Assembly: GCA_029975165.1 (NCBI GenBank)
Contig: JARKPR010000031.1
Coordinates: 1 to 64,000, forward strand
Length of the DNA stretch: 64,000 bases
Direction: 5' to 3'
Source: Selenomonadales bacterium
GTDB taxonomy: Bacteria; Bacillota; Negativicutes; Sporomusales; UBA7701
Shown here: piece by piece, positions 1-64,000 of the stretch
Layout: each line of letters starts with the position of its first letter
Position numbering within the stretch: the first letter of the stretch is position 1
Program-made: the position numbers and the translations under genes
Notes under the pieces: generated by a model
The model's database searches: none
What the model was told of the DNA's origin: nothing
Seen by the model: only the letters and a program-made list of their open reading frames with translations

Positions 1-162
1 GTGTGCGTGGCCAACAACTGCACCGACGCCAAGTGCCTGGCCAAGTGTCCGACCAAGGCCATCCGCCCGGCGGTGCTGGGCATCGTCCCCGGCACCGAGA
101 GCCAAGAAGCCGTCGAACAGGCTTGCCCTTCCTGCGCCAAGGCCAATACCGCCGCCGGGTGA
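1..162 (+). CDS. C-terminal end of a cysteine-rich protein (partial)
   Basis: The frame is open from base 1 and ends at TGA 160-162, so only the last 53 residues are visible. They contain six cysteines: four near the start spaced C-x4-C-x4-C-x3-C-P, then a CPSC pair near the end. The CxxxCP followed by T-K-A-I resembles the end of a ferredoxin-type 4Fe-4S site, but the spacing is not canonical. It may bind an iron-sulfur cluster or zinc. The product cannot be named without the upstream part. A strong terminator follows directly. Confidence 0.6.
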   Translation: MCVANNCTDAKCLAKCPTKAIRPAVLGIVPGTESQEAVEQACPSCAKANTAAG

Positions 163-180
163 GATTAGAATAAAGATGAA

Positions 181-208
181 GGAGGAGACGCAAGTCTCCT
201 CCTTTTTG
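181..208 (+). terminator. Rho-independent terminator
   Basis: A 9-bp perfect stem (GGAGGAGAC with GTCTCCTCC) closes a GCAA tetraloop and is followed by five T. It ends the transcript of the partial gene before it. Confidence 0.9.
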
Positions 209-294
209 TATGTTTGTGGGATGGTTCGGGTTAGAACCTATTCTACATTTTTCGCATATTATGTCAAAGGAAGCTATTAAAGGAGGTGTTTCTT

Positions 295-624
295 ATGTCA
301 TACCGCTACCGCTTCTATCCGCCGGAGATCGACGACTGGTACGACGACGATTTCGACGGCCGCCAGTACTACTACGCCTGCTATCCGGCGTGCTGCCCCA
401 ATCCGCGTTGTTTCCCGTACAACTGCGAGCCGAGCACGAACTACGCGACTTGCTGCCCCAATCCCAAGAGCATATATAACGCCTATGCCTATGCAACATA
501 CTCCGCCTGCAGCCCTGACAGCTACACCGCCACGGCCTGCACCCCGGGCGGCTGCAGCCCGAATTGCAACCCCAACTATTGCAACCCGCGCGGTTGCCGG
601 CCGCGTGGCTGCCGGCCGCGCTGA
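295..624 (+). CDS. Small Cys/Tyr/Pro/Asn-rich protein, possibly a spore surface protein
   Basis: Encodes 109 residues from ATG 295, which has an ideal AGGAGG eight bases upstream; an in-frame GTG at 286 overlaps that site and is unlikely to be used. The protein has 14 cysteines, many tyrosines and repeated C-C-P-N-P and G-C-R-P-R units. It has no signal peptide or membrane segment. Such composition is typical of self-associating, disulfide-linked coat or exosporium proteins, and sporulation genes elsewhere in the window make this plausible. That role is inference. The gene stands alone between a terminator and a convergent ABC transporter. The strong ribosome site and lack of stops favour a real gene. 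Confidence 0.65.
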   Translation: MSYRYRFYPPEIDDWYDDDFDGRQYYYACYPACCPNPRCFPYNCEPSTNYATCCPNPKSIYNAYAYATYSACSPDSYTATACTPGGCSPNCNPNYCNPRGCRPRGCRPR

Positions 625-642
625 ACGCATTGCGGCGGAAGT

Positions 643-1392
643 TCAGTTTATCAGCCGCTTTTCCATCAGCCTGAGCGGCAGCGGCAGGACGACGGCGCCG
701 ATGAGGGCCAGGACGCCTACATGCAGCCACAGGCCGGCGCCGGCCCGGCCGAGGGCAAGGGCCCGGCAGACCTCGACGCTGTGATAGAGGGGGTTGAGGT
801 TGTTGGCCGCCTGCACCCAGGCCGGCAGGGAGTCGACCGGGAAGAAGAGGCCGCCGAACAGGAAGAAGGGCAGGATGGCCAGGGTTATATAGTAGTTCAG
901 GTAGTCGATGTTGGTGATGTAGGCGGTGTACCACATGGCGAGGGCGGCGAAGACCACTCCCTGGACGGCGAGCAGCAGGGGGATGGCCAGGGCCTGCGGC
1001 GACCGCACCAGGCCGAGGAGGGCGACGACGGCGAGAATGACGGTGCCGAACAGGGCGCTCTTCAGCGTGCCGTAGAGCATTTCGCCGAGGATGACGTCGC
1101 GGGCGGTGACCGGTCCGGCCAGCATCGCCAGGAAGGTTTTCTGGTAATGGAGGCGGACGAAAGTGCCGTAGGAGCACTCGAAGGTGGCCGCGTACAGCGC
1201 CGACAGGGCGACCATGCCGGGGGCGAGGAATTCCAGGTAACCCATGCCCTCGATTTCCCGGACAAAGGCGCTCATGCCGAAGCCGAACGCCGCCAGGTAG
1301 AGCAGCGGCTCGATGACGGTGAACATGACGCTGTGCTGCCAGGTGTGGCCGAAAACGCGCAGATGGCGGTTGAGGACCCGGAGGGCGCCCAT
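643..1392 (-). CDS. ABC-2 type transporter permease (NodJ/DrrB-like)
   Basis: Encodes 249 residues with about six hydrophobic segments and the ABC-2 layout: a short cytoplasmic N-terminus, a central helix pair containing a G-G-L-F-F-P segment, and a C-terminal helix ending in basic residues. It is the membrane half of an exporter with the ATPase encoded just upstream. Its ATG overlaps the ATPase stop by one base (TGATG), so the two are translationally coupled. Family members such as NodJ and DrrB export lipo-oligosaccharides or drugs. The substrate here cannot be read from sequence. Confidence 0.85.
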   Translation of the reverse strand: MGALRVLNRHLRVFGHTWQHSVMFTVIEPLLYLAAFGFGMSAFVREIEGMGYLEFLAPGMVALSALYAATFECSYGTFVRLHYQKTFLAMLAGPVTARDVILGEMLYGTLKSALFGTVILAVVALLGLVRSPQALAIPLLLAVQGVVFAALAMWYTAYITNIDYLNYYITLAILPFFLFGGLFFPVDSLPAWVQAANNLNPLYHSVEVCRALALGRAGAGLWLHVGVLALIGAVVLPLPLRLMEKRLIN

Positions 1393-2318
1393 CAGTCTTC
1401 CTCCCCTTTGCCGGTGAGTTTGAGAAAAACGTCTTCGAGATTCGACGGCCGCAGGAAGCAGGCATGGGGCGGCACGCCCCAACCGTCCAGGCGGCGCCAC
1501 ATATCTTCGCCGTCGGTGGCGTAGAGGAAGAGGCCGTCCACGACCTGGAGGGCTTCGCCGCCGGCGGCGGCGACTTTGTCGGCCAGCCCCGCGGGTATGG
1601 CGTCGAGGAGGACGAGCACTTCGATGGCCCAGGGGAGGGTGTGGCGTTCGACGAGCTGGCGCGGGCTGCCTTCGGCGAGGATGGCGCCTTCGTGCATGAC
1701 GAGCAGACGGTCGCACAACTGGGCGGCTTCCTCCATGTAGTGGGTGGTAAGGACGAGGGTAACGCCCTCGCTTTTGAGGGCGCGGAGTTTTTGCCAGACG
1801 AGGTGGCGGGCCTGGGGGTCGAGGCCGGTGGTGGGTTCGTCGAGCACCACGAGGCGGGGGCGGTTTATGAGGGCGCGGGCGATGACGAGGCGGCGCTTGA
1901 GGCCGCCGGAGAGTTCGTTGACCTTGGCGTGGGTCTTGTCTTCGAGGCCCATGAGGGCGAGCAGGTCGCGGGCCCGCTCGCGGGCTTCGCGGCGGCGCAA
2001 GCCGAACAGGCCGCCGTAGACTTCGAGGTTTTCCAGGACGTTGAGGTCGGGGTCGAGGTTGTCCTCCTGGGGGACGATACCGATAAGGCTTTTGATGGCC
2101 GGCGGGGTGAGGCGGACAGGACGGCCGAAAATGGTGAGGCGGCCTTCGTCGACGGTGGACAGGCCGTAGATCATCCGCATGGTGGTCGTTTTGCCAGCGC
2201 CGTTGTGGCCGAGAAAGCCGCAGCATTCGCCTTCGCGGATGGCGAAGGAGATGCCGTTGAGCGCCCGCAGGGAGCCGTAGCATTTGCCGAGGTTTTCGGC
2301 GATGACGACGTTATTCAC
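1392..2318 (-). CDS. ABC transporter ATP-binding protein (NodI/DrrA-like)
   Basis: Encodes 308 residues from GTG 2318, chosen because GGAGG lies seven bases upstream; an ATG nine codons earlier has no such site. Walker A GHNGAGKTT, signature LSGGLKRR, Walker B VVLDEPTTGLDP and an H-loop in TTHYMEEA are all present. The region after residue 225 is the C-terminal extension typical of the DrrA/NodI group. It powers the permease encoded immediately downstream, probably exporting a lipid-like or drug-like molecule. No regulator is adjacent. Confidence 0.9.
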   Translation of the reverse strand: MNNVVIAENLGKCYGSLRALNGISFAIREGECCGFLGHNGAGKTTTMRMIYGLSTVDEGRLTIFGRPVRLTPPAIKSLIGIVPQEDNLDPDLNVLENLEVYGGLFGLRRREARERARDLLALMGLEDKTHAKVNELSGGLKRRLVIARALINRPRLVVLDEPTTGLDPQARHLVWQKLRALKSEGVTLVLTTHYMEEAAQLCDRLLVMHEGAILAEGSPRQLVERHTLPWAIEVLVLLDAIPAGLADKVAAAGGEALQVVDGLFLYATDGEDMWRRLDGWGVPPHACFLRPSNLEDVFLKLTGKGEED

Positions 2319-2431
2319 GGGAAGCCTCCGCAGGGCCGGCGACAAGGCCGGCCGGTATCGACAGCATTATATCACCGCCGGCGGGGAAATGCAAAACGGA
2401 GTTTCCTCTTTGGCCAACAATGGGCAGCCGT

Positions 2432-2460
2432 TTGCAGGCCGGGGCGATTTACTATACAAT
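2432..2460 (+). promoter_or_regulatory. Candidate sigma-A promoter for the NusG-II operon
   Basis: TTGCAG (2432-2437), a 17-bp spacer and TACAAT (2455-2460) lie 28 bases before the next gene start. The -10 box is good and the -35 moderate. It could drive the genes from 2489 through maf and radC. Confidence 0.5.
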
Positions 2461-2488
2461 AATGGCAGTAAGAGGGAGGAGGGTACAG

Positions 2489-2869
2489 ATGCGGCTCACG
2501 AAGGCTGACAAGTGGCTTACCGGGGCGCTGCTGGCGGCGGCGGCGGGCGGCATCGCCCTCAATATGCTCCTCCTCTCGGGCGTCGGCGCGCAGGAAGCCC
2601 GCGTCTACAAGGAAGGGAAGCTCGTCCAGACAATCAGGCTGCGGCCGGGCTATCACGAGGAACTGCGGCTGGGCGGACAGGAGCGCTATAATCTGATCGT
2701 GGCCGACAACGGCCGGGTGCGGATAGCGGAGGCCGACTGTCCGGACCAGGTGTGCGTGCGCACAGGCTGGGTGAGCTTGGCGCCGCAGCAGATCGTCTGC
2801 CTGCCGTACCGCGTGGTGATCAAGGTGGTGTCGAGCGAGCCGCCGGATGTGGACGATATAACGAAGTAG
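2489..2869 (+). CDS. NusG domain II-containing exported or membrane-anchored protein
   Basis: Encodes 126 residues starting at ATG 2489 behind a GGAGGAGG site. One N-terminal hydrophobic helix (about residues 8-30) is followed by a small beta domain with the family mark A-D-C-P-D-x-V-C-V and I-V-C-L-P, giving three cysteines. The fold resembles NusG domain II, but there is no NGN domain, so it is not the transcription factor. In Firmicutes this family is often encoded beside a Gx transporter/heptaprenyl-diphosphate-synthase-component-I gene, as here. Its biochemical role is unknown. Confidence 0.85.
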   Translation: MRLTKADKWLTGALLAAAAGGIALNMLLLSGVGAQEARVYKEGKLVQTIRLRPGYHEELRLGGQERYNLIVADNGRVRIAEADCPDQVCVRTGWVSLAPQQIVCLPYRVVIKVVSSEPPDVDDITK

Positions 2870-2872
2870 AGG

Positions 2873-3000
2873 GGCGGCTGCCCAAAAGGTCCATCTGCGG
2901 CGTTGCTCCTCGGCGGTCTTGCTCGGCGTACGCAACCAAGTACGCCGTCGCGGCGCCGCCTCCGGTGCGCCTTGCATCTGGAGCCTTTGGGACAGCCTTT
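2873..3000 (+). repeat. Imperfect inverted-repeat intergenic element, copy A
   Basis: A segment of about 128 bp whose two ends are inverted versions of each other: the left begins GGCTGCCCAAAAGG then CCATCTGC, and the right end reversed reads GGCTGTCCCAAAGG then CCAGATGC. The centre has a perfect GGCGTAC/GTACGCC hairpin. The same end pattern occurs in the element at 9595-9735, so this is a dispersed family. It lies between two genes that otherwise look like one operon and may be a MITE-like or structured RNA element. Confidence 0.7.
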
Positions 3001-3011
3001 GGTGAGAGCTT

Positions 3012-3521
3012 ATGGTCGATACAAGACGTCTCATAATACTCGGCCTGCTGGTGGCCATCGCCGGGGTGCTCCACGCCGTCGAGGGGTGGCTGCCGCTGCC
3101 GGTGCCGGTCCCCGGGGTGAAGCTGGGCCTCGCCAATATCATATCGCTGGTCGCGATCGTGCTTTACGGCTGGCGGGACGCACTCGCCGTGGCCGCGGTG
3201 CGGGTCGTCCTCGGCACGCTGCTGGGCGGCGCCTTCCTCGGGCCGTCGTTCGCCCTCGGCATCAGCGGCGCCCTGGCCAGCACGGTGGCGATGGCCTATG
3301 CGTGCCGGCGGTGGCGGCCGGCGCTGTCGCTGGTCGGCGTGAGCGTCCTCGGCGCCGCCGTGCACAACCTGGCCCAGATCAGCGTCGCCGCCCTGCTGGT
3401 GTCGAGCGCCACCTTGCTGTGGTATCTGCCGTATCTTATCCTCTTCGCGCTGCCGACCGGCTTGGCGACAGGCTTCACGGCCGCCTTTCTCCTGGCGAGG
3501 CTGCCGGCTGCGGGCCGTTAG
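3012..3521 (+). CDS. Gx transporter family / heptaprenyl diphosphate synthase component I-like membrane protein
   Basis: Encodes 169 mostly hydrophobic residues with five or six membrane helices. The signature P-G-V-K-L-G-L-A-N-I-I near residue 35 is characteristic of this family. Despite the historical name it lacks prenyl-synthase aspartate motifs and is better viewed as a small membrane transporter component. Its ATG follows the repeat element by eleven bases, with a GGTGAGA site. Pairing with the NusG-II protein upstream is common in Firmicutes, which suggests the two work together. The substrate is unknown. Confidence 0.85.
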   Translation: MVDTRRLIILGLLVAIAGVLHAVEGWLPLPVPVPGVKLGLANIISLVAIVLYGWRDALAVAAVRVVLGTLLGGAFLGPSFALGISGALASTVAMAYACRRWRPALSLVGVSVLGAAVHNLAQISVAALLVSSATLLWYLPYLILFALPTGLATGFTAAFLLARLPAAGR

Positions 3522-3611
3522 AAAACTTATCGCCAGCTGCAAGGAGTTGGCGCCGAGTTTGTAGAAACTATACTGGACAAGCTGTTAAGCGGCGTTGGAG
3601 GAGGGTAATCT

Positions 3612-3884
3612 ATGAGAGGCGGTCCCAGCGGCAAAAGCGTAGGGCTGATAATCTTGTTTCTCGTTCTCGGCGCGATAATCGGCGGCATCATCGGCGAGCT
3701 CATCGCCGGTTTCCCGCTGGGCGGTCTGACTGTTTACCTCGTGAAGACCTACCCGATTTTCGACTTGTCGCCGGTGACGATCAATCTGTACGTCATCAAG
3801 TTCGTCCTCGGCCTTTCCTTTCACCCCAACCTTATCAGCCTTATCGGCATGATCGCGGCGTATTTCCTGGTCTGGCGTTTTTAG
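3612..3884 (+). CDS. DUF4321 family small membrane protein
   Basis: Encodes 90 residues with an N-terminal glycine-rich helix (about 11-35) and a C-terminal helix (about 68-89), the usual size for DUF4321 proteins of Clostridia and Negativicutes. The start has a GGAGGAGGG site. It sits directly before maf, as is common for the family, and is probably co-transcribed with it. No catalytic motif is visible and no function is known. Confidence 0.8.
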   Translation: MRGGPSGKSVGLIILFLVLGAIIGGIIGELIAGFPLGGLTVYLVKTYPIFDLSPVTINLYVIKFVLGLSFHPNLISLIGMIAAYFLVWRF

Positions 3885-3919
3885 GCGCGCCGCCCGCCTT
3901 TGCGTTACGAGGAGGTTCC

Positions 3920-4488
3920 ATGGCCCTTATCCTTGCATCCGCCTCGCCGCGGCGGGAGGAACTGCTGCGGCAGGCAGGCTGCGCGTTCACCGTGGTGGCC
4001 AGCGAGGCCGAAGAAGAGAACGACCGGCAGCTGCCGCCGACCGAACTGGCTGTCGACCACGCCCTGGCCAAGGCCCGGGATGTGGCCCTGCGGGTGCCGC
4101 CCGGCGACGTTGTCGTCGGCGCCGACACGATTGTAGTTTTGGATGGGCAGGTGTTCGGCAAGCCGCGCGACACCGCCGACGCCCGCCGGATGCTGACGGC
4201 TTTGGCCGGCAGGGAGCACCAGGTGATAACCGGGGTGGCGGTGGTCAAGGACGGCGCGGCCTGGACCGATTTCGCCGTAACGGCGGTCCGTTTCCGGGCC
4301 GTGGGGCCCGAGGAGATCGAGCGCTATCTGGCCGGTGGCGAGCCGCCGGGCAAGGCGGGGGCGTATGCTATCCAGGGCGCGGGCGCACTGTTGGTCGAGG
4401 GCATCACCGGCTGCTATACCAATGTGGTGGGGCTGCCGCTGGTGACGTTGGACAAGCTGCTGCGCCGCGCGACGGGGGTTGATTTGCT

Positions 4489-4492
<4 letters not shown>
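3920..4492 (+). CDS. maf: Maf family nucleoside triphosphate pyrophosphatase
   Basis: Encodes 190 residues from ATG 3920, preceded by GAGGAGG. The family marks are intact: N-terminal LASASPRR, central V-G-A-D-T-I-V and the K-P-R-D segment, and C-terminal Y-A-I-Q-G-A-G. Maf proteins hydrolyse dTTP, UTP or modified pyrimidine nucleotides to the monophosphate and pyrophosphate and are linked to septation and nucleotide-pool cleaning. The stop overlaps the start of radC (GTGA), so the two are coupled, as in many Firmicutes where maf-radC precede mreBCD. Confidence 0.95.
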
Positions 4493-6263
<1,771 letters not shown>

Positions 6264-6306
6264 AGAAGATAGGCTTTTGATTTGCTGTGATTAGGAGAGG
6301 AAGCCT

Positions 6307-7191
6307 GTGCGGCGTTTGAACAAGAAGGCGGTCATTCTTACCGTTGCGGTAATAACCGTCTTTTTGCTTGCTGTCTCCGCGGCCCGCGGAAAATACAATT
6401 TTTATTGGAGCGAACGCATTGTCACTGTCGTCCTGGCGCCGGCCGAGTATGTGGCCTCCAAGGTCGGCTACGCCGTCCGCGGGGCCGGGACGAGCGTCGC
6501 CGACCTTATGAGCGTTTACCGCCACAACCAGGCGCTGCGGGAGGAGAACGAACAGCTCCGCAAGGAGATAATCGACAACACCGAAATCGTCGCCGAGAAC
6601 GCGCGCCTCAAGGCGCTCCTCGATTACCGCAAGGGAACGCCGCAGTTCGACACCGTCGTGGCGACAGTCGTCGCCCGCGACCCGGCGGCCTGGACGAACG
6701 TCGTCGTCATCAACCGCGGCACCGCCCAGGGGGTAAACAAGGACATGGCCGTGGTGACCCCCCGGGGGCTGGTGGGCAGCGTGGTGCAGGCCTACAGCAA
6801 TACTGCCAAGGTCCAGCTCGTACTCGACCCGCGCAGCGCCGTCGGCGGCCTGGTGCAGCGGCCCGAATCGCGGGTGGCGGCGATCGTGGAAGGCAACGCC
6901 GCCAAGCCGCTGTCGCCGCGGATGGTGAACCTCGCCCGCGACGCCGACATCATCAAGGGCGACAAGGTCATCACCTCCGGTCTGGGCGGAATCTATCCCA
7001 AGGGGATATTGGTGGGCGAAGTGACCGATGTCGTCAACGAGGAGGGCGGGCTGCTAAAATATGCTGTCTTGAAGCCTGCGGCCGATTTTGATAGACTAGA
7101 GGAGGTGGCCGTGGTCGTCCGTTCCCGCGAGGCGGCTACGCCCGTTCCGCCGGCTGTTCCGCCGGCCGCGCCCCGGGGGGCGGGACAATGA
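6307..7191 (+). CDS. mreC: Rod shape-determining protein MreC
   Basis: Encodes 294 residues from GTG 6307 behind AGGAGAGG. It has one N-terminal membrane helix (about 8-27), a coiled coil (about 70-100) and the periplasmic beta-barrel domains typical of MreC. The last 20 residues are a Pro/Ala tail. MreC links MreB to the penicillin-binding protein outside the membrane. Its stop overlaps the mreD start by ATGA. Confidence 0.94.
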   Translation: MRRLNKKAVILTVAVITVFLLAVSAARGKYNFYWSERIVTVVLAPAEYVASKVGYAVRGAGTSVADLMSVYRHNQALREENEQLRKEIIDNTEIVAENARLKALLDYRKGTPQFDTVVATVVARDPAAWTNVVVINRGTAQGVNKDMAVVTPRGLVGSVVQAYSNTAKVQLVLDPRSAVGGLVQRPESRVAAIVEGNAAKPLSPRMVNLARDADIIKGDKVITSGLGGIYPKGILVGEVTDVVNEEGGLLKYAVLKPAADFDRLEEVAVVVRSREAATPVPPAVPPAAPRGAGQ

Positions 7192-7685
7192 AGCCCTTCG
7201 TCTGGGCGTTTTTCCTGGTGGTGACGCTGGTGGTCCAGACCACCTGGCTGCCGCTCGTAACCGTGGGCGGCGCGCGGCCCGACCTGCTGTTGCTGGTGGT
7301 GGTGTCCACCGGCCTGCTGCTGGGGCGGGAGCATGGCGTGGGCATGGGTTTTTTCGCCGGCCTGCTCCAGGATCTGGTGTCAGGCAACATTTTCGGCGTC
7401 AGCGTGCTGTCGAAGACCGCCACCGGCTATCTGTCCGGCGTGATGGAGCGCAATGTCTTCAAGGAGAATGTTCTCCTGCCGCTGATGGGCGTTGTTGTCG
7501 CCACGGTCTTCAACAGCGCCGTCATGGTTGTTATGCTTATTTTTCTCGGGTTCGCGGTGGACATCCCCACTGCGGTGGCCAACACGCTGTTCGTGCTCGG
7601 CTACAACGCCGTGCTGGCCATCCCGGTGCATCAGATAGTGTATCGCATCGCCAAGAACGAGATTGCCGACCCGAATGTCAAATAA
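7188..7685 (+). CDS. mreD: Rod shape-determining protein MreD
   Basis: Encodes 165 residues with about five membrane helices and the family pattern R-P-D-L-L-L near residue 28. The ATG overlaps the mreC stop. MreD is the integral membrane partner of MreC in the elongasome. Size and gene order are standard. Confidence 0.93.
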   Translation: MKPFVWAFFLVVTLVVQTTWLPLVTVGGARPDLLLLVVVSTGLLLGREHGVGMGFFAGLLQDLVSGNIFGVSVLSKTATGYLSGVMERNVFKENVLLPLMGVVVATVFNSAVMVVMLIFLGFAVDIPTAVANTLFVLGYNAVLAIPVHQIVYRIAKNEIADPNVK

Positions 7686-7715
7686 AAGAGATTTCAGCAG
7701 AGGGAGAGGATCCCC

Positions 7716-9548
7716 GTGCTTGCCAAACGCTTTGGCCACCGGCTCGACGTCCTCGGCCTGCTCGTAATATTCGTGTTTGTTGCGCTCGTCACCAGGCTGG
7801 GTTATTTGCAGGTGGTGCAAGGCAGCTATTACGGACGGCTGGCCGACGGCAACCGCATCAAGCTGATTCCTATCATGGCTCCCCGCGGTACATTTTACGA
7901 CCGGAACGGGGTGCCGCTTGTTTCTAACAGGCCCGGTTTCACTGTCACGTTGGTGCCGATTTCCGGTCCCGTCTCCGACGAGGTCATCACCAAGCTGGCC
8001 GGCATTCTCGGCATGAAGCCGGCGGAGATCAAGGCCAAGGTCGACAAGCAACAGGGCTCGTTCGAGCCTGTCCACGTCAAGGCGGACATCGGTCCCGATG
8101 TCGTGACCAAGATCGAGGAGCGGCGCAGCGAGCTGCCCGGCGTCGTGATCGAGATCCAGCCGGTCCGCAACTATATCAACAACGAACTCGGCGCCCATAT
8201 CTTCGGCTACGTGAGCGAGATAAGCGACGCCGAGCTTGAGAAGAGGAAGGCGGAGGGCTACAAGCCCGGCGACATCGTCGGCAAGTTCGGCCTGGAGAAG
8301 GTCTACGACAAGGCGATCCGCGGCATGCCCGGCGGCGGCCAGGTGGAGGTCGACGTCAACGGGCGGGCGGTCCAGGTGCTGGGCAAGCGGGAGGCCGTGC
8401 CCGGCGACAATCTCGTCCTGACGCTCGACTTCCGCATCCAGAAGGCGGCCGAAGAGGCGATCGACGAGCATCTGAAGTATCTGCAGACCAAGCTCGGCAA
8501 CGTCAACGCCAAGTCGGCGGCGGCGGTGGTGATGAACCCGAAGACGGGCGAGATCCTGGCCATGGTCAGCCGGCCGGCGTTCAACCCCAATCTGTTCAAC
8601 GGCGGCATCTCCGCCAAGGACTGGAAGGCTATCAACGACAACCCTTTCCACCCCATGGACAACAAGGCTATTTCCGGGGAATATCCCCCTGGCTCGACTT
8701 TCAAGATCGTGACCGGCACGGCTGCTTTGGAGCTGGGGAAGGTGACGCCGGAGGAAAAGATTCTCGATACCGGCCACCACTGGCTGATCCCCAAAGGCAA
8801 CGCTATGGGCGAGGCGCTCGGCTGGATAAGCTTCCAGGAGGCGCTGTCCAAGTCTGACAATGTCTATTTTTACGAGATGGGCAACCGCCTGGGTATCGAC
8901 AACTTGGAAAAATACGCCCGCATGTTCGGGCTGGGCGCTTATACCGGCATAAACCTGCCGGGCGAGTCCGACGGCCTCGTAGCCAACCGCCGTTACAAAG
9001 AGAAGGTGTACGGCGAGGACTGGTATTTATCGGAGACGTTCGACGCCGCCATCGGCCAGGGCTTCCAGCTGGCAACGCCGCTGCAGATGGCGGTGGTGAT
9101 GAGCGAGGTGGCCAACGGCGGCCACCGCTACCGGCCGTATCTCGTCAGCCGGATCGTTTCCAAGACCGGCGAGACGGTCAAGGAGTTCGCTCCCGAGGAA
9201 ACGGGCAACATCAAGATTTCGGACCGCACCATGAACCTGATCCGCGCCGGCCTGCGCGACGTCGGTATGGAGGGGGGCACCGCCGGGTACATCTTTACCG
9301 GCTTTCCCATTTCGATGGCCGGCAAGACGGGCACGGCGGAGAACCCGCACGGCGACGACCACGGCTGGTTCGTGGCCTATGCGCCGTTCGAGGACCCGCG
9401 GGTCGCCGTGGCGGTGGTCGTCGAGCAGGGCGGCTTCGGCTCGGACGCGGCCGCGCCGATCGCCCGGAAGATTTTCGAGGCGGCGTTCAACCTGAACCAG
9501 AAGCCGGGCGAAGGGGCGAGGGTATACCGCCCGGGAACGGCATTATAG
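7716..9548 (+). CDS. mrdA: Penicillin-binding protein 2 (elongasome transpeptidase)
   Basis: Encodes 610 residues from GTG 7716 behind GGGAGAGG. A single N-terminal helix (about 11-29) anchors a class B PBP: a dimerisation domain starting R-G-T-F-Y-D-R, then a transpeptidase with the catalytic S-T-F-K, the S-D-N and the K-T-G-T-A motifs. It crosslinks peptidoglycan during cell elongation together with RodA, encoded 4 kb downstream. A terminator follows directly, closing the mre operon. Confidence 0.95.
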   Translation: MLAKRFGHRLDVLGLLVIFVFVALVTRLGYLQVVQGSYYGRLADGNRIKLIPIMAPRGTFYDRNGVPLVSNRPGFTVTLVPISGPVSDEVITKLAGILGMKPAEIKAKVDKQQGSFEPVHVKADIGPDVVTKIEERRSELPGVVIEIQPVRNYINNELGAHIFGYVSEISDAELEKRKAEGYKPGDIVGKFGLEKVYDKAIRGMPGGGQVEVDVNGRAVQVLGKREAVPGDNLVLTLDFRIQKAAEEAIDEHLKYLQTKLGNVNAKSAAAVVMNPKTGEILAMVSRPAFNPNLFNGGISAKDWKAINDNPFHPMDNKAISGEYPPGSTFKIVTGTAALELGKVTPEEKILDTGHHWLIPKGNAMGEALGWISFQEALSKSDNVYFYEMGNRLGIDNLEKYARMFGLGAYTGINLPGESDGLVANRRYKEKVYGEDWYLSETFDAAIGQGFQLATPLQMAVVMSEVANGGHRYRPYLVSRIVSKTGETVKEFAPEETGNIKISDRTMNLIRAGLRDVGMEGGTAGYIFTGFPISMAGKTGTAENPHGDDHGWFVAYAPFEDPRVAVAVVVEQGGFGSDAAAPIARKIFEAAFNLNQKPGEGARVYRPGTAL

Positions 9549-9557
9549 AGACAAGAA

Positions 9558-9588
9558 AAGGGTGCCAGCCGGCACCCTTGATTTTTTT
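9558..9588 (+). terminator. Rho-independent terminator after mrdA
   Basis: A 9-bp perfect stem (AAGGGTGCC with GGCACCCTT), four-base loop and seven T lie nine bases after the mrdA stop. Confidence 0.93.
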
Positions 9589-9594
9589 ATGCAC

Positions 9595-9735
9595 GAGGCT
9601 GTCTAGAAAGTTCCAGATGCACGTTCTGATTACGATAGCTAAACCAGCGCATAAATTTTTCTGGCAATGGTCGGTACGAACATTGTGCGGGGCGCACCGG
9701 GCAGAGCGCCGCAGATGGACTTTCTAGACAGCCTC
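9595..9735 (+). repeat. Terminal-inverted-repeat element, copy B
   Basis: A 141-bp segment flanked by perfect 17-bp inverted ends (GAGGCTGTCTAGAAAGT) and a weaker extension on each side (CCAGATGC left; CCATCTGC right when reversed). The end pattern matches the element at 2873-3000. There is no open reading frame inside. It occupies the gap between the converging 3' ends of mrdA and the molybdopterin oxidoreductase. The form suits a MITE or other non-autonomous hairpin element. Confidence 0.8.
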
Positions 9736-9740
9736 CCCCG

Positions 9741-11741
9741 TTATCCGGCGCGAACATCGACCTTTGTGTCGTAGAACGTGCTGCCGGCCGCCCGGTCGGT
9801 GAGGCGCTGCGAGGTGAGGGCGTTGACGGTGCGGTCGCCGGGGGCGTTTTTTAGCCACCACACGCCTTCGGCCACCGCCACGCCGGCGGGGATGCGGGGC
9901 GTGACGCGGAGGGTGAAGGCGACTTCGCCGCGGCTGTTGAAGGCGACCACCCGCCCGCCGTCGGCGAGGCCGCGCGCGGCAGCGTCGGCCGGATTCAACT
10001 GCAGCGTCATCGCCTGGCCGGTCAGCAGGTCGTCGCGCTCGCCGAAGGACGAGTTGAGCAGCGCCGGCATGGGGGCGGTCATCAGCCATAGGGGGGCGTC
10101 GTCGCCGTGGGGCGGGAGGTAGCGCGGCAGCGGCTCTTTGTCGGCGGGGTTGAGGAGCTCGATCTTGCCGGAGGGGGTCTTGAAGTTCAGCTTGGCGTCC
10201 GGCGGCAAGGGCAGCTCGACCGCCTCGCCGGCTTCGAGCCTGGTGAGGTCGGTTTGCGCCAGCCACGGCGACGGGTTGGTTAGCACATCTGCGATGAGGT
10301 CGTCGGCGCTGCGGGTGAACATCTCGTCGCTGAAGCCCAGCGCGGCGGCCAGCAGGGCGAAGACGTCCCAGTTGGCCTTGGCCTCGCCGGGCGCCGGCAC
10401 GACCGGGAAGGCGCGCTGCACGCAGTAGTGGCCGTAGGAGCGGTAGATATCGCTGTGTTCGAGCGAGGTGGTGGCCGGGAGGACGATGTCGGCGTAGCGG
10501 GCGGTGTCGGTCATGAACCGCTCGTGGACGACGGTGAACAGGTCTTCGCGGGCCAGGCCGGCCAGCACCTTGTTCTGGTCGGGGGTTATGGCGGCCGGAT
10601 TGGAGTGGTAAACGTACAGGCTCATGACCGGCGGGTCGTCGAGCGTGGTCAAGGCGTCGCCCAGCATGTTCATGTTGACCACGCGGGTGGGTGCGGCGAT
10701 GAAATCCTCCCTGGTGACGGGCGCGGTGTCGATGGCGCTGCCGGTCGCCACGCTGCCGAGGAGGCCGCCGCCTTTTTTGGCCCATGCGCCCGTAAGCGCC
10801 GGCAGGCAGGTGACGGTCCGGACGGTCATCGCCCCGTTGCCGTAGCGGCACAGGCCGCTGCCAAGGCGGATGAACGGCGCCGTGGCGGCGGCGTAGCCGC
10901 GGGCCAGCTCCTCGATGGCCGCGGCGCTCAGGCCGGTGATGGCGCTGACGGCCGCGGGCGGGTAGGCGGGGAGGATGCGGGCGGCGAATTCCTCGTAGCC
11001 TTGGACGTGCTTGGCGATGAAGTCCTGGTCGGTCAGCCCGTCGCGGGCCATGACGTGCATCATCCCCAGAGCAAGGGCGGCGTCGCCGCCCGGCCGGGTG
11101 AGGAAGACGCGGTCGGCGACCTGGGCGGTGGGGGTTTCGTAGGTATCGATAAGCCAGACGCGGGCGCCGCGCTTTTTGGCTTCCCGCACGTTGTGGAGGA
11201 AGTGGATGTTGGTGGCGACGGCGTTGAGGCTCCAGAGGATGATGAGGTCGCTGTCCATCGCCTCGTCGGGGCGCGTGGCGAGGGTGTTGCCCATCACCGC
11301 CTTCCAGCCGGCGTCCTTGGAGGAGGAGCAGATGGTCCTTTCCAGGCGGGAAGCGCCCAGGCGATGGAAGAAGGCATGGCCGACGTTGCGCTGGACGAGG
11401 CCCATGGTGCCGGCGTAGGAGTACGGCAGGATGGCTTCGGCGCCGTGGGTGGCGATGATTTGGCGCCAACGATCGGCGATGAGGCCGACGGCCTCCGGCC
11501 AGGAACATGGCCGGAATTCGTCCGCCCCTTTGGGGCCGGTGCGCAGCAGCGGACGGGTCAGGCGGCCGGGCGAGTGGACGGTCCGCTCGTAATGGGCCAT
11601 TTTCGGGCAGAGGGTGCCGCGGGTGAACGGGTGGGCGGGATCGCCGGCCACCTTGACCGCCCGGCCGCCTTCCACCGTCACCAGCAGGCCGCAGGTGTCG
11701 GGGCAATCGTAGGGGCAAACGGAACGCTTGACTTCGGACAT
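9741..11741 (-). CDS. Molybdopterin-dependent oxidoreductase (YoaE/YyaE-like, DMSO reductase family)
   Basis: Encodes 666 residues. The N-terminus holds the 4Fe-4S motif C-P-Y-D-C-P-D-T-C with the fourth cysteine in T-L-C-P-K, followed by the molybdopterin domains and a C-terminal dinucleotide-binding domain with the S-F-G-E-R-D-D segment. No Tat signal is seen, so it is probably cytoplasmic. Near residue 145 the expected molybdenum-ligand region reads C-S-S-S-K-D-A-G; whether Cys or Ser binds the metal is unclear. Substrate unknown. ATG 11741 was chosen because GGAGG lies eight bases upstream; the ATG two codons earlier is too close. It is transcribed against its neighbours and looks inserted. 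Confidence 0.88.
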   Translation of the reverse strand: MSEVKRSVCPYDCPDTCGLLVTVEGGRAVKVAGDPAHPFTRGTLCPKMAHYERTVHSPGRLTRPLLRTGPKGADEFRPCSWPEAVGLIADRWRQIIATHGAEAILPYSYAGTMGLVQRNVGHAFFHRLGASRLERTICSSSKDAGWKAVMGNTLATRPDEAMDSDLIILWSLNAVATNIHFLHNVREAKKRGARVWLIDTYETPTAQVADRVFLTRPGGDAALALGMMHVMARDGLTDQDFIAKHVQGYEEFAARILPAYPPAAVSAITGLSAAAIEELARGYAAATAPFIRLGSGLCRYGNGAMTVRTVTCLPALTGAWAKKGGGLLGSVATGSAIDTAPVTREDFIAAPTRVVNMNMLGDALTTLDDPPVMSLYVYHSNPAAITPDQNKVLAGLAREDLFTVVHERFMTDTARYADIVLPATTSLEHSDIYRSYGHYCVQRAFPVVPAPGEAKANWDVFALLAAALGFSDEMFTRSADDLIADVLTNPSPWLAQTDLTRLEAGEAVELPLPPDAKLNFKTPSGKIELLNPADKEPLPRYLPPHGDDAPLWLMTAPMPALLNSSFGERDDLLTGQAMTLQLNPADAAARGLADGGRVVAFNSRGEVAFTLRVTPRIPAGVAVAEGVWWLKNAPGDRTVNALTSQRLTDRAAGSTFYDTKVDVRAG

Positions 11742-11769
11742 GGCCATTCCCTCCGCGCTTTATTTCTTT

Positions 11770-11790
11770 TATATTCATAGTATATTCATA
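11770..11790 (-). promoter_or_regulatory. Tandem direct repeat upstream of the oxidoreductase
   Basis: Two identical 10-bp units (TATATTCATA on the plus strand) sit one base apart, an 11-bp period, 30-50 bases before the oxidoreductase start and beside a possible TAAGAT -10 box. Helically phased direct repeats suggest an operator. The binding protein is unknown. Confidence 0.45.
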
Positions 11791-11982
11791 TCTTACCATG
11801 CCCGCCCGCAGGGCGACAATGCCGCGAAAGGCGGCGAAAAAGACGAAATTTTCCCTGTTTTGTCGAACCGATGGCAGGTATTGGCAGGAAAAACCGGCGG
11901 CCGGCGAGAAACAATTTACAGGACTTGGTGCCATGCCTTCGGTGACGGCGAGACCGACCGTTAAGCAGGATTGAAAGGCGGC

Positions 11983-12204
11983 ATGCCCATGCGCGGCGCT
12001 ACGGTGAAGTCCAACCTGCGTTCTATCCGCTACAACGCCGAGACCCGGATTCTGGAGGTCGAGTTTCACGCCGGCGGCCTGTACGAATACTACGGCGTGC
12101 CGCCGACGGTGTACGAGGCCATGCTGGCCGCCGCCTCGCGGGACGGGTATTTCGAGCGGCATATCCGCTACCGCTTCCGCCACCGCCACGTTTTCAAGAT
12201 TTAA
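11983..12204 (+). CDS. KTSC domain-containing small protein
   Basis: Encodes 73 residues. The sequence V-K-S-N-L-R-S-I-R-Y near the start and Y-Y-G-V-P near the middle fit the KTSC domain, a short module of unknown function sometimes fused to lysyl-tRNA synthetase or found alone. ATG 11983 and ATG 11989 are both possible; the GAAAGGCGG site favours the first slightly. It lies between the oxidoreductase (divergent) and minD. The next 183 bases to minD hold no recognisable gene. Confidence 0.75.
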   Translation: MPMRGATVKSNLRSIRYNAETRILEVEFHAGGLYEYYGVPPTVYEAMLAAASRDGYFERHIRYRFRHRHVFKI

Positions 12205-12387
12205 CGCCCGTTTTCGGCCCTCTACGGATATTTGGCAGGAATATCGCCGACTGACGCGAATTTAAAAGAAATGCAGAAGCGTTATGTTATTTACCGGGCG
12301 GCCGTTGTGCCGCCTGCCAGCCATGACAGCAGATTTCCGGCCAAGCGCGCTGTCGAGCGAGCCGACAGGTAGGGAGGAAGCTTTGAT

Positions 12388-13191
12388 ATGGGCGAAGTCA
12401 TCGTTATCACTTCCGGGAAGGGCGGCGTCGGCAAGACCACTGCGACCGCCAATCTCGGCATCGGTCTTGCCCTGCTGGGCAAGAAGGTCGTCCTTATCGA
12501 TACCGATATCGGCCTGCGGAATCTCGACGTGATCGTCGGCCTGGAAAATAGAATCGTGTATGATCTTGTCGATGTCGTCGAAGGCAACTGCCGCATGAAA
12601 CAAGCTCTCATCCGCGACAAGCGCTACGAGTCGCTCTACCTGCTGCCGGCCGCCCAGACGAAGGACAAGACGGCGGTCAGCCCCGACCAGATGCAGCGCC
12701 TCTGCAAGGAGCTGGCCCAGGATTTCGACTTTGTCTTGATCGACTGTCCCGCCGGCATCGAGCAAGGGTTCCGGAACGCCATCGCCGGCGCCGACAGCGC
12801 CATCGTCGTAACCACGCCCGAAGTAGCGGCGGTCCGCGATGCCGACCGGATCATCGGCCTGCTGGAAGCCGAGGGCAAAAGCAGACCGAGGCTGATCGTC
12901 AACCGCATCCGTCCGCAGATGGTCAAAGCGGGCGATATGATGGCCGCCGACGATGTCAAAGATATTCTCGGCGTCGAGCTCCTGGGCGTCGTTCCCGAGG
13001 ACGAGTACATCGTCATCGCCACCAACCGGGGCGAGCCGGTGGTCGCTACCCCGACCTCGGCGGCCGGCAGGGCGTTCCGGGACATCGTCCGCCGCATGGC
13101 CGGCGAAGATGTGCCGATAATGCCCCTCGACGCGGATGACGGAGGCTTCTTCGGCAAACTGCGAAGAATGTTCAACGCCAAGGAGGGATAA
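12388..13191 (+). CDS. minD: Septum site-determining protein MinD
   Basis: Encodes 267 residues of a ParA/MinD ATPase with the deviant Walker A GKGGVGKTT and a C-terminal amphipathic helix (F-F-G-K-L-R-R-M-F) that binds the membrane. With MinC it blocks division near the poles. The start has a GGGAGGAAG site. minE follows after three bases. No minC is seen in the window, although minC commonly precedes minD. Confidence 0.96.
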   Translation: MGEVIVITSGKGGVGKTTATANLGIGLALLGKKVVLIDTDIGLRNLDVIVGLENRIVYDLVDVVEGNCRMKQALIRDKRYESLYLLPAAQTKDKTAVSPDQMQRLCKELAQDFDFVLIDCPAGIEQGFRNAIAGADSAIVVTTPEVAAVRDADRIIGLLEAEGKSRPRLIVNRIRPQMVKAGDMMAADDVKDILGVELLGVVPEDEYIVIATNRGEPVVATPTSAAGRAFRDIVRRMAGEDVPIMPLDADDGGFFGKLRRMFNAKEG

Positions 13192-13194
13192 GCG

Positions 13195-13473
13195 ATGTTC
13201 GCCCTGTTGCCGAAGCTTTTCCGCCGCGAGAAAACAAGGTCGCGGGATATCGCCATGGAGCGGCTGCGCCTCGCGCTGGTTCATGACCGGGTGAACGTTT
13301 CGCCGCAGACGATGGAAGGGCTGCGGCAGGATATGATTTATGCCATTTCCAACTACATGGATGTCGACGCCCAGGAGGTGGCGGTGAAGCTGACCCCGAC
13401 AGGCGCGGCGCAGGTGGCGCTGGTGGCGAGCATACCTGTCAACAGGATGAAAAAGGACGCTCTGCGGGACTGA
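13195..13473 (+). CDS. minE: Cell division topological specificity factor MinE
   Basis: Encodes 92 residues of usual MinE length. The basic N-terminal segment, the R-L-R-L-A-L-V-H-D-R region that contacts MinD and the C-terminal dimerisation domain are recognisable. It stimulates MinD ATPase and gives the Min system its pattern. The GGAGG site overlaps the minD stop region, so the two are co-transcribed. Confidence 0.93.
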   Translation: MFALLPKLFRREKTRSRDIAMERLRLALVHDRVNVSPQTMEGLRQDMIYAISNYMDVDAQEVAVKLTPTGAAQVALVASIPVNRMKKDALRD

Positions 13474-13509
13474 CATGGCCGCCGGCGGGCCTTTATCGAC
13501 AGCCTGAAG

Positions 13510-13535
13510 ATCCCGGCACTGGCCGGGATTTTATT
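13510..13535 (+). terminator. Weak terminator after minE
   Basis: A 7-bp GC-rich stem (ATCCCGG with CCGGGAT) is followed by a broken T run. It precedes a separate promoter for rodA, which supports a termination role. Confidence 0.55.
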
Positions 13536-13551
13536 CTGCCTTTTTACCAAC

Positions 13552-13580
13552 TGGACTGGCCGGGAAATTGCGGCTATAAT
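13552..13580 (+). promoter_or_regulatory. Sigma-A type promoter for rodA
   Basis: TGGACT (13552-13557), a 17-bp spacer and a consensus TATAAT (13575-13580) lie 31 bases before the rodA start. Confidence 0.7.
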
Positions 13581-13611
13581 ATATAGAGTACTATGGAAGG
13601 TAAGGGAAAAA

Positions 13612-14718
13612 ATGCTCAGCCGTCGCCTGCTAAAGAATCTCGACTTCACCGTCATCAGCGTGACGGTTCTTCTTGTGCTCATCAGCCTTGTCGTCATCGG
13701 CAGCGCGACCCACGTCAACACGCCCGGCGAAGACCGCTACTGGTATGTGCAGCGCCAGGGAATTTTCGCGGTCATCAACATCGCCGTAATCTTCATCCTG
13801 CTGCATTTCGACTACAAGTCGCTGGGCAAATACGCGAACATCCTGTATGCCATCAACCTGGTGATGCTGCTGGCGGTCATGTTCGTCGGCCAGTCGGCCC
13901 TCGGCGCCCAGCGCTGGATCCAGATCGGGCCGATCAACCTGCAGCCGTCCGAGTTCTCCAAGCTGATAATGATCATCTCCCTGGCCCACCTGCTGGAGAA
14001 GAAGCAAGGCCATTTCGACGCCTTCAAGGACCTGATCCCCATCTTCATTTTCGTCGGCGTCCCTTTCCTGCTCGTGCTCAAGCAGCCCGACCTGGGCACT
14101 TCGCTGGTTTTCCTCGCCATCCTGTTCGGCATGCTGTTCATCGCCGGCATCCGCGTGAAGCACCTGGCCGCCATCTTCGCCGCCGGGCTGGCCATCCTGC
14201 CGATCTTCTGGCATTTCCTCAAGGACTACCAGAAGATGCGGCTGACCGTCTTCCTCGACCCCAACGTCGACCCGCTCGGGTCCGGCTACCATATCATCCA
14301 GTCGAAGATCGCCATCGGCTCGGGGATGCTGTTCGGCAAGGGGCTGTTCGCCGGCACGCAGAGCCAGCTGAACTTCCTGCCCGAGAACCACACCGACTTC
14401 ATCTTCGCCGTTATCGGCGAAGAGTTCGGCTTCGCGGGCTCGCTCGCCGTCCTGACCCTATATCTCATCCTCCTTTACCGGGGGGTGAAGATCGCCGGCG
14501 AGGCCAGGGACAGTTTCGGCATGCTGCTGGCCACCGGGATTACATCGATGCTGGCTTTCCACGTGCTGGTCAACGTCGGCATGACGGCCGGCATAATGCC
14601 GGTGACCGGCATACCGCTGCCGCTCATGAGCTACGGGGTGAGTTCGCTGACCACCAACATGGTGAGTGTCGGCATCCTGCTCAACATTTACATGCGCCGC
14701 CAGAAGATACTCTTCTAG
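13612..14718 (+). CDS. rodA: Rod shape-determining protein RodA (SEDS glycosyltransferase)
   Basis: Encodes 368 residues with about ten membrane helices and SEDS marks: W-I-x-I-G-P-I-N-L-Q-P-S-E near residue 100, K-Q-P-D-L-G-T near 160, and G-I-P-L-P-x-x-S-Y-G near 340. RodA polymerises glycan strands and works with PBP2, encoded upstream. ATG 13612 follows AAGGTAAGGG. It has its own promoter and ends at a strong terminator, so it is probably monocistronic. Confidence 0.95.
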   Translation: MLSRRLLKNLDFTVISVTVLLVLISLVVIGSATHVNTPGEDRYWYVQRQGIFAVINIAVIFILLHFDYKSLGKYANILYAINLVMLLAVMFVGQSALGAQRWIQIGPINLQPSEFSKLIMIISLAHLLEKKQGHFDAFKDLIPIFIFVGVPFLLVLKQPDLGTSLVFLAILFGMLFIAGIRVKHLAAIFAAGLAILPIFWHFLKDYQKMRLTVFLDPNVDPLGSGYHIIQSKIAIGSGMLFGKGLFAGTQSQLNFLPENHTDFIFAVIGEEFGFAGSLAVLTLYLILLYRGVKIAGEARDSFGMLLATGITSMLAFHVLVNVGMTAGIMPVTGIPLPLMSYGVSSLTTNMVSVGILLNIYMRRQKILF

Positions 14719-14744
14719 CCCACAGTTTTCTCCGTCGCGTCACG

Positions 14745-14777
14745 AAGTGCACAGGCATGGCTTGTGCACTTTTTTTG
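14745..14777 (+). terminator. Rho-independent terminator after rodA
   Basis: A 9-bp perfect stem (AAGTGCACA with TGTGCACTT) around a nine-base loop is followed by a run of T. Confidence 0.9.
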
Positions 14778-14851
14778 TTATGATTTCCGCCCCGCCGGCA
14801 TATACATCAATAAAGAATGCGATGTCTTGGCATGGGGGGCGGCGGAGAATC

Positions 14852-15565
14852 ATGGCCAGGCAATGGAACAACTACTGGGGGAACCATCGCCGGGAGCAGA
14901 GGGATCCTTGGCAGCAGCACGAGAACGAGCCCGGCTACGGCTGGCTGAAGCGCACGGTGGCTGCGGCCGTCATTTTCGCCGTCGTGTACGCGGCCCAGGT
15001 GTCGGACACGGCGGTGGGGCGGGTCGTCACCGACGCGGTGCGGTACACGCTGACGACCGAGACCGACTTCGCGTACCTGGCGGACAAAATAGCGGGCTAT
15101 GCCCCGGGCAATATGGATATATCGGTGTTCAAGCGCCTCGGCGGCAATGTGACCAAGCCGGCCGACCCGCTGCAGTACATGGCCAGGCCGGTGGACGGCA
15201 AGGTGGTCATGCCGTTCGGTTGGCAGGTCCACCCCGTGCTCAAGCAGGAAGTGATGCAGGAGGGCGTGAGCCTGGAGGCGGCGCTGGGCACGCCGGTGAA
15301 GGCCGCGGCCGCCGGCCGGGTCAAGGCGGTGGCCGACAGCGCCCGCCACGGCAAGGTGCTGGTGGTGGAGCACGGCCGCGATATCGACACGCTCTATGGC
15401 CACCTCGGCGAGGTGCTGGTCAAGGAAGGGGAGACGGTCAGCCAGGGCCAGGTTGTGGCCAGGGTGGGCAAGTCGGGGATGACGGCGGCGCCGCTGCTGT
15501 ATTTCGAGGTGCGGGAGAAGGGCATGGCGGTCGATCCGCTGCCCAGGCTCGCCGAGAGGAAGTGA
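14852..15565 (+). CDS. SpoIVFA-like protein with degenerate M23/LytM domain
   Basis: Encodes 237 residues: a short charged N-terminus, one membrane helix (about 36-52), a linker, and a C-terminal LytM fold (about 115-235) including the G-T-P-V-x-A and Y-G-H-L segments. The zinc-binding positions of an active M23 peptidase are lost: H-x-G-x-D is Q-E-G-V-S, and H-L-H-F-E is L-L-Y-F-E. B. subtilis SpoIVFA has a similarly degenerate LytM domain and holds the protease SpoIVFB inactive in the forespore outer membrane. A SpoIVFB-like gene lies four bases downstream and rplU further on, the same order as in Bacillus, which supports this assignment. Confidence 0.82.
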   Translation: MARQWNNYWGNHRREQRDPWQQHENEPGYGWLKRTVAAAVIFAVVYAAQVSDTAVGRVVTDAVRYTLTTETDFAYLADKIAGYAPGNMDISVFKRLGGNVTKPADPLQYMARPVDGKVVMPFGWQVHPVLKQEVMQEGVSLEAALGTPVKAAAAGRVKAVADSARHGKVLVVEHGRDIDTLYGHLGEVLVKEGETVSQGQVVARVGKSGMTAAPLLYFEVREKGMAVDPLPRLAERK

Positions 15566-15569
15566 AAGC

Positions 15570-16442
15570 TTGCGGGCCGGTAGGGTTGCAGGCGTACAGC
15601 TGATACTCAACAACTGGTTTCTGGCGCTCATCGTCCTCTTCGCCTTCGCCGGTCTGGCCGGAAAAGCTCTGGCCGTATTCGCCGCAGTGCTGTGGCACGA
15701 GGCGGCGCACGCCGCCGCCGCCGCCACCCTCGGCTACCGGGTGCGGGAAATCGAGCTCCTGCCCTTCGGCGGCGTGGCCCGCATCGACCGGGCGGACACG
15801 GCGGGGGCGGCGAGCGAGATCATAATGGCGGCTGCCGGACCGTTAGCAAGCCTGGTCTTGGCGGCCGCCGCCTATTTGGCGCGGGAAAGTCTCCCCGCCC
15901 AGGCCATGTGGCTCGATTTCTACGGCCAGGCCAATCTCATGCTGGCGTTCTTCAATCTCCTGCCGGCCCTGCCGCTCGACGGCGGCCGCATCCTGCGGGC
16001 CCTGCTGGCGCTGCGCTGGGACTGGGGCGGGGCCACGGCGGCGGTAGCCGGCCTGGGGAAGGTGCTGGCGGTAGTGCTGGCGGCGGCCGGGGTCGCGGAG
16101 CTGTGGCGGTCGGGAACGGCCAACCTCACGCTGCTGATCGCCGCCGTGTGGCTGTTTGCCGCCGCCCGGGCCGAGACGGCGTCGGCCGGCTTCCGGGCCA
16201 TGCGCATCCTGGCCCGCAAGAAGGCCGACCTGACCGCCCGCGGCGTCATGCCGACCGCCCACCTCACCGCTATGGCGTCCGCCCCGGTGCGCGAGGTCGT
16301 CAGCCTGTTCGGCCCCGAGCAGTACCACGTAGTGCTGGTGGTGGACCGCGACTGCCGCCTCAAGGGTGCCCTGACCGAAACCGAGGTGTGGGAAGAGTGG
16401 CCGGAGCGGGGCTTTTCGGCCCGGATAGGCGATTTTTTATGA
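15570..16442 (+). CDS. SpoIVFB-like M50 site-2 protease
   Basis: Encodes 290 residues. The zinc motif H-E-A-A-H is at residues 43-47 and the third-ligand motif N-L-L-P-A-L-P-L-D-G-G-R ends near residue 140 (Asp 137), both inside hydrophobic helices. SpoIVFB cleaves pro-sigma-K in the mother cell; the C-terminal 90 residues form the regulatory domain usual for this family. TTG 15570 is the best start: GAGAGGAAGTG precedes it and the N-terminus matches family members (G-R-V-A-G-V). It forms an operon with the SpoIVFA-like gene. Confidence 0.87.
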   Translation: MRAGRVAGVQLILNNWFLALIVLFAFAGLAGKALAVFAAVLWHEAAHAAAAATLGYRVREIELLPFGGVARIDRADTAGAASEIIMAAAGPLASLVLAAAAYLARESLPAQAMWLDFYGQANLMLAFFNLLPALPLDGGRILRALLALRWDWGGATAAVAGLGKVLAVVLAAAGVAELWRSGTANLTLLIAAVWLFAAARAETASAGFRAMRILARKKADLTARGVMPTAHLTAMASAPVREVVSLFGPEQYHVVLVVDRDCRLKGALTETEVWEEWPERGFSARIGDFL

Positions 16443-16609
16443 AGGGAGCAGGATTTTTCCGCCCGGCGGGAGAACAAGGAAAGACACCTTTTCCTGCCAA
16501 TTTCAGCCGCCGTGCCGGCGGCTTCTTTATCCCCAGCGGGGAAAAACGCATTTGTGGGAATAATAACTATACCTGGATATGATACCAGCAGCCTTTTCCG
16601 GAGGAAACG

Positions 16610-18460
16610 ATGACAAAACTCCCGCCCGCCGTCTTGAGCCGGGTCGCCAAGCCGGCCCGTTACACCGGCCAGGAATGGGGCAGCGTCACGAAAGACCATG
16701 ACAAGGTCGACGCCACCTTTGCCCTGGCTTTTCCCGATGTCTACGAAGTCGGCATGTCCCACCTGGGCCTGAAGATTCTCTACCATGTCGTCAACCGCCG
16801 TCCCGACGCGGCGGCGGAAAGGGTATACGCACCCTGGCCGGACATGGAGGCCGAACTGCGCCGCGAAGGCATACCCCTCCATACGCTGGAGAGCTTCCGG
16901 CCGGTGGCGGCGTTCGACATCGTCGGCTTCACCCTCCAGTACGAGCTCAGCTACACCAACATCCTCAACATGCTCGACCTGGCCGGCATCCCGCTCAAAA
17001 GCGCCGACCGTGGCGAAGAGGCGCCGCTGGTCATCGCCGGCGGGCCGTGCGCCTTCAACGCCGAGCCGCTGGCCGACTTCATCGATTTTTTCGTCCTCGG
17101 CGAGTCCGAGGAGGCTTTGGACGACGTGGCCGCGGCCGTGGCGGCCTGGAAGAAGGCCGGCAAGCCCGGCGGCCGGCGTGGGCTGCTCGCCCGGGCGGCC
17201 GGCATCGGCGGCGTCTATGTCCCCGCCTTTTACGAGGCGCGCTACAACGCCGACGGCACGCTGGCCGGCGTTACGGCGACCGACCCTGCCGCCCCCCCGG
17301 CAATCACCAAGCGCATCGTCGCCGACCTCGAACAGGCTCCTTATCCGACCAGGCCGGTGGTGCCGTTCCTCGAAGTCGTCCACGACCGCATCATGCTCGA
17401 GCTGTTCCGCGGCTGCACCCGCGGTTGCCGCTTCTGCCAGGCCGGCGTCCTCTACCGCCCGGTGCGGGAACGGCGGCCGGAAACGCTGCTCCGCCTGGCC
17501 CAGGAGCTGGTGGACAATACCGGCTACAACGAGATTTCGCTCACTTCGCTTAGCTCGGCCGATTATTCCTGCCTCAAGGACGTCGTCGGCCGCCTCATCG
17601 ACCAGTTCCAGGGCCAAGGGGTGAGCGTGTCGCTGCCGTCGCTCCGGATCGACAGCTTTTCGATCGAGCTGGCCCAGGAGGTGCAGAAGGTCCGCAAGAG
17701 CGGCCTGACCTTTGCCCCCGAGGCCGGCACCCAGCGCCTGCGCGACGTCATCAACAAGGGCGTCACGGAACAGGACCTCGAAGAGGCGGTGGGAGCAGCC
17801 TTCCGCGCCGGCTGGTCCGGCGTTAAGCTGTACTTCATGATCGGTCTGCCGACCGAAACGGACGACGACATCCGCGGTATCGCCGCCCTGGCCCACCGCG
17901 TCCGCGATATTTACCGCGAGGTCACCGGCAAGCGGGGCGCGCGGGTGGCGGTAAGCGTTTCGTCGTTCGTGCCCAAGCCCCATACGCCGTTCCAGTGGTA
18001 CGGGCAGAACAGCATGGACGAGCTGGAGCGCAAGCAGCAGCTCCTGCGGACGCTGTTCCGCGACCGCAGCGTTACTTTCAGCTGGCACGACGCCCGCGTC
18101 AGCTTCCTCGAAGCCGTCTTCGCCCGCGGCGACCGCCGGCTGGGCGAGGTGCTGCTCGCCGCCTGGCGGCGGGGGGCCAAATTCGACGGCTGGTCGGAGT
18201 ATTTCAAGTTCGACGTCTGGCAGGAGGCCTTCCGCGAAACGGGCGTAGACCCGCTCTTTTACGCCGCGCGCGAACGGGGCGCCGCCGAAATTCTCCCCTG
18301 GGACCACCTCAGCGCCGGGGTGGACAAGTCGTTCCTGCGGCGCGAGTACGAGCAGGCCCTCGCCGCCGCACCGACCCCGGACTGCCGGCGGGGCGACTGC
18401 CGCGCCTGCGGCGTGTGCCAGGGACTTGGCGTGGATATCATCGACTGGGGGACGCCGTGA
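16610..18460 (+). CDS. TIGR03960 family B12-binding-domain/radical SAM protein
   Basis: Encodes 616 residues from ATG 16610. An N-terminal cobalamin-binding-like domain (about 1-230) is followed by a radical SAM core with the cluster motif C-T-R-G-C-R-F-C near residue 270. The C-terminus carries extra cysteines (C-R-R-G-D-C-R-A-C-G-V-C) that may bind another cluster. The family is widespread in Clostridia and Negativicutes and nearly always sits next to a DUF2344 gene and RNase G, as here. The reaction is unknown; a tRNA or rRNA modification role is a guess. Confidence 0.9.
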   Translation: MTKLPPAVLSRVAKPARYTGQEWGSVTKDHDKVDATFALAFPDVYEVGMSHLGLKILYHVVNRRPDAAAERVYAPWPDMEAELRREGIPLHTLESFRPVAAFDIVGFTLQYELSYTNILNMLDLAGIPLKSADRGEEAPLVIAGGPCAFNAEPLADFIDFFVLGESEEALDDVAAAVAAWKKAGKPGGRRGLLARAAGIGGVYVPAFYEARYNADGTLAGVTATDPAAPPAITKRIVADLEQAPYPTRPVVPFLEVVHDRIMLELFRGCTRGCRFCQAGVLYRPVRERRPETLLRLAQELVDNTGYNEISLTSLSSADYSCLKDVVGRLIDQFQGQGVSVSLPSLRIDSFSIELAQEVQKVRKSGLTFAPEAGTQRLRDVINKGVTEQDLEEAVGAAFRAGWSGVKLYFMIGLPTETDDDIRGIAALAHRVRDIYREVTGKRGARVAVSVSSFVPKPHTPFQWYGQNSMDELERKQQLLRTLFRDRSVTFSWHDARVSFLEAVFARGDRRLGEVLLAAWRRGAKFDGWSEYFKFDVWQEAFRETGVDPLFYAARERGAAEILPWDHLSAGVDKSFLRREYEQALAAAPTPDCRRGDCRACGVCQGLGVDIIDWGTP

Positions 18461-19155
18461 TGGGCAAAAAATACCGGCTGGCGATAACCAAGGGCGAGGA
18501 GATCCGTTACGTCTCCCATCTCGACTATATGCGGGCCGTCGAACGGGCCGTCAGGCGCAGCAAGCTGCCGGCCGCCTACTCGGAGGGGTTCAACCCCCAT
18601 ATGAAGCTGGCGTTCGCCTCGGCGCTGTCGGTGGGAGTGGCCAGCGAGGCGGAATACCTGGACATCGAGCTGACGGCAGAGGTCGATCCCGCGGCCGTCG
18701 GCGGGGCGCTGGCCCGAGAACTGCCGCCCGGCATCGCCGTGCGCGGCGTGCGGACTATGGGCGCCGGGCGGGCCGCCCTGATGGCGGTGGTCAACCTCGC
18801 GACCTACCGCATCGCCGTGCCGCTGCCCGCGGCCGCGCTGGACGCCGCCGAGGCGGCGATCGCCGCCTTCAACGCCGCGCCGGCCGCGCCGTACGTCAAA
18901 GAAAGCCCCAAAGGCCGGCGGGAGATCGACGTAAAGAATTTTGTGCATAGCATCGCGGCAGCGCGCCGCCCGGGCGGCCTGGAGCTGACCCTCGCCGTCA
19001 GGATCACGCCGGCCGGCAGCGTCAAGCCGGCGGAAGTGCTGGCTATGCTTGTGAAATATTTCGGCTTGTCCGCCGATCCGGACGCCGCCCTCGTCACCCG
19101 CACCGGCCTGTTCGTGGCCGACGGGAGCGGCAGGGTTGCGCCCCTCGATTTGTAG
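18460..19155 (+). CDS. TIGR03936/DUF2344 radical-SAM-associated protein
   Basis: Encodes 231 residues. The N-terminus has Y-V-S-H-L-D-Y-M-R and Y-S-E-G-F-N-P-H-M, characteristic of this family. It has no cluster motif and is thought to partner the radical SAM protein upstream, with which it is sometimes fused. The ATG overlaps the upstream stop by one base (TGATG), so the two are made together. Function unknown. Confidence 0.9.
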   Translation: MGKKYRLAITKGEEIRYVSHLDYMRAVERAVRRSKLPAAYSEGFNPHMKLAFASALSVGVASEAEYLDIELTAEVDPAAVGGALARELPPGIAVRGVRTMGAGRAALMAVVNLATYRIAVPLPAAALDAAEAAIAAFNAAPAAPYVKESPKGRREIDVKNFVHSIAAARRPGGLELTLAVRITPAGSVKPAEVLAMLVKYFGLSADPDAALVTRTGLFVADGSGRVAPLDL

Positions 19156-19177
19156 CGGCAGCCAGGGGAGAAGGGAA

Positions 19178-20623
19178 ATGGCCAAGACAATCATCGTCAA
19201 CGCCGTGCCGGAGGAGACCAGGATGGCCTTCCTCGAGGACGGCGAACCGGCCGAGGTCGCGATCGAAAGAACCACCAGCGGCCACATCGTCGGCAGCATC
19301 TACAAGGGGAAGATCCAGAACGTCCTGCCGGGGATGCAGGCGGTATTCGTCGACATCGGCCGCGAGCGCAACGCTTTCCTGTATGTGGGCGATCTCGGCG
19401 GCGGCAAGCGCCGCGGCAAGGGCAAGGGCGAAGCCTTCACCGCCGGCCGCGAGCTCATCGTCCAGGTGGCCAAGGAGGCCATCGGCAGCAAGGGGCCGCG
19501 TCTGACCACCCACCTCACCCTGCCGGGGCGCTATGTCGTGCTCATGCCGACCGTCGATTTCATCGGCGTATCGCGGCGCATCGGCACGGCCGAAGAACGC
19601 CGGCGTCTCAAGGAGCTGGCCGCCAAGGTGCGGCCGAAGGGCATGGGCCTGGTCGTCCGCACCGTGGCCGAGGGCCGCGGCGAGGACGACCTGCGCAAGG
19701 ACTGCGAATATCTCATCAACCTGTGGCAGTCGCTGACGGCGCGGAGCAAGATGGTCAAGGCGCCGACGTTGCTGTACCGCGACGTCGACCTCCTCATCCG
19801 CATCGTCCGCGATTACTTAAGCGCCGATGTCGACAAGATCGTCATCGACAACCGCGAGGCCCACGCCCGGGTGGTCGAGCTGCTGCAGGCCGTGTCGCCG
19901 GAGATGCTGCCGCGCCTCGAGCTGTACGCGGGCAACGAGGACATCTTCGCCCGCTACCGCCTGGAAGGGGAGCTCGACAAGCTGAGCATGCGGCGCGTCG
20001 ACCTAAAGAGCGGCGGCTATATCGTCATCGACCGCACCGAGGCGCTCACCGTCATCGACGTCAACTCCGGCAAGTTCGTCGGCAAGACCAAGCTGGCCGA
20101 CACCGTCTTCGCCGTGAACATGGAGGCGACGGCCGAGATCGCCCGCCAGATCCGCCTGCGCGACATCGGCGGCATCATCGTCGTCGACTTCATCGACATG
20201 GAGCGCGAGCAGCACAAGCAGGCGGTGCTGGCCGCCTTGAACGAGCACCTGCGCAAGGACCGCACCCGCACGAACGTCCTCGGCCTCACCGGTCTCGGCC
20301 TGGTGGAAATGACCCGCAAGAAGGTCCGCCAGGACATCGCCACCGTCCTCAACGGCCGCTGCCCGTACTGCGACGGCCGCGGCTTCGTCCGCTCGCCGGA
20401 GACGGTGGCCGCCGCCGTCCGCCGCCAGATTCGCAAGCTCGGCAAGACCCAGCCGGTCGCCCAGGGACGCGTCGTCGTCCAGGTGCATCCCCGCGTGTCC
20501 GAGGCCCTGCAGCAGCCCGGTGAGCTCGAACGCCTGGCCAAGGAGATTGCCCGCCCCGTCGCCGTCGAGGCGGTGGGCGACATGGGCCTGGAGGCTTATA
20601 CGGTGCTTACTGATAAGAATTGA
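19178..20623 (+). CDS. rng: Ribonuclease E/G family endoribonuclease (RNase G-like)
   Basis: Encodes 481 residues: an S1 RNA-binding domain (about 35-120), a 5' sensor region and an RNase E/G catalytic domain with the magnesium-binding aspartates in V-I-D-V-N-S-G-K and V-V-D-F-I-D-M. The zinc-link C-P-Y-C joins dimers. The length fits RNase G; there is no long RNase E scaffold. It processes rRNA and mRNA 5' ends. ATG 19178 follows GGGGAGAAGGG. The promoter for rplU begins in its stop codon. Confidence 0.93.
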   Translation: MAKTIIVNAVPEETRMAFLEDGEPAEVAIERTTSGHIVGSIYKGKIQNVLPGMQAVFVDIGRERNAFLYVGDLGGGKRRGKGKGEAFTAGRELIVQVAKEAIGSKGPRLTTHLTLPGRYVVLMPTVDFIGVSRRIGTAEERRRLKELAAKVRPKGMGLVVRTVAEGRGEDDLRKDCEYLINLWQSLTARSKMVKAPTLLYRDVDLLIRIVRDYLSADVDKIVIDNREAHARVVELLQAVSPEMLPRLELYAGNEDIFARYRLEGELDKLSMRRVDLKSGGYIVIDRTEALTVIDVNSGKFVGKTKLADTVFAVNMEATAEIARQIRLRDIGGIIVVDFIDMEREQHKQAVLAALNEHLRKDRTRTNVLGLTGLGLVEMTRKKVRQDIATVLNGRCPYCDGRGFVRSPETVAAAVRRQIRKLGKTQPVAQGRVVVQVHPRVSEALQQPGELERLAKEIARPVAVEAVGDMGLEAYTVLTDKN

Positions 20624-20648
20624 CAAACCTCCCGCGCTATGATAAAAT
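20620..20648 (+). promoter_or_regulatory. Strong sigma-A promoter for rplU-prp-rpmA
   Basis: A consensus TTGACA (20620-20625), exact 17-bp spacer and TAAAAT (20643-20648). The -35 box overlaps the rng stop codon. This is the best-matching promoter in the window and suits a ribosomal protein operon. Confidence 0.9.
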
Positions 20649-20654
20649 TTTAAT

Positions 20655-20770
20655 CCGTAGGCGGCCTAGCCCGCCGAGGGTTTTCCGAACCGCTCAGCGT
20701 AGGTTTTGAAATTCGCGGTTTATCACCAGCCGCGGTACCGTTGCTGGCGAGTCCAACGCAATAGGAGGTG
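20655..20770 (+). promoter_or_regulatory. Probable structured leader of the L21 operon
   Basis: About 120 bases of untranslated leader lie between the promoter and the rplU ribosome site. A CCAGC...GCTGG stem lies close to the start, and the leader is longer than needed for translation alone. L21 leaders that bind ribosomal protein are known in Firmicutes, and this may be one. The fold was judged by eye only. Confidence 0.4.
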
Positions 20771-20775
20771 TATAT

Positions 20776-21090
20776 ATGGTATACGCAATCATCGAGACCG
20801 GCGGCAAGCAGTACCGCGTCAGCGAAGGCGACGAGGTGCTCGTCGAGAAGCTGGACAAGGGCGAAGGCGACGCCGTTACCTTCGACAAGGTGCTGGCCGT
20901 GGTCAAGAAAGGCGAGCTGGTCGTCGGCACGCCGACGGTGTCGGGCGCGAAGGTCACTGGCAAGGTGGTCGAGCACGGCAAAGGCAAGAAGATCCTCGTC
21001 TTCAAGTACAAGGCCAAGTCCAACTACCGCCGCCGCCAGGGCCATCGCCAGCCGTTCACCAAGGTAGTCATCGAAAAAATCAAAGCCTGA
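20776..21090 (+). CDS. rplU: 50S ribosomal protein L21
   Basis: Encodes 104 residues of normal length. The start [11 protein letters not shown] and the basic C-terminal Y-R-R-R-Q-G-H-R-Q are diagnostic. It binds 23S rRNA in the large subunit. ATG 20776 follows AGGAGGTG. It is first in an operon with the L27-processing protease and L27. Confidence 0.97.
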
Positions 21091-21091
21091 C

Positions 21092-21412
21092 ATGGTCAGG
21101 ATCGACATCTTCCGCGACGCCGCCGGCAACATCGCCGGGTTTGCGGTCAACGGGCACGCGGATACCGCCCCTCACGGCCAGGATATCGTCTGCGCCGGGG
21201 TGGCGGCTCTCGCCCAGACCGCGGTGCTGGGCCTGGAACGGCACCTGGGACGGGATTTCGATCTCGATATCGGCCCCGGCAAACTAGTCCTCGAGCTCAA
21301 GGGCGCGGCCGATGCTTCGACCGGCGCCATTCTGGAAACGATGCTTCTCGGCCTGGCCGAGATAGCGAAACAAAGTCCGCATAGTGTTCGCGTATCCGAA
21401 CACAGGAGGTGA
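21092..21412 (+). CDS. prp: Ribosomal-processing cysteine protease Prp
   Basis: Encodes 106 residues. His22 (in N-G-H-A) and Cys34 (in D-I-V-C-A-G-V) are the catalytic pair of Prp (B. subtilis YsxB). Prp cuts the N-terminal extension off L27; the L27 encoded six bases downstream has exactly such an extension. It lies between rplU and rpmA as in most Firmicutes. Confidence 0.93.
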
Positions 21413-21417
21413 AGGCA

Positions 21418-21714
21418 ATGTTTAAATTCGATCTGCAACTTTTCGCCCACAAAAAAGGCGTCGGCAGCTCCCGCAACGGCCGCGACAGCGAGGCCAAACG
21501 CCTGGGCGTGAAACGCCACGACGGCCAGGTGGTCACCGCCGGCAGCATTATCGTCCGCCAGCGCGGCACCCACTTCCATCCCGGCAAGAACGTCGGCATC
21601 GGCAAGGACGACACCCTGTTCGCGATGGTCGCCGGCAAGGTGGCCTTCGAGCGCAAGGGCCGCGACAATCGCCAGGTAAGCGTTTATCCGGCGGAAGAAG
21701 CAGCCACGATGTAA
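21418..21714 (+). CDS. rpmA: 50S ribosomal protein L27
   Basis: Encodes 98 residues. It begins M-F-K-F-D-L-Q-L-F followed by A-H-K-K-G, the Firmicute-type extension that Prp must remove after the phenylalanine to expose the mature N-terminus near the peptidyl-transferase centre. The remaining sequence is typical L27. ATG 21418 follows AGGAGGTG. A terminator follows. Confidence 0.97.
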
Positions 21715-21720
21715 GCGCGC

Positions 21721-21748
21721 AAGCCCGCGGTCAACCCCGCGGGCTTTT
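21721..21748 (+). terminator. Rho-independent terminator after rpmA
   Basis: A 10-bp perfect GC-rich stem (AAGCCCGCGG with CCGCGGGCTT), a six-base loop and four T. Confidence 0.85.
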
Positions 21749-21840
21749 CGTTTCCGTGGCTGAGGGCAGGATTTTCGCCGCCTAGCCACGAACGGTAGAA
21801 TTGCCGGTTTATTTTGTATTTGCTTTAGGAGGCGCGTCGG

Positions 21841-22059
21841 ATGGCCGACGGAGTGTGCGAGGAACTGGAGCGGCTGCTGCGGGCGCAGCGCCACGATTTC
21901 GTCAACCATATCCAGGTCGTCCATGCCCTGCTGCAGCTGGGCAGGACGGAGAAGGCGATGGCTTATCTCGAAGCGCTGGCGAAGGACGATTCCCTCGTCG
22001 CCGGCCCGCTCGGCATGCATCGCGAGCGGTCGGAGTGCCGGCGGCGGACGGGCTCATAA
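21841..22059 (+). CDS. Spo0B-domain phosphotransferase-like small protein
   Basis: Encodes 72 residues from ATG 21841 behind an AGGAGG site. The sequence R-H-D-F-V-N-H-I-Q-V-V is the Spo0B alpha-hairpin with the histidine that would carry phosphate in the sporulation phosphorelay. B. subtilis Spo0B is much longer (about 190 residues) and has a C-terminal ATPase-like domain that is absent here. The position between rpmA and obgE is the spo0B position in Bacillus. It may work as a minimal phosphotransferase or be truncated at its basic tail. Confidence 0.75.
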   Translation: MADGVCEELERLLRAQRHDFVNHIQVVHALLQLGRTEKAMAYLEALAKDDSLVAGPLGMHRERSECRRRTGS

Positions 22060-22120
22060 ATCCCCGCCTGTTGGCATATATTACATACGGTACCTAATTT
22101 CCGCAGCAAAAGGTGATATG

Positions 22121-23392
22121 ATGTTCATCGACCGGGCGAAAATCCATGTCAAGGCCGGGGACGGCGGCAACGGCATGTCCAGCTTCCGCCGCGAGAAGTA
22201 CGTTCCCAAGGGCGGGCCGAGCGGCGGCGACGGCGGCCGCGGCGGCAATATCGTCCTGATCGTCGATCCCAGCCTCAATACGCTGATCGATTTCCGCTAC
22301 AAGCGCAAATTCAAGGCCGGGTCGGGGGAGAACGGCCAGACAAGCAATATGTTCGGCAGCGATGCCGACAACCTTTATATCAAGGTGCCGCCGGGAACGG
22401 TGGTGCGCGACGAGGCTACCGGCGAGCTTATTGGCGACCTGACCGCCGAGGGCCAGGAGCTCGTGGCCGCCAAGGGCGGCCGCGGCGGGCGGGGCAACGC
22501 CCGCTTCGTGACTAGCGTGCACCGCGCGCCCACATTCGCCGAACGCGGCGAGCCTGGCGACGAACGCACCCTGCTCCTGGAGCTGAAGGTGCTGGCCGAC
22601 GTCGGCCTGGTGGGCTACCCCAGCGTGGGCAAGTCCAGCATCCTGGCCCGCGTCTCCGCCGCCAGGCCGGAGATCGCCGCCTACCACTTCACCACCCTCA
22701 CGCCGGTGCTCGGCGTGGTCAGCGTGCGGGAGGGGCAGAGTTTCGTGCTCGCCGACATCCCCGGCCTGATCGAGGGCGCCCACGAGGGCAAGGGACTAGG
22801 CCACGACTTCCTCCGCCACATAGAAAGGACGCGGATCATCGTCCATGTGCTCGACGTGTCCGGCCTGGAGGGCCGCGACCCGATCGAGGACTACCATAAG
22901 ATCAACGCCGAACTCAAGCTGTACAGCGAGAAACTGGCGGCGCGGCCGCAGATCGTAGCCGCCAACAAGATGGACCTGCCGGAAGGGCGGGAAAACTTCC
23001 CGCGGGTGGCCGAATATCTTGCCAAGGAGGGCCGCGAGGTCTTCCCGATCTCGGCGGCCACCGGCGAGGGGCTGCCCAAGCTCCTCGACCGCGCGGCGGC
23101 GCTGCTGGCCGCGCACAAGGACGAGCCCGCCCCGGCGGCCGAGCATGTCGTTTACACCGCCCCGGCGGCCGACACCGTCACCATCAGGCGCGACGACGAC
23201 GGCGCCTTCGTCGTCGAGGGCCGGGAGATCGAGAAGCTCGTAGCCATGACCAACTTTGCCAACGACGAGGCCCTGCGCCGCTTCCAGCTCGCCTGGCGGC
23301 GGCTCGGCATCGACGCCGACCTCAAGGAGCGAGGCATCAAGGAAGGCGACACCGTCCGCATCAGGGGCGCGGAATTCGAATTCAAGGAATAG
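22121..23392 (+). CDS. obgE: GTPase ObgE/CgtA
   Basis: Encodes 423 residues: a glycine-rich Obg domain (about 1-158), a G domain with G-Y-P-S-V-G-K-S-S, D-I-P-G-L and N-K-M-D, and a C-terminal OCT domain (about 345-423). It assists 50S assembly and stress and sporulation signalling. Two adjacent ATG codons occur; the second, at 22121, has better spacing from AAAAGGTG. It follows the Spo0B-like gene, as in Bacillus. Confidence 0.95.
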   Translation: MFIDRAKIHVKAGDGGNGMSSFRREKYVPKGGPSGGDGGRGGNIVLIVDPSLNTLIDFRYKRKFKAGSGENGQTSNMFGSDADNLYIKVPPGTVVRDEATGELIGDLTAEGQELVAAKGGRGGRGNARFVTSVHRAPTFAERGEPGDERTLLLELKVLADVGLVGYPSVGKSSILARVSAARPEIAAYHFTTLTPVLGVVSVREGQSFVLADIPGLIEGAHEGKGLGHDFLRHIERTRIIVHVLDVSGLEGRDPIEDYHKINAELKLYSEKLAARPQIVAANKMDLPEGRENFPRVAEYLAKEGREVFPISAATGEGLPKLLDRAAALLAAHKDEPAPAAEHVVYTAPAADTVTIRRDDDGAFVVEGREIEKLVAMTNFANDEALRRFQLAWRRLGIDADLKERGIKEGDTVRIRGAEFEFKE

Positions 23393-23415
23393 AGCGGAGG
23401 AGGTCAGGCAGAACC

Positions 23416-24297
23416 ATGCTGACCAATAAAGAGAAGCGCTACCTGAAAGCGCTCGGCGGCAAGCTGGAGCCGGTGGTGCAGATCGGCAAGGCCGGCGTCG
23501 CCCCGGCGGTGGTGGCCGGCGCGGCCGGCGTCATCGCCGGCCGGGAGCTCATCAAGGTCCGGGTGCTGAAAAACAGCCCCGCGGAGCCGGCGGCGGCCAT
23601 CACCGAGCTCGCCGCGGGCGTGGGCGCCGAGCTTGTCCAGGTCATCGGCCGCAACGGCCTGCTCTTCAAACGCAATGCCGAGAAACCGAAGATCGTCTTT
23701 CCCGTCGCCGCGCCGCCCCCGCCCCCGGCTGCCAAGCCGGCCGCCGCCAAGCCGCCGGGCGCGGCCAGACCTGCCGGCCGCCCGCCGCGGCCGGGCGAAG
23801 ACCGGCCATCGGCCCCCAAACCGCGGGGCGTGGCCAAACCGGCTGCCGGCAAAGCTCTCGGCCCCAGGCCGAAGGGTGTGGATAGAGCCGCCGACCGGCC
23901 GTCGCGGCCGGTCGGCAAGCGGCCGGCCGGGCCGAAAGGAACGGCGGCGCCCGCCGGAGTGGCCTTCGGGCCCAAGCCGCGGGGCGCAGCCGCACCGGTT
24001 ACAGAGAAAGCCTTCGGGTTCAAACCGCGGGGCGCAGGCAAACCGCTGTCCGGGCCGAAGAAGGATGGGAGAGAGAAGCATGCTTACCAGGCAGAGCCTG
24101 GGCGAGGCCAAACGGATCGTCGTCAAGGTGGGTACAAGCACCTTGACCCACAGCACCGGCAAGCTAAACCTGCAGGGGATCGAAAAACTGGTGCGCGAGC
24201 TGTCCGATCTGGCCAACCAGGGAAAACAGATTCTGCTGGTCACGTCGGGCGCGGTGGGCGCGGGCATGGACCGGCTGGGGCTAAAAGAAAAACCTAA
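23416..24297 (+). CDS. yhbY: YhbY-type CRM-domain RNA-binding protein with long basic tail overlapping proB
   Basis: The first 97 residues are a complete YhbY/CRM domain (L-K-A-L-G-G-K-L-E-P-V-V-Q-I-G-K start; V-I-G-R-N-G-L-L-F near the end), which binds pre-50S rRNA. Normal YhbY stops there. Here the frame runs on for about 196 residues rich in Pro, Ala, Arg, Lys and Gly, with repeated G-P-K-P-R-G and F-K-P-R-G-A-G units, and its last 218 bases overlap proB in another frame. The tail could be a real disordered RNA-binding extension, or a frameshift may have removed the original stop. The domain call is firm; the 3' end is not. Confidence 0.75.
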   Translation: MLTNKEKRYLKALGGKLEPVVQIGKAGVAPAVVAGAAGVIAGRELIKVRVLKNSPAEPAAAITELAAGVGAELVQVIGRNGLLFKRNAEKPKIVFPVAAPPPPPAAKPAAAKPPGAARPAGRPPRPGEDRPSAPKPRGVAKPAAGKALGPRPKGVDRAADRPSRPVGKRPAGPKGTAAPAGVAFGPKPRGAAAPVTEKAFGFKPRGAGKPLSGPKKDGREKHAYQAEPGRGQTDRRQGGYKHLDPQHRQAKPAGDRKTGARAVRSGQPGKTDSAGHVGRGGRGHGPAGAKRKT

Positions 24298-25204
24298 GAC
24301 CATCCCGGAGAAGCAGGCCGCCGCGGCCGTGGGCCAGGGCATCCTCATGCACACCTACGAGAAGCTGTTCGGCGAGTACGGCCAGGTGGTGGCCCAGGTC
24401 CTGCTGACGCGGGAGGATTCGGTCAACCGCAGCCGCTACGCCAACTCCCGCAATACCTTCATGACGCTGCTTTCCATGGGGGTCATTCCGGTCGTCAACG
24501 AGAACGACGTCGTGGCCGTGGACGAACTGAAGATCGGCGACAACGACACCCTCTCGGCCATGGTGGCCAGCATCGTCGAGGCCGACCTGCTCGTCATCCT
24601 GTCCGACATCGAGGGCCTTTACACCGCCAATCCCCAGACCGACCCGGCGGCGACGCTTATCCCCGAGGTGGCCGACATCACGCCGGCCATCGAGGACTTG
24701 GCCGGCGGTCCGGGCACGGACAAGGGCACGGGCGGCATGTACACCAAGATCCAGGCGGCCAAGATCGCCGTCAACTCCGGCGTGGTGATGGTCATCGCCT
24801 CCGGGGCCCGCGGCGGCGTGGTGCGCGAGATTCTCAGCGGCGCGGCCGTCGGCACCATCTTCCTGCCGAAGGTCAACCGCCTGCAAGTCCGCAAGCGCTG
24901 GCTGGCCTTCGGGGCCCGCATCCGCGGCGCGGTCACGGTCGACAAGGGCTGCGAGCAGGCCATCCTGCGCGGCGCCAGCCTCCTGGCGGCGGGCATCAAG
25001 GCGGTGGACGGCGAGTTCGACCACGGCAACACCATCCGCATCCTCACGGCCGAGGGCCGGGAGATCGCCCGCGGCCTCGCCAACTACAGCGCCGCCGAGA
25101 CGCGCCTCATCATGGGCGCCCACACGAACGCGATCGCCGCCATCCTCGGCGGCAAGCCCTACGACGAGATCGTTCACCGCGACAACATGGTGCTGCTCGT
25201 CTGA
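24080..25204 (+). CDS. proB: Glutamate 5-kinase
   Basis: Encodes 374 residues: an amino-acid kinase domain (V-V-K-V-G-T-S-T-L start; S-G-A-V-G-A-G-M; G-D-N-D-T-L-S-A) followed by a PUA domain (about 280-374). It phosphorylates glutamate in the first step of proline synthesis. ATG 24080 follows GGGAGAGAAG. The usual partner proA is not adjacent; a terminator and an efflux operon follow instead. Confidence 0.95.
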   Translation: MLTRQSLGEAKRIVVKVGTSTLTHSTGKLNLQGIEKLVRELSDLANQGKQILLVTSGAVGAGMDRLGLKEKPKTIPEKQAAAAVGQGILMHTYEKLFGEYGQVVAQVLLTREDSVNRSRYANSRNTFMTLLSMGVIPVVNENDVVAVDELKIGDNDTLSAMVASIVEADLLVILSDIEGLYTANPQTDPAATLIPEVADITPAIEDLAGGPGTDKGTGGMYTKIQAAKIAVNSGVVMVIASGARGGVVREILSGAAVGTIFLPKVNRLQVRKRWLAFGARIRGAVTVDKGCEQAILRGASLLAAGIKAVDGEFDHGNTIRILTAEGREIARGLANYSAAETRLIMGAHTNAIAAILGGKPYDEIVHRDNMVLLV

Positions 25205-25224
25205 GGAGGGCCGAACGGAAGCAA

Positions 25225-25255
25225 AAGCTGCACCCCGGGGGGTGCAGCTTGTTTT
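25225..25255 (+). terminator. Rho-independent terminator after proB
   Basis: An 11-bp stem (AAGCTGCACCC with GGGTGCAGCTT) followed by GTTTTG. Confidence 0.8.
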
Positions 25256-25369
25256 GCGGGGCGGGTTCGTTCGCGGCCACATTTCACACATTTTTCACAA
25301 ATGCCCGTAATACCTTATATTACAAGCATTGGCCGGTATTGGTAGTCCCAAAGTGGCCGGGGAAGGCGA

Positions 25370-25398
25370 TTGACTAGTCAGTCAGTTGTGTGTACACT
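25370..25398 (+). promoter_or_regulatory. Promoter with palindromic operator for the efflux operon
   Basis: TTGACT (25370-25375), a 17-bp spacer and TACACT (25393-25398) form a promoter 31 bases before the adaptor gene. The 10-bp palindrome TGACTAGTCA (25371-25380), followed by a further GTCA, covers the -35 box. Such TGACT-type palindromes are typical targets of TetR-family repressors. No repressor gene is adjacent. Confidence 0.7.
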
Positions 25399-25428
25399 GA
25401 TGGTAGAACGATGCGGGAGGTGCGGGTC

Positions 25429-26514
25429 ATGAAGGCCATCTGGCAGAAGGTATGGCAGTATAAATGGTGGATCGCCGCTCTGATCATCCTGGCGGTGGCG
25501 GCCAAATTCGGCAGCGATTATTACGCCCAAAGCAGCAAGCCGGCGTTTACCGGCACGGTGGCCGCCGTCGAGCGCGGCGACATCGAGTCGTTGGTCTCGG
25601 CTACAGGCACCATTTCGCCGGTCAACAGCGTCGACGTCAGCTCCAAGATCACCGGCCGCATCGTCGAGGTCAAGGTCAACGAAAACGATCTGGTCAAGAC
25701 CGACCAGGTGCTCATCCTGCTTGACGACGACCGCCTGAAGACGACGGTGTCCCAGGCCTCGGCCAGGCTGGCCAACGCCGCCGCCAACTACGAGCGCAAC
25801 CGGCGGCTGGCGGAAATCGGCGCCATATCGGCCCAGCAGCTCGACGCGTCCCGCCTGGACTACCAAGTGGCGCAAGCTACATACGACGACGCCTCGTCCC
25901 AGCTCGGCGACACCGTCATCAAGGCGCCCATCGACGGGATAGTCATCGGCAAGCCCATCCCCGCCGGCCAGACGGTGGCGCCCGGCATAGCGAACCCGAT
26001 GGTGCTGCTGACGATCGCCGACATGTCGATGATGCAGATCTCCGTCCAGGTCGACGAGTCGGACGTCGGCAGGGTGAAGGTAGGGCAGAAGGTGAGCTTC
26101 ACCGTCGACGCCTACCCCGGAAAGACCTTTACCGGCGTCGTGTCCAACGTTTCCAACAAAGCCACCATAACCCAGAACGTCGTCTATTACCCGGTCACCG
26201 TGGACATCGCCTCGCCCGAAGGACTGCTCAAGCCGACGATGACGGCCAGGGTTTCCGTCCATGTGGGCGAGAGCAAAAACGTCATCGTCGTGCCGCTGTC
26301 GGCGGTCAAACAGAGCAAGGGCCAGCAGTACGTCCAGGTGATGCAGGACGGCAAACCGCAGAACGTGACGGTCGAGCTCGGCCTGTCCAGCGACGACAAG
26401 GTGGCGGTTACCAGCGGCCTCAGCGACGGCGACAAGATCCTCCTGCCGACGAGCAAGCCCCAGACGACCCAGGGCGGGGCGCCGGGCGGCAATCCGTTGC
26501 GCGGCATCCGTTAG
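25429..26514 (+). CDS. Efflux RND/MacA-type periplasmic adaptor subunit
   Basis: Encodes 361 residues: one N-terminal helix (about 13-31), a split lipoyl domain (V-S-A-T-G-T-I and [10 protein letters not shown]), a short alpha-hairpin, a second lipoyl half (A-P-I-D-G-I-V) and beta-barrel domains. Adaptors of this type link an inner-membrane MacB-like transporter to the cell exterior or an outer-membrane channel. It leads a three-gene operon with an ABC ATPase and a MacB-type permease. The G-G-A-P-G-G-N-P end is a flexible tail. Confidence 0.9.
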
Positions 26515-26527
26515 GAGGGAGAACGCC

Positions 26528-27205
26528 ATGACCATTGTCCTGCGCGACATCACCAAGGTTTATCAGATGGGCGACAACATCGTCAACGCCCTGGCGGGGG
26601 TCAGCCTCGACGTCGCCGCCGGCGAGTTCACCGCCATTATGGGCCCGTCCGGGTCGGGCAAGTCGACGCTGATGAACATCCTCGGCTGCCTCGACCGCCC
26701 GACAAGCGGCTCTTACTCTCTCGACGGCGAAGGGGTGGCCAAGTTGAGCGACGACGCGCTGGCGGTCATCCGCAACCGCAAGATCGGCTTCGTGTTTCAG
26801 AGCTTCAACCTCCTGCCGCGCATGTCGGCCCTCCAGAACGTCGCCCTGCCCATGGTCTACGCCGGCGCCGACAGACACAGCCGGCTGGAGAAGGCCGCCC
26901 ATGCCCTGGCGCTCGTCGGCCTGTCCGACCGCCAGCACCACAAGCCCAACGAACTGTCCGGCGGCCAGCGCCAGCGTGTGGCCATCGCCCGCTCGCTGGT
27001 GAACGACCCGGCCATCATTATGGCCGACGAGCCGACCGGCAACCTCGACACAAAATCCGGCAACGAGATCATGGAGATTTTCCGCGACCTCAACAACCAG
27101 GGCCGGACGGTGGTGCTGATCACCCACGAACCGGACATCGCCGCCTGCGCCAAGCGGGTCGTCCATATGCGCGACGGTAAAATAACCCGCGACGAGCGGA
27201 ATTAG
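26528..27205 (+). CDS. ABC transporter ATP-binding protein (MacB/LolD-like)
   Basis: Encodes 225 residues of a stand-alone ATPase. Walker [10 protein letters not shown], signature L-S-G-G-Q-R-Q-R, Walker B I-I-M-A-D-E-P-T and the switch histidine in V-L-I-T-H-E are intact. It pairs with the permease encoded 12 bases downstream to form a type VII (mechanotransmission) ABC transporter with the adaptor upstream. Likely exports peptides, lipids or antibiotics. Confidence 0.93.
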
Positions 27206-27217
27206 GGGGGTGGCGCA

Positions 27218-28432
27218 ATGTTCTGGGAAAGCGTCCTCATCGCCCTCGACGGCCTGAAAGCCAACAAGCTGCGCGCCTTCCTCACCATGCTGGGCATCAT
27301 CATCGGCGTGGGGGCGGTCATTGCCATGGTCTCCATCGGCATGGGGGTGCGGCAAAAGGTCGAGACGTCGATCGCCGGCCTCGGCTCCAACCTGATCATC
27401 GTCATGCCGGGCGCGACCACGCCGTCCGGCGTACGTCTGGCGGCCGGCTCCAGCACGACGCTCACCAACGCCGACGCCCGCGCCATCGGCCGCGAGATCG
27501 CCGGCGTCAGCGCCGTGGCGCCCAGCGTCCAGCGCTCCTACCAGCTGGTATACGGCAACCAGAACTGGACCACCAACATTCTCGGCACGACGCCCGAATA
27601 TCTCGACGTGCGCAATTTCGCCGTCGCCGCCGGCACCTGCTTCACAAACCAGGACATCGACACCCGCGCCCGCGTGGCCGTCATCGGCAAGACGGTAGCC
27701 GACAACCTCTTCGGCGACGTCTCGCCCCTCGGCCAGACCATGCGCATCAACAAGGCCCCCTTCCGGGTCATCGGCGTGCTCGAGGCCAAAGGCCAGTCGT
27801 CGATGGGCCAGGACCAGGACGACATCGTCATCGTGCCCCTCACGACAGCCCAGGAAAGGCTGCTGGGCGTCACCTGGCTGCAGAACATCAACGTTCAGGC
27901 CGACAACCCGGAGGTTATCGATAAAGTCCAGGAGGACATCACCGTCCTGCTCCGGGCCCGCCACCGCCTCCAGTCCGGCGTGCCCGACAATTTCACCGTC
28001 CGCAACCTGGCGGCCGTCATGGCCACCGCCCAGGAAACGACCGGCACCATCACCCTCCTGCTCGGCAACATCGCCGCCATCTCCCTGGTGGTCGGCGGCA
28101 TCGGCATCATGAACATCATGCTGGTGTCGGTGACGGAAAGGACGCGGGAGATCGGCATCCGCAAGGCCCTTGGCGCCACGTTCAACAACATCCTCCTCCA
28201 GTTCCTGATCGAGGCGATCGTCATCGGCGTGACCGGCGGCTTCATCGGCATCGGCCTCGGCTTGGCCGGCTCGTACGCCATCTCCTATTTCGCCGGCTGG
28301 AACACGGTGGTATCGCCGCTGTCGATCATAATCGCCTTCGTTTTCTCGGTGATGATCGGCCTGTTCTTCGGCCTCTACCCGGCCCGCAAGGCGGCCCTGC
28401 TCGACCCCATCGAAGCCCTGCGGTATGAATAG
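27218..28432 (+). CDS. MacB-like ABC transporter permease
   Basis: Encodes 404 residues with four membrane helices: one near the N-terminus (about 20-42), then a large extracytoplasmic domain (MacB_PCD, about 45-245), then three helices after residue 275. The R-E-I-G-I-R-K-A-L-G-A segment before the third helix is typical of FtsX/MacB permeases. It lacks a fused ATPase, which the preceding gene supplies. Confidence 0.92.
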   Translation: MFWESVLIALDGLKANKLRAFLTMLGIIIGVGAVIAMVSIGMGVRQKVETSIAGLGSNLIIVMPGATTPSGVRLAAGSSTTLTNADARAIGREIAGVSAVAPSVQRSYQLVYGNQNWTTNILGTTPEYLDVRNFAVAAGTCFTNQDIDTRARVAVIGKTVADNLFGDVSPLGQTMRINKAPFRVIGVLEAKGQSSMGQDQDDIVIVPLTTAQERLLGVTWLQNINVQADNPEVIDKVQEDITVLLRARHRLQSGVPDNFTVRNLAAVMATAQETTGTITLLLGNIAAISLVVGGIGIMNIMLVSVTERTREIGIRKALGATFNNILLQFLIEAIVIGVTGGFIGIGLGLAGSYAISYFAGWNTVVSPLSIIIAFVFSVMIGLFFGLYPARKAALLDPIEALRYE

Positions 28433-28464
28433 GCGCGCAAAGGACAGAATAAGGGGAAAAAGCG

Positions 28465-28626
28465 ATGGCGGGGAAGGGCGGCATGGGCTACATCCAGGCG
28501 GTATGGAACTGGCTGAAGGAAGATAAGACGAAGCGCGATTTCATGGATTACGTGCGGGCCGCGGTGATTATCGCCGCCGTGATGGCGATGGTGCGGATCG
28601 TGATGGATATGATCCGGACGCTATAA
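28465..28626 (+). CDS. Small single-pass membrane protein
   Basis: Encodes 53 residues, starting at ATG 28465 with an AAGGGG site. The first 30 residues are polar (with W-N-W-L-K-E-D-K) and the rest is one hydrophobic helix ending in R-T-L. It lies 32 bases after the permease and before a terminator, so it is the last gene of the efflux operon. It may be an accessory subunit; no family is recognised. Confidence 0.55.
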   Translation: MAGKGGMGYIQAVWNWLKEDKTKRDFMDYVRAAVIIAAVMAMVRIVMDMIRTL

Positions 28627-28647
28627 CCCCGGCTTGCTGATAAGCCT

Positions 28648-28677
28648 AAAACCGCCCTTAACACGGGGCGGTTTTTT
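28648..28677 (+). terminator. Rho-independent terminator after the efflux operon
   Basis: A 10-bp stem (AAAACCGCCC with GGGCGGTTTT) ending in six T. Confidence 0.92.
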
Positions 28678-28764
28678 GTTTTGCTATATTCCCACCATGG
28701 ACAGGCCTCTGCTATAATTAAAGATGCACTGAAACGAGCAAATGAGCGCTAGAGGGGAGACCTG

Positions 28765-29379
28765 ATGGCTACGACGCAAAAAATCGGCATCATGGGCGGC
28801 ACCTTCGACCCCATCCACATCGGCCACCTTGTCACCGCCGACGCCGTGCGCATCGAGTACCGCCTGGACAAGGTGCTGTTTATCCCGGCAGCCAACCCGC
28901 CCCACAAGCAGGATTCGCCGGTGACGCCGGCCCTGCACCGTTATATAATGACAGCGATGGCCACCTATTCCAATCCTTATTTCTTCGTTTCCGCCATCGA
29001 GATGGAGAGGCCGGGGCCGTCCTATACCATCGATACTGTCAGGTCCCTGCACGAGCGCAGCGGCGGCCGGACGAAATTTTACTTTATCACCGGCGCCGAC
29101 GCGGTCGGCGACCTGCCGACCTGGAACAATATCGATCAGCTCCTGGACCTGTGCGAATTCGTCGCCACGACCAGGCCCGGCTGCGTCAGCACGCTCGACG
29201 ACGTCATCAGCCATTTCGGCGCCAAAGGCGCGGAGCGCATCCACCGCCTGACAACGCCCGAGCTCGAGATCTCCTCCACCGACATCCGCGACCGCGTCAA
29301 AAAAGGGCGGTCGATCAAGTACATCGTCCCCGAGAGCGTGGAAAACTACATCCTCAAGGAAGGGTTATACCGCGAATGA
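28765..29379 (+). CDS. nadD: Nicotinate-nucleotide adenylyltransferase
   Basis: Encodes 204 residues. G-G-T-F-D-P-I-H-I-G-H is the nucleotidyltransferase HxGH site and S-S-T-D-I-R the second substrate motif. It converts nicotinate mononucleotide to deamido-NAD. ATG 28765 follows AGGGGAG. A TATAAT box at 28713 suggests a promoter, but no convincing -35 is seen. In related genomes nadD and yqeK are neighbours; here 5 kb of unrelated genes separate them. Confidence 0.95.
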   Translation: MATTQKIGIMGGTFDPIHIGHLVTADAVRIEYRLDKVLFIPAANPPHKQDSPVTPALHRYIMTAMATYSNPYFFVSAIEMERPGPSYTIDTVRSLHERSGGRTKFYFITGADAVGDLPTWNNIDQLLDLCEFVATTRPGCVSTLDDVISHFGAKGAERIHRLTTPELEISSTDIRDRVKKGRSIKYIVPESVENYILKEGLYRE

Positions 29380-29387
29380 ATATGTCG

Positions 29388-29422
29388 AAAACCGCTCCGG
29401 CCGCCGCCGGGGCAGTTTTTTT
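29388..29422 (+). terminator. Rho-independent terminator after nadD
   Basis: A GC-rich hairpin with one C-A mismatch and one G-U pair, followed by seven T. Confidence 0.8.
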
Positions 29423-29547
29423 GGTGCTGCCGGATAAAATCGCGATTTATTGTGTCGAATTTTGCAGGAGAAAGTGGCAGCGACGGTAAAATTTTGTAAT
29501 AACCGCTGCCGGTTTACAGCGGCAATTTGGCGTAGGGGTATGCGACT

Positions 29548-32454
29548 GTGGCGAACAAGCTCCCGCTCATCGTCCTGATCATCGGCCTCGTCTTCTGCCA
29601 GCCTGCCATGGCCGAACCTGTGGTCCCGCCGCCGGCCAATATCATCATTCTCAATTCCTACAGCCGGGCCCTGCCTTGGACGGAAGAACAAACCGACGGG
29701 ATCATCGCCGCTTTTCGCAACTCGGGGCTCGACCCGAACTTTTTCGTCGAATATCTCGATTGGAAGAACCAGCCTACCGAGGAAAACCTCCGCCTGATGC
29801 ACGGACTGTTGAAAGAGAAATACGCCCGCCGCCATATCGACATGGTGATGGCCACCGACGACATCGCCCTGCGCTTCGCCCTCAGCCACCGGCAGGAGCT
29901 GTTCTCCGCCGCGCCGGTCGTCTTTTCCGGCGTCTATCCGGTGGCCGCCGCCCAGCTGACGGCCGGTGAGCGCAACGTCACCGGCGTGTACGAAGTGCCG
30001 GACGAGGAAGGGACTCTCAGGCTGATGACCGGCCTGAACCCCCGTCTGCGGCTTGTTTATCTGCTGTTCGACAACACGGAAAGCGGCGCCATAACCTGGG
30101 TGCCGGTCGAGAAAGCCGCTCCGCGGGTCAAGCCCGGCCTTTCGGTCGTGCCGCTGAATTATCTTACCCGCGACAAGATCATCGCCATGCTGCGGGACCC
30201 CGACGACGAAGCCGCGGTCCTTTTTACCTCGTACTCCCGCGATGCCGCCGGGTATGTGATGGAGCTCGAACGCTACGTGAAATTCTTCGCCGAGAACAGC
30301 CGCATTCCGGTCTATATCCTGTATGATTTCGAGACAGGCTACGGCGCGGTGGGGGGAAGCGTGCTCAACGGCCGCCGGCAGGGCCAGGATGCGGCGGCGC
30401 TGGCGATGCGGATCCTCGCCGGCGAAAACGCGGATACGATATCGCCGGTCGATGCCAAGGACAGCGTGACCGTGCTCGACTACCGCCAGCTCGTGAAGCA
30501 CAAGCTGCCGCTGGATAAGGTGCCGGACGGGGCCATCGTCATCAACGGCCCGAAGAGCTTCTACCGGGAGCATAGGCAGGTCATCTGGACTTCGTTGGCG
30601 ATAATCCTCGTCATGGCTGTTTGCATAGTGGCGCTGGCCCGCAACATCCGCCGGCGCCGCGAGGCCGAGAGGAACCTCACGAAAAGCAACGAGGAACTCG
30701 GCGGCATGTACGAGGAAGTTCTGGCGTCGCAGGAGGAACTGCAGGCCCAGTACGAATCGCTTGAAGCCGCCCAGAGGGCCCTGCAGGCGAGCGAAGAGAG
30801 ATACAAGCTGTCGCTGTCCGGGGCTAACGACGGCCTGTGGGATTGGGATTTTACGACCAACGAGGTGTATCTGTCCGAGCGCTGCGCCGAGCTCCTCGGC
30901 CTCGATACGGCGTATTCCGGCGGCCTGGACCGCCTGTTCGCCAAGGCTGTGCCGGCCCGCGAGCGCCGCCGGGTGCTCGCCGCCCTGCGCAGCCATCTCG
31001 CGGCACGCACGCCGTTCTTCCATCAAGAGCACCAGATAGTCACCCCCGAAGGGGTAAAGTGGATACTGACGAGAGGCAAGGCGCAGCTGAGCGCGGCGGG
31101 CAAACCGGTCCGCATGGCCGGCTCGATCACCGACATCGCGGAGCGCAAATCCCAGGACGATCTGGTGGCGCATCTGGCCTACCACGATGCCCTCACCGGC
31201 ATCGCCAACCGGGCGGCGCTCAACCGCGAGCTGTCGTCCATCCTCGCCCGCGCGGCGAACGGCGACGCGGTGGCGCTGGTTTTCATCGACCTCGACAATT
31301 TCAAGGGTATCAACGATACATTCGGGCACTCCTACGGCGATCGCGTGCTCGTCGTCGTCAGCGAGATGCTGCAGCGCATCGATGACGGCCGCCATTTCGT
31401 CGCCCGCGTCGGCGGCGATGAATTCATCGTCCTCCTGGAAGGCATCGGCGGCCGGGCCGAGGTGGCGGCTTACGCCGACAAGCTGCTGGCGGCTTTCGCC
31501 GGGCCGCTCGCCGTCGACACGAAGAGTTATTACGTCACGGTCAGCATCGGCCTGACCATGCACCCGGAGGACGGGGCGACGGCCGAGGAGCTGTTCAAGA
31601 ACGCCGACCTGGCGATGTATAAAGCCAAGGAGCTGGGCAAAAACCGCTACGTTTTCTTCGACCAGTGGATGGACGAATCGGTCCGCCAGAAGATGGCGGT
31701 CGAACGCGACCTGCGCGAGGCGATTTCCCGGCAGGAACTGCGCCTGTGGTATCAGCCGGTCGTCGAGACGGCCACCGGACGGATACGCGGCCTCGAGGCC
31801 CTTATCCGCTGGCAGCGCGGCGGTCGCATGATCATGCCCGGCGAATTCATCAAGGTTGCCGAGGAAACCGGCCTCATCGTCCCCATCGGCGACTGGGTCT
31901 TCCGCACGGCTTGCGCCTTCGTCGCCGCTCTCCACCGCCAGGGCAGGACCGACCTCGTCGTGAGCATCAACCTCTCGGTCGTCCAGCTCATCCGCAGCGA
32001 TTTTGTCCAGTGGGCGCGGGAGACTATCGCCGAGACGGGCGTCGACCCCGGGAGCATCGCCTTCGAGATCACTGAAAGCGTGCTGATGGATTCCCTGGAG
32101 GCCAACACGGAGAAACTGAGCGAAGTACGGCGGATGGGGGTGCATATCTACCTCGACGATTTCGGCACAGGCTATTCGTCGTTGAAGTACCTGCGCCAGC
32201 TGCCGGTCGACATCCTCAAGATCGACAAGTCCTTCACCGACGACCTCGACGCGGCGGCAAACGAGCGGGAAATAATCGGCTCGATCATCAACCTGGCCCA
32301 CCGGGCGCGGCAAAAGGTGGTTGCCGAGGGCGTCGAGACGGAATACCAGCTGGAGAGGCTGATGAAATTCCGCTGCGATTTCGTACAGGGTTATTATTTC
32401 AGCAAGCCGGTCCCGGAAGAAGACGTGCCGGCGGTGCTGGCGCGGTTCGGCTGA
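29548..32454 (+). CDS. ABC-substrate-binding-domain sensor with PAS, GGDEF and EAL domains
   Basis: Encodes 968 residues from GTG 29548. A signal peptide (about 1-22) leads a periplasmic ABC_sub_bind-like domain (about 30-325), a membrane helix (about 345-365), a coiled coil, a PAS domain (about 415-530), a GGDEF domain (GGDEF at 622-626) and an EAL domain (E-A-L at 750-752). Both enzyme motifs are intact, so it could make and break cyclic di-GMP; the inhibitory RxxD site before GGDEF is absent. It probably senses a small ligand outside the membrane. It is flanked by a terminator and an unknown membrane protein. Confidence 0.9.
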   Translation: MANKLPLIVLIIGLVFCQPAMAEPVVPPPANIIILNSYSRALPWTEEQTDGIIAAFRNSGLDPNFFVEYLDWKNQPTEENLRLMHGLLKEKYARRHIDMVMATDDIALRFALSHRQELFSAAPVVFSGVYPVAAAQLTAGERNVTGVYEVPDEEGTLRLMTGLNPRLRLVYLLFDNTESGAITWVPVEKAAPRVKPGLSVVPLNYLTRDKIIAMLRDPDDEAAVLFTSYSRDAAGYVMELERYVKFFAENSRIPVYILYDFETGYGAVGGSVLNGRRQGQDAAALAMRILAGENADTISPVDAKDSVTVLDYRQLVKHKLPLDKVPDGAIVINGPKSFYREHRQVIWTSLAIILVMAVCIVALARNIRRRREAERNLTKSNEELGGMYEEVLASQEELQAQYESLEAAQRALQASEERYKLSLSGANDGLWDWDFTTNEVYLSERCAELLGLDTAYSGGLDRLFAKAVPARERRRVLAALRSHLAARTPFFHQEHQIVTPEGVKWILTRGKAQLSAAGKPVRMAGSITDIAERKSQDDLVAHLAYHDALTGIANRAALNRELSSILARAANGDAVALVFIDLDNFKGINDTFGHSYGDRVLVVVSEMLQRIDDGRHFVARVGGDEFIVLLEGIGGRAEVAAYADKLLAAFAGPLAVDTKSYYVTVSIGLTMHPEDGATAEELFKNADLAMYKAKELGKNRYVFFDQWMDESVRQKMAVERDLREAISRQELRLWYQPVVETATGRIRGLEALIRWQRGGRMIMPGEFIKVAEETGLIVPIGDWVFRTACAFVAALHRQGRTDLVVSINLSVVQLIRSDFVQWARETIAETGVDPGSIAFEITESVLMDSLEANTEKLSEVRRMGVHIYLDDFGTGYSSLKYLRQLPVDILKIDKSFTDDLDAAANEREIIGSIINLAHRARQKVVAEGVETEYQLERLMKFRCDFVQGYYFSKPVPEEDVPAVLARFG

Positions 32455-32473
32455 CCGCCGGAAAGGAGCGCCG

Positions 32474-32935
32474 ATGAGAGCGGGGAGCATATTTTTCCCC
32501 CAAAGTCAGCCCAGCCGCCGGGAAAGCGAACGGCGCGAAGCGGCGGCGCGGCGCCTCGGCGGGCGGGGGCCGGGGCCGGCGCGGCCGCGCGGTTTGGCCC
32601 GGGCGCTGGTCGTCGTCCTGTGCATATTCGTCACCGGCTTTTTTTTCGGAAACAGCGTCCCGATGCCCGACAACGCCTGGGTCTACGCCGATATCCGCCA
32701 GGGCGTGTACTTTGCGCCCCCTTACCTCCAGGCGGCCGGCCGGGACGCCGCCGGCCTGCTGCTGACCAGCGCCGGCGAAGCGCGGCGGATGAACTGCCGG
32801 CCCGACCCCGAGGCGCGCAGCAGGGGCTACTTCCGGCAGACCGTCCGCAGCATGTCCGGCGGCCTCCTCCAGAGCCTCGGCCTCCTGCCGCCGCTGCCGA
32901 GCCGCTGGAACAGCGACGGGACTTGGAACTGGTAA
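32474..32935 (+). CDS. Hypothetical membrane protein
   Basis: Encodes 153 residues from ATG 32474 with a GAAAGGAG site. An Arg/Pro-rich N-terminus (about 1-42) is followed by one hydrophobic helix (about 43-61) and a polar outer domain with many Tyr, Arg and Gly. It begins 19 bases after the GGDEF-EAL gene and is probably co-transcribed with it. No family is recognised. The terminator starts at its stop. Confidence 0.6.
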   Translation: MRAGSIFFPQSQPSRRESERREAAARRLGGRGPGPARPRGLARALVVVLCIFVTGFFFGNSVPMPDNAWVYADIRQGVYFAPPYLQAAGRDAAGLLLTSAGEARRMNCRPDPEARSRGYFRQTVRSMSGGLLQSLGLLPPLPSRWNSDGTWNW

Positions 32936-32959
32936 AAGAGTGGGAAACCGCTCTTTTTT
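32935..32959 (+). terminator. Rho-independent terminator
   Basis: Stem AAAGAGTGG with CCGCTCTTT around a GAAA loop, followed by T residues. It ends the sensor operon. Confidence 0.8.
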
Positions 32960-33146
32960 GGTGCGCATTTATGCGGCCGGTAATATCGATGCCAATTGTC
33001 AGTATTTATTTGTAACGGCCCGGCGGGCGATTTATTTGCCGCGTTTCGGGAAAGATATTACCGGTAGGAAAAGGAAAAACTATGTCGAAGAATAAAATAA
33101 AGGGGTTTTCAGTGTGAATCGGCATCAGGATAGGGAGGGTGATCGT

Positions 33147-33806
33147 ATGGCGCTGAACGATGCTTTACAACAGTTGATCGATCAAGGGAGAATCATAAAC
33201 GAACGAATCCAGCCGCAAGAATATAAAGATTGGAAAAACCTCTGCATAAAGACGCTGCAGGCTAATTTCCCCAGGGCTATCGGTATGCATTCCATCGAAT
33301 CGACCGCTTTTTCGCGCACCAATACGACAAAAGAGGGCATCATTCTTCTCAGTTCGTTTATGAACAAAGAGTTTGCCGAAACACTGAAATTCGACGCGCC
33401 GAAACCCGCGCCCCCGAAGGCGGAAACACTGCGGGCGGAGATGTGGGAGACGCCGAAATACGCGGCGCCGAACGCCGAGGCGCCGAAAGCCGAACTGAAC
33501 CCCGAACCGCCGACGGGGCTGCAAAAATCCGTGCCGGCGGCCAACATCGACCTGTCGCCGCTGGCCTATTTCGAAGCGCAAGTCTCGCTCAGGTTACTCC
33601 TCGGCATCGAGCATTCGCGGGAACTGTCGGCGGACCAGAAAGCGGCGGCGAAGACGCTCTTCCAGCAGGTGACGGCCGAGATCAAGAAGGATAAGCCCAG
33701 TTGGTCGTACGTGACCGAGCTGCTTAGGAAGAGCCTGGATTACGGGCTGAATATCGCGCCCGATATCATCCGCGTGGCGGAGGCCTATTACCGGTCCAGG
33801 ATGTAA
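33147..33806 (+). CDS. Hypothetical two-domain protein with proline-rich linker
   Basis: Encodes 219 residues from ATG 33147, which has a GGGAGGGTG site; an earlier in-frame GTG at 33114 is less likely. Residues 1-75 form a helical domain with E-Y-K-D-W-K-N-L-C-I-K-T-L-Q; similar openings occur in many uncharacterised accessory proteins. A linker of K-A-E, P-K and A-P units (about 80-130) connects to a second helical domain (about 140-219). No membrane segment or catalytic motif is seen. It stands alone. Confidence 0.6.
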   Translation: MALNDALQQLIDQGRIINERIQPQEYKDWKNLCIKTLQANFPRAIGMHSIESTAFSRTNTTKEGIILLSSFMNKEFAETLKFDAPKPAPPKAETLRAEMWETPKYAAPNAEAPKAELNPEPPTGLQKSVPAANIDLSPLAYFEAQVSLRLLLGIEHSRELSADQKAAAKTLFQQVTAEIKKDKPSWSYVTELLRKSLDYGLNIAPDIIRVAEAYYRSRM

Positions 33807-33964
33807 GGAGACGGACAAGGACGGCACGGCATGAGGGCCTTGATTTTCGCCCGCCGTTCGCACTTCTCCCTCCCAATATTAGGCAAGCATAAAGGTTATT
33901 ATTTCGCAGATACTGATGATGCAAGCGATTGTTCAGTTCATTGGAAAGAGGGGTGATTCTTTTA

Positions 33965-34222
33965 ATGGCGAAAACTCTCTATGTCGGTAACTTGCCCTGG
34001 AGCACAACGGAAGCTGATTTGGCGGACGCCTTCCGTCCGCATGGCTCGGTCATATCCAGCCGCATCATCACTGACAAAGAAACAGGCAGGTCAAGAGGCT
34101 TTGGTTTTGTCGAGGTCGAGGATGCTGATGTGGAAAACATGATTGCCGCGATGAACGGGGCCGACTTCGGCGGCCGCCAGGTGGTCGTGAACGAAGCCAA
34201 GCCGCGGCAAGGACAGTATTAG
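33965..34222 (+). CDS. RNA recognition motif (RRM) protein
   Basis: Encodes 85 residues, a single RRM. RNP2 is L-Y-V-G-N-L and RNP1 is R-G-F-G-F-V-E-V, both intact. Bacterial one-RRM proteins of this size are common in cyanobacteria and occur in other phyla; cyanobacterial ones are cold-inducible. It binds single-stranded RNA. The gene has its own terminator and looks monocistronic. Confidence 0.93.
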   Translation: MAKTLYVGNLPWSTTEADLADAFRPHGSVISSRIITDKETGRSRGFGFVEVEDADVENMIAAMNGADFGGRQVVVNEAKPRQGQY

Positions 34223-34234
34223 TCGAGCAACAAG

Positions 34235-34265
34235 TGCCTCCTCACGCCGGGAGGCATTTTATTTT
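34235..34265 (+). terminator. Rho-independent terminator after the RRM gene
   Basis: Stem TGCCTCC with GGAGGCA followed by TTTTATTTT. Confidence 0.85.
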
Positions 34266-34371
34266 ACCGGGTCCGGCCGTGTGCCGGGCCTTTTTTTCTC
34301 GCTCTTGCCTGCGGCCGGGACACGCAGGAATCGGGCCGCGTTTGGCGAATTTTAGCCTAAAGGTGAGATTT

Positions 34372-34941
34372 ATGACGGAAAAGATCCTCGACAGGCTGGC
34401 AAAGGAGCTGTCGCCCAGGCGGCTGGAGCATTCCCGCGGCGTGAGTTCGGCGGCGGCCTCGCTGGCGGCCAGGTACGGCGCCGACGTGGCCAAGGCCCGG
34501 CTGGCCGGGCTTTTGCACGACTGCGCCCGCGGCATGCCCAACAACCTCCTATTGCAGGCGGCGGCCGCGTCTGGTATAGTGGTGAATGGTGTCGAACAAC
34601 GCGAGCCCGTGCTGCTGCATGCACCGGTGGGGGTCGTGATCGCCGGCCGCGATTACGGGGTAGAAGACCCCGAGGTGCTGTCCGCTATTCGCTGGCACAC
34701 CACCGGCGGTCCGGTGATGTCGCTTTTGGATGAAATCGTTTTTCTTGCCGATTATATCGAGCCGGGCCGGTCGTTCCCCGGCGTCGGCCACCTGCGGGAG
34801 TTGGCTGCGGCCAGCCTGCCGGAGGCGCTGCTGGCCGCTTACGACCAGACCCTGCGCTATCTCCTCGCCGAGGGGGGGCTGATCCACCCGGCGACGGTGG
34901 AGGGACGCAACGCCCTGCTGATGAAGATGAAGAAAAAATAG
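34372..34941 (+). CDS. yqeK: YqeK family HD-domain hydrolase
   Basis: Encodes 189 residues. The HD motif L-L-H-D-C-A-R-G near residue 47 and further histidines (L-L-H-A-P; R-W-H-T-T) place it in the YqeK group, which splits diadenosine tetraphosphate into two ADP. ATG 34372 follows AAAGGTGAG. With rsfS and an LCP gene it keeps the normal order downstream of nadD. Confidence 0.9.
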   Translation: MTEKILDRLAKELSPRRLEHSRGVSSAAASLAARYGADVAKARLAGLLHDCARGMPNNLLLQAAAASGIVVNGVEQREPVLLHAPVGVVIAGRDYGVEDPEVLSAIRWHTTGGPVMSLLDEIVFLADYIEPGRSFPGVGHLRELAAASLPEALLAAYDQTLRYLLAEGGLIHPATVEGRNALLMKMKKK

Positions 34942-35048
34942 GCAGCTAGGAAGGCTTGTCGAGAAGCTCCGCACGCGAGGCGCCCCCCAGTGGGCCGCCG
35001 GGGGCCTTTTGATGAGCCGTACAATTATATGGGAGGGAGGTGGTGCCG

Positions 35049-36050
35049 ATGCGCAGCCGCCTGGAAGCGACCCGCACGCGCCGCCGCAAGATCCGCTGGG
35101 GGCGGGTAATCCTCGTCCTCGCTTTTCTCGCCGCCCTCGTGGCGACGTCTGCCGGCACCGCCTTTTACGTTTACCTCAATATGGTCGACACCACCGCCGC
35201 CCGCGGCGGCGGCAGCCAGGCCGCCGGCGGCAAGGCCGCGGACGCGGCGCTCGGCCAGCGAGTCAACGTGCTTATCCTCGGCATCGACGACGGCGACAGC
35301 GACGCCGCCGGCGCCGCCAAACGCTCGGATACGATGATCGTGGCCAGCGTCGATCCCCAAGACGGGGCGGTGAATATGCTCTCCATCCCCCGCGACACGC
35401 GGGTCGCCATCCCCGGCCGCAGCGGCTACGACAAAATCACCCACGCCTACGCGTACGGCGGCCCGCAGTTGGCCGTACGCACCGTGGAGGACTTCCTCGG
35501 CATCCGTATCAACTATTACGTGACCATGGACTGGCAGGGCTTCATCAACATCGTCGACATCCTCGGCGGGGTGGACCTTTACGTCGAGCAGAACATGAAC
35601 TACGACGACCCGTACGGCGGCCTGAGCATCCACCTGAAGAAGGGCTACCAGCATCTCGACGGCGAGAAGGCCGGCCAGTATGTCCGTTTCCGCCACGACG
35701 AGCTGGGGGACATCGGGCGGGTGCAGCGCCAGCAAAGGTTCCTCAAGGCGATGACCGACGAGATGTTCCAGGTCGGCACGCTGTTTAAGCTGCCGGCGCT
35801 CACCGCCAGCCTGCGGCAGTACGTGTCCACCGATATGCCGCCGCTCATGACGTTGCGGCTGGCCAACACCCTCACAGGGTTCAAGGACGGCGGGCTGAGA
35901 GCCGAGCTGCTGCCGGGCAATTTCGCCACCATCGACGGCCTGAGCTACTGGGTGCCCGACAAAGAAGGCACGAAGGCGCTGGTGCGCGACCTGTTCTCGT
36001 CCGGCGGGGCCCAGGTGAGCGGTATGGTCCCGGCGACCCGCGGCAATTGA
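35049..36050 (+). CDS. LytR-CpsA-Psr (LCP) family protein
   Basis: Encodes 333 residues: a basic N-terminus, one membrane helix (about 20-40) and an extracellular LCP domain with the conserved S-I-P-R-D-T-R, D-K-I-T-H-A-Y and R-F-R-H-D-E-L-G-D-I-G-R segments. LCP enzymes attach polymers such as wall glycans to peptidoglycan. ATG 35049 follows GGGAGG by eight bases. A long hairpin follows the stop. Confidence 0.92.
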   Translation: MRSRLEATRTRRRKIRWGRVILVLAFLAALVATSAGTAFYVYLNMVDTTAARGGGSQAAGGKAADAALGQRVNVLILGIDDGDSDAAGAAKRSDTMIVASVDPQDGAVNMLSIPRDTRVAIPGRSGYDKITHAYAYGGPQLAVRTVEDFLGIRINYYVTMDWQGFINIVDILGGVDLYVEQNMNYDDPYGGLSIHLKKGYQHLDGEKAGQYVRFRHDELGDIGRVQRQQRFLKAMTDEMFQVGTLFKLPALTASLRQYVSTDMPPLMTLRLANTLTGFKDGGLRAELLPGNFATIDGLSYWVPDKEGTKALVRDLFSSGGAQVSGMVPATRGN

Positions 36051-36057
36051 CCATTGT

Positions 36058-36130
36058 GCCGCTACCGGAGATAAAACCCTGTGGGACGCGGGAAAGCCCG
36101 CCTTCACAGGGTTTTATCTCCGGTAGCGGC
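36058..36130. repeat. Long perfect inverted repeat (26-bp arms)
   Basis: Arms 36058-36083 and 36105-36130 are perfectly complementary over 26 bases. The 21-base spacer holds a further GCGGG/CCCGC stem, so the whole unit folds into one hairpin of over 30 pairs. It lies between the LCP gene and rsfS. It is much longer than a normal terminator and has only four T after it. It could be a bidirectional terminator, an mRNA-stability element or a mobile hairpin. Confidence 0.9.
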
Positions 36131-36253
36131 GATTTTCCGTCTCAGTCGTGGCGACGGATGGCCGGCGGGGCAGGAAACAGGCATAACCGGCAAGAATAGA
36201 ATATGATAGGAATGAGATAACTAAAGCAAGGTACCGATTTCAGGAGGGAAAGT

Positions 36254-36598
36254 ATGACCGAAGCGAACTTAGCCGAATTGGCGGCGGCGGCGGCCAGCGA
36301 CAAGAAGGCCCGGGACATCGTCATCCTCGATATGGAAGGGGTCTCGCTCGTTACCGACCACTTCGTCATTTGCAGCGCCAATTCCACTACCCAGGTGCAG
36401 GCGATCGCCGACAACATCGAGGAGAAGCTCGAAGAGGCGGGGATCAAGCTGCTGCGTAAGGAAGGCTACCGGGAGGCCCGCTGGATACTGATGGACTACG
36501 GTTCTTGCGTCGTCCACGTCTTCGTCGAGGACGACCGGCGGTTTTACAGCCTGGAGCGCCTGTGGGGCGACGCGAAGTCATACGTATACCACGAGTAG
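36254..36598 (+). CDS. rsfS: Ribosomal silencing factor RsfS
   Basis: Encodes 114 residues of the Iojap/RsfS fold, with V-I-C-S-A-N-S-T-T-Q-V and M-D-Y-G-S-C-V-V-H-V-F marks. It binds L14 and keeps ribosomal subunits apart when nutrients are low. ATG 36254 follows AGGAGGG. The next gene starts two bases after its stop. Confidence 0.95.
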   Translation: MTEANLAELAAAAASDKKARDIVILDMEGVSLVTDHFVICSANSTTQVQAIADNIEEKLEEAGIKLLRKEGYREARWILMDYGSCVVHVFVEDDRRFYSLERLWGDAKSYVYHE

Positions 36599-36599
36599 G

Positions 36600-37535
36600 A
36601 TGAAAACCGCCAGCGATCTCAAGCCAGGCACCGTCCGTACGCTCACCGTGGCCAGGACGGGCGAACTCGGCGCCTTTCTCGACGCCGGCACCGGCAAAAC
36701 GGCCGACGACATCCTCCTCCACCGCGCCCAGCAGACGCGGGAGGTGGCGGCGGGGGAAGAGGTGGCCGTGTATCTGTATCTCGACCCCAAGGGACGCCTC
36801 ACCGCCAGCATGCACCTGCCCAAGATGCGCGAGGGCCAGGTGGCGAGAGCGGCGGTCATCAACACCACCAGGGACGGGGCCTTTGTGGACATTGGCGCCG
36901 AGCGTGGCGTCTTCATGCCGTTCGCCGGAATGCGCGGCAAAGTGAGCCGCGGCGACAAGGTCTGGATCAAGCTCTACACTGACAAATCCGGCCGCCTGGC
37001 CGTGACCATGGAAGTCGAGGACGAACTGCGCCGGGCGTCGCGGCCGGCCGCGGGCGTAAAGGTCGGCGATACGATCAGCGGCTCGGTCTACAACATCACC
37101 GACGAAGGCGCCTTCCTGTTCACCGCGGACCGTCACCTCGCCTTCCTCCACCGAAGCGAAGCGGCTACCAGGCCGCGCCTCGGCGAGGAGATAACCGCCC
37201 GCGTCACCTTTATCCGCGACGACGGGCGCATCAACGTATCGACGCGGCCGGTCAAGGAAGCGGCCATCGACCTCGACGCCGAGGCCGTCCTGGCCGTCCT
37301 CCGTGCCCGCGGCGGCGCCATGCCGTACGGCGACGCCACCCCGCCGGAAATCGTCAAGCAGAAGTTCGCCATCAGCAAGGCGGCCTTCAAGCGGGCCCTG
37401 GGGCGGCTGATGAAGGCCGGCGCGGCCGAACAGCGCGAAGGCTGGACCTACCTCACCGGCAGACCGGACAGCGACAAAGGAGGGAAGGACATTGGGACGA
37501 CAGGCCGACCTGACGGGCGGGACGATAACGTATAG
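36600..37535 (+). CDS. cvfB: CvfB family S1-domain RNA-binding protein
   Basis: Encodes 311 residues with several S1-like domains (about 5-65, 75-140, 150-215) and a C-terminal winged helix (about 230-290) as in CvfB. In Staphylococcus CvfB affects virulence gene expression, and the family is thought to bind RNA. Its ATG follows the rsfS stop after one base. The last 44 bases overlap the superoxide dismutase gene. Confidence 0.88.
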   Translation: MKTASDLKPGTVRTLTVARTGELGAFLDAGTGKTADDILLHRAQQTREVAAGEEVAVYLYLDPKGRLTASMHLPKMREGQVARAAVINTTRDGAFVDIGAERGVFMPFAGMRGKVSRGDKVWIKLYTDKSGRLAVTMEVEDELRRASRPAAGVKVGDTISGSVYNITDEGAFLFTADRHLAFLHRSEAATRPRLGEEITARVTFIRDDGRINVSTRPVKEAAIDLDAEAVLAVLRARGGAMPYGDATPPEIVKQKFAISKAAFKRALGRLMKAGAAEQREGWTYLTGRPDSDKGGKDIGTTGRPDGRDDNV

Positions 37536-38103
37536 CGCCAAAGACTACTCGCACCTCACCGGCATGCCGGGATTCAGCGAGACGCTGCTCAAGACCCACT
37601 TCGGCCTCTACCAGGGCTATGTCGCCAACACCAACCGGCTGCTCGCCAACCTCCGCGAGGCGGCCCTGGCCGGCAGGACGGCCACGCCCGAATACGCCGA
37701 GCAGAAGCGCCGCCTGGGCTGGGAATTCAACGGCATGCGGCTGCACGAGCTGTATTTCGAAAACCTCGGCGGCGACGGCGTGCTGGCCCGCGACGGCGCG
37801 CTGGCCGCGCAGCTTGGCGAGGATTTCGGCGACCCGGACGAGTGGGCCAAGGACTTCAAGGCCACCGGGGCCATGCGGGGCATCGGCTGGGTCGTCCTCT
37901 ACCAGGACGTCAACAACGGCCGGCTGCTCAACTTCTGGATCAACGAGCACGACTGCGGGCACCCCGCCGGCTGCAACCCCATCCTCGTCATGGATGTCTT
38001 CGAACACGCCTACATGCTCGACTACGCCGCCAAGCGGGCCGACTACATCGAAGCCTTCTTCCGCAACATCAACTGGGAGCTGCTCGAAGGCCGTCTGCTG
38101 TAG
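37492..38103 (+). CDS. Fe/Mn-type superoxide dismutase
   Basis: Encodes 203 residues from TTG 37492, eight or nine bases after AAAGGAGGG. Metal ligands are recognisable: His near residue 36 (K-T-H-F-G-L-Y-Q-G-Y-V), His in R-L-H-E-L-Y-F-E-N, and Asp and His in M-D-V-F-E-H-A-Y. The tail R-N-I-N-W-E is typical. It converts superoxide to oxygen and peroxide. The start lies inside cvfB, so the two are probably co-expressed. Whether Fe or Mn is used cannot be told. Confidence 0.9.
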   Translation: MGRQADLTGGTITYSAKDYSHLTGMPGFSETLLKTHFGLYQGYVANTNRLLANLREAALAGRTATPEYAEQKRRLGWEFNGMRLHELYFENLGGDGVLARDGALAAQLGEDFGDPDEWAKDFKATGAMRGIGWVVLYQDVNNGRLLNFWINEHDCGHPAGCNPILVMDVFEHAYMLDYAAKRADYIEAFFRNINWELLEGRLL

Positions 38104-38128
38104 CCTGAAACTACCATCGTAAAACCTG

Positions 38129-38158
38129 TTGACAGCCCCGTACGCCGTATTATATAAT
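38129..38158 (+). promoter_or_regulatory. Promoter for tRNA-Ala
   Basis: Consensus TTGACA (38129-38134), an 18-bp spacer and consensus TATAAT (38153-38158), 37 bases before the tRNA. Confidence 0.88.
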
Positions 38159-38195
38159 ACTCTATGTCGGCAGGGACAACCGCCGAAGTGAATAC

Positions 38196-38271
38196 GGGGG
38201 TATAGCTCAGCTGGGAGAGCGCTTGAATGGCATTCAAGAGGCCAGCGGTTCGATCCCGCTTACCTCCACCA
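38196..38271 (+). tRNA. tRNA-Ala (anticodon GGC)
   Basis: A 76-base cloverleaf with the 3' CCA encoded. The anticodon stem CTTGA/TCAAG encloses ATGGCAT, so the anticodon is GGC (reads GCC). The acceptor stem pairs GGGGGTA with TACCTCC and includes the G3:U70 pair that defines alanine tRNAs. D-loop GCTCAGCTGGGAGAGC and T-loop GGTTCGATCC are normal. Confidence 0.96.
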
Positions 38272-38305
38272 AGCAAAAAGACGATAGGAATATCGTCTTT
38301 TTGCT
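38272..38305 (+). terminator. Terminator hairpin after tRNA-Ala
   Basis: A 14-bp perfect stem (AGCAAAAAGACGAT with its complement) around a six-base loop, with the T run inside the right arm. TTTTGCTAATC at its end recurs at 38334-38344. Confidence 0.88.
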
Positions 38306-38359
38306 AATCCTTGCTAAGCTGATTTCCTCCGGATTTTGCTAATCTGGCCTCTTATTGTT

Positions 38360-38389
38360 GAGGGCGGACGGGGTATCCCGTCCGCCCTC
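38360..38389. terminator. Strong GC hairpin, probable terminator
   Basis: A 13-bp perfect stem (GAGGGCGGACGGG with its complement) around a GTAT loop. There is almost no T run after it. No gene ends just before it, so it may be left over from a deleted gene. Confidence 0.6.
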
Positions 38390-38497
38390 TTGCTATTCAT
38401 CGGTCTTCACTTCCGACATAAGGTTGTCAATCAATTGTGGCCCCCTCAGCCACCAAGTCTTTCGGTGGGTGGTGATACCTGTCAATCGTAAGCTTGC

Positions 38498-38638
38498 ACA
38501 GGCATCTATTACGACTATCTCGCCAAACTCTATGGGCCGGGCAACGGGATTATCTCGCAGGCGGCCAGTCAGGCAGCCGTCGACCTAGGGCTGTTGCTCG
38601 ACGTCCACGCCCCTCTACTGAACCCCGTTCGTCTGTAA
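38498..38638 (+). pseudogene. Possible gene remnant downstream of tRNA-Ala
   Basis: A GC-rich stretch encodes 46 protein-like residues (Y-Y-D-Y-L-A-K-L-Y-G-P-G-N-G-I-I-S-Q) ending at TAA 38636, with no start codon or ribosome site and an in-frame stop just before. It looks like the end of a lost gene. The family is not recognised. The rest of 38306-38769 holds hairpins and AT-rich sequence but no gene. Confidence 0.35.
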
Positions 38639-38769
38639 GACTGAGAATACAAGGGAATAGACGATTTTGCGAAGATTAACGGATAAGCAGGATTTTTGTC
38701 TGAATTTTAAGAATAAGCACTTAATATGGTTTTGCATACATAATACGTGATAGATGTGAGGTATTGCGT

Positions 38770-41109
38770 ATGACGAAAATAAAGCGTTACAATGCAAAAA
38801 AACTGTATTTTTCCGAGCGAATTACAACTGCCTTGAGGGGCATTTTTGACCATGCACTGACCGTTGTCGAAGCACCGATGGGTTACGGCAAAACTACCGC
38901 AATTAAGGTATATCTGAACAAAAACGCCACCTGCGTATTGTGGCAACCGATTTATAGCAATTCCCTAAGCAGCTTCTGGAAGGCATTTAGCAGTTTGTTC
39001 GCCAGATTCGACGAGGATTCTGCGCAAAGCCTGCTGTCGCTCGGATTTCCGACAGACAGCACTTTGATGGAGGAAGCTTTGCGTATTATCAGGGCGACGG
39101 AACTGCCTGTCCGAACCGCATTGGTGATTGACGACTATCATCTGATAGAGACGCTTGAACTCGATCGTTTTATTGAGTTTTTGACGCTGAACCAGATAAC
39201 CAATCTGCACATCGTCTTGATCGCACGGTTTACTCAACTGCAAAGCCTGGAGGAGTTGGCGCTAAAAGGCTATCTGCATTATATAGCGCCGCGAACATTT
39301 GAGTTTGCCCCGAAAGAAATTGCCGCATACTACAAAGCATGCGGGATCAGCCTAAGCGATCGTGAGGCGGACGAGCTGCACGCCCTGACCGAGGGCTGGA
39401 TCAGCGCCCTGTATCTGCTGATGTTGGAATTCATCGCGACAGGCAGCTACGCTCTGGAAAACAATATCTACAACCTGATCGATAAAGCGGTGTACATGCC
39501 GCTTTCCTCTGAGATAAAAGAATTTCTCCTGACCTTGTGCATTTTCGACAGTTTTACCCTCGAACAGGCCGTCCACATGTGGGGGAAGGACAATGCCGGC
39601 GAATTGCTGGCCGCAGTAACCAGCAAAAATGCTTTTGTGAGGTATGACGGCCGGGCCAGAACTTATTATGCCCACAACATCTTCACCGGCTTTCTGAAGG
39701 AAGTGCTGGCGAGAAAAGATTCGCGCTACAGGCAAGAGCTGTATCAAAAAGCGGGGCACTGGTACCTGAAAACCGGCGACTATTTTGCCGCCAGGCGCTA
39801 TTTTTACGAATGTGGGGACTTTGACAATATTCTTGTTGCTGTAAAGGAAGATCACTCCAGCGACTATACCGCCGAAAATAAAGAATTGCTCAAAAAGTAC
39901 CTTGAGGAATGCCCGAACGAGGTCAAAGCCCGGCATCATAACGCCATACTCAAATACGCGCTCCATTTATTTGTTTATAATGAGATGGCCTTATATAACA
40001 AGACCTGCGGCGAATTCAGCAACAACCTTAAAGCTGACGCCAGCCTTGATGCCAGCCTTCGTGGCCGCTTATCAGGGGACTTTGAACTTTTACTCAGTTT
40101 TGCCGCTTACAATGACATAAAGAAGATGTCGGCTCATCAATATAAGGCATGGAAGATTCTGGGCCAACCGACCTCTCTTTATGATGCCAGGAAAAGCTGG
40201 ACATTCGGGTCTCCGTCAGTACTCTATCTATACTACCGGGAAAGCGGCCGGCTGGCGGAACATACCCAAGACCTGCGAAAAGTCATGACCTATTACACCC
40301 GCCTTACCAACGGGCATGGCAGTGGCGCGGAATATATCATGAAAGCTGAAATGCATTTCAACGCCGGCGACTTTATGGACGCCGAGATTGCCCTGTACAA
40401 GGCCCTGGCCCTTGCCCAGGAAAAACCCGGACAACCCCAGACGGGAATCGTTGTCTGCGCCTTGTTTCTGCAATTGCGCCTAGCGTTAATGAAAGGCGAC
40501 TTTCCCGGCGCAGTGGATATTTTACAGAAGATGCGCACCGATATAACCAGCGCCCGGCGATACCTTCTTCTTAGCACAGCGGACATTTGCGAGGGATACA
40601 TGTACGCCCTTCTGCGACAAACCGGCAGGATACCCCAGTGGATAACAGAGGGCAGTGTACATAGCAGCCGCCTGATGTTTCCTGCCTTCGGAGCGTTCAA
40701 TATCGTATACGGCCGGGTGCTGCTGGTGCGCGGTGAATATTTGAAGCTGATCGGCAACGCAGAACATTTTAACCGGATCGCCGCCGTTTTTCCCAATCTG
40801 CTGGGACACATCTACACATACGTATACCTGGCGGCGGCTAACAAGCGAGCTTGCGAGGAAGCCAAGGCGCTGTCCGCCCTAAAGAGCGCACTAGATATTG
40901 CTATGGCCGATAAGCTTTACATGCCCTTTGTGGAAAACTGCGATTATATCAAGCCGCTGCTGGAGGAGCTTTTCGCAAGCGGCCTCCACCGCGAAGGCAT
41001 TAACAAAATATTGGAGTTATACGCTGTTCAGCAAAAAGCGACAGAGCAGATTGTCAAAGAGCGTTTTCCCAATACTGCTCCGCAGTTGACCAAGCGGGAA
41101 TGGAGATAG
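38770..41109 (+). CDS. MalT-like LuxR-family transcriptional regulator, C-terminus lost by frameshift
   Basis: Encodes 779 residues from ATG 38770 (TGAGGT site). The N-terminal STAND-type ATPase has Walker A G-Y-G-K-T-T (Lys 41) and Walker B V-I-D-D-Y-H near residue 118, followed by a winged-helix region and a long TPR-like region. This is the MalT architecture, which should end in a LuxR DNA-binding domain. The frame instead stops at 41109 just as that domain starts; the domain continues one frame over (41100-41249). As read here it could not bind DNA. It may be a pseudogene, a sequencing error or a switch. It has lower GC than the genes before the tRNA. Confidence 0.8.
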   Translation: MTKIKRYNAKKLYFSERITTALRGIFDHALTVVEAPMGYGKTTAIKVYLNKNATCVLWQPIYSNSLSSFWKAFSSLFARFDEDSAQSLLSLGFPTDSTLMEEALRIIRATELPVRTALVIDDYHLIETLELDRFIEFLTLNQITNLHIVLIARFTQLQSLEELALKGYLHYIAPRTFEFAPKEIAAYYKACGISLSDREADELHALTEGWISALYLLMLEFIATGSYALENNIYNLIDKAVYMPLSSEIKEFLLTLCIFDSFTLEQAVHMWGKDNAGELLAAVTSKNAFVRYDGRARTYYAHNIFTGFLKEVLARKDSRYRQELYQKAGHWYLKTGDYFAARRYFYECGDFDNILVAVKEDHSSDYTAENKELLKKYLEECPNEVKARHHNAILKYALHLFVYNEMALYNKTCGEFSNNLKADASLDASLRGRLSGDFELLLSFAAYNDIKKMSAHQYKAWKILGQPTSLYDARKSWTFGSPSVLYLYYRESGRLAEHTQDLRKVMTYYTRLTNGHGSGAEYIMKAEMHFNAGDFMDAEIALYKALALAQEKPGQPQTGIVVCALFLQLRLALMKGDFPGAVDILQKMRTDITSARRYLLLSTADICEGYMYALLRQTGRIPQWITEGSVHSSRLMFPAFGAFNIVYGRVLLVRGEYLKLIGNAEHFNRIAAVFPNLLGHIYTYVYLAAANKRACEEAKALSALKSALDIAMADKLYMPFVENCDYIKPLLEELFASGLHREGINKILELYAVQQKATEQIVKERFPNTAPQLTKREWR

Positions 41110-41249
41110 CACGGCTGGCAGCAGAAGGCATAAACAACCGGGAAATTGGCGCACGACTTTTTATTTCGGAAAATACGGTCAAAAAACAGCTTAAGAGCGT
41201 TTTTAAAAAACTCGGCATCAACTCCAGAGTATTGCTGAAGCGGATCTGA
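41100..41249 (+). pseudogene. Out-of-frame LuxR HTH domain of the preceding regulator
   Basis: Reading from ATG 41100 gives 49 residues with the LuxR/GerE pattern: M-E-I-A-R-L-A-A-E-G, N-N-R-E-I-G, I-S-E-N-T-V-K-K and K-L-G-I-N-S-R. It joins seamlessly to the upstream frame if one A is added to GGGAATGG near 41098-41101. It has no ribosome site of its own. Confidence 0.85.
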
Positions 41250-41431
41250 ACGCTCTGACTTAAAAGGCCCCCTAAAAAGTACCCACTGGGTAATATGAAT
41301 TCCCCAGAGCTCTCTGTATAATTTTGTAATATGGAGAGTTTTCTTGTTGAATTTTGTTAAAATCAGGTAAGACTTCTTGAGCCGGATTAATAGTGTTGCC
41401 ACAAAAGAGGAGGGGGCTACTTTGCCCAACG

Positions 41432-41512
41432 GAAGAAATCGCGTCCTCAAGTGAAGCTTTGTCCAAATTAGCCCAGGACCTGCAGACGGCAGTGGCTGAA
41501 TTCCGTATATAG
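41432..41512 (+). pseudogene. C-terminal remnant of a methyl-accepting chemotaxis protein
   Basis: Twenty-six codons (E-E-I-A-S-S-S-E-A-L-S-K-L-A-Q-D-L-Q, ending E-F-R-I) nearly match the C-terminus of the intact chemoreceptor at 42487-44460. Upstream sequence in this frame is not receptor-like, so the rest of the gene is deleted. It ends 18 bases before cheW, as a receptor gene would. The region 41250-41431 between it and the regulator has no gene. Confidence 0.8.
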
Positions 41513-41530
41513 ACAGGAAGGTGACGAAAT

Positions 41531-41971
41531 ATGGCAGAAGAACAATTGGTTCTGTTTAGTCTCGGCAGCGAGGAATATGCAATATCGATCACCCAGGTAA
41601 AGGAGATTATCCAGTACAAGGGAGCAACGAAAATTCCCAGCACCCCGGAATATATGGAAGGCGTCATCAATCTGCGCGGCAAGGTCATTCCGGTGATTGA
41701 CCTAGCTTTGAGGCTGGATCTGGCAACAGCAAAAGCCGACGATAAAAGGGCGCTGATTATTGAGACGACGGGGCGGGAAATCGGACTGATGGTCGACGAG
41801 GTCACCGAGGTCATCAAAATCCAGGACAGCGCCATCGAGCCGGCGCCCACAGGAACGGGAAGCGGATACATCCGGGGCATCGGCAAGGATGAGAACCGGC
41901 TGCTGATATTGCTGGATGTGGACAAGCTGTTCAGCGAGAGAGAGATGCAGGAAATGAAAAGGGTAGGATAG
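41531..41971 (+). CDS. cheW: Chemotaxis coupling protein CheW
   Basis: Encodes 146 residues of the usual length. F-S-L-G-S-E-E-Y-A-I near the start, I-N-L-R-G-K-V-I-P-V-I-D-L and G-I-G-K-D-E-N-R-L-L-I-L-L-D-V are CheW marks. It couples receptors to the CheA kinase. No CheA or CheY is in the window, so this copy must serve a core pathway encoded elsewhere. ATG 41531 follows GGAAGGTGA. Confidence 0.93.
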   Translation: MAEEQLVLFSLGSEEYAISITQVKEIIQYKGATKIPSTPEYMEGVINLRGKVIPVIDLALRLDLATAKADDKRALIIETTGREIGLMVDEVTEVIKIQDSAIEPAPTGTGSGYIRGIGKDENRLLILLDVDKLFSEREMQEMKRVG

Positions 41972-41972
41972 C

Positions 41973-42010
41973 AAGGAGGGTTCTGCCAATTTGATTGACA
42001 GAACCTTCTT
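41973..42010 (+). terminator. Hairpin after cheW
   Basis: AAGGAGGGTTCTG pairs with CAGAACCTTCTT with one or two mismatches around a 13-base loop. The T run is poor, so termination is only probable. Confidence 0.5.
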
Positions 42011-42024
42011 ATCCGAAAGGGTAA

Positions 42025-42183
42025 GACCCTCGGGAAATTGGAGTCTTTCCGGCGATCGGTCCAAAAGATAACGGGAAGAATGCGATTCGCGGCATGGAAG
42101 TCTTGGAGATGCTCCTAGAGCATTATAAGGCAAACGACTATAAAAAAGATGTAATGCAGCCTATGATTGCCAGTTGCGGTTGA
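42025..42183 (+). pseudogene. Unidentified gene remnant
   Basis: From a stop at 42022 to TGA 42181 the frame encodes a protein-like end: G-V-F-P-A-I-G-P-K-D-N-G-K then A-I-R-G-M-E-V-L-E-M-L and a final I-A-S-C-G. No start or ribosome site precedes it. It looks like the C-terminus of a metabolic enzyme whose body has been lost. I do not recognise the family. Confidence 0.45.
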
Positions 42184-42253
42184 GTGATCAAAGCCGGCAA
42201 TTTTTTTATAAATGCGCGAGGAAAAGTATTCTTAATTAGGAGGAAGGACATAT

Positions 42254-42281
42254 TTGATCGATCCACACACTTAAATACAAT
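42254..42281 (+). promoter_or_regulatory. Candidate promoter upstream of the chemoreceptor
   Basis: TTGATC (42254-42259), a 16-bp spacer and TACAAT (42276-42281). It would transcribe through the receptor remnant into the intact receptor gene. Confidence 0.5.
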
Positions 42282-42330
42282 TATTTGATTTTTGCATTTT
42301 AAGCAATAAACGAAAGATTGGAGGAAATTT

Positions 42331-42413
42331 TTGCGAGCATTTTAAAATCGCGACTGACTATCCTTATTACCGCCATGATCATGATAAGCTTATTGCTTGT
42401 GGGTTACTGGTAA
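42331..42413 (+). pseudogene. N-terminal remnant of a second chemoreceptor
   Basis: A GGAGG site is followed by TTG 42331; after one missing base the frame reads S-I-L-K-S-R-L-T-I-L-I-T-A-M-I-M-I-S and ends G-Y-W then stop. This is the first membrane helix of a chemoreceptor and resembles the start of the intact gene that begins 74 bases later. It is frameshifted and truncated. Confidence 0.7.
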
Positions 42414-42486
42414 TAAATAAGTGTTATTAATGGTGTTGATGATCAGTTTTCCTAAATAGCAATCAAATTTTTTGGAGGTATCACTT

Positions 42487-44460
42487 ATGAAGAGTATTCA
42501 AAGCAAACTAACGATCACGATTTTAATTATCTTCTTAGTATCACTTAGTATACTCGGTGGACTAAATTATTGGAAAGCGCGGGAAATCATCAGCGAAAAC
42601 GTGAGGACTGATATGCGGCAACAAGCGATTGGATCGGCCATGGTGATGGGTGATTGGTTAGAGGCTCATAAGATGGAGTTAAAGATGCTCGCATCAAATC
42701 CTATTTTTAGTGGCGGCAGCCTTGATTCTGTGATGCCGATTCTTACTGCGGCAAAAAATAATAACAAAGAATATGACGCAGTGGTCTTTGCCGATCAAAA
42801 CGGTGATTCTGTGAATGACACCGGCTTCAAGGTGAATGTGACTGACAGGCCTTATTTTAAACCAGCAATGAGCGGTCAAGTCTTTATTTCAGATCCAATT
42901 ATTTCTAGGGCGACGGGTCATTTAACAATAGTGATCGCGACTCCTGTTAAAGCAGGCGGTAAAGTTGTCGGCGTGTTGTTTGGACCAGTTAATATGGATG
43001 AGCTTACTAAAAGAGTCTTGGATATAAAGATTGGTCAAACCGGTTTCGCATATGTAGTCCAGAAAGACGGTTTGACGATGATCCATCCTGACAATAATAT
43101 AGCACTTAAACTGAATCCTTTGACCGATCCTAATGCAGAGCCTGGCCGTAAGTCAATAACCGGGAGAATGGTGACCGGCGAAACCGGTACTGCCATTATG
43201 CAGACCGGTGGAATTGAAAGATATTTCGCTTTTGCACCGGTGCCGGGTGTTAGCTGGTCCCTGGCAGTAACTGTGCCTGTGGCGGAGGTGACAGGCGCCG
43301 TCTCCGTCCTCACAACGATCTCAATCGTTACCGCCTTAGTAGTTTTAATTGTCGCCGGCCTAATTATTGCTTGGTACGCCCGTCGCATAGCAAGGCCGAT
43401 CAATACCCTTGATATGGCTGCCAGGCGCATCGCGGACGGCGATATCTCGGCATCGAAGATAGATATTAACTCTAACGACGAGATCGGGCGGCTAGGGAGA
43501 AGCTTTGAGCAAATGACCAATCATCTGCGCAGTGTGGTAAAAGATACGTTGAAAGTGAGCGAGCAAGTAGCAGCCTCATCGGAAGAGCTTACTGCCAGTG
43601 CTGAACAATCGGCCCAGGCGGCAAACCAGATTGCCGCTTCAATAACCAACGTGGCGGCGGGGTTGAATGAACAAATGAACGCAGCCACTGAAACCTCCGC
43701 AGTTGTGGAGCAAATGTCGGCAGACATCCAGCAAGTGGCCGGGAACGCCAATCAGGTTGCGGCTCAGTCGGCGCAAACCGCCGACAATGCCAAGAATGGC
43801 GCAAATATTGTGGACAAGGCTGTCGGCCAGATGGAAGTAATTGCAGAGTCGGCTAAAGTCGTTGCAGGCGCCATTGCCAAGCTGAATGATAAATCCAAAG
43901 AAATTGGGCAAATCGTCGACACGATCTCCGGCATCGCCGGACAAACCAACCTGCTTGCTTTAAATGCCGCCATTGAAGCAGCCCGCGCAGGAGAACAAGG
44001 AAGAGGCTTCGCGGTAGTGGCCGAAGAGGTACGAAAGCTGGCTGAAGAATCGCAAGAGGCCGCAAAGCAAATCGCAGCGTTGATTGGCGAAATCCAGGTG
44101 GACACGGGAAAAGCGGTGGAAGCCATGGGCAACGGGGCGCGGGAAGTGCAACTCGGTACAGAAATAGTTACTGAAGCCGGTCAGACCTTTAGGGAAATCG
44201 CAAATCTCGCAACCGCCGGTTCGAGTCAGGTTAAAGAAATCTCGACGGCCGTTCAGCAAATGGCTACCGGCAGCCGGCAGATTGTGGGCTCGGTTAAGAA
44301 GATTGACGCTTTCAGTACAAAATCGTCAGGTGAAGCTCAAAGCGTTTCGGCAGCAGCTGAAGAGCAATTAGCGTCCATGGAAGAAATCGCATCCTCCAGT
44401 CAAGCCTTGGCGAAACTGGCTCAGGATTTACAAACCTTGGTCGCTAGATTTAGGATATAA
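42487..44460 (+). CDS. Methyl-accepting chemotaxis protein
   Basis: Encodes 657 residues from ATG 42487, nine bases after GGAGG. Helix 1 (about 8-28), a dCache-type sensor domain (about 35-270), helix 2 (about 277-300), a HAMP domain and a long signalling hairpin whose tip reads [14 protein letters not shown]. The sensor type usually binds amino acids or organic acids. It is bracketed by decayed pieces of related receptors and CheW, which suggests repeated duplication and loss. Confidence 0.93.
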
Positions 44461-44482
44461 CGATTTCAGGGAGATGGAAAAA

Positions 44483-44593
44483 ATGGCGGAGGCCCAAAGC
44501 GGGTCCTTTAGTCTTAGCAAAGAGGAATATGCAATAGCGATAACCTGGGTAAAGGAAATTCAAGGAAGACAACGAACCGGCAGCTCCCCATAA
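44483..44593 (+). pseudogene. Truncated CheW remnant
   Basis: Thirty-six codons from ATG 44483 match the start of the CheW encoded at 41531: M-A-E-x-Q, then F-S-L-S-K-E-E-Y-A-I-A-I-T-W-V-K-E-I, before the match breaks and a stop follows. It lies directly after the receptor stop, the same order as remnant-receptor plus cheW upstream, so a receptor-cheW unit was probably duplicated. Confidence 0.8.
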
Positions 44594-44655
44594 GGGCTGC
44601 ACTTCAGTTTGCGTTCTAGAGGATACACAAGTGATGAAGAGGATGGTATGGCGAT

Positions 44656-47600
44656 ATGATTGGTTTACGCGACGACGCCATTTACCGGAATATGATGGAG
44701 CAAGCGCGCGACATTATTCTGGTTGTCGATACATGCGGCAACATCTTGATCGCGAATACAGCGGCTATAAATGCTTACGGCTACTCTCGCGACGAGCTTC
44801 GCAGCATGCGGATTAATGAACTGCGCTCGCCGGAAACCAGAAACGCGGTCGACGCTCAGCTTAGGATAGCGCAGCAAGAAGGGATTTTGTTTCGTACCGT
44901 CCATATGCGGTGGAACGGCGAATCTTTTCCGGTGGAGGTAAGTTCGCGGAGAATCCGATTATCGGAAAAAGAAGCGGTTATCAGCGTCGTCCGGGATATC
45001 ACGGCGACAGTCGCCATGGAAACAGCAATCAAAAAGAGCGAGGAAAAATATCGGCTTTTGAATGAAGAACTGACCGCCGCCAACGAGGAGCTTATTGCTT
45101 CGGAGGAGGAGCTGCGGCAGCAATTTGACGAGTTGACTGCTAGGGAAGAGGCTATCGACCGCCAGAACATCGTCTTATCTTCACTCCATGAAACAGCATT
45201 GCAGCTTATGGAAAAACCGAAGCTAAATGATGTTCTCAAATTTATTGTCTTCAGCGCGACCGAGCTATTGGGAACGCCTCACGGAGTCATAAGATTGGTG
45301 GATGAAGAAAAGGGTATTTTCTGCAACGAGATTGGTCTGGGCCATTATACCCAGCATGCCGGCCGAGATATAAAACTAACTGAAGGACTTAGCGGCCAGG
45401 TATATAAAACCGGCAAAATCATCATTGTTAATGATTACAGTAATTGGGCGAATCGTTTACTTGACCCGTTTTTCGACCAAGTGCATGGTATCGCCTATGT
45501 GCCGCTGAAAGCGGGCGATAAGGTTATCGGTATATTGGGCGTGGAGTTCCTTGATCCGCAGCGAAGATTTTCCGACCAGGACATATCTTTTTTAAGTAGA
45601 TTTGCCGATCTAGCCTCTATTGCTTTGAAAAACGCGCAATTGCTTAGCACGCTTGAGAAATCAGAGAAAGAACTACGGAAAAGAAACGAAGAACTTGCGG
45701 CGGCTCACGAAGAACTGTTGGCGTCGGACGAAGAATTGAAACAGCAGTTTAATGAATTGATGGCAATAGGGGATAAAATACGGCAACAGAACATCGTTTT
45801 GACATCTGTCCACGAAACGGCGATGAGCCTGATGAACAGACTTGAGCTTGATGAAGTGCTTAAGACTATTATTTCCAGTGCTGCCCGGCTTATGGGCACG
45901 CCTGACAGCTATATAAATCTGGTGGACGAAAAAGAAAAAATCTTTGTCAGAAAAGTTGCCATAGGGCGATTTGCTCAGGACATGACAAGACAGACCGCTG
46001 TCATGGAGGGTCTTCTTGGCCAAGCTTACATTACAGCCCAAATCGCTGTCGTAGATGACTACCGAACTTGGGAGCTGCGTTTGCCTGACCCTGTTTTTGA
46101 CGATCTACATTGTTGCGTGGTAGTTCCCCTAAAAGTCGAGGAAAGGGTGATTGGCGCTTTTGGCCTGGCTTTCACTCAACCGGGCCGGACTCTTGCCGAT
46201 CATGAATATTCACTGCTCCAGCGGTTTTCGGACATGGCTTCCCTAGCCCTTGATAACGCAACCCTGGTTGCCTCCTATAAAAATGAGCTGCAGGAGCGCA
46301 GGCAGGCTGAAAAAACGATAAAAACCTCGGAAGCGAAATACCGGGCTATTTTCGAAGCCGCGAATGACGGTATTTATATACATGACATAGAAACCGGAAA
46401 AATTCTTGATGTAAACGAAAAAGCCTGCGCAATGCATGGATATACCCGTGAAGAGATACTCTCCGGAGATTTGGGCGTTCTCGGCACCGGGGAGTCTCCG
46501 TTTACCGAAAATGAAGCCAGACAGTGGCTGGGGCACGTCGTCGCCGGCAGAGCTCAGCTATTTGAATGGCAAAATCGGCATAAGGCCGGCCATTGCATTT
46601 GGATGGAAGTAAATTTGCAAAGGGCAAGGATTGGCAACGAGGACCGCATCTTGGCAATTGTTCGGGACATATCGGAACGCAAGGCGCATGAACATGCTAT
46701 CCGACGAATGGCTTACCATGACTCTCTTACCGGTTTGCCAAATCGGGCATATTTGAAAGAGCATCTCGATCAAGAATTGGAAAAATCACGACGGGGCGAG
46801 GCGGCGGGTACAGTTCTGTTCGTCGACCTGGATAACCTGAAAACGATCAATGATACCTTCGGCCACTCATATGGCGACGGGGTGATCATCAAAGCCGGGG
46901 CCTACATTTTCGCTGAGGCGGGGGAAGGCGCGTTCGTGGCGAGGATTGGCGGCGACGAATTCATTGTTGTACTGCCAGGTGAAGCTGATCGGGAAAAGGT
47001 TAAGAAGATCGCCGACGGCATGGTTAAGCTACTCGAACGGGATTACGATATTGGCGACGCCGGCGCCTATTTGTCCGGCAGTGTGGGCATCGCTCTTTAT
47101 CCGGAGGACGGTGATACAGCCGAGGATATTTTAAAGAACGCGGATTTGGCTCTTTATGCAGCTAAAGGGAGCGGTAAAAATACCTGGCGTTTCTACGAAT
47201 CCAGTATGCAAAGAAATGCCTATTATGACATGCTTCTTAAACAAGGTCTTCGCGAGGCTATCAGTCGCAATGAATTGTCGCTGCATTATCAGCCGCTGGT
47301 GAGCACACATACCTCAGGTGTAGTCAGCTTTGAGGCGCTGCTGCGGTGGAACAGTGCCGAACTCGGTCCCGTACCGCCCGGACGGTTTATCCCGTTGGCG
47401 GAGGAAAGCGACACCATTCAGATAATCGGAAGATGGGTCATCTGGGAAGCCTGCCGGTTTGCCTGCAGGCTCTGTGACTTAGGAAAAGGTTATATTCGTG
47501 TATCGGTCAACGTATCGCCACGTCAACTGGCGGCCGATGATTTTGTTCCATTTATTCGCGATGCAATAAATGCTGTCGGGATCAAACCGAACCAACTTGA

Positions 47601-48000
47601 GTTTGAAATTACGGAGAATATTTTGATTACGTCAATGAAAGAGAGCTCTCAAAAGCTCAAAGACCTGAGAGAACTCGGGGTGCATCTTTCACTTGATGAC
47701 TTTGGCAGCGGATACTGTTCCTTGACTTACCTGAAGAAGTTACCGGTGGAAACACTAAAAATCGACAAGTCGTTCATTGATGACATTGAGTATGACGAAG
47801 ACCAGTTGCGATTCGTCAATTCCATTATTAATATGGCGCATGTGCAAAGACTTAATGTTGTTGCCGAAGGTGTCGAAACCCAAGAGCAGTTAAACAGACT
47901 TATGCAATGTCGCTGCGACCTTGCCCAGGGATATATTTTCAGCCGGCCGATGCCTGAAAGAGAGGCCGTGATATTCTTGGCCGGCAGTGAAGCGATATAA
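44656..48000 (+). CDS. PAS-GAF-GAF-PAS GGDEF-EAL cyclic-di-GMP protein
   Basis: Encodes 1114 residues with no membrane helix, so it is cytoplasmic. Domains in order: PAS (about 5-125), coiled coil, GAF (about 180-325), coiled coil, a second GAF (about 385-535), PAS (about 560-680), GGDEF (GGDEF at 765-769) and EAL (E-A-L at 893-895). Each coil-GAF unit begins with the same pattern (E-L-x-A-A-x-E-E-L and Q-N-I-V-L), so this module was duplicated within the gene. Both catalytic motifs are intact. The ribosome site is weak (GAGGA about 14 bases upstream), so the start is less certain. Confidence 0.9.
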   Translation: MIGLRDDAIYRNMMEQARDIILVVDTCGNILIANTAAINAYGYSRDELRSMRINELRSPETRNAVDAQLRIAQQEGILFRTVHMRWNGESFPVEVSSRRIRLSEKEAVISVVRDITATVAMETAIKKSEEKYRLLNEELTAANEELIASEEELRQQFDELTAREEAIDRQNIVLSSLHETALQLMEKPKLNDVLKFIVFSATELLGTPHGVIRLVDEEKGIFCNEIGLGHYTQHAGRDIKLTEGLSGQVYKTGKIIIVNDYSNWANRLLDPFFDQVHGIAYVPLKAGDKVIGILGVEFLDPQRRFSDQDISFLSRFADLASIALKNAQLLSTLEKSEKELRKRNEELAAAHEELLASDEELKQQFNELMAIGDKIRQQNIVLTSVHETAMSLMNRLELDEVLKTIISSAARLMGTPDSYINLVDEKEKIFVRKVAIGRFAQDMTRQTAVMEGLLGQAYITAQIAVVDDYRTWELRLPDPVFDDLHCCVVVPLKVEERVIGAFGLAFTQPGRTLADHEYSLLQRFSDMASLALDNATLVASYKNELQERRQAEKTIKTSEAKYRAIFEAANDGIYIHDIETGKILDVNEKACAMHGYTREEILSGDLGVLGTGESPFTENEARQWLGHVVAGRAQLFEWQNRHKAGHCIWMEVNLQRARIGNEDRILAIVRDISERKAHEHAIRRMAYHDSLTGLPNRAYLKEHLDQELEKSRRGEAAGTVLFVDLDNLKTINDTFGHSYGDGVIIKAGAYIFAEAGEGAFVARIGGDEFIVVLPGEADREKVKKIADGMVKLLERDYDIGDAGAYLSGSVGIALYPEDGDTAEDILKNADLALYAAKGSGKNTWRFYESSMQRNAYYDMLLKQGLREAISRNELSLHYQPLVSTHTSGVVSFEALLRWNSAELGPVPPGRFIPLAEESDTIQIIGRWVIWEACRFACRLCDLGKGYIRVSVNVSPRQLAADDFVPFIRDAINAVGIKPNQLEFEITENILITSMKESSQKLKDLRELGVHLSLDDFGSGYCSLTYLKKLPVETLKIDKSFIDDIEYDEDQLRFVNSIINMAHVQRLNVVAEGVETQEQLNRLMQCRCDLAQGYIFSRPMPEREAVIFLAGSEAI

Positions 48001-48051
48001 AAACGTGATTGTATCCCGCCCACTAAGCGGGCGGTCCTGACTGCTCTGCCG

Positions 48052-48102
48052 AAAAAGGATACTTTTTGGGTCTATTTTGCTTATTTCGCTTGGTGTTATA
48101 GT
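48052..48102 (+). promoter_or_regulatory. 30-bp conserved element with -10 box, copy 1
   Basis: The 30 bases 48052-48081 (AAAAAGGATACTTTTTGGG, then TCTATTTTGCT) match 54250-54279 at 29 of 30 positions. In both copies a -10-like box begins 45 bases after the element starts (TATAGT 48097-48102 here). No clear -35 box is seen, which suits activator-dependent promoters. It precedes the first gene of the exported-protein cluster. Confidence 0.65.
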
Positions 48103-48167
48103 TGGATGTAGGGACCGGAATGCATGCTCAAACAGGTTCATTATTTTCGCTGAAAAGGATGAGGTGT

Positions 48168-48839
48168 ATGAGATATCTATGCATGGCGGCATTGTGGATG
48201 ATGATGGTACTGCCGGCTTTTTTCGGTAACTTGCCAGCGGCCCAGGCATGCGAGGAAGGCAGCCGGACGGGTCCGGGCAAGTTTTTTCCTGTTGTCGTAG
48301 GTAAAGACGCGCCCAGGGTAAGTTGGACAATCGCGCCGGACACAATTGCCGTTTATGCCGCCGATGCGCCCTGCCGGCTGCTGCAGGCGATCCCCTATGA
48401 CGCCGCCATGCTGCCTGAGCTCAGCGACAGCGAGCGGGTCATAGCGGAGGATATGAATTTTGATGGCTATACGGATTTAAAAATCATGGCAGGACGGGGC
48501 AACGCCAATGTGTACTATAATTGCTGGCTGTGGGACCAGAAAAGGCAAAAATTCATTTTGCACGCAGAATTGAGCAAGCTAGCGTCACCCCAATTTGATT
48601 CCGGCGCTAAGACAATCCTTTCCTTTACCCATATAAGCGCCGCCGACAGCGTGGAGGCAACCTATACGTTTCAAAACGGCAAGCTCAGGCCGGTGCAAAT
48701 TATGGAGCAGGCATATGACAGGAAAGAAAATGTAATAGTAGCCAGACAGTATCGTGTGGACGAAAAAGGCAAGCGGCACCTTGTACGTGAACAGGTAGTT
48801 CGGCAGGAGCAGGAAGCAGCGGTGGATGAAAGCCCCTAA
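48168..48839 (+). CDS. Secreted FG-GAP/XAC2610-like protein
   Basis: Encodes 223 residues from ATG 48168 (GATGAGGTG site). A signal peptide (about 1-26, ending A-A-Q-A) leads an exported domain with E-D-M-N-F-D-G-Y-T-D-L, the calcium-binding-like pattern of XAC2610-related and FG-GAP proteins, and a Y-Y-N-C-W-L-W-D strand. Such proteins are usually extracellular and of unknown function. It is the first gene of the exported cluster. Confidence 0.75.
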   Translation: MRYLCMAALWMMMVLPAFFGNLPAAQACEEGSRTGPGKFFPVVVGKDAPRVSWTIAPDTIAVYAADAPCRLLQAIPYDAAMLPELSDSERVIAEDMNFDGYTDLKIMAGRGNANVYYNCWLWDQKRQKFILHAELSKLASPQFDSGAKTILSFTHISAADSVEATYTFQNGKLRPVQIMEQAYDRKENVIVARQYRVDEKGKRHLVREQVVRQEQEAAVDESP

Positions 48840-48993
48840 TCAGAGGCGGCGCCATTCCCCAACGCAACGCTTCGCAAAGTAAAGCCTTCAGATGAATAGT
48901 GGTATTCGCATAGCTGAAACCGCGCGAGCTTTCTTTCGGGCAAGTGGAGAAATTCGCGCAATTTTCTTTATCCTGGCATGAGGAGTGGGCATT

Positions 48994-49713
48994 TTGAAGC
49001 AGAGAATAGTTGCGTTGCTCATAGTGCTTGTTTCGGTCCTCGGTTGTTTCCCAATAAGCGCTTTCGCCAATGCGGCGGAGCCTCCGGCGTTAATTGTAAT
49101 TTTAAAAGACGCTCCCCAAGATGCTGCTATTTCTATTGTTTCCGCAGGTGCGGCGAAGGCAGGGCTAAAAAGCGAGGTTGCGTGGGAGACGTACTATGTT
49201 TTTTATAACAGAGATATGGGAAGTTCCAACGAAATTATTCTCAAAGTGTCGGGAAACGGCATGGAGTATGAACAGATCATAGGTAAACAGCATCTGAATG
49301 CTTACACAAGCGTTATTACGCTGGATCTTGCCGCGCAAACCATAGAAGCGGGAAAGCTGTTGACGCGTTCCATACTGTTGGTGACTTTGCGCTTGTTTTT
49401 AACTTTGGCAATAGAGGGCATCATTTTCTTTTTGTTTGGCTTTCGAAATAAAAAGAGTTGGCGCGTATTCCTGATCATGAATTTAGTAACGCAAGGCATT
49501 TTAAATATAGTTCTGGACGGCGCCACGCCGCTTGCTTATTATCTAATCTTTAACCTTATTTTTATGGAAGCCGTAATATTTTTAGCGGAAATTTTCGGTG
49601 TGCTTGTTCTAATAAAAGAGCACGGCGAATTTCGTCGCGTTTCCTTTGCGCTAGTTGCCAACACGGCAAGTCTTATATTAGGAGGTTATTGGATCATGAA
49701 CCTGCCGGTTTAA
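48994..49713 (+). CDS. Exported multi-pass membrane protein of unknown function
   Basis: Encodes 239 residues from TTG 48994, eight bases after AGGAG. A signal peptide (about 1-28) is followed by an outer domain (about 30-125) and four membrane helices (about 125-235). The second half resembles an integral membrane domain found after secreted domains in several clostridial proteins. No catalytic motif is seen. It is transcribed with its neighbours in the cluster. Confidence 0.7.
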   Translation: MKQRIVALLIVLVSVLGCFPISAFANAAEPPALIVILKDAPQDAAISIVSAGAAKAGLKSEVAWETYYVFYNRDMGSSNEIILKVSGNGMEYEQIIGKQHLNAYTSVITLDLAAQTIEAGKLLTRSILLVTLRLFLTLAIEGIIFFLFGFRNKKSWRVFLIMNLVTQGILNIVLDGATPLAYYLIFNLIFMEAVIFLAEIFGVLVLIKEHGEFRRVSFALVANTASLILGGYWIMNLPV

Positions 49714-49787
49714 TAATAACTTTCCCGCCGGCAAACGGAAAAGGCTGGGCTGCAGCAGGCAAATACGTTACACAGAAGGTGTTTCAT

Positions 49788-50222
49788 ATGGAAGGATTTT
49801 ATGTTATTCTGTCCGGCGTTCTTCTTCTGGCGATCGGCTTATGGCTGTTCAAAAGAGAGAAGGCGCTACACAGCGTCTGCACGGAGCAGACCACCGGCAG
49901 GGTGGAGGACATCTGGCGCGAAACCGAGGAAAAATGGCAGGAAGACAAAGACGGCAAACGGTATCTGGAAATCACGGACTATTACTTCCCGGTATTTTCT
50001 TATACTGTCAACGGGCGGAACATTACCGTGAAATCCTCCGTTGACTCCGGTCACCCCCGCTTTTCTCCCGGGATGCCTGTAACCATCTTTTACAATCCCG
50101 GCAAAGAGGAACAATATTACATTGCCAAAGAAAGCGCCGGCAAAAAGAAGATGAGCTACCTGGCCGCCATAATCGGGGTGGCGCTCATCGGCATTGGCAT
50201 CGCGGTCATGATTTCGGAGTAA
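49788..50222 (+). CDS. DUF3592 domain membrane protein
   Basis: Encodes 144 residues from ATG 49788 (GAAGGTG site). Two membrane helices (about 5-22 and 122-142) flank an extracytoplasmic domain with Y-Y-F-P-V-F-S-Y-T-V-N-G and V-T-I-F-Y-N-P, diagnostic of DUF3592. The function is unknown. Such proteins are often encoded in clusters of secreted proteins. Confidence 0.8.
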   Translation: MEGFYVILSGVLLLAIGLWLFKREKALHSVCTEQTTGRVEDIWRETEEKWQEDKDGKRYLEITDYYFPVFSYTVNGRNITVKSSVDSGHPRFSPGMPVTIFYNPGKEEQYYIAKESAGKKKMSYLAAIIGVALIGIGIAVMISE

Positions 50223-50235
50223 GGAGGCGGGCGGT

Positions 50236-50421
50236 ATGCCAGCCTATCTGGCTGCTATTTTATTAAGCGGTTGTCTTGCGGCAAGCGTTTTGCTTTTCCT
50301 GGGCAGGCCGAAACGGTGGCCGCGCCGGCGGCAACGCATTCTGGGCGGATGCGGACTGTTTTTTGCCCTGTTGCTGAGCCTGTATTTGGCGGCAACTTTG
50401 CTGCTATTGGGCAAAATGTAA
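50236..50421 (+). CDS. Two-helix small membrane protein
   Basis: Encodes 61 residues from ATG 50236 with a perfect AAGGAGG site 13 bases after the DUF3592 stop. Two hydrophobic helices flank a short basic loop (R-P-K-R-W-P-R-R-R-Q-R). A decayed copy lies at 54394-54581, so this is a real gene family and not a chance frame. Function unknown. Confidence 0.7.
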   Translation: MPAYLAAILLSGCLAASVLLFLGRPKRWPRRRQRILGGCGLFFALLLSLYLAATLLLLGKM

Positions 50422-50457
50422 AACAGCATATTAAATACCAAAAGAGAGGGGAAAAAG

Positions 50458-50961
50458 ATGAAAAAAAGGATTGTGTGCCTGCTGGTTGCGGGCCTTTTAT
50501 TCGGGATGGCGCTGACCGGTTGCGGTAAAAAAGTGGAAGTTAAACTGCTGCCGGAAAACGCCTTTTTGGACTTTGCCTCCGATGTTGTGGTGGAGCCTAA
50601 GAAACCGCCCTATAATCTGGGCAACTGGCTGGAAGGCAACGAGCCCATGTGGGAAGTGAAAATTCCGCAGACTGGCATGTATAAAATCAGCCTGGAATAT
50701 TCCCGGCCGGGCCAGACCGACAAGGCCAAAGGAATCGTCCAACTGCAGCATAGTAGCCATGACTCCAAAGAACTGAACTTTACGGCGCGGTCCACAGGCA
50801 AAAATAACAAGGACTGGTCGGTTTACCAAGCCCATGAAATCGGCGGCGCTTACTTGGAGGCCGGCACCTGGCAGCTGTCCATCACGACTAATTTCAGCGC
50901 CGATTATTCCGGGGTTGATCACTTTATTAACCTGCGCAGCATCACACTGCAACTGGAATAA
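50458..50961 (+). CDS. Lipoprotein with carbohydrate-binding-like domain
   Basis: Encodes 167 residues. The signal peptide ends in the lipobox A-L-T-G-C (Cys 22), so the protein is lipid-anchored outside. The remainder is a beta-sandwich-like domain similar to CBM6/CBM35 modules (W-E-V-K-I-P-Q-T-G-M-Y and L-E-A-G-T-W-Q-L-S). It may bind sugars or wall polymers. AGAGGGG lies before the start. Confidence 0.75.
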   Translation: MKKRIVCLLVAGLLFGMALTGCGKKVEVKLLPENAFLDFASDVVVEPKKPPYNLGNWLEGNEPMWEVKIPQTGMYKISLEYSRPGQTDKAKGIVQLQHSSHDSKELNFTARSTGKNNKDWSVYQAHEIGGAYLEAGTWQLSITTNFSADYSGVDHFINLRSITLQLE

Positions 50962-50974
50962 GCTGATAACTCGG

Positions 50975-52378
50975 ATGCTGCAACTACTGTTTTCGATCTT
51001 TTTGCTGGTTTTGCGGAAAATCGGGCAGATATTTCTGGCCGTACGCAGGTTTGTGTATACCGCCGATAAAAAAAGCGCGCTTGTAAAGGCCGGTCGGCAC
51101 CGGCGGCTGACGCTCGTCTTTGGAGCGGTGCTGCTGCTGACCGCGCTCCTCGGTGAACCGGCTCAGGATTTTATCTGAGAGGCCGGACTCGAGTGGCTGG
51201 AATTCCCCGCCCAGATAATTTTCGAATGGCCTTTTTTGACCGCCGCGGTCGTTACCATGGCATACGCCGCCATGAGCTTTTTCCTCCGCCACAAAAAACT
51301 GCAGGACGAGCTGGCGGCGGCAAGCCCGACTGCCGTCCAGGACAACACCCTGGTAATGCTGGAAGGTTTTCGTCTTCTGGCGAAGCTGTCGAGGCCGCTG
51401 GGCATAGTGGTTGGCGCCATTGGCATCCCTGTTTTCCTGGCGGGCGTGCAATTCGATGAGCGGGATTGGATTTTCCCGGGAGCGATTATGTCGCTTGCGG
51501 GACTGACGCTGATCCCTACCGGCTATTGGCTGTCAGGAAAAGCCAACAGGCTGTTCCGGGAAAAATATGTCCTGAGCTTGCTGACCGAACGGTTTGAAAA
51601 CCTTAAATACGACAGAAACGGGCGGTTCGGCCGGGAGCTTTTTCAGGAACTACGGGTAATGGAACGGATTTACAGCGTTGACGGCAATGACTGGATCGAG
51701 GCCGACTACAAAGGTATCCATTTTGTCAGCGCCGACTGCCGGGCGTTTCAAACGAGCCTCCTGGACGGCATTGCCGCCATCGGCGGAAACGCCGCCTTGG
51801 CTTTGACCGATGAAGGCTGTTTCAACGGACGTATTTTTCACTTCCGGTTTGCCAGGTCCTTCGGTAACGGCCTACAAATTATCACGCCGGATTTTATGCA
51901 TGCCGTGTTCAGCCGTGGCTGGCCGGGGCAGTCTGTACCCTTGGGATGGGAAAGGGTGGAAACGGAACTGTATGAATTCAATCGGTACTTTGATGTTTAT
52001 GCTCCCGCCGCTCCGGCCGCGCTGGAAATCTTAAAACCGCAAGTGATCGAAGCGGTCGCCCTTGTCCGGCGGCTTACCACCCTGCCGCTGCTCTTCTGCT
52101 TTAAAAATCAGGACTTGTACCTGTTTATCGACTGCGGAAGGGATATGTTCGACCTTACCAACAAATCCGGCCGCAGCTCGGTGGAAGAGTACGATAAGCT
52201 CAAGGCGGACGTGGCCACGGTCACAGCGTTTCTCGACACGATGTATCTGAAAGGAACTTTACCAGGGCAGGCTACAGCCGGACATAAAGAAACGGGGTGT
52301 AACACAAATGGAATTTATCCTCGCGGCCGGAGTTGTCGTGGTATTTGCGACTTACTGGGCTATCGGCGCGTCCAATAA
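50975..52378 (+). pseudogene. DUF3137 membrane protein interrupted by in-frame TGA
   Basis: The frame from ATG 50975 has one stop, TGA 51176-51178, then continues open to 52378. Read through, it gives about 467 residues: an N-terminal basic segment and helix, two further helix pairs (about 75-100 and 130-175) and a DUF3137 domain (about 190-425; Y-E-F-N-R-Y-F-D-V-Y and L-Y-L-F-I-D-C-G). DUF3137 proteins are standard partners of LemA. The last 71 bases overlap lemA in another frame; a stop in the expected place (52300) is one frame off, so a second indel may be present. Either a decayed gene, a sequencing error or, less likely, a selenocysteine codon. Confidence 0.75.
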
Positions 52379-52850
52379 TTTTAAGCGGATGCTGGTAAAA
52401 ATTGAGGAAGCCGATTCGGGTATCGAGGTGGCCCTGACCAAACGCTATGACATGCTGACCAAGCTGCTGGCAGTTTGCAAAAACTATGCTAAGTACGAAG
52501 TGGAAACTCTGTCCGCTGTGGTCAAGCTGCGGCAAAACATGCCTGCCGCCGAGAAAACCGCAGCCAATCGGCAGATGGATGAGGTTTTTAAACGCATCCA
52601 GGTTATTGCCGAAGCCTATCCCCAATTGAAGGCCAGTGAAAACTATATAAACCTGCAGAACGCCATCGTCGATGCGGAAGACCACCTGCAAGCCTCCCGC
52701 CGGGTGTATAACATGAACGTATCCGCTTACAATCAGGCCATCGCCGTGTTTCCCGCCAGCATTATCGCCGGGATGCAGAAACTGATCCCCCGGGACTTCT
52801 TCGCGGCCGAGGAGCATAAAAGAGGTGATGTGGCGATGAATTTCGACTGA
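52308..52850 (+). CDS. LemA family protein
   Basis: Encodes 180 residues: an N-terminal membrane helix (about 1-20) and a long helical domain with Y-D-M-L-T-K-L-L, Y-P-Q-L-K-A-S-E-N-Y and the A-Y-N-Q-A-I-A-V-F-P segment of LemA. LemA is a membrane-anchored helical bundle whose function is poorly known; it commonly pairs with DUF3137, encoded just upstream. The gene is intact although its partner is not. Confidence 0.92.
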   Translation: MEFILAAGVVVVFATYWAIGASNNFKRMLVKIEEADSGIEVALTKRYDMLTKLLAVCKNYAKYEVETLSAVVKLRQNMPAAEKTAANRQMDEVFKRIQVIAEAYPQLKASENYINLQNAIVDAEDHLQASRRVYNMNVSAYNQAIAVFPASIIAGMQKLIPRDFFAAEEHKRGDVAMNFD

Positions 52851-52932
52851 GGCATCACCGGTACAATTAGCGGAGAATGGCGCATTCTTTGGGAATTATG
52901 AATGGCCCAAGACAAAAAGGAGATGAGCGAGG

Positions 52933-54144
52933 ATGAAAAGCGTATGGCGCGGACTGTTGACCCTGGTGCCGGTATTGCTGCTGTCGGCGGCATTGGCCAG
53001 TTGGACGGCAGACGCGGCTCACCGGCGTCCGGCGGAAGTCGCGATCAACAACGACAACACTGAAATCGGGGTTATGACGCAAGAATATATCGGGAGAAAT
53101 GTCGCCGAAATTCTTATGATTTACTATGACGGCGGACAGCCGGCGCTGGCAAAGTTCGGCTGCAAAAACCCGGAAATCGAGTCGCTCAACAACGCGATCA
53201 AGTTAGGTATTCAGCACCAATACAACGAGTTCATGGCAAAGGAGCGCGATGGCAGTTGGATAGAGATTAAATCCTATCCTTTCAGCAGCGAGGACTACCT
53301 GCAGATCGTGACGACGTCCGCCACCTATCCCTCTTACGGAACGGACGGCAGTATGTCGAGCTATAATTTCGCTAAAAAAGAGAATAAGTTTATGGTTCTG
53401 GCGGAGGTAATGCACGGATTGGGCCTGAACGAGCGTACGCTCGCGCAAAGGGTGAAAAAGCTGTATGTGCCGGAGGCGCCTTCCCAGTCGGTGGGGGAGG
53501 TCAAAGCAACCGGGTTTCTGATCGGCCGGGGTCCGTCCGGACCTGTTACGCAGCTGCTGCTTGAGGTGGTGATCGTCACTCCCGGCGCGGAGCCGTGGAA
53601 GTATTTTTTTAGCTATACGCCGGTGCTGAATGAACTGATCCGGCTGAACAGCCATTGTCTGTTCGATCCGGGCGATATGGATAAAATGAATCCGCCGCTG
53701 TCTTACCAGCTAGGGGCGGCCGAGGGCCACGAGGGCGGGGGACCGGAGGGTTTGCGGCTTAGCTTCGATATCCGGGGGCTGAATGTGATTACTCCCGGCC
53801 GCGAATACAGCCTGGACGGGATAGTGCATTTTACCTTGGAAAAATTGGCACCCGCCGGCAATGACCGGGAAAGCGTGCTAACCTTGATCAAAAACCGGGA
53901 AGGACATGATCTTCGTTTGATTACCTTAACCCCGTCCGCCGAGCATTCCGCCCTCCTGTCATACCCTGCGTGGCTTGTGGTGTATAACAAAGGGAGGCAT
54001 GAGGATAACAGGCACTGCGTGGACGTATACGTTCATACGGACGCGGCGGATTTCAGGCTTCATGCCAGCGTGCCGGCCGATTTTGCGATGGATTATCACG
54101 ACGAAATCGGCAGGAGGATGGCTACCGTCGCCTTCAGGCGTTAA
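52933..54144 (+). CDS. Large secreted protein of unknown function
   Basis: Encodes 403 residues from ATG 52933 (AAAGGAGATGAG site). A signal peptide (about 1-29, A-D-A-A) is followed by a soluble outer protein with many Tyr and Ser. N-A-I-K-L-G-I-Q-H-Q-Y near residue 90 and the H-E-G-G-G-P-E-G loop near 275 are notable, but no family is recognised. Last gene of the first exported-protein unit. Confidence 0.65.
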   Translation: MKSVWRGLLTLVPVLLLSAALASWTADAAHRRPAEVAINNDNTEIGVMTQEYIGRNVAEILMIYYDGGQPALAKFGCKNPEIESLNNAIKLGIQHQYNEFMAKERDGSWIEIKSYPFSSEDYLQIVTTSATYPSYGTDGSMSSYNFAKKENKFMVLAEVMHGLGLNERTLAQRVKKLYVPEAPSQSVGEVKATGFLIGRGPSGPVTQLLLEVVIVTPGAEPWKYFFSYTPVLNELIRLNSHCLFDPGDMDKMNPPLSYQLGAAEGHEGGGPEGLRLSFDIRGLNVITPGREYSLDGIVHFTLEKLAPAGNDRESVLTLIKNREGHDLRLITLTPSAEHSALLSYPAWLVVYNKGRHEDNRHCVDVYVHTDAADFRLHASVPADFAMDYHDEIGRRMATVAFRR

Positions 54145-54249
54145 CGGCTCCTGTTCCCTAATAGGCGAAAGTTATCAATATCAAAGTTGAACCTTAGTTG
54201 GAATTTTTGCTGTTTGCGCCACCGTTTTAGTTTAAGCAGATTGCTGAAT

Positions 54250-54300
54250 AAAAAGGTTACTTTTTGGGTCTATTTTGCTCAGGCTTGCCCGGTGTACAAT
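54250..54300 (+). promoter_or_regulatory. 30-bp conserved element with -10 box, copy 2
   Basis: Bases 54250-54279 match the element at 48052 at 29 of 30 positions. TACAAT at 54295-54300 lies at the same distance. It precedes the decayed two-helix gene and the DUF1036-like gene. The rest of 54145-54393 shows no gene. Confidence 0.65.
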
Positions 54301-54393
54301 TTTTAGCAAAGGTAAACCTTCATACATGACAGTTTGTGTGCGATTGCAGGCGGCATGAATCACGTAGCGCGCAAATAACCGAGGAGGTGGACT

Positions 54394-54581
54394 GTAGCTG
54401 CTTTTCTTGCGGTCGCTTGGTTGTACATGTCCATTGCGGCCGGTGTTTTCTTTTTTTTCCGGGGTGACCTGCCCCGCTTATCTGTCCGGAAGCGCCGGAT
54501 GCTGTGAGCTGTTGTCTTCCTCTTGCTCTGTTGGCGTGCCTGTATCTAAGCCTGATCTTGCTGTTGCTTGGCCGCGTTTAG
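54394..54581 (+). pseudogene. Decayed copy of the two-helix membrane peptide
   Basis: After a GAGGAGGTG site the frame reads A-A-F-L-A-V-A-W-L-Y then F-F-F-F-R-G-D-L-P-R-L and K-R-R-M-L before a stop; in another frame the second helix continues L-Y-L-S-L-I-L-L-L-L-G-R-V. This matches the layout and end (S-L-Y-L...L-L-L-L-G-K-M) of the intact gene at 50236. It lacks a start codon and has a stop and a frameshift. The stretch 54582-54739 holds nothing else. Confidence 0.65.
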
Positions 54582-54739
54582 TTTCTGCGCGACGTCGCCA
54601 TTGATGGCGGCAGCGATAAGATAGACCCCGCTCCGGCGGACGGTTACAGAAGGCGTAATAACGATTTTTCGCCTTATGAGCAAGAGCGCGGTGACGCTGT
54701 GAACGAATGACAAGTAAAAATAGTAAAGAGGTGGATGCA

Positions 54740-55168
54740 ATGAAAAAGAATGTATTAAAAACCTTGCTCGGTTTATTGGTCCTGGTAATGGTCGCCTTTG
54801 TGCCGCGGTCTGCGGAAGCCGTCAACATCAAAATCAGCAACCCGTATTCGGACACTATGTGGGTGGCCCTCGTTTATTTCGAGGATTCGGCCGGAAAATG
54901 GGTAACCAGAGGCTGGTACAAGGTATCCCCTAACGACACGCGGAACCTGAACTTCTCCTCCTCCACCAAACGGGATTACGTTTATATTCACGCCCACACT
55001 AGCGAGGCATCCTGGGGTGGCAACGAAAACTCAATAAAGCGAACGGTGATTAAAGAAGCGTTCAAATATTATGACGGCGAAACGTGCCCGGCAGGCAGCA
55101 ACCGGCGGCAGGTATACCTTGACCGCTGGTATGCGGAAAATGATGGCGTCGTTTACTGGCGCCCCTGA
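54740..55168 (+). CDS. Secreted DUF1036-like protein
   Basis: Encodes 142 residues from ATG 54740 (GAGGTGG site). A signal peptide (about 1-27, S-A-E-A) is followed by a DUF1036-type domain: I-S-N-P-Y-S-D-T-M-W-V-A-L-V-Y near the start, G-W-Y-K-V-S-P and Y-V-Y-I-H-A. The function of these exported proteins is unknown. Confidence 0.75.
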   Translation: MKKNVLKTLLGLLVLVMVAFVPRSAEAVNIKISNPYSDTMWVALVYFEDSAGKWVTRGWYKVSPNDTRNLNFSSSTKRDYVYIHAHTSEASWGGNENSIKRTVIKEAFKYYDGETCPAGSNRRQVYLDRWYAENDGVVYWRP

Positions 55169-55241
55169 GCTCCGTAGATTTGTCCGGCTGCGTCTGCATC
55201 GTCTTGCCGTTGTGGTTCTATCATGGTGAAGAGGTGTCGAA

Positions 55242-56390
55242 ATGAGGGCGTCGTCCCCAATATTATCATTGCTTATTGCCGTGCTGCTTTTGCTGGCGGT
55301 TGCCGGCTGCGGCGATTCGCCGGGAAAAATCGATGAAAATATCAAAAAAATTGATATAACTCCTCATAAATTTGTTAAAGGGGATACAACCGTATTTCTG
55401 CCGGAAATTGCCGGCATGAAAAACGAAAGCCTGCAAAAAAAAATAAACGATAACCTCAAAACGGCGATCCTTGACCTCGAACGCAAGGGCGACAAAAGCG
55501 GCCTGGAAGGAGAGTACGGCATTATCTTCTTGAACGACCGGCTGATGGTTATTGCCTTTGACGGCGCAAATGCAATCAAGGACGACAATGGCAACTTTGA
55601 GGTTCTAAAAGGATTGCATATCGACCTTACTTCCGGTAAAATCTACGAACCTACGGAGATCTTCAAAAAGGACAGCAAGTACGAGGCGGAAATACTCAAC
55701 CTCGCGCAATCGTCTCCCGAGCTGCGGCTTTATAACGCCGGCAACACGGAATGGCCGTATGGGCTGTTCAAAAGCAACTGGGACAGCAAAAAGAAAAATC
55801 AGTTTTACATGCTGACCGAAGATTATCTGTGGGTATATACTTTCTCGGTCGACGAAGAAGGCCTGGTGCCGGGCTACGGCATTCCTTACGACAAAATCAA
55901 ACACATCATCAACACCGACAGCAATCTGTGGAAGGCCTTTAGCAGCGGTGAAAACCGGGCGGAGGATTTCGGCGAGGTTGCGGAACTGTTGGAATACCAA
56001 GCAGACGTAGAAGCGCGCGAGAAGGATGCCGTGCAAAAGGCCGCTGCGCAGAAAGCTGCCGCGCAGAAAGCCGCCGCCCAACCGGGTATTTCGTGGAAAA
56101 CCACCAACGTATTGGGCAATGGGGACGGGAGCATCACCATCAACGGGCAATATGTGAATACCTCGGATAAAACGCTGACTAAAATCCTCTGGAACAAGCT
56201 GACTATCTACTACAGGGCGACCTCAGGCGAAGAAAAATCATTTGTAAAAACATTCAACAAGGAGCTTGTGAAAGAAGCGCCTCCCGGGCGAGCGGTATCG
56301 GCCTGGTTCCGGGTCAACGTGCCGGGCGACTATAAAGCGTTTATCAGGCTCAACAATCAATTCAGGTATAACTATACCTATTCAAACTAA
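55242..56390 (+). CDS. Lipoprotein with DUF3298/RsiV-like and FxLYD-like domains
   Basis: Encodes 382 residues. The lipobox is A-V-A-G-C (Cys 23). Residues 30-235 resemble DUF3298-type domains of anti-sigma or secreted proteins (L-P-E-I-A-G-M-K-N-E, then D-L-T-S-G-K-I-Y and P-Y-D-K-I). A charged linker has three tandem Q-K-A-A-A units near residue 265, followed by a C-terminal beta domain (about 285-382). It is lipid-anchored outside; no partner sigma factor is adjacent. ATG 55242 follows GAAGAGGTG. Confidence 0.65.
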   Translation: MRASSPILSLLIAVLLLLAVAGCGDSPGKIDENIKKIDITPHKFVKGDTTVFLPEIAGMKNESLQKKINDNLKTAILDLERKGDKSGLEGEYGIIFLNDRLMVIAFDGANAIKDDNGNFEVLKGLHIDLTSGKIYEPTEIFKKDSKYEAEILNLAQSSPELRLYNAGNTEWPYGLFKSNWDSKKKNQFYMLTEDYLWVYTFSVDEEGLVPGYGIPYDKIKHIINTDSNLWKAFSSGENRAEDFGEVAELLEYQADVEAREKDAVQKAAAQKAAAQKAAAQPGISWKTTNVLGNGDGSITINGQYVNTSDKTLTKILWNKLTIYYRATSGEEKSFVKTFNKELVKEAPPGRAVSAWFRVNVPGDYKAFIRLNNQFRYNYTYSN

Positions 56391-56446
56391 CGCGGCCGAA
56401 GAGGTTGTAGCTCCTCTGGAACGGCGTCCGGAAAATTCGACCAGCG

Positions 56447-56480
56447 AAAAACGCGGGACCAGGCGGTCCCGCGTTTTTTC
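56447..56480 (+). terminator. Bidirectional-type terminator closing the exported cluster
   Basis: A 13-bp perfect stem (AAAACGCGGGACC and complement) around AGGC, with T on the right and A on the left, so it can serve both the lipoprotein gene and the converging response regulator. Confidence 0.93.
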
Positions 56481-56509
56481 TATCAATCGTATAGTGGGTA
56501 AACGCTGGT

Positions 56510-57163
56510 TTAGTTTTTCGGGACGTCGGCGGAAAAAAAGCGCTTTACCTCACTCCGTTTGCCTATATCCAGCCTGGCCAATACCCGCGACACCACCTTC
56601 TTCACATAGGCCGGGGAATAGCTTAGCGTGCGGCCGATCTCCTCGTTGGTATATCCCTGCGCCACCAGCATGGCCACGGCGAACTCCGTTTTAGTCAATA
56701 GCTGCTCCATCTGCAAAAGCCCATCCGGATGGAATCTGCCGGCTTCCGCCTGATTTTTCTTCAGTATATCCAACTGTCGGCGGCTTCGGGCGAGGGACAG
56801 GTGAATAGTTATACGCGCCAGCAGAACATCCTTGGCCACAGGTTTCCTGATATAATCCACCGCCCCCAGGCGCAGCCCGTAAGCCTCGCTGTCGGTACCG
56901 CCGAGGCCGGTCAGATAAATAATCGGCACCGTTGTATCCCGGTTCATGGCCCGCAGCCGCAACAAAGTCTCAAAGCCATCCATGTCCGGCATGGCGATGT
57001 CCAGCAGAATCAGGTCCGGCCACCTGCTCTTTTCCAGAAAGCGCACCGCTTGCTGCCCGGACTTGGCCAGGCTTACCGCGTAATGCTCCTTCAGCATTTC
57101 CTCCATTACTTTGAGAAAAACAATATCGTCGTCAACAACGAGAAGCTTATTGGAGGAATCCAA
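56510..57163 (-). CDS. Response regulator with LuxR-type DNA-binding domain
   Basis: Encodes 217 residues from TTG 57163, nine bases after AAAGGAGG. The receiver domain (about 5-125) has phospho-acceptor Asp 55 (L-L-D-I-A-M-P) and Lys in R-K-P-V. The C-terminal domain (about 150-210) has E-E-I-G-R-T-L and P-A-Y-V-K-K-V-V in a LuxR-like helix-turn-helix. Its start overlaps the sensor-kinase gene end by 17 bases, so they form one two-component pair. The target may be the neighbouring exported cluster; this is inference. Confidence 0.9.
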   Translation of the reverse strand: MDSSNKLLVVDDDIVFLKVMEEMLKEHYAVSLAKSGQQAVRFLEKSRWPDLILLDIAMPDMDGFETLLRLRAMNRDTTVPIIYLTGLGGTDSEAYGLRLGAVDYIRKPVAKDVLLARITIHLSLARSRRQLDILKKNQAEAGRFHPDGLLQMEQLLTKTEFAVAMLVAQGYTNEEIGRTLSYSPAYVKKVVSRVLARLDIGKRSEVKRFFSADVPKN

Positions 57164-59567
57164 GGCTAGCTTCCTCCTTTATCCGTTTTTCGCAGAATTG
57201 CCGGAAAAGCGCCTCCGCATCTTCAAAATTAAGCTCATCCACCGCCATGCGCGTCCTCTCCAGCAATCGCCTGGCATCCGGCCCCCTCTCCGAGGCTATC
57301 AGCACCGACAGCGCCTGCCGGCTTTCCGCGCAGTGGTAATCGGCAATATGAGCGGCAGTGCGGGCAATCAGGCCGGGAATATCCGTATGGGCGGGCGGGC
57401 TCGCGTCCGTTGACGCCTGCTCCTCCCCTAACAAATTCCGGTCGATTCCCCGGCGGACGGTCTCCAATTCGTACAGCAGGAGCGGAATCGCGGTCCTGAT
57501 GTATTCCGTCTCCCCCAGCAAACTTTTTTGTTCGACCCGCCGGGCAATTGCGGAAAGCTCTTCGGCGCCGATCATCCGGGCAAGCGTCTTGAGCGAATGC
57601 GCCGAGTGAGCGATCCCGGAGAGGTCGCCGGCCACGGCGAGCCGGGCAAAAAGGTCCGCTGTCTGGTGCGTATGGGTGTGGAAAAGGCCGGACACGGTTT
57701 TATATTGTGATAAACTCCGGCTTAGAAACGGAAGTCCGGCTTCCAGAGAAATATCGTGCCGTTTCAACTGCTGCTGAAGCCCTCCGGCTGCGTCCGGGCA
57801 TTCGGGATCACCGCCGACGATTATCCGCGTAACCAGCTTCTCCGGCAAGAAGGACAGCAATGTTTGCTCCAGCTTGGTCCACGGCACAGGCTTGGCAAGA
57901 TAACCCGCGAAGCCTTCTCTCAAAAGCTTTTGGCGGGTGCCGGTGGTGACATCGGCGGTTAGGGCGACGACAGGGCTGCGGCACTTCAACCGGCGCAGCT
58001 CATGCAAAGTCTCTATGCCGTCCAGTTGCGGCATCATATAATCCAGCAAGATAACATGATACTCATTTTGGAGAGCCAATTCAATACCCTGCCGCCCGTT
58101 CGGGGCAGTATCGATCTGCAGCAAAGTCCGGGCCAACAACGATTTTATCACATTCAAATTACCCTCGTTATCATCGATGACAAGAATTCGCCCCTGGGGA
58201 GCGAGAAAACTCTGCTCGGCCAATGGAACGACAGGCCCGCGACACGAATCAGGCGCGTTCGCCGCATAACGCTGGGGAATTTCGACGGTGAAAGTACTGC
58301 CCATGCCGTGCTCGCTCTGTACGGACAAGCGCCCGCCCATCAAAGCCGTCAATTCTTTAGCGATGGCGAGACCCAGGCCGGTACCCTCGACCGCCAGATA
58401 ACGGGCCGCCTCCTGGCTGCGGGTGAAGGCGTCGAAAATCGCGCCGCGGTTTTCCTGACGGATGCCGATGCCCGTATCCTGCACCGCGATGGCAAGCATG
58501 ATCCCGTCTTTGCCGGGCAGCTCCGTTCCGGTGACGGAAAGCCTGACTGACCCGGCTTGGGTATACTTCGCGGCATTGCTTAAAAAATTGGCGGCAATCT
58601 GGCGAATATGCAGCCGGTCCCCCCAGAGCATCGCCGGCACCCCTGAAACCTCTGTCGAAAATAGAAGCCCTTTCTTTTCCGCCTGCTCCCTGCCCATGTG
58701 CATCAGGCCCTGCACGAGATCATCGGTAAAATAGGCTTCCTCCAGGAGCTCCAGCTTGCCGGACTCGATTTTGGAGACATCCAGAATATCATTGATAAGG
58801 GCTAAAAGCATTTGCCCGGCATCTTGCGAGCGGGCGACATAACTGGCGATTTCCGCGGAAGGGCGCTCCCGCAAAACCATCTCATTCATGCCCAGCATGA
58901 TATTGATCGGTGTACGGATCTCGTGGCTCATTTTGGCCAGAAACATGCTTTTGGCCCGGTTGGCCCGGATAGCCTCCTCCCGGGCTTGTTCCAACTGCCG
59001 CTGCTGGCGATTGTACATGTGGAAACTGAGATACATGGTAACGCCCAGCGCAAGACTTACGGAAACAAACCCGATAACGACATCCGCCAGCAGCTCTCTC
59101 TCGCTCGCAAACCAGACGATATGCGCCGGCACGTAATATGCATAGGCGCAAAGTCCTATGTAAAACAGCAGTTCCAGCGCCGCGACGGCGACCATTACCC
59201 AGCCTTCCAGCATGAACACGGTAAAAACCGTGCTGAAAATGAAAAACGAAGGAAGAGCGCTTCGATATCCGCCGCCATGAAAAAACAAAAAGGCAAGACC
59301 CAGTAAAAAAATAACGAAGATCGTGGCTAGGTAACACCGCTGATATTGCCCGCTGGTGTAGGAATAGTAAAGCAGGCCGAAAGAAAGCCCGGCAATGGAC
59401 AAATTGACCAGGGCCATCAGATTCCCGCCGGCGACCCATAGCGACGACACTGCCATCAACAGACTGATGACGGTACCCACCATGGCGAGCAGATTGAACA
59501 TCCGTACGCGGAAATCCAGTTCCGGATAGAAAAATTTGTTAATTTGCTTTTGCAGCAAGGATATCAT
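57147..59567 (-). CDS. Hybrid sensor histidine kinase with receiver and HPt domains
   Basis: Encodes 806 residues from ATG 59567 (TTGGGGTG site). Six membrane helices (about 23-185) form a 7TM-like sensor region, then a HisKA domain with S-H-E-I-R-T-P (His 215), an ATPase domain with G-T-G-L-G-L-A-I, a receiver with L-L-D-Y-M-M-P, and a C-terminal HPt domain with A-H-S-L-K-T-L-A. This gives a complete internal phosphorelay ending in the HPt, which would pass phosphate to the response regulator encoded downstream. The signal is unknown. Confidence 0.93.
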   Translation of the reverse strand: MISLLQKQINKFFYPELDFRVRMFNLLAMVGTVISLLMAVSSLWVAGGNLMALVNLSIAGLSFGLLYYSYTSGQYQRCYLATIFVIFLLGLAFLFFHGGGYRSALPSFFIFSTVFTVFMLEGWVMVAVAALELLFYIGLCAYAYYVPAHIVWFASERELLADVVIGFVSVSLALGVTMYLSFHMYNRQQRQLEQAREEAIRANRAKSMFLAKMSHEIRTPINIMLGMNEMVLRERPSAEIASYVARSQDAGQMLLALINDILDVSKIESGKLELLEEAYFTDDLVQGLMHMGREQAEKKGLLFSTEVSGVPAMLWGDRLHIRQIAANFLSNAAKYTQAGSVRLSVTGTELPGKDGIMLAIAVQDTGIGIRQENRGAIFDAFTRSQEAARYLAVEGTGLGLAIAKELTALMGGRLSVQSEHGMGSTFTVEIPQRYAANAPDSCRGPVVPLAEQSFLAPQGRILVIDDNEGNLNVIKSLLARTLLQIDTAPNGRQGIELALQNEYHVILLDYMMPQLDGIETLHELRRLKCRSPVVALTADVTTGTRQKLLREGFAGYLAKPVPWTKLEQTLLSFLPEKLVTRIIVGGDPECPDAAGGLQQQLKRHDISLEAGLPFLSRSLSQYKTVSGLFHTHTHQTADLFARLAVAGDLSGIAHSAHSLKTLARMIGAEELSAIARRVEQKSLLGETEYIRTAIPLLLYELETVRRGIDRNLLGEEQASTDASPPAHTDIPGLIARTAAHIADYHCAESRQALSVLIASERGPDARRLLERTRMAVDELNFEDAEALFRQFCEKRIKEEASLGFLQ

Positions 59568-59708
59568 CTGGCACCCCAAAGGCAGCAAAAAATGCGCGGC
59601 GCATAAATAAATCCGGCACTGGCGCGTCATATGTATAGATAAAAACCCCGCTGCCTTTAATTATTTTACCATATCGACGGCCAGGAATAAAAATATGTGA
59701 TACCTTGA

Positions 59709-59738
59709 GCTCTCGTTATTGCGAGAGCCTTCTTCTTT
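59709..59738. terminator. Hairpin in the gap 59568-59941
   Basis: Stem GCTCTCG with CGAGAGC around a six-base loop followed by CTTCTTCTTT. The rest of this 374-base gap is AT-rich sequence upstream of the kinase and no gene is seen in it. Confidence 0.5.
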
Positions 59739-59941
59739 GCCCCTGAAAGTATGATAGACTCCGCTTTGTCAACCTGCTTCTCCGTCTCGTCGCTATGGGG
59801 TATGTATATTTTACTGGTTATATTCAATATTCAGAGGGTGAATATCTTGGCCGGCCGCGCCACGCAAGACCACTAAAACCATCGAAAGAATGAGTAGACA
59901 TGAGCTTGCCGCACCGGGAAGGTGAGGCGACGGTCATGGGA

Positions 59942-60295
59942 TCATGCCTTCATCGGATGCGCGGCTTGGCTGTCAGCCGGCGCATGCGCCCTATCGTTAA
60001 GCCCGTAGCAGCGTTCGACCGCGGCAACCCGCAGCCGGTAGTCGCGGAAGATGCTTTTGCGCCCCGCGGCCTGTGCCGCACGGTGCTCAAGGAAGTTTCG
60101 CCACTTCTCAACAGCAGCCTCGTCGCGCCAAAAGGAAAGCGACAGTAGTTTGCCGGGTTCAGCGATGCTTTGGAAGCGTTCTACCGACAGGAAGCCGTCT
60201 ATCTGCTCAAGCTCTTTCCTGAGCGAGGCTGCAAAGTCAAGGTAGCGCTGCTGTTGGCCGGCAGCGGGCCAGACCTCAAAGATAACCGCAATCAT
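59942..60295 (-). CDS. Antibiotic biosynthesis monooxygenase (ABM)-like protein
   Basis: Encodes 117 residues from ATG 60295 with GGAGGG five bases upstream. I-A-V-I-F-E-V-W-P, then G-F-L-S-V-E-R-F and L-L-S-L-S-F-W-R-D-E-A-A-V fit the ABM/YgiN dimeric ferredoxin-like fold. Such enzymes oxidise quinol-like or aromatic compounds, or degrade heme; substrate unknown. A Crp/Fnr-type box lies 116-131 bases upstream. Confidence 0.8.
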   Translation of the reverse strand: MIAVIFEVWPAAGQQQRYLDFAASLRKELEQIDGFLSVERFQSIAEPGKLLSLSFWRDEAAVEKWRNFLEHRAAQAAGRKSIFRDYRLRVAAVERCYGLNDRAHAPADSQAAHPMKA

Positions 60296-60410
60296 TTCAT
60301 TTTTCCCTCCGTTCACATCTTCCGTGGCAGGGCGCACTCGTTCACAAATTAAGTATACCAAAGCGGTCAGCGGCGATAAACGGAAAATTTCAGGCAATTC
60401 TTTCGCAGGA

Positions 60411-60426
60411 TGTGATTTTCGTCACT
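60411..60426. promoter_or_regulatory. Crp/Fnr-type box
   Basis: TGTGA-N6-TCACT. Its reversed core GTGACGAAAATCAC is identical to the core of the box at 63203-63218. It lies between the ABM-like gene (minus) and a small plus-strand gene; a TAGGAT at 60448-60453 would put a plus-strand start about 41.5 bases downstream. Confidence 0.7.
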
Positions 60427-60513
60427 GCTGTTTTGGCCGGATAGGCTTAGGATAGAGGTAGGAAATGCTTATCGCGGCGCGGACGCAGGCATGCGCATAA
60501 AGGGGATGATGGT

Positions 60514-60699
60514 TTGGGCAACAACAAGGAACCTTACGAACCGGTAAAGCGGGAACTCGCGGGACTGGCCGGTTACTGCTCGCGGTTGGCCGGCGACAGC
60601 CTGTGTCGGTGCGGCAGCAATTTGAAAGGCCGTTTTTGCTTGTGGTCCCATTATCCTTTGCCCCCGTCGTTCGATAAGCATCCTAAAAAGAGCGATTGA
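60514..60699 (+). CDS. Small cysteine-containing protein, uncertain
   Basis: Encodes 61 residues from TTG 60514 with AAGGGG about nine bases upstream. It has C-S-R-L then S-L-C-R-C-G and F-C-L-W-S-H-Y-P-L-P-P, which look protein-like rather than random. No family is recognised. The Crp/Fnr box and -10-like TAGGAT upstream support a real transcript. Confidence 0.4.
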   Translation: MGNNKEPYEPVKRELAGLAGYCSRLAGDSLCRCGSNLKGRFCLWSHYPLPPSFDKHPKKSD

Positions 60700-60744
60700 C
60701 GGAACAAGGAAAAGGCTGTAAACTCGAAGTGAATAAACATTCAC
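60696..60744 (+). promoter_or_regulatory. TetR-gene promoter and operator
   Basis: TTGACG (60696-60701), a 17-bp spacer and TAAACT (60719-60724). Five bases downstream is the perfect inverted repeat GTGAAT-AAAC-ATTCAC (60729-60744), a typical TetR/AcrR operator placed to repress its own gene. Confidence 0.82.
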
Positions 60745-60759
60745 AACGAGGCGAGGGAC

Positions 60760-61353
60760 ATGAAAGTGACCGAAAAAAAGACTACCGAAACCCGGCGTAA
60801 CGAAATAATCTGCGCCTCGCTAAAAATCATCGAAAAAAAAGGCCTGGACAATCTCAACGTAGCCGATATCGCCGCTGAGATAGATCTGGTTCCGTCGGCC
60901 ATCTACCGTCACTTCGGCGGCAAGGACGAAATAATCGACAGCCTCATCGACTTCGTCGACAGGTCATTGCAGGCCAATGCCGCCTGTGTGGCGGGGAGCG
61001 GGGGCGATGCGGTCGAAAAGCTTGCGCTTTTATATAAACTGCACACCGATTTCTTAAAAACCCAGCCGGCCATCCCCCAGATTATTTTTTCCCTGCTGGC
61101 CGGCAACAAAAATCCTCAACTGAAAAAGCGGCTAATTTCCGTCATAGCCGCCTATGCAGCCCAAGTGCGCAACATACTGGCGGCGGGGCAACCCGACGGC
61201 GAAATCGCGCCAGCAATCGACCCTGCCGCAGCGGCGATGCTGTTCGTCGGCATGATTCAACCGCTGATCATCCTCAATCAGGCGGGCGACGACCCGGCAG
61301 ATGCCTTCAAACAAGCAATGTGGGCGGTGTACGTCCGCGGCATCAAAAACTAA
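60760..61353 (+). CDS. TetR/AcrR family transcriptional regulator
   Basis: Encodes 197 residues. The N-terminal helix-turn-helix (about 12-60) has the TetR pattern V-A-D-I-A-A-E-I-D-L-V-P-S-A-I-Y-R-H-F; the rest is the ligand-binding domain. It likely represses itself through the inverted repeat in its promoter. Such regulators commonly control efflux pumps, and pump-gene scraps follow at 61400-61730. It now seems to lack its original target. Confidence 0.92.
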   Translation: MKVTEKKTTETRRNEIICASLKIIEKKGLDNLNVADIAAEIDLVPSAIYRHFGGKDEIIDSLIDFVDRSLQANAACVAGSGGDAVEKLALLYKLHTDFLKTQPAIPQIIFSLLAGNKNPQLKKRLISVIAAYAAQVRNILAAGQPDGEIAPAIDPAAAAMLFVGMIQPLIILNQAGDDPADAFKQAMWAVYVRGIKN

Positions 61354-61399
61354 ATTTTTTTTACCAGTTATGTGAAGCGGCCAAAGGACTGGTGGTCGC

Positions 61400-61730
61400 T
61401 CTATTCATAGCAGCCGCGCACGCGGCATGTCGCTGGCCGAAGCCGAACGGGTGGCCACGCAGATGGAGGCGGCCGTCATGAAGAGCGGCGGCCGGCAATC
61501 GGTATCGACGATCATCGGCTCAGAGCCGGGGGTAGTCAGCTTCGGCAGCGGCAAACTGTCCCAGACCGGTAACATGACGATACGGCTGGTCGACCGCTTT
61601 CACCGGCCGGACACCATCTGGGATGCAGAAAGCGCTCAAGGACATCAAACTGCCGAAGGGCTACCAGATCACCAAAGAGGGCGACACCAAGCAGATGAAG
61701 GAGGCTTATGCCCCCCGCCTTGAAGCGTAT
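61400..61730 (+). pseudogene. Remnant of an RND efflux transporter gene
   Basis: Two fragments survive. From 61427 the frame reads S-L-A-E-A-E-R-V-A-T-Q-M-E-A-A-V and then V-S-T-I-I-G-S, the pore-domain pattern of AcrB-type pumps. From 61623, in a second frame, it reads M-Q-K-A-L-K-D-I-K-L-P-K-G-Y-Q-I then K-E-G-D, a pattern from a distant part of the same family. The intervening parts are deleted. Confidence 0.75.
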
Positions 61731-61747
61731 AACCATAAGGAGATTAC

Positions 61748-62356
61748 ATGGATAACGCAGCGACGAAGGGAATTGCCGAGAGGTACAATCGCATAGCGGG
61801 TAGGTACGACACAGTCGATTGGCTCATACCGTCGCGCTGGCGGCGCCAGGCGGCCAGACTGGCCGGTGGGCGGGTGCTTGAGGTGGGCATCGGGACGGGG
61901 CTCAACCTCCCCTTTTACTCCGACCGCTGCCAAGAGATACTCGGCATCGACATCAGCACCGGCATGCTCGCGAAGGCCAAGGAGAGGGTTCCGCTGTGCC
62001 GCGCCCCGGTGACGCTGGCAATCATGGACGTCCAGGCCCTGCCGCTGGAAGCCGACAGCTTCGACAGCGTCCTGACCGCCTTCGTGTTCTGCACCGTTCC
62101 CGAGCCTGCCGCGGGTCTGCGCGAGTGCCGCCGGGTTCTGAAGCCGGGCGGCAGATTGATTCTGCTTGAGCATATGGGCAGCGAAAATAAATTGCTTCGC
62201 CAGATGATGGATTGGCTCAACCCTCTCGCGGTCGGACTGATGGACGACAACATCAACCGCGATACCGTCAAGGAAGCCGCCACCGCGGGGTTCAAGGGGA
62301 CGATGGCGAAAAACCTGCTGGGAGATGTGGTGCGGTTGGTCGTAGCAGAAAAGTGA
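61748..62356 (+). CDS. Class I SAM-dependent methyltransferase (UbiE/PmtA-like)
   Basis: Encodes 202 residues. Motif I is L-E-V-G-I-G-T-G, followed by I-D-I-S-T-G-M and motif II D-S-V-L-T-A-F-V-F-C; L-K-P-G-G-R-L-I-L-L-E is the post-motif. Close relatives methylate phospholipids or quinones. ATG 61748 follows AAGGAG. It may share a transcript with the TetR gene. Confidence 0.88.
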   Translation: MDNAATKGIAERYNRIAGRYDTVDWLIPSRWRRQAARLAGGRVLEVGIGTGLNLPFYSDRCQEILGIDISTGMLAKAKERVPLCRAPVTLAIMDVQALPLEADSFDSVLTAFVFCTVPEPAAGLRECRRVLKPGGRLILLEHMGSENKLLRQMMDWLNPLAVGLMDDNINRDTVKEAATAGFKGTMAKNLLGDVVRLVVAEK

Positions 62357-62443
62357 ACCTGTTCCCGCTGTGGTTTTCTCCGCCTCGATTTGCTAAAATT
62401 GATATAGCGTCGAATGTAGTGTGGATAGGGCGGGGGGAGCGAA

Positions 62444-63124
62444 ATGGACCTCGATTATCTGAAGAATATCCCTGTTTTCGAAGATTTGGTCCCGGAGGAT
62501 CTGGCGGTCATCAACCAGGTGACAATCGAACGCAGGTACAAGAAGAACGGGACGATCTTCGCGGAAGGTGAGCCTGGGGACGGGTTCCACTACATAAAGA
62601 GCGGCAAGGTGAAGATAATTAAGCTGGCCGCCGACGGGCGGGAGCATATCATCAATATCCTCGGACCTGGCGAGGTTTTCGCCGAGGTGCTGCTGTTCAA
62701 CGCGGCCCCTTACCCCGCGACGGCAGTCGCGCTGGAGGACTCATGCATCGGCATAATCCGCAACAGCGAACTGGAGAAGGCGTTTCTCGCCCACCCGCGG
62801 ATCGCCTTCCATGTCATCAAGGTCATGAGCAAGAAGTTGCTGTTTGCCCAGATGAAAATCAAGTCGCTCGCCTTCTCCGACAGCAACGCCAAGATAGCCC
62901 AGGCGCTGGACAACCTGGCCCGGCGCTACGGCAAGAAAACCAGCCGCGGCGTGGAGATAGCCGTCGAGATCACCAGGCAGGAGGTCGCCAACCTCGCCGG
63001 CACCACCAGGGAAACGGTCAGCAGGGTGTTCGGCATCATGAAGAAAGACAAGGTGCTCGATGACGACGAGCGCCGGATAGTGGTCCTCGACCTGGAGGGA
63101 CTGCGGCAGTATTACGAGGGTTAG
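62444..63124 (+). CDS. Crp/Fnr family transcriptional regulator
   Basis: Encodes 226 residues: a cyclic-nucleotide-binding-type domain (about 10-125), a dimer helix and a C-terminal winged helix with T-R-Q-E-V-A-N-L-A-G-T-T-R-E-T-V-S-R. There are no N-terminal cysteines for an Fe-S cluster, so it is not a classical Fnr; effector unknown. The reductase gene downstream carries two matching boxes, and it is the likely target. A terminator separates the two. Confidence 0.93.
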   Translation: MDLDYLKNIPVFEDLVPEDLAVINQVTIERRYKKNGTIFAEGEPGDGFHYIKSGKVKIIKLAADGREHIINILGPGEVFAEVLLFNAAPYPATAVALEDSCIGIIRNSELEKAFLAHPRIAFHVIKVMSKKLLFAQMKIKSLAFSDSNAKIAQALDNLARRYGKKTSRGVEIAVEITRQEVANLAGTTRETVSRVFGIMKKDKVLDDDERRIVVLDLEGLRQYYEG

Positions 63125-63143
63125 ACGCAGATCGGGCCGACCG

Positions 63144-63187
63144 GGCCTGCTTGCCACCGTGAGGTTGGCAGGCAGGCCTCTTTTGTT
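63144..63187 (+). terminator. Rho-independent terminator after the Crp/Fnr gene
   Basis: A 13-bp stem with one G-U pair (GGCCTGCTTGCCA with TGGCAGGCAGGCC) followed by TCTTTTG. Confidence 0.85.
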
Positions 63188-63202
63188 TGTGATGGATAGC
63201 GG

Positions 63203-63267
63203 TGTGACGAAAATCACTTGGAAGTGTGATGTACATCACTGAACGGCGGCCGGCAATTGTTTATTAT
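63203..63267 (+). promoter_or_regulatory. Promoter with two Crp/Fnr-type boxes
   Basis: Box 1 (63203-63218, TGTGA-N6-TCACT) and box 2 (63225-63240, same form, with the 14-bp palindrome GTGATGTACATCAC) have centres exactly 22 bp apart. A -10 box TATTAT lies at 63262-63267. A start near 63274 would place box 2 at -41.5, the class II activator position, and box 1 at -63.5 on the same helix face. Confidence 0.85.
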
Positions 63268-63306
63268 AGAGCCAGAAGATGACACGCGAACTGAGGAGGA
63301 TGAACC

Positions 63307-64000
63307 ATGCTGCCGAAGGGAGCCAACCTGCAGAAAATCCGCAACGGGAATAAAACGTACGCAGTGACGCCGCACCTGCCGGGCGGATTCGTCAAACCGG
63401 ATGTGCTGGAAAACTACGCCTATGTCGCCAGAAAGTACGGCGGCACGCTCAAGCTGACGTCGGCGCAGCGCATCATGATCACCGGCCTGAAAGCTGAGGA
63501 TATCGACGGTGTCTGGGCCGACCTCGACATGCAGCCGGCCATGGGCTTCGCCAACTGTGTCCGCAGCGTGAAGGTCTGCCCGGGGAACGCGTTCTGCAAA
63601 CGCGGCAAACAGGACAGCGTCAAGCTGGGGCTGGAACTTGATAGGCGGTATATCAAGAAAGAGATGCCGTCGAGGATGAAGCTGGGCGTCTCCGGCTGCC
63701 CGAACTCCTGCGCGGAGGCGATCATCAAGGATATCGGCGTCATCGGCACCGACGAAGGCTGGGACGTATATGTCGGCGGCAGCGCCGGCTCGCATCCGCG
63801 GCTCGGCGACAAGCTCATCACCGGACTGGATTATGACGACACCCTGCGGATCATCGACATTATCGTGGGCTACTACAAGAAAAACGCCGATATCGAACGG
63901 ATCGGCCAGTTCATCGACCGCATAGGCTTCGCAAAGTTCCGCGGCGATGTCCTGGCGGCGTTCAATAACCCGTCTGCGGCAACGGTTCAAACCAGGCAGA
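63307..64000 (+). CDS. Nitrite/sulfite reductase, siroheme type (partial at window end)
   Basis: The first 231 residues are visible; the frame is open at the end of the window. ATG 63307 follows GAGGAGG. The ferredoxin-like half domain at the start (G-G-F-V-K-P-D-V-L) and L-T-S-A-Q-R-I-M-I-T-G are typical. Cysteines in C-V-R-S-V-K-V-C-P-G and G-C-P-N-S-C-A-E are the ligands of the coupled 4Fe-4S/siroheme centre. It resembles the small, single-repeat reductases of anaerobes. Whether the substrate is nitrite or sulfite cannot be told. Confidence 0.88.
   Translation, partial: MLPKGANLQKIRNGNKTYAVTPHLPGGFVKPDVLENYAYVARKYGGTLKLTSAQRIMITGLKAEDIDGVWADLDMQPAMGFANCVRSVKVCPGNAFCKRGKQDSVKLGLELDRRYIKKEMPSRMKLGVSGCPNSCAEAIIKDIGVIGTDEGWDVYVGGSAGSHPRLGDKLITGLDYDDTLRIIDIIVGYYKKNADIERIGQFIDRIGFAKFRGDVLAAFNNPSAATVQTRQ

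Follow-up and report, generated by a model that had tools for sequence, protein, structure and literature searches.

Two-component envelope-stress regulons such as LiaRS, Cpx and Rcs couple a membrane sensor kinase to a DNA-binding regulator, and the envelope proteins that they control share a single promoter motif. The gene cluster described here, at positions 48168-56390 of the window (the whole 64,000-nucleotide stretch of DNA that was analysed), combines the same ingredients. However, its kinase differs in architecture (multipass, REC, Hpt), its phyletic range is very narrow, and its promoter box and gene set matched no described regulon. Coordinately switched gene sets are likewise a feature of the antagonism-resistance pathways of Pseudomonas aeruginosa (PMC8926400), but the window carries other genes, controlled through a transcriptional box and an adjacent phosphorelay, and a defensive output is here a proposal. 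No earlier description of the system was found.

A first-pass annotation of the window had listed the genes in order and suggested that they may form an envelope-associated system not yet described. The list and its order proved correct, with all cluster genes on the + strand (Table 1), and the suggestion is supported by the co-occurrence of the families and by a common promoter box that had been missed, which appears in the window as a 30-nt direct repeat, unique in the genome. The ‘gene remains’ that had been reported were also found, and correspond to the DUF3137 frame cut by a TGA codon and to another copy of the two-helix peptide that carries a frameshift.

Table 1. Features of the cluster and of the adjoining regulatory genes (positions in the window).
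Feature	Position	Strand	Evidence or remark
Regulatory box 1 (core 48054-48076)	48052..48081	+	-10 TATAGT at 48097-48102
XAC2610-family protein, secreted, 223 aa, Ca-loop DMNFDGYTD	48168..48839	+	NF047539 E=7.6e-25; aligned with 6 cluster homologues
Multipass protein, 239 aa, signal peptide and C-terminal transmembrane helices	48994..49713	+	55-60% orthologues in G011, KB1c; remnant in KB1a
DUF3592 membrane protein, 144 aa	49788..50222	+	PF12158 E=1.1e-9
Two-helix membrane peptide, 61 aa	50236..50421	+	Similar peptides just after boxes in KB1c, G040; also G055
CBM6/35-like lipoprotein (by fold model), 167 aa	50458..50961	+	Jelly-roll model, pLDDT 63
DUF3137 membrane protein gene, in-frame TGA at 51176-51178	50972..52378 (ORF after TGA 51179-52378)	+	PF11335 E=9.8e-16
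LemA protein, 180 aa	52308..52850	+	PF04011 E=9e-40, 136 bits vs cut-off 26.2
Secreted protein, 403 aa	52933..54144	+	Fusion of two modules, separate genes in G011
Regulatory box 2 (core 54252-54274)	54250..54279	+	-10 TACAAT at 54295-54300
Ghost of second two-helix peptide	about 54380..54590	+	Stop and frameshift in three-frame translation
DUF1036 protein, secreted, 142 aa	54740..55168	+	PF06282 E=4.6e-8
Lipoprotein, 382 aa	55242..56390	+	PdaC E=0.046, DUF3298 E=2.4, both below threshold
Strong hairpin, likely terminator, between converging units	56446..56479		dG -25.8, z -5.6
Response regulator, REC-GerE/LuxR	56510..57163	-	Domain search; orthologues in G011, G027, G055
Hybrid kinase, multipass membrane N-terminus, HisKA-HATPase-REC-Hpt	57147..59630	-	Orthologues in G011, G027, G055

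Profile searches placed five cluster proteins in families (XAC2610, DUF3592, DUF3137, LemA and DUF1036) and gave no accepted family for five further envelope proteins, namely the 239-residue protein, the two-helix peptide, the CBM-like lipoprotein and the 403- and 382-residue proteins. Some labels of the first-pass annotation were confirmed by these searches and others were revised. The name ‘DUF1036-like’ agrees with the PF06282 match, whereas the protein called secreted and FG-GAP-like is secreted but belongs to the XAC2610 family (XAC2610_fam, NF047539), and the ‘DUF3298-like lipoprotein’ is a lipoprotein whose resemblance to DUF3298 lies below threshold. The 167-residue lipoprotein, previously termed CBM-like, may resemble CBM6/35 domains by its fold model alone, which is of moderate confidence and has CBM6 and CBM35 among its top Foldseek matches, but it matched no curated CBM6 or CBM35 family (best CBM_35, E=0.063). 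The 403-residue protein, used as a single-protein query, had no match in the genome collection, and its AlphaFold model is uninformative (pLDDT 38); similarity to the 382-residue lipoprotein was tested and none was found. DUF3137 scores 58 bits against a cut-off of 26.1 for PF11335, in a gene whose frame is interrupted by the TGA. Because every copy of the cluster shows decay, a nonsense mutation or sequencing error is a likelier source of this TGA than selenocysteine. An Rfam search of the window returned a tRNA as its sole match.

The families recur together elsewhere. A gene-neighbourhood check located related clusters in three other Negativicutes genomes, comprising Sporomusa sp. KB1 (three loci, KB1a, KB1b and KB1c), a same-genus genome and a MAG, mostly beside an orthologous kinase and regulator, and a broken copy in a fifth genome, G040. 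Since two of these five genomes belong to one genus, the independent lineages number about three. The recurrent parts are the box, the XAC2610-family protein, DUF1036, DUF3137, the CBM-like lipoprotein and the kinase/regulator pair. Close copies of DUF1036 were found in G011, KB1a (two), KB1b and G055, with a partial copy in G040. The CBM-like lipoprotein is present at full length in 4 of 379 Negativicutes (the window genome G000, G011, G027 and G055), and its phyletic pattern is nearly identical to those of the box and the regulator. The distribution of the cluster is patchy, and no copy is free of fused, split or truncated genes. From the recurring families and the co-occurrence of box, regulator and lipoprotein, we therefore consider it likely that these genes constitute a patchy, accessory, coregulated envelope system under the adjacent phosphorelay. 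A chance neighbourhood of unrelated DUF genes, as might be imagined from decayed copies and from single families that are widespread (e.g. LemA), is extremely unlikely given that the set recurs with the same regulators and the same box in scattered genomes.

The cluster had been described as organized around LemA, and this part of the earlier picture does not hold. The KB1b and KB1c loci lack LemA, none was found on the G040 contig, which is short, and none of the cluster neighbours occurs within 1.5 kb at 27 other LemA loci; LemA was accordingly rejected as the core of the system. The close LemA subfamily (59-77%) is restricted to G011, G027 and G055. By profile, the LemA protein of the window is a clear member of its family, as is the DUF3137 protein apart from its broken frame, but they differ from these families generally in that they sit within a regulon having its own promoter box.

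This box is a 23-nt element, AAAGGWWACTTTTCGGGTCTATT, located 19-20 nt ahead of a TATAGT-like -10 hexamer; it has 13 copies in five genomes and occurs at chance level elsewhere. Twelve of the 13 copies head these clusters, and the remaining one heads an autotransporter-like protein in G011. Pairwise identity among the boxes is 0.86-0.90, compared with 0.24-0.26 in the far flanks. The hexamer is found at this distance in all 13 sites, where the chance per site is 0.03 for any loose -10 and 0.001 for the exact set. A promoter model searched against 27 genomes scored the 13 boxes at E<=3e-10 and the next best match at E=0.0017, with no intermediates; the model was built from the same 13 boxes, and their own scores thus follow by construction, which is not so for the absence of intermediates. 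The E=0.0017 match, in G021, was rejected on the grounds of partial model coverage, a position where unrelated genes meet and the lack of any adjoining cluster gene. A separate pattern search of 120 genomes recovered near-exact boxes in G000, G011, G027, G055 and G040 alone. The check on shared regulation was also favourable: a rare conserved box precedes nearly every cluster and tracks the kinase and regulator across the 120 genomes.

The same element could instead be a site of recombination or insertion through which gene modules are shuffled. Modules between boxes do vary by genome, the genes are disrupted in every copy, and in the window the 30-nt repeat flanks a 6.2-kb segment. However, the fixed spacing to the -10 hexamer, an orientation towards the genes that is always the same, and the absence of the box from the viral contigs searched make this reading highly improbable. 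Mobility by phage or plasmid likewise gained no support from the search of viral contigs for the box or from a search of plasmids for the CBM-like lipoprotein, which has no homologue there.

As the first-pass annotation had observed, a phosphorelay kinase/regulator pair converges on the cluster, with both genes on the - strand and a hairpin dividing them from the + strand unit. Of 120 genomes, exactly four (G000, G011, G027 and G055) contain a regulator orthologue at E<1e-40, and the kinase was found in the same four among the 13 genomes checked. The pair adjoins clusters at five of seven loci, lying beside or between cluster genes in the window, G011, G055 and KB1b, and also at KB1c, where the regulator is truncated; the two boxes of KB1a and the autotransporter box of G011 do not adjoin a regulator. 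The recognition-helix region YSPxYxKKVVSR is kept in all four genomes that have the regulator. This REC-LuxR protein is likely to be the factor that binds the box. A distinctly less probable arrangement is that the set is coregulated through a different box-binding factor, such as a MalT-like STAND-LuxR protein, while the adjacent phosphorelay acts elsewhere. A STAND-LuxR gene with a GerE domain does lie inside a box-driven unit of G011, an N-terminal STAND-LuxR remnant sits between the box and DUF1036 at KB1b, and in G040 a perfect box accompanies broken cluster genes with no kinase or regulator found, on a contig that begins 325 bases before the box. By contrast, it is the two-component regulator that tracks the box across genomes and adjoins most loci, and no STAND gene was seen at the window cluster, G055, KB1a or KB1c.

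Under control by the adjacent phosphorelay, the membrane-embedded hybrid kinase would sense an envelope condition and phosphorylate the REC-LuxR regulator, which would then bind the box at about -55 to -33, in place of a -35 element, and so activate two promoters in the window. The promoter at box 1 is predicted to drive 48168-54144 and that at box 2 about 54380-56390. The products would coat or span the envelope, and would include the XAC2610-type protein, the CBM-like lipoprotein, DUF1036 and LemA with DUF3137, as well as several membrane proteins. The cluster probably serves to modify the cell envelope or to protect it, and its proteins may act together physically.

An indication of what this output might be comes from the XAC2610-family protein. 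XAC2610 (X-Tfi; PDB 4QTQ) is an immunity protein of Xanthomonas citri against a lysozyme-like T4SS effector (PMC10933484), and represents a group of peptidoglycan-hydrolase inhibitors. The NF047539 domain is common to all cluster copies tested (87 bits for the window copy and 73-85 bits for five relatives, with a curated cut-off of 35), and the Ca-binding motif D-x-N-x-D-G-x-x-D is kept in all seven aligned proteins. In contrast to XAC2610, the cluster copies have no aligned counterpart of the inhibitory Tyr170, with an invariant Tyr116 about four residues off in the same loop; some carry an extra C-terminal domain, and no cognate lysozyme-like effector was found for them.

Because XAC2610-like proteins resemble such inhibitors and one cluster copy includes a type VII secretion operon, envelope defence or competition is suggested, and the system might conceivably shield the envelope from peptidoglycan-attacking enzymes or competitors. 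It is rather unlikely that the genes instead form an antagonism system, in which immunity-like and surface proteins accompany secreted weapons. The known immunity role of XAC2610 would fit such a system, as would the G011 box that heads a unit running into EssC and several WXG100 genes and another that heads the autotransporter-like protein, but EssC is absent from G000, G027, G055 and G040 (G000 has a partial match below cut-off), no toxin domain was recognized among the searched cluster proteins, and PADLOC anti-phage models matched none of nine. With true EssC confined to G011, type VII secretion was rejected as a general partner of the cluster.

An accessory envelope system of this kind would belong to the double-membraned Firmicutes, a group thinly covered by model organisms. 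No function is known for the LemA, DUF3137, DUF3592 and DUF1036 families, and a compact regulon whose switch and box are defined offers a direct handle on them. A more ambitious and somewhat doubtful proposal is that diderm Firmicutes have a previously undescribed system of envelope defence that spreads laterally, wherein the phosphorelay and its dedicated box would switch on a shield made up of peptidoglycan-hydrolase inhibitors, lipoproteins that bind glycans and a membrane complex of LemA and DUF3137, with type VII secretion and an autotransporter added in one lineage. In that lineage, represented by G011, the boxes would tie the type VII secretion operon and the autotransporter-like protein to the same switch.

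The genes clustered around LemA probably form part of a coregulated accessory envelope system. A 30-nt direct repeat carrying a 23-nt putative promoter element (the box) occurs twice in the window, and a search that tolerated as many as 3 mismatches in its 21-nt core turned up no further copy across the 4.19-Mb genome. Variants of this repeat precede cluster units in other genomes. Near-exact boxes (up to 2 mismatches) were found in five of 120 genomes: the window's genome (2), G011 (4), Sporomusa sp. KB1 (4), the MAG Negativicutes bacterium STF2_20 (G055; 2) and G040 (1). Three-mismatch matches in the remaining genomes are no commoner than with a reversed-pattern control.

All 13 boxes are followed 19-20 nt downstream by TATAGT, TATGGT or TACAAT, and identity across the sites is 0.86-0.90 inside the box, 0.24-0.26 in the far flanks, and elevated again at -10. 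If the hexamer is taken as -12 to -7, the box would lie at about -55 to -33, the position of an activator overlapping the -35 region. Applied to 27 genomes, a promoter sequence model recovers the 13 sites at E<=3e-10, with no intermediates before the best other match (E=0.0017). Cluster genes are headed by 12 of the 13 boxes. In G011, the distant thirteenth box lies in front of the gene for a secreted repeat protein of 872 aa, whose Phe-terminated C-terminus appears autotransporter-like on our reading.

The kinase/regulator pair described in the first-pass annotation as converging on the cluster is indeed present, as a HisKA-HATPase-REC-Hpt kinase and a REC-GerE regulator, and their distribution supports this regulator as the probable reader of the box. 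At E<1e-40, just four of the 120 genomes carry an orthologue of the regulator; these are the four with intact clusters, and all of them are among the five with boxes. The chance of this overlap is 5/8,214,570 (~6e-7) for independent genomes, although its true weight is lower because the four include two congeners. Kinase orthologues follow the same pattern (13 genomes checked), as does the full-length CBM-like lipoprotein (the same four of 379 genomes), and the regulator's recognition region, YSPxYxKKVVSR, is conserved. The main rival to this regulator as reader of the box is a STAND-LuxR protein located behind one G011 box. In its favour, searches recovered no regulator from G040, whose contig starts just before its box. 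The distribution across the 120 genomes points instead to the REC-GerE regulator. Large STAND/MalT-like LuxR regulators occur in the window and, within a box-driven unit, in G011, with a remnant in KB1b.

All ten genes originally named were found in the window. Pfam and NCBIfam place five confidently (XAC2610_fam, DUF3592, DUF3137, LemA and DUF1036) and leave the others without an accepted family; the protein first called FG-GAP-like belongs to the XAC2610 family. Two GGDEF-EAL proteins in the window are related (40% identical over 582 aa), and one immediately precedes the cluster.

The expectation that these families travel together is borne out by loci in four other genomes (Table). Close LemA orthologues (59-77%) are confined to KB1, G011 and G055, and at 27 other loci none of these neighbours lies within 1.5 kb of LemA. 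Among 150 relatives, the 403-aa protein was found only in G011. Its two halves are separate secreted proteins there, both bearing a signal sequence, versus a single gene in the window; this fusion or fission hints at a functional link between the modules.

Cluster loci and individual features (positions in the window or in the named locus)
Locus	Positions	Features
Window	29548-32454; 44656-48000	GGDEF-EAL proteins
Window	38764-41109	STAND/MalT-like LuxR
Window	48052; 54250	30-nt repeats
Window	51176-51178	In-frame TGA in DUF3137
Window	52933-54144	403-aa protein
Window	near 54380-54590	Frameshifted ghost of two-helix peptide
KB1a (L039)		Lipoprotein remnant, LemA, DUF3137, 239-aa protein remnant, XAC2610, two DUF1036
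KB1b (L044)		DUF1036 convergent with regulator (75%) and kinase (72%), arranged as in window
KB1c (L077)		Kinase (60%), truncated regulator, two-helix, XAC2610, 245-aa membrane protein, DUF3137, three small proteins, XAC2610 with extension, lipoprotein
KB1c	L077:16891-17196	Regulator, first 72 and last 22 residues only; adjoining kinase intact
G011 (L075 + L038)		XAC2610, DUF1036-CAP fusion, pirin-like protein, kinase, regulator, 249-aa membrane protein, DUF3137, small secreted protein, type VII secretion operon, 403-N module, small protein, STAND-LuxR, lipoprotein, LemA, DUF1036, two small proteins, 403-C module
G011	L075:6166-6996	Box-driven DUF1036-CAP fusion
G011	L075:11445-19901; L038:5791-8342	Type VII secretion operon, entered by a box-driven unit
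G011	L038:8224-9231; 15717-16304	403-aa modules
G011	L038:9776-12355	STAND/MalT-like LuxR
G011	L076:5171-7946	Thirteenth box and 872-aa protein
G055 (L040)		DUF3137 (frame broken), lipoprotein, DUF1036, GGDEF gene, kinase, regulator, small secreted protein, two-helix, XAC2610, LemA
G040 (L078)		Two-helix, XAC2610, broken DUF3137, small protein, partial (broken) DUF1036

Nearly every copy is damaged (Table); the TGA in the window's DUF3137 is either a nonsense mutation or an assembly error. In KB1a and G011, C-terminal remnants of a window-type DUF3137 directly precede LemA, suggesting lipoprotein-DUF3137-LemA as the ancestral order. Regulator and lipoprotein are absent from the four congeners of the window that were examined, and the system is therefore either often gained and lost or moving laterally.

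Our literature search found neither these families combined as one system nor a Sporomusa envelope two-component regulon, both weak evidence with subscription literature mostly outside its reach; LemA and DUF3137 appeared together in one paper, as unrelated table rows.

From signal peptides, lipoboxes and hydrophobic segments in the translations, we read the non-regulator products as mostly exported or membrane-bound. XAC2610 itself, the characterised family member, works in the periplasm, where it inhibits a lysozyme-like effector of Xanthomonas citri (PMC10933484). Its domain and Ca-binding loop are conserved in seven copies, and its inhibitory tyrosine has no aligned counterpart in the cluster copies. 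The lipoprotein is modelled with moderate confidence (pLDDT 63) as a jelly-roll near CBM6/CBM35. We favour, tentatively and at less than even odds, an inducible system that would shield the envelope from competitors or from enzymes attacking peptidoglycan. The type VII secretion operon of G011 encodes EssC (1105 bits), which is absent from the other box genomes, and WXG100 proteins. This operon stands immediately behind a box in a host that is a diderm Firmicute.
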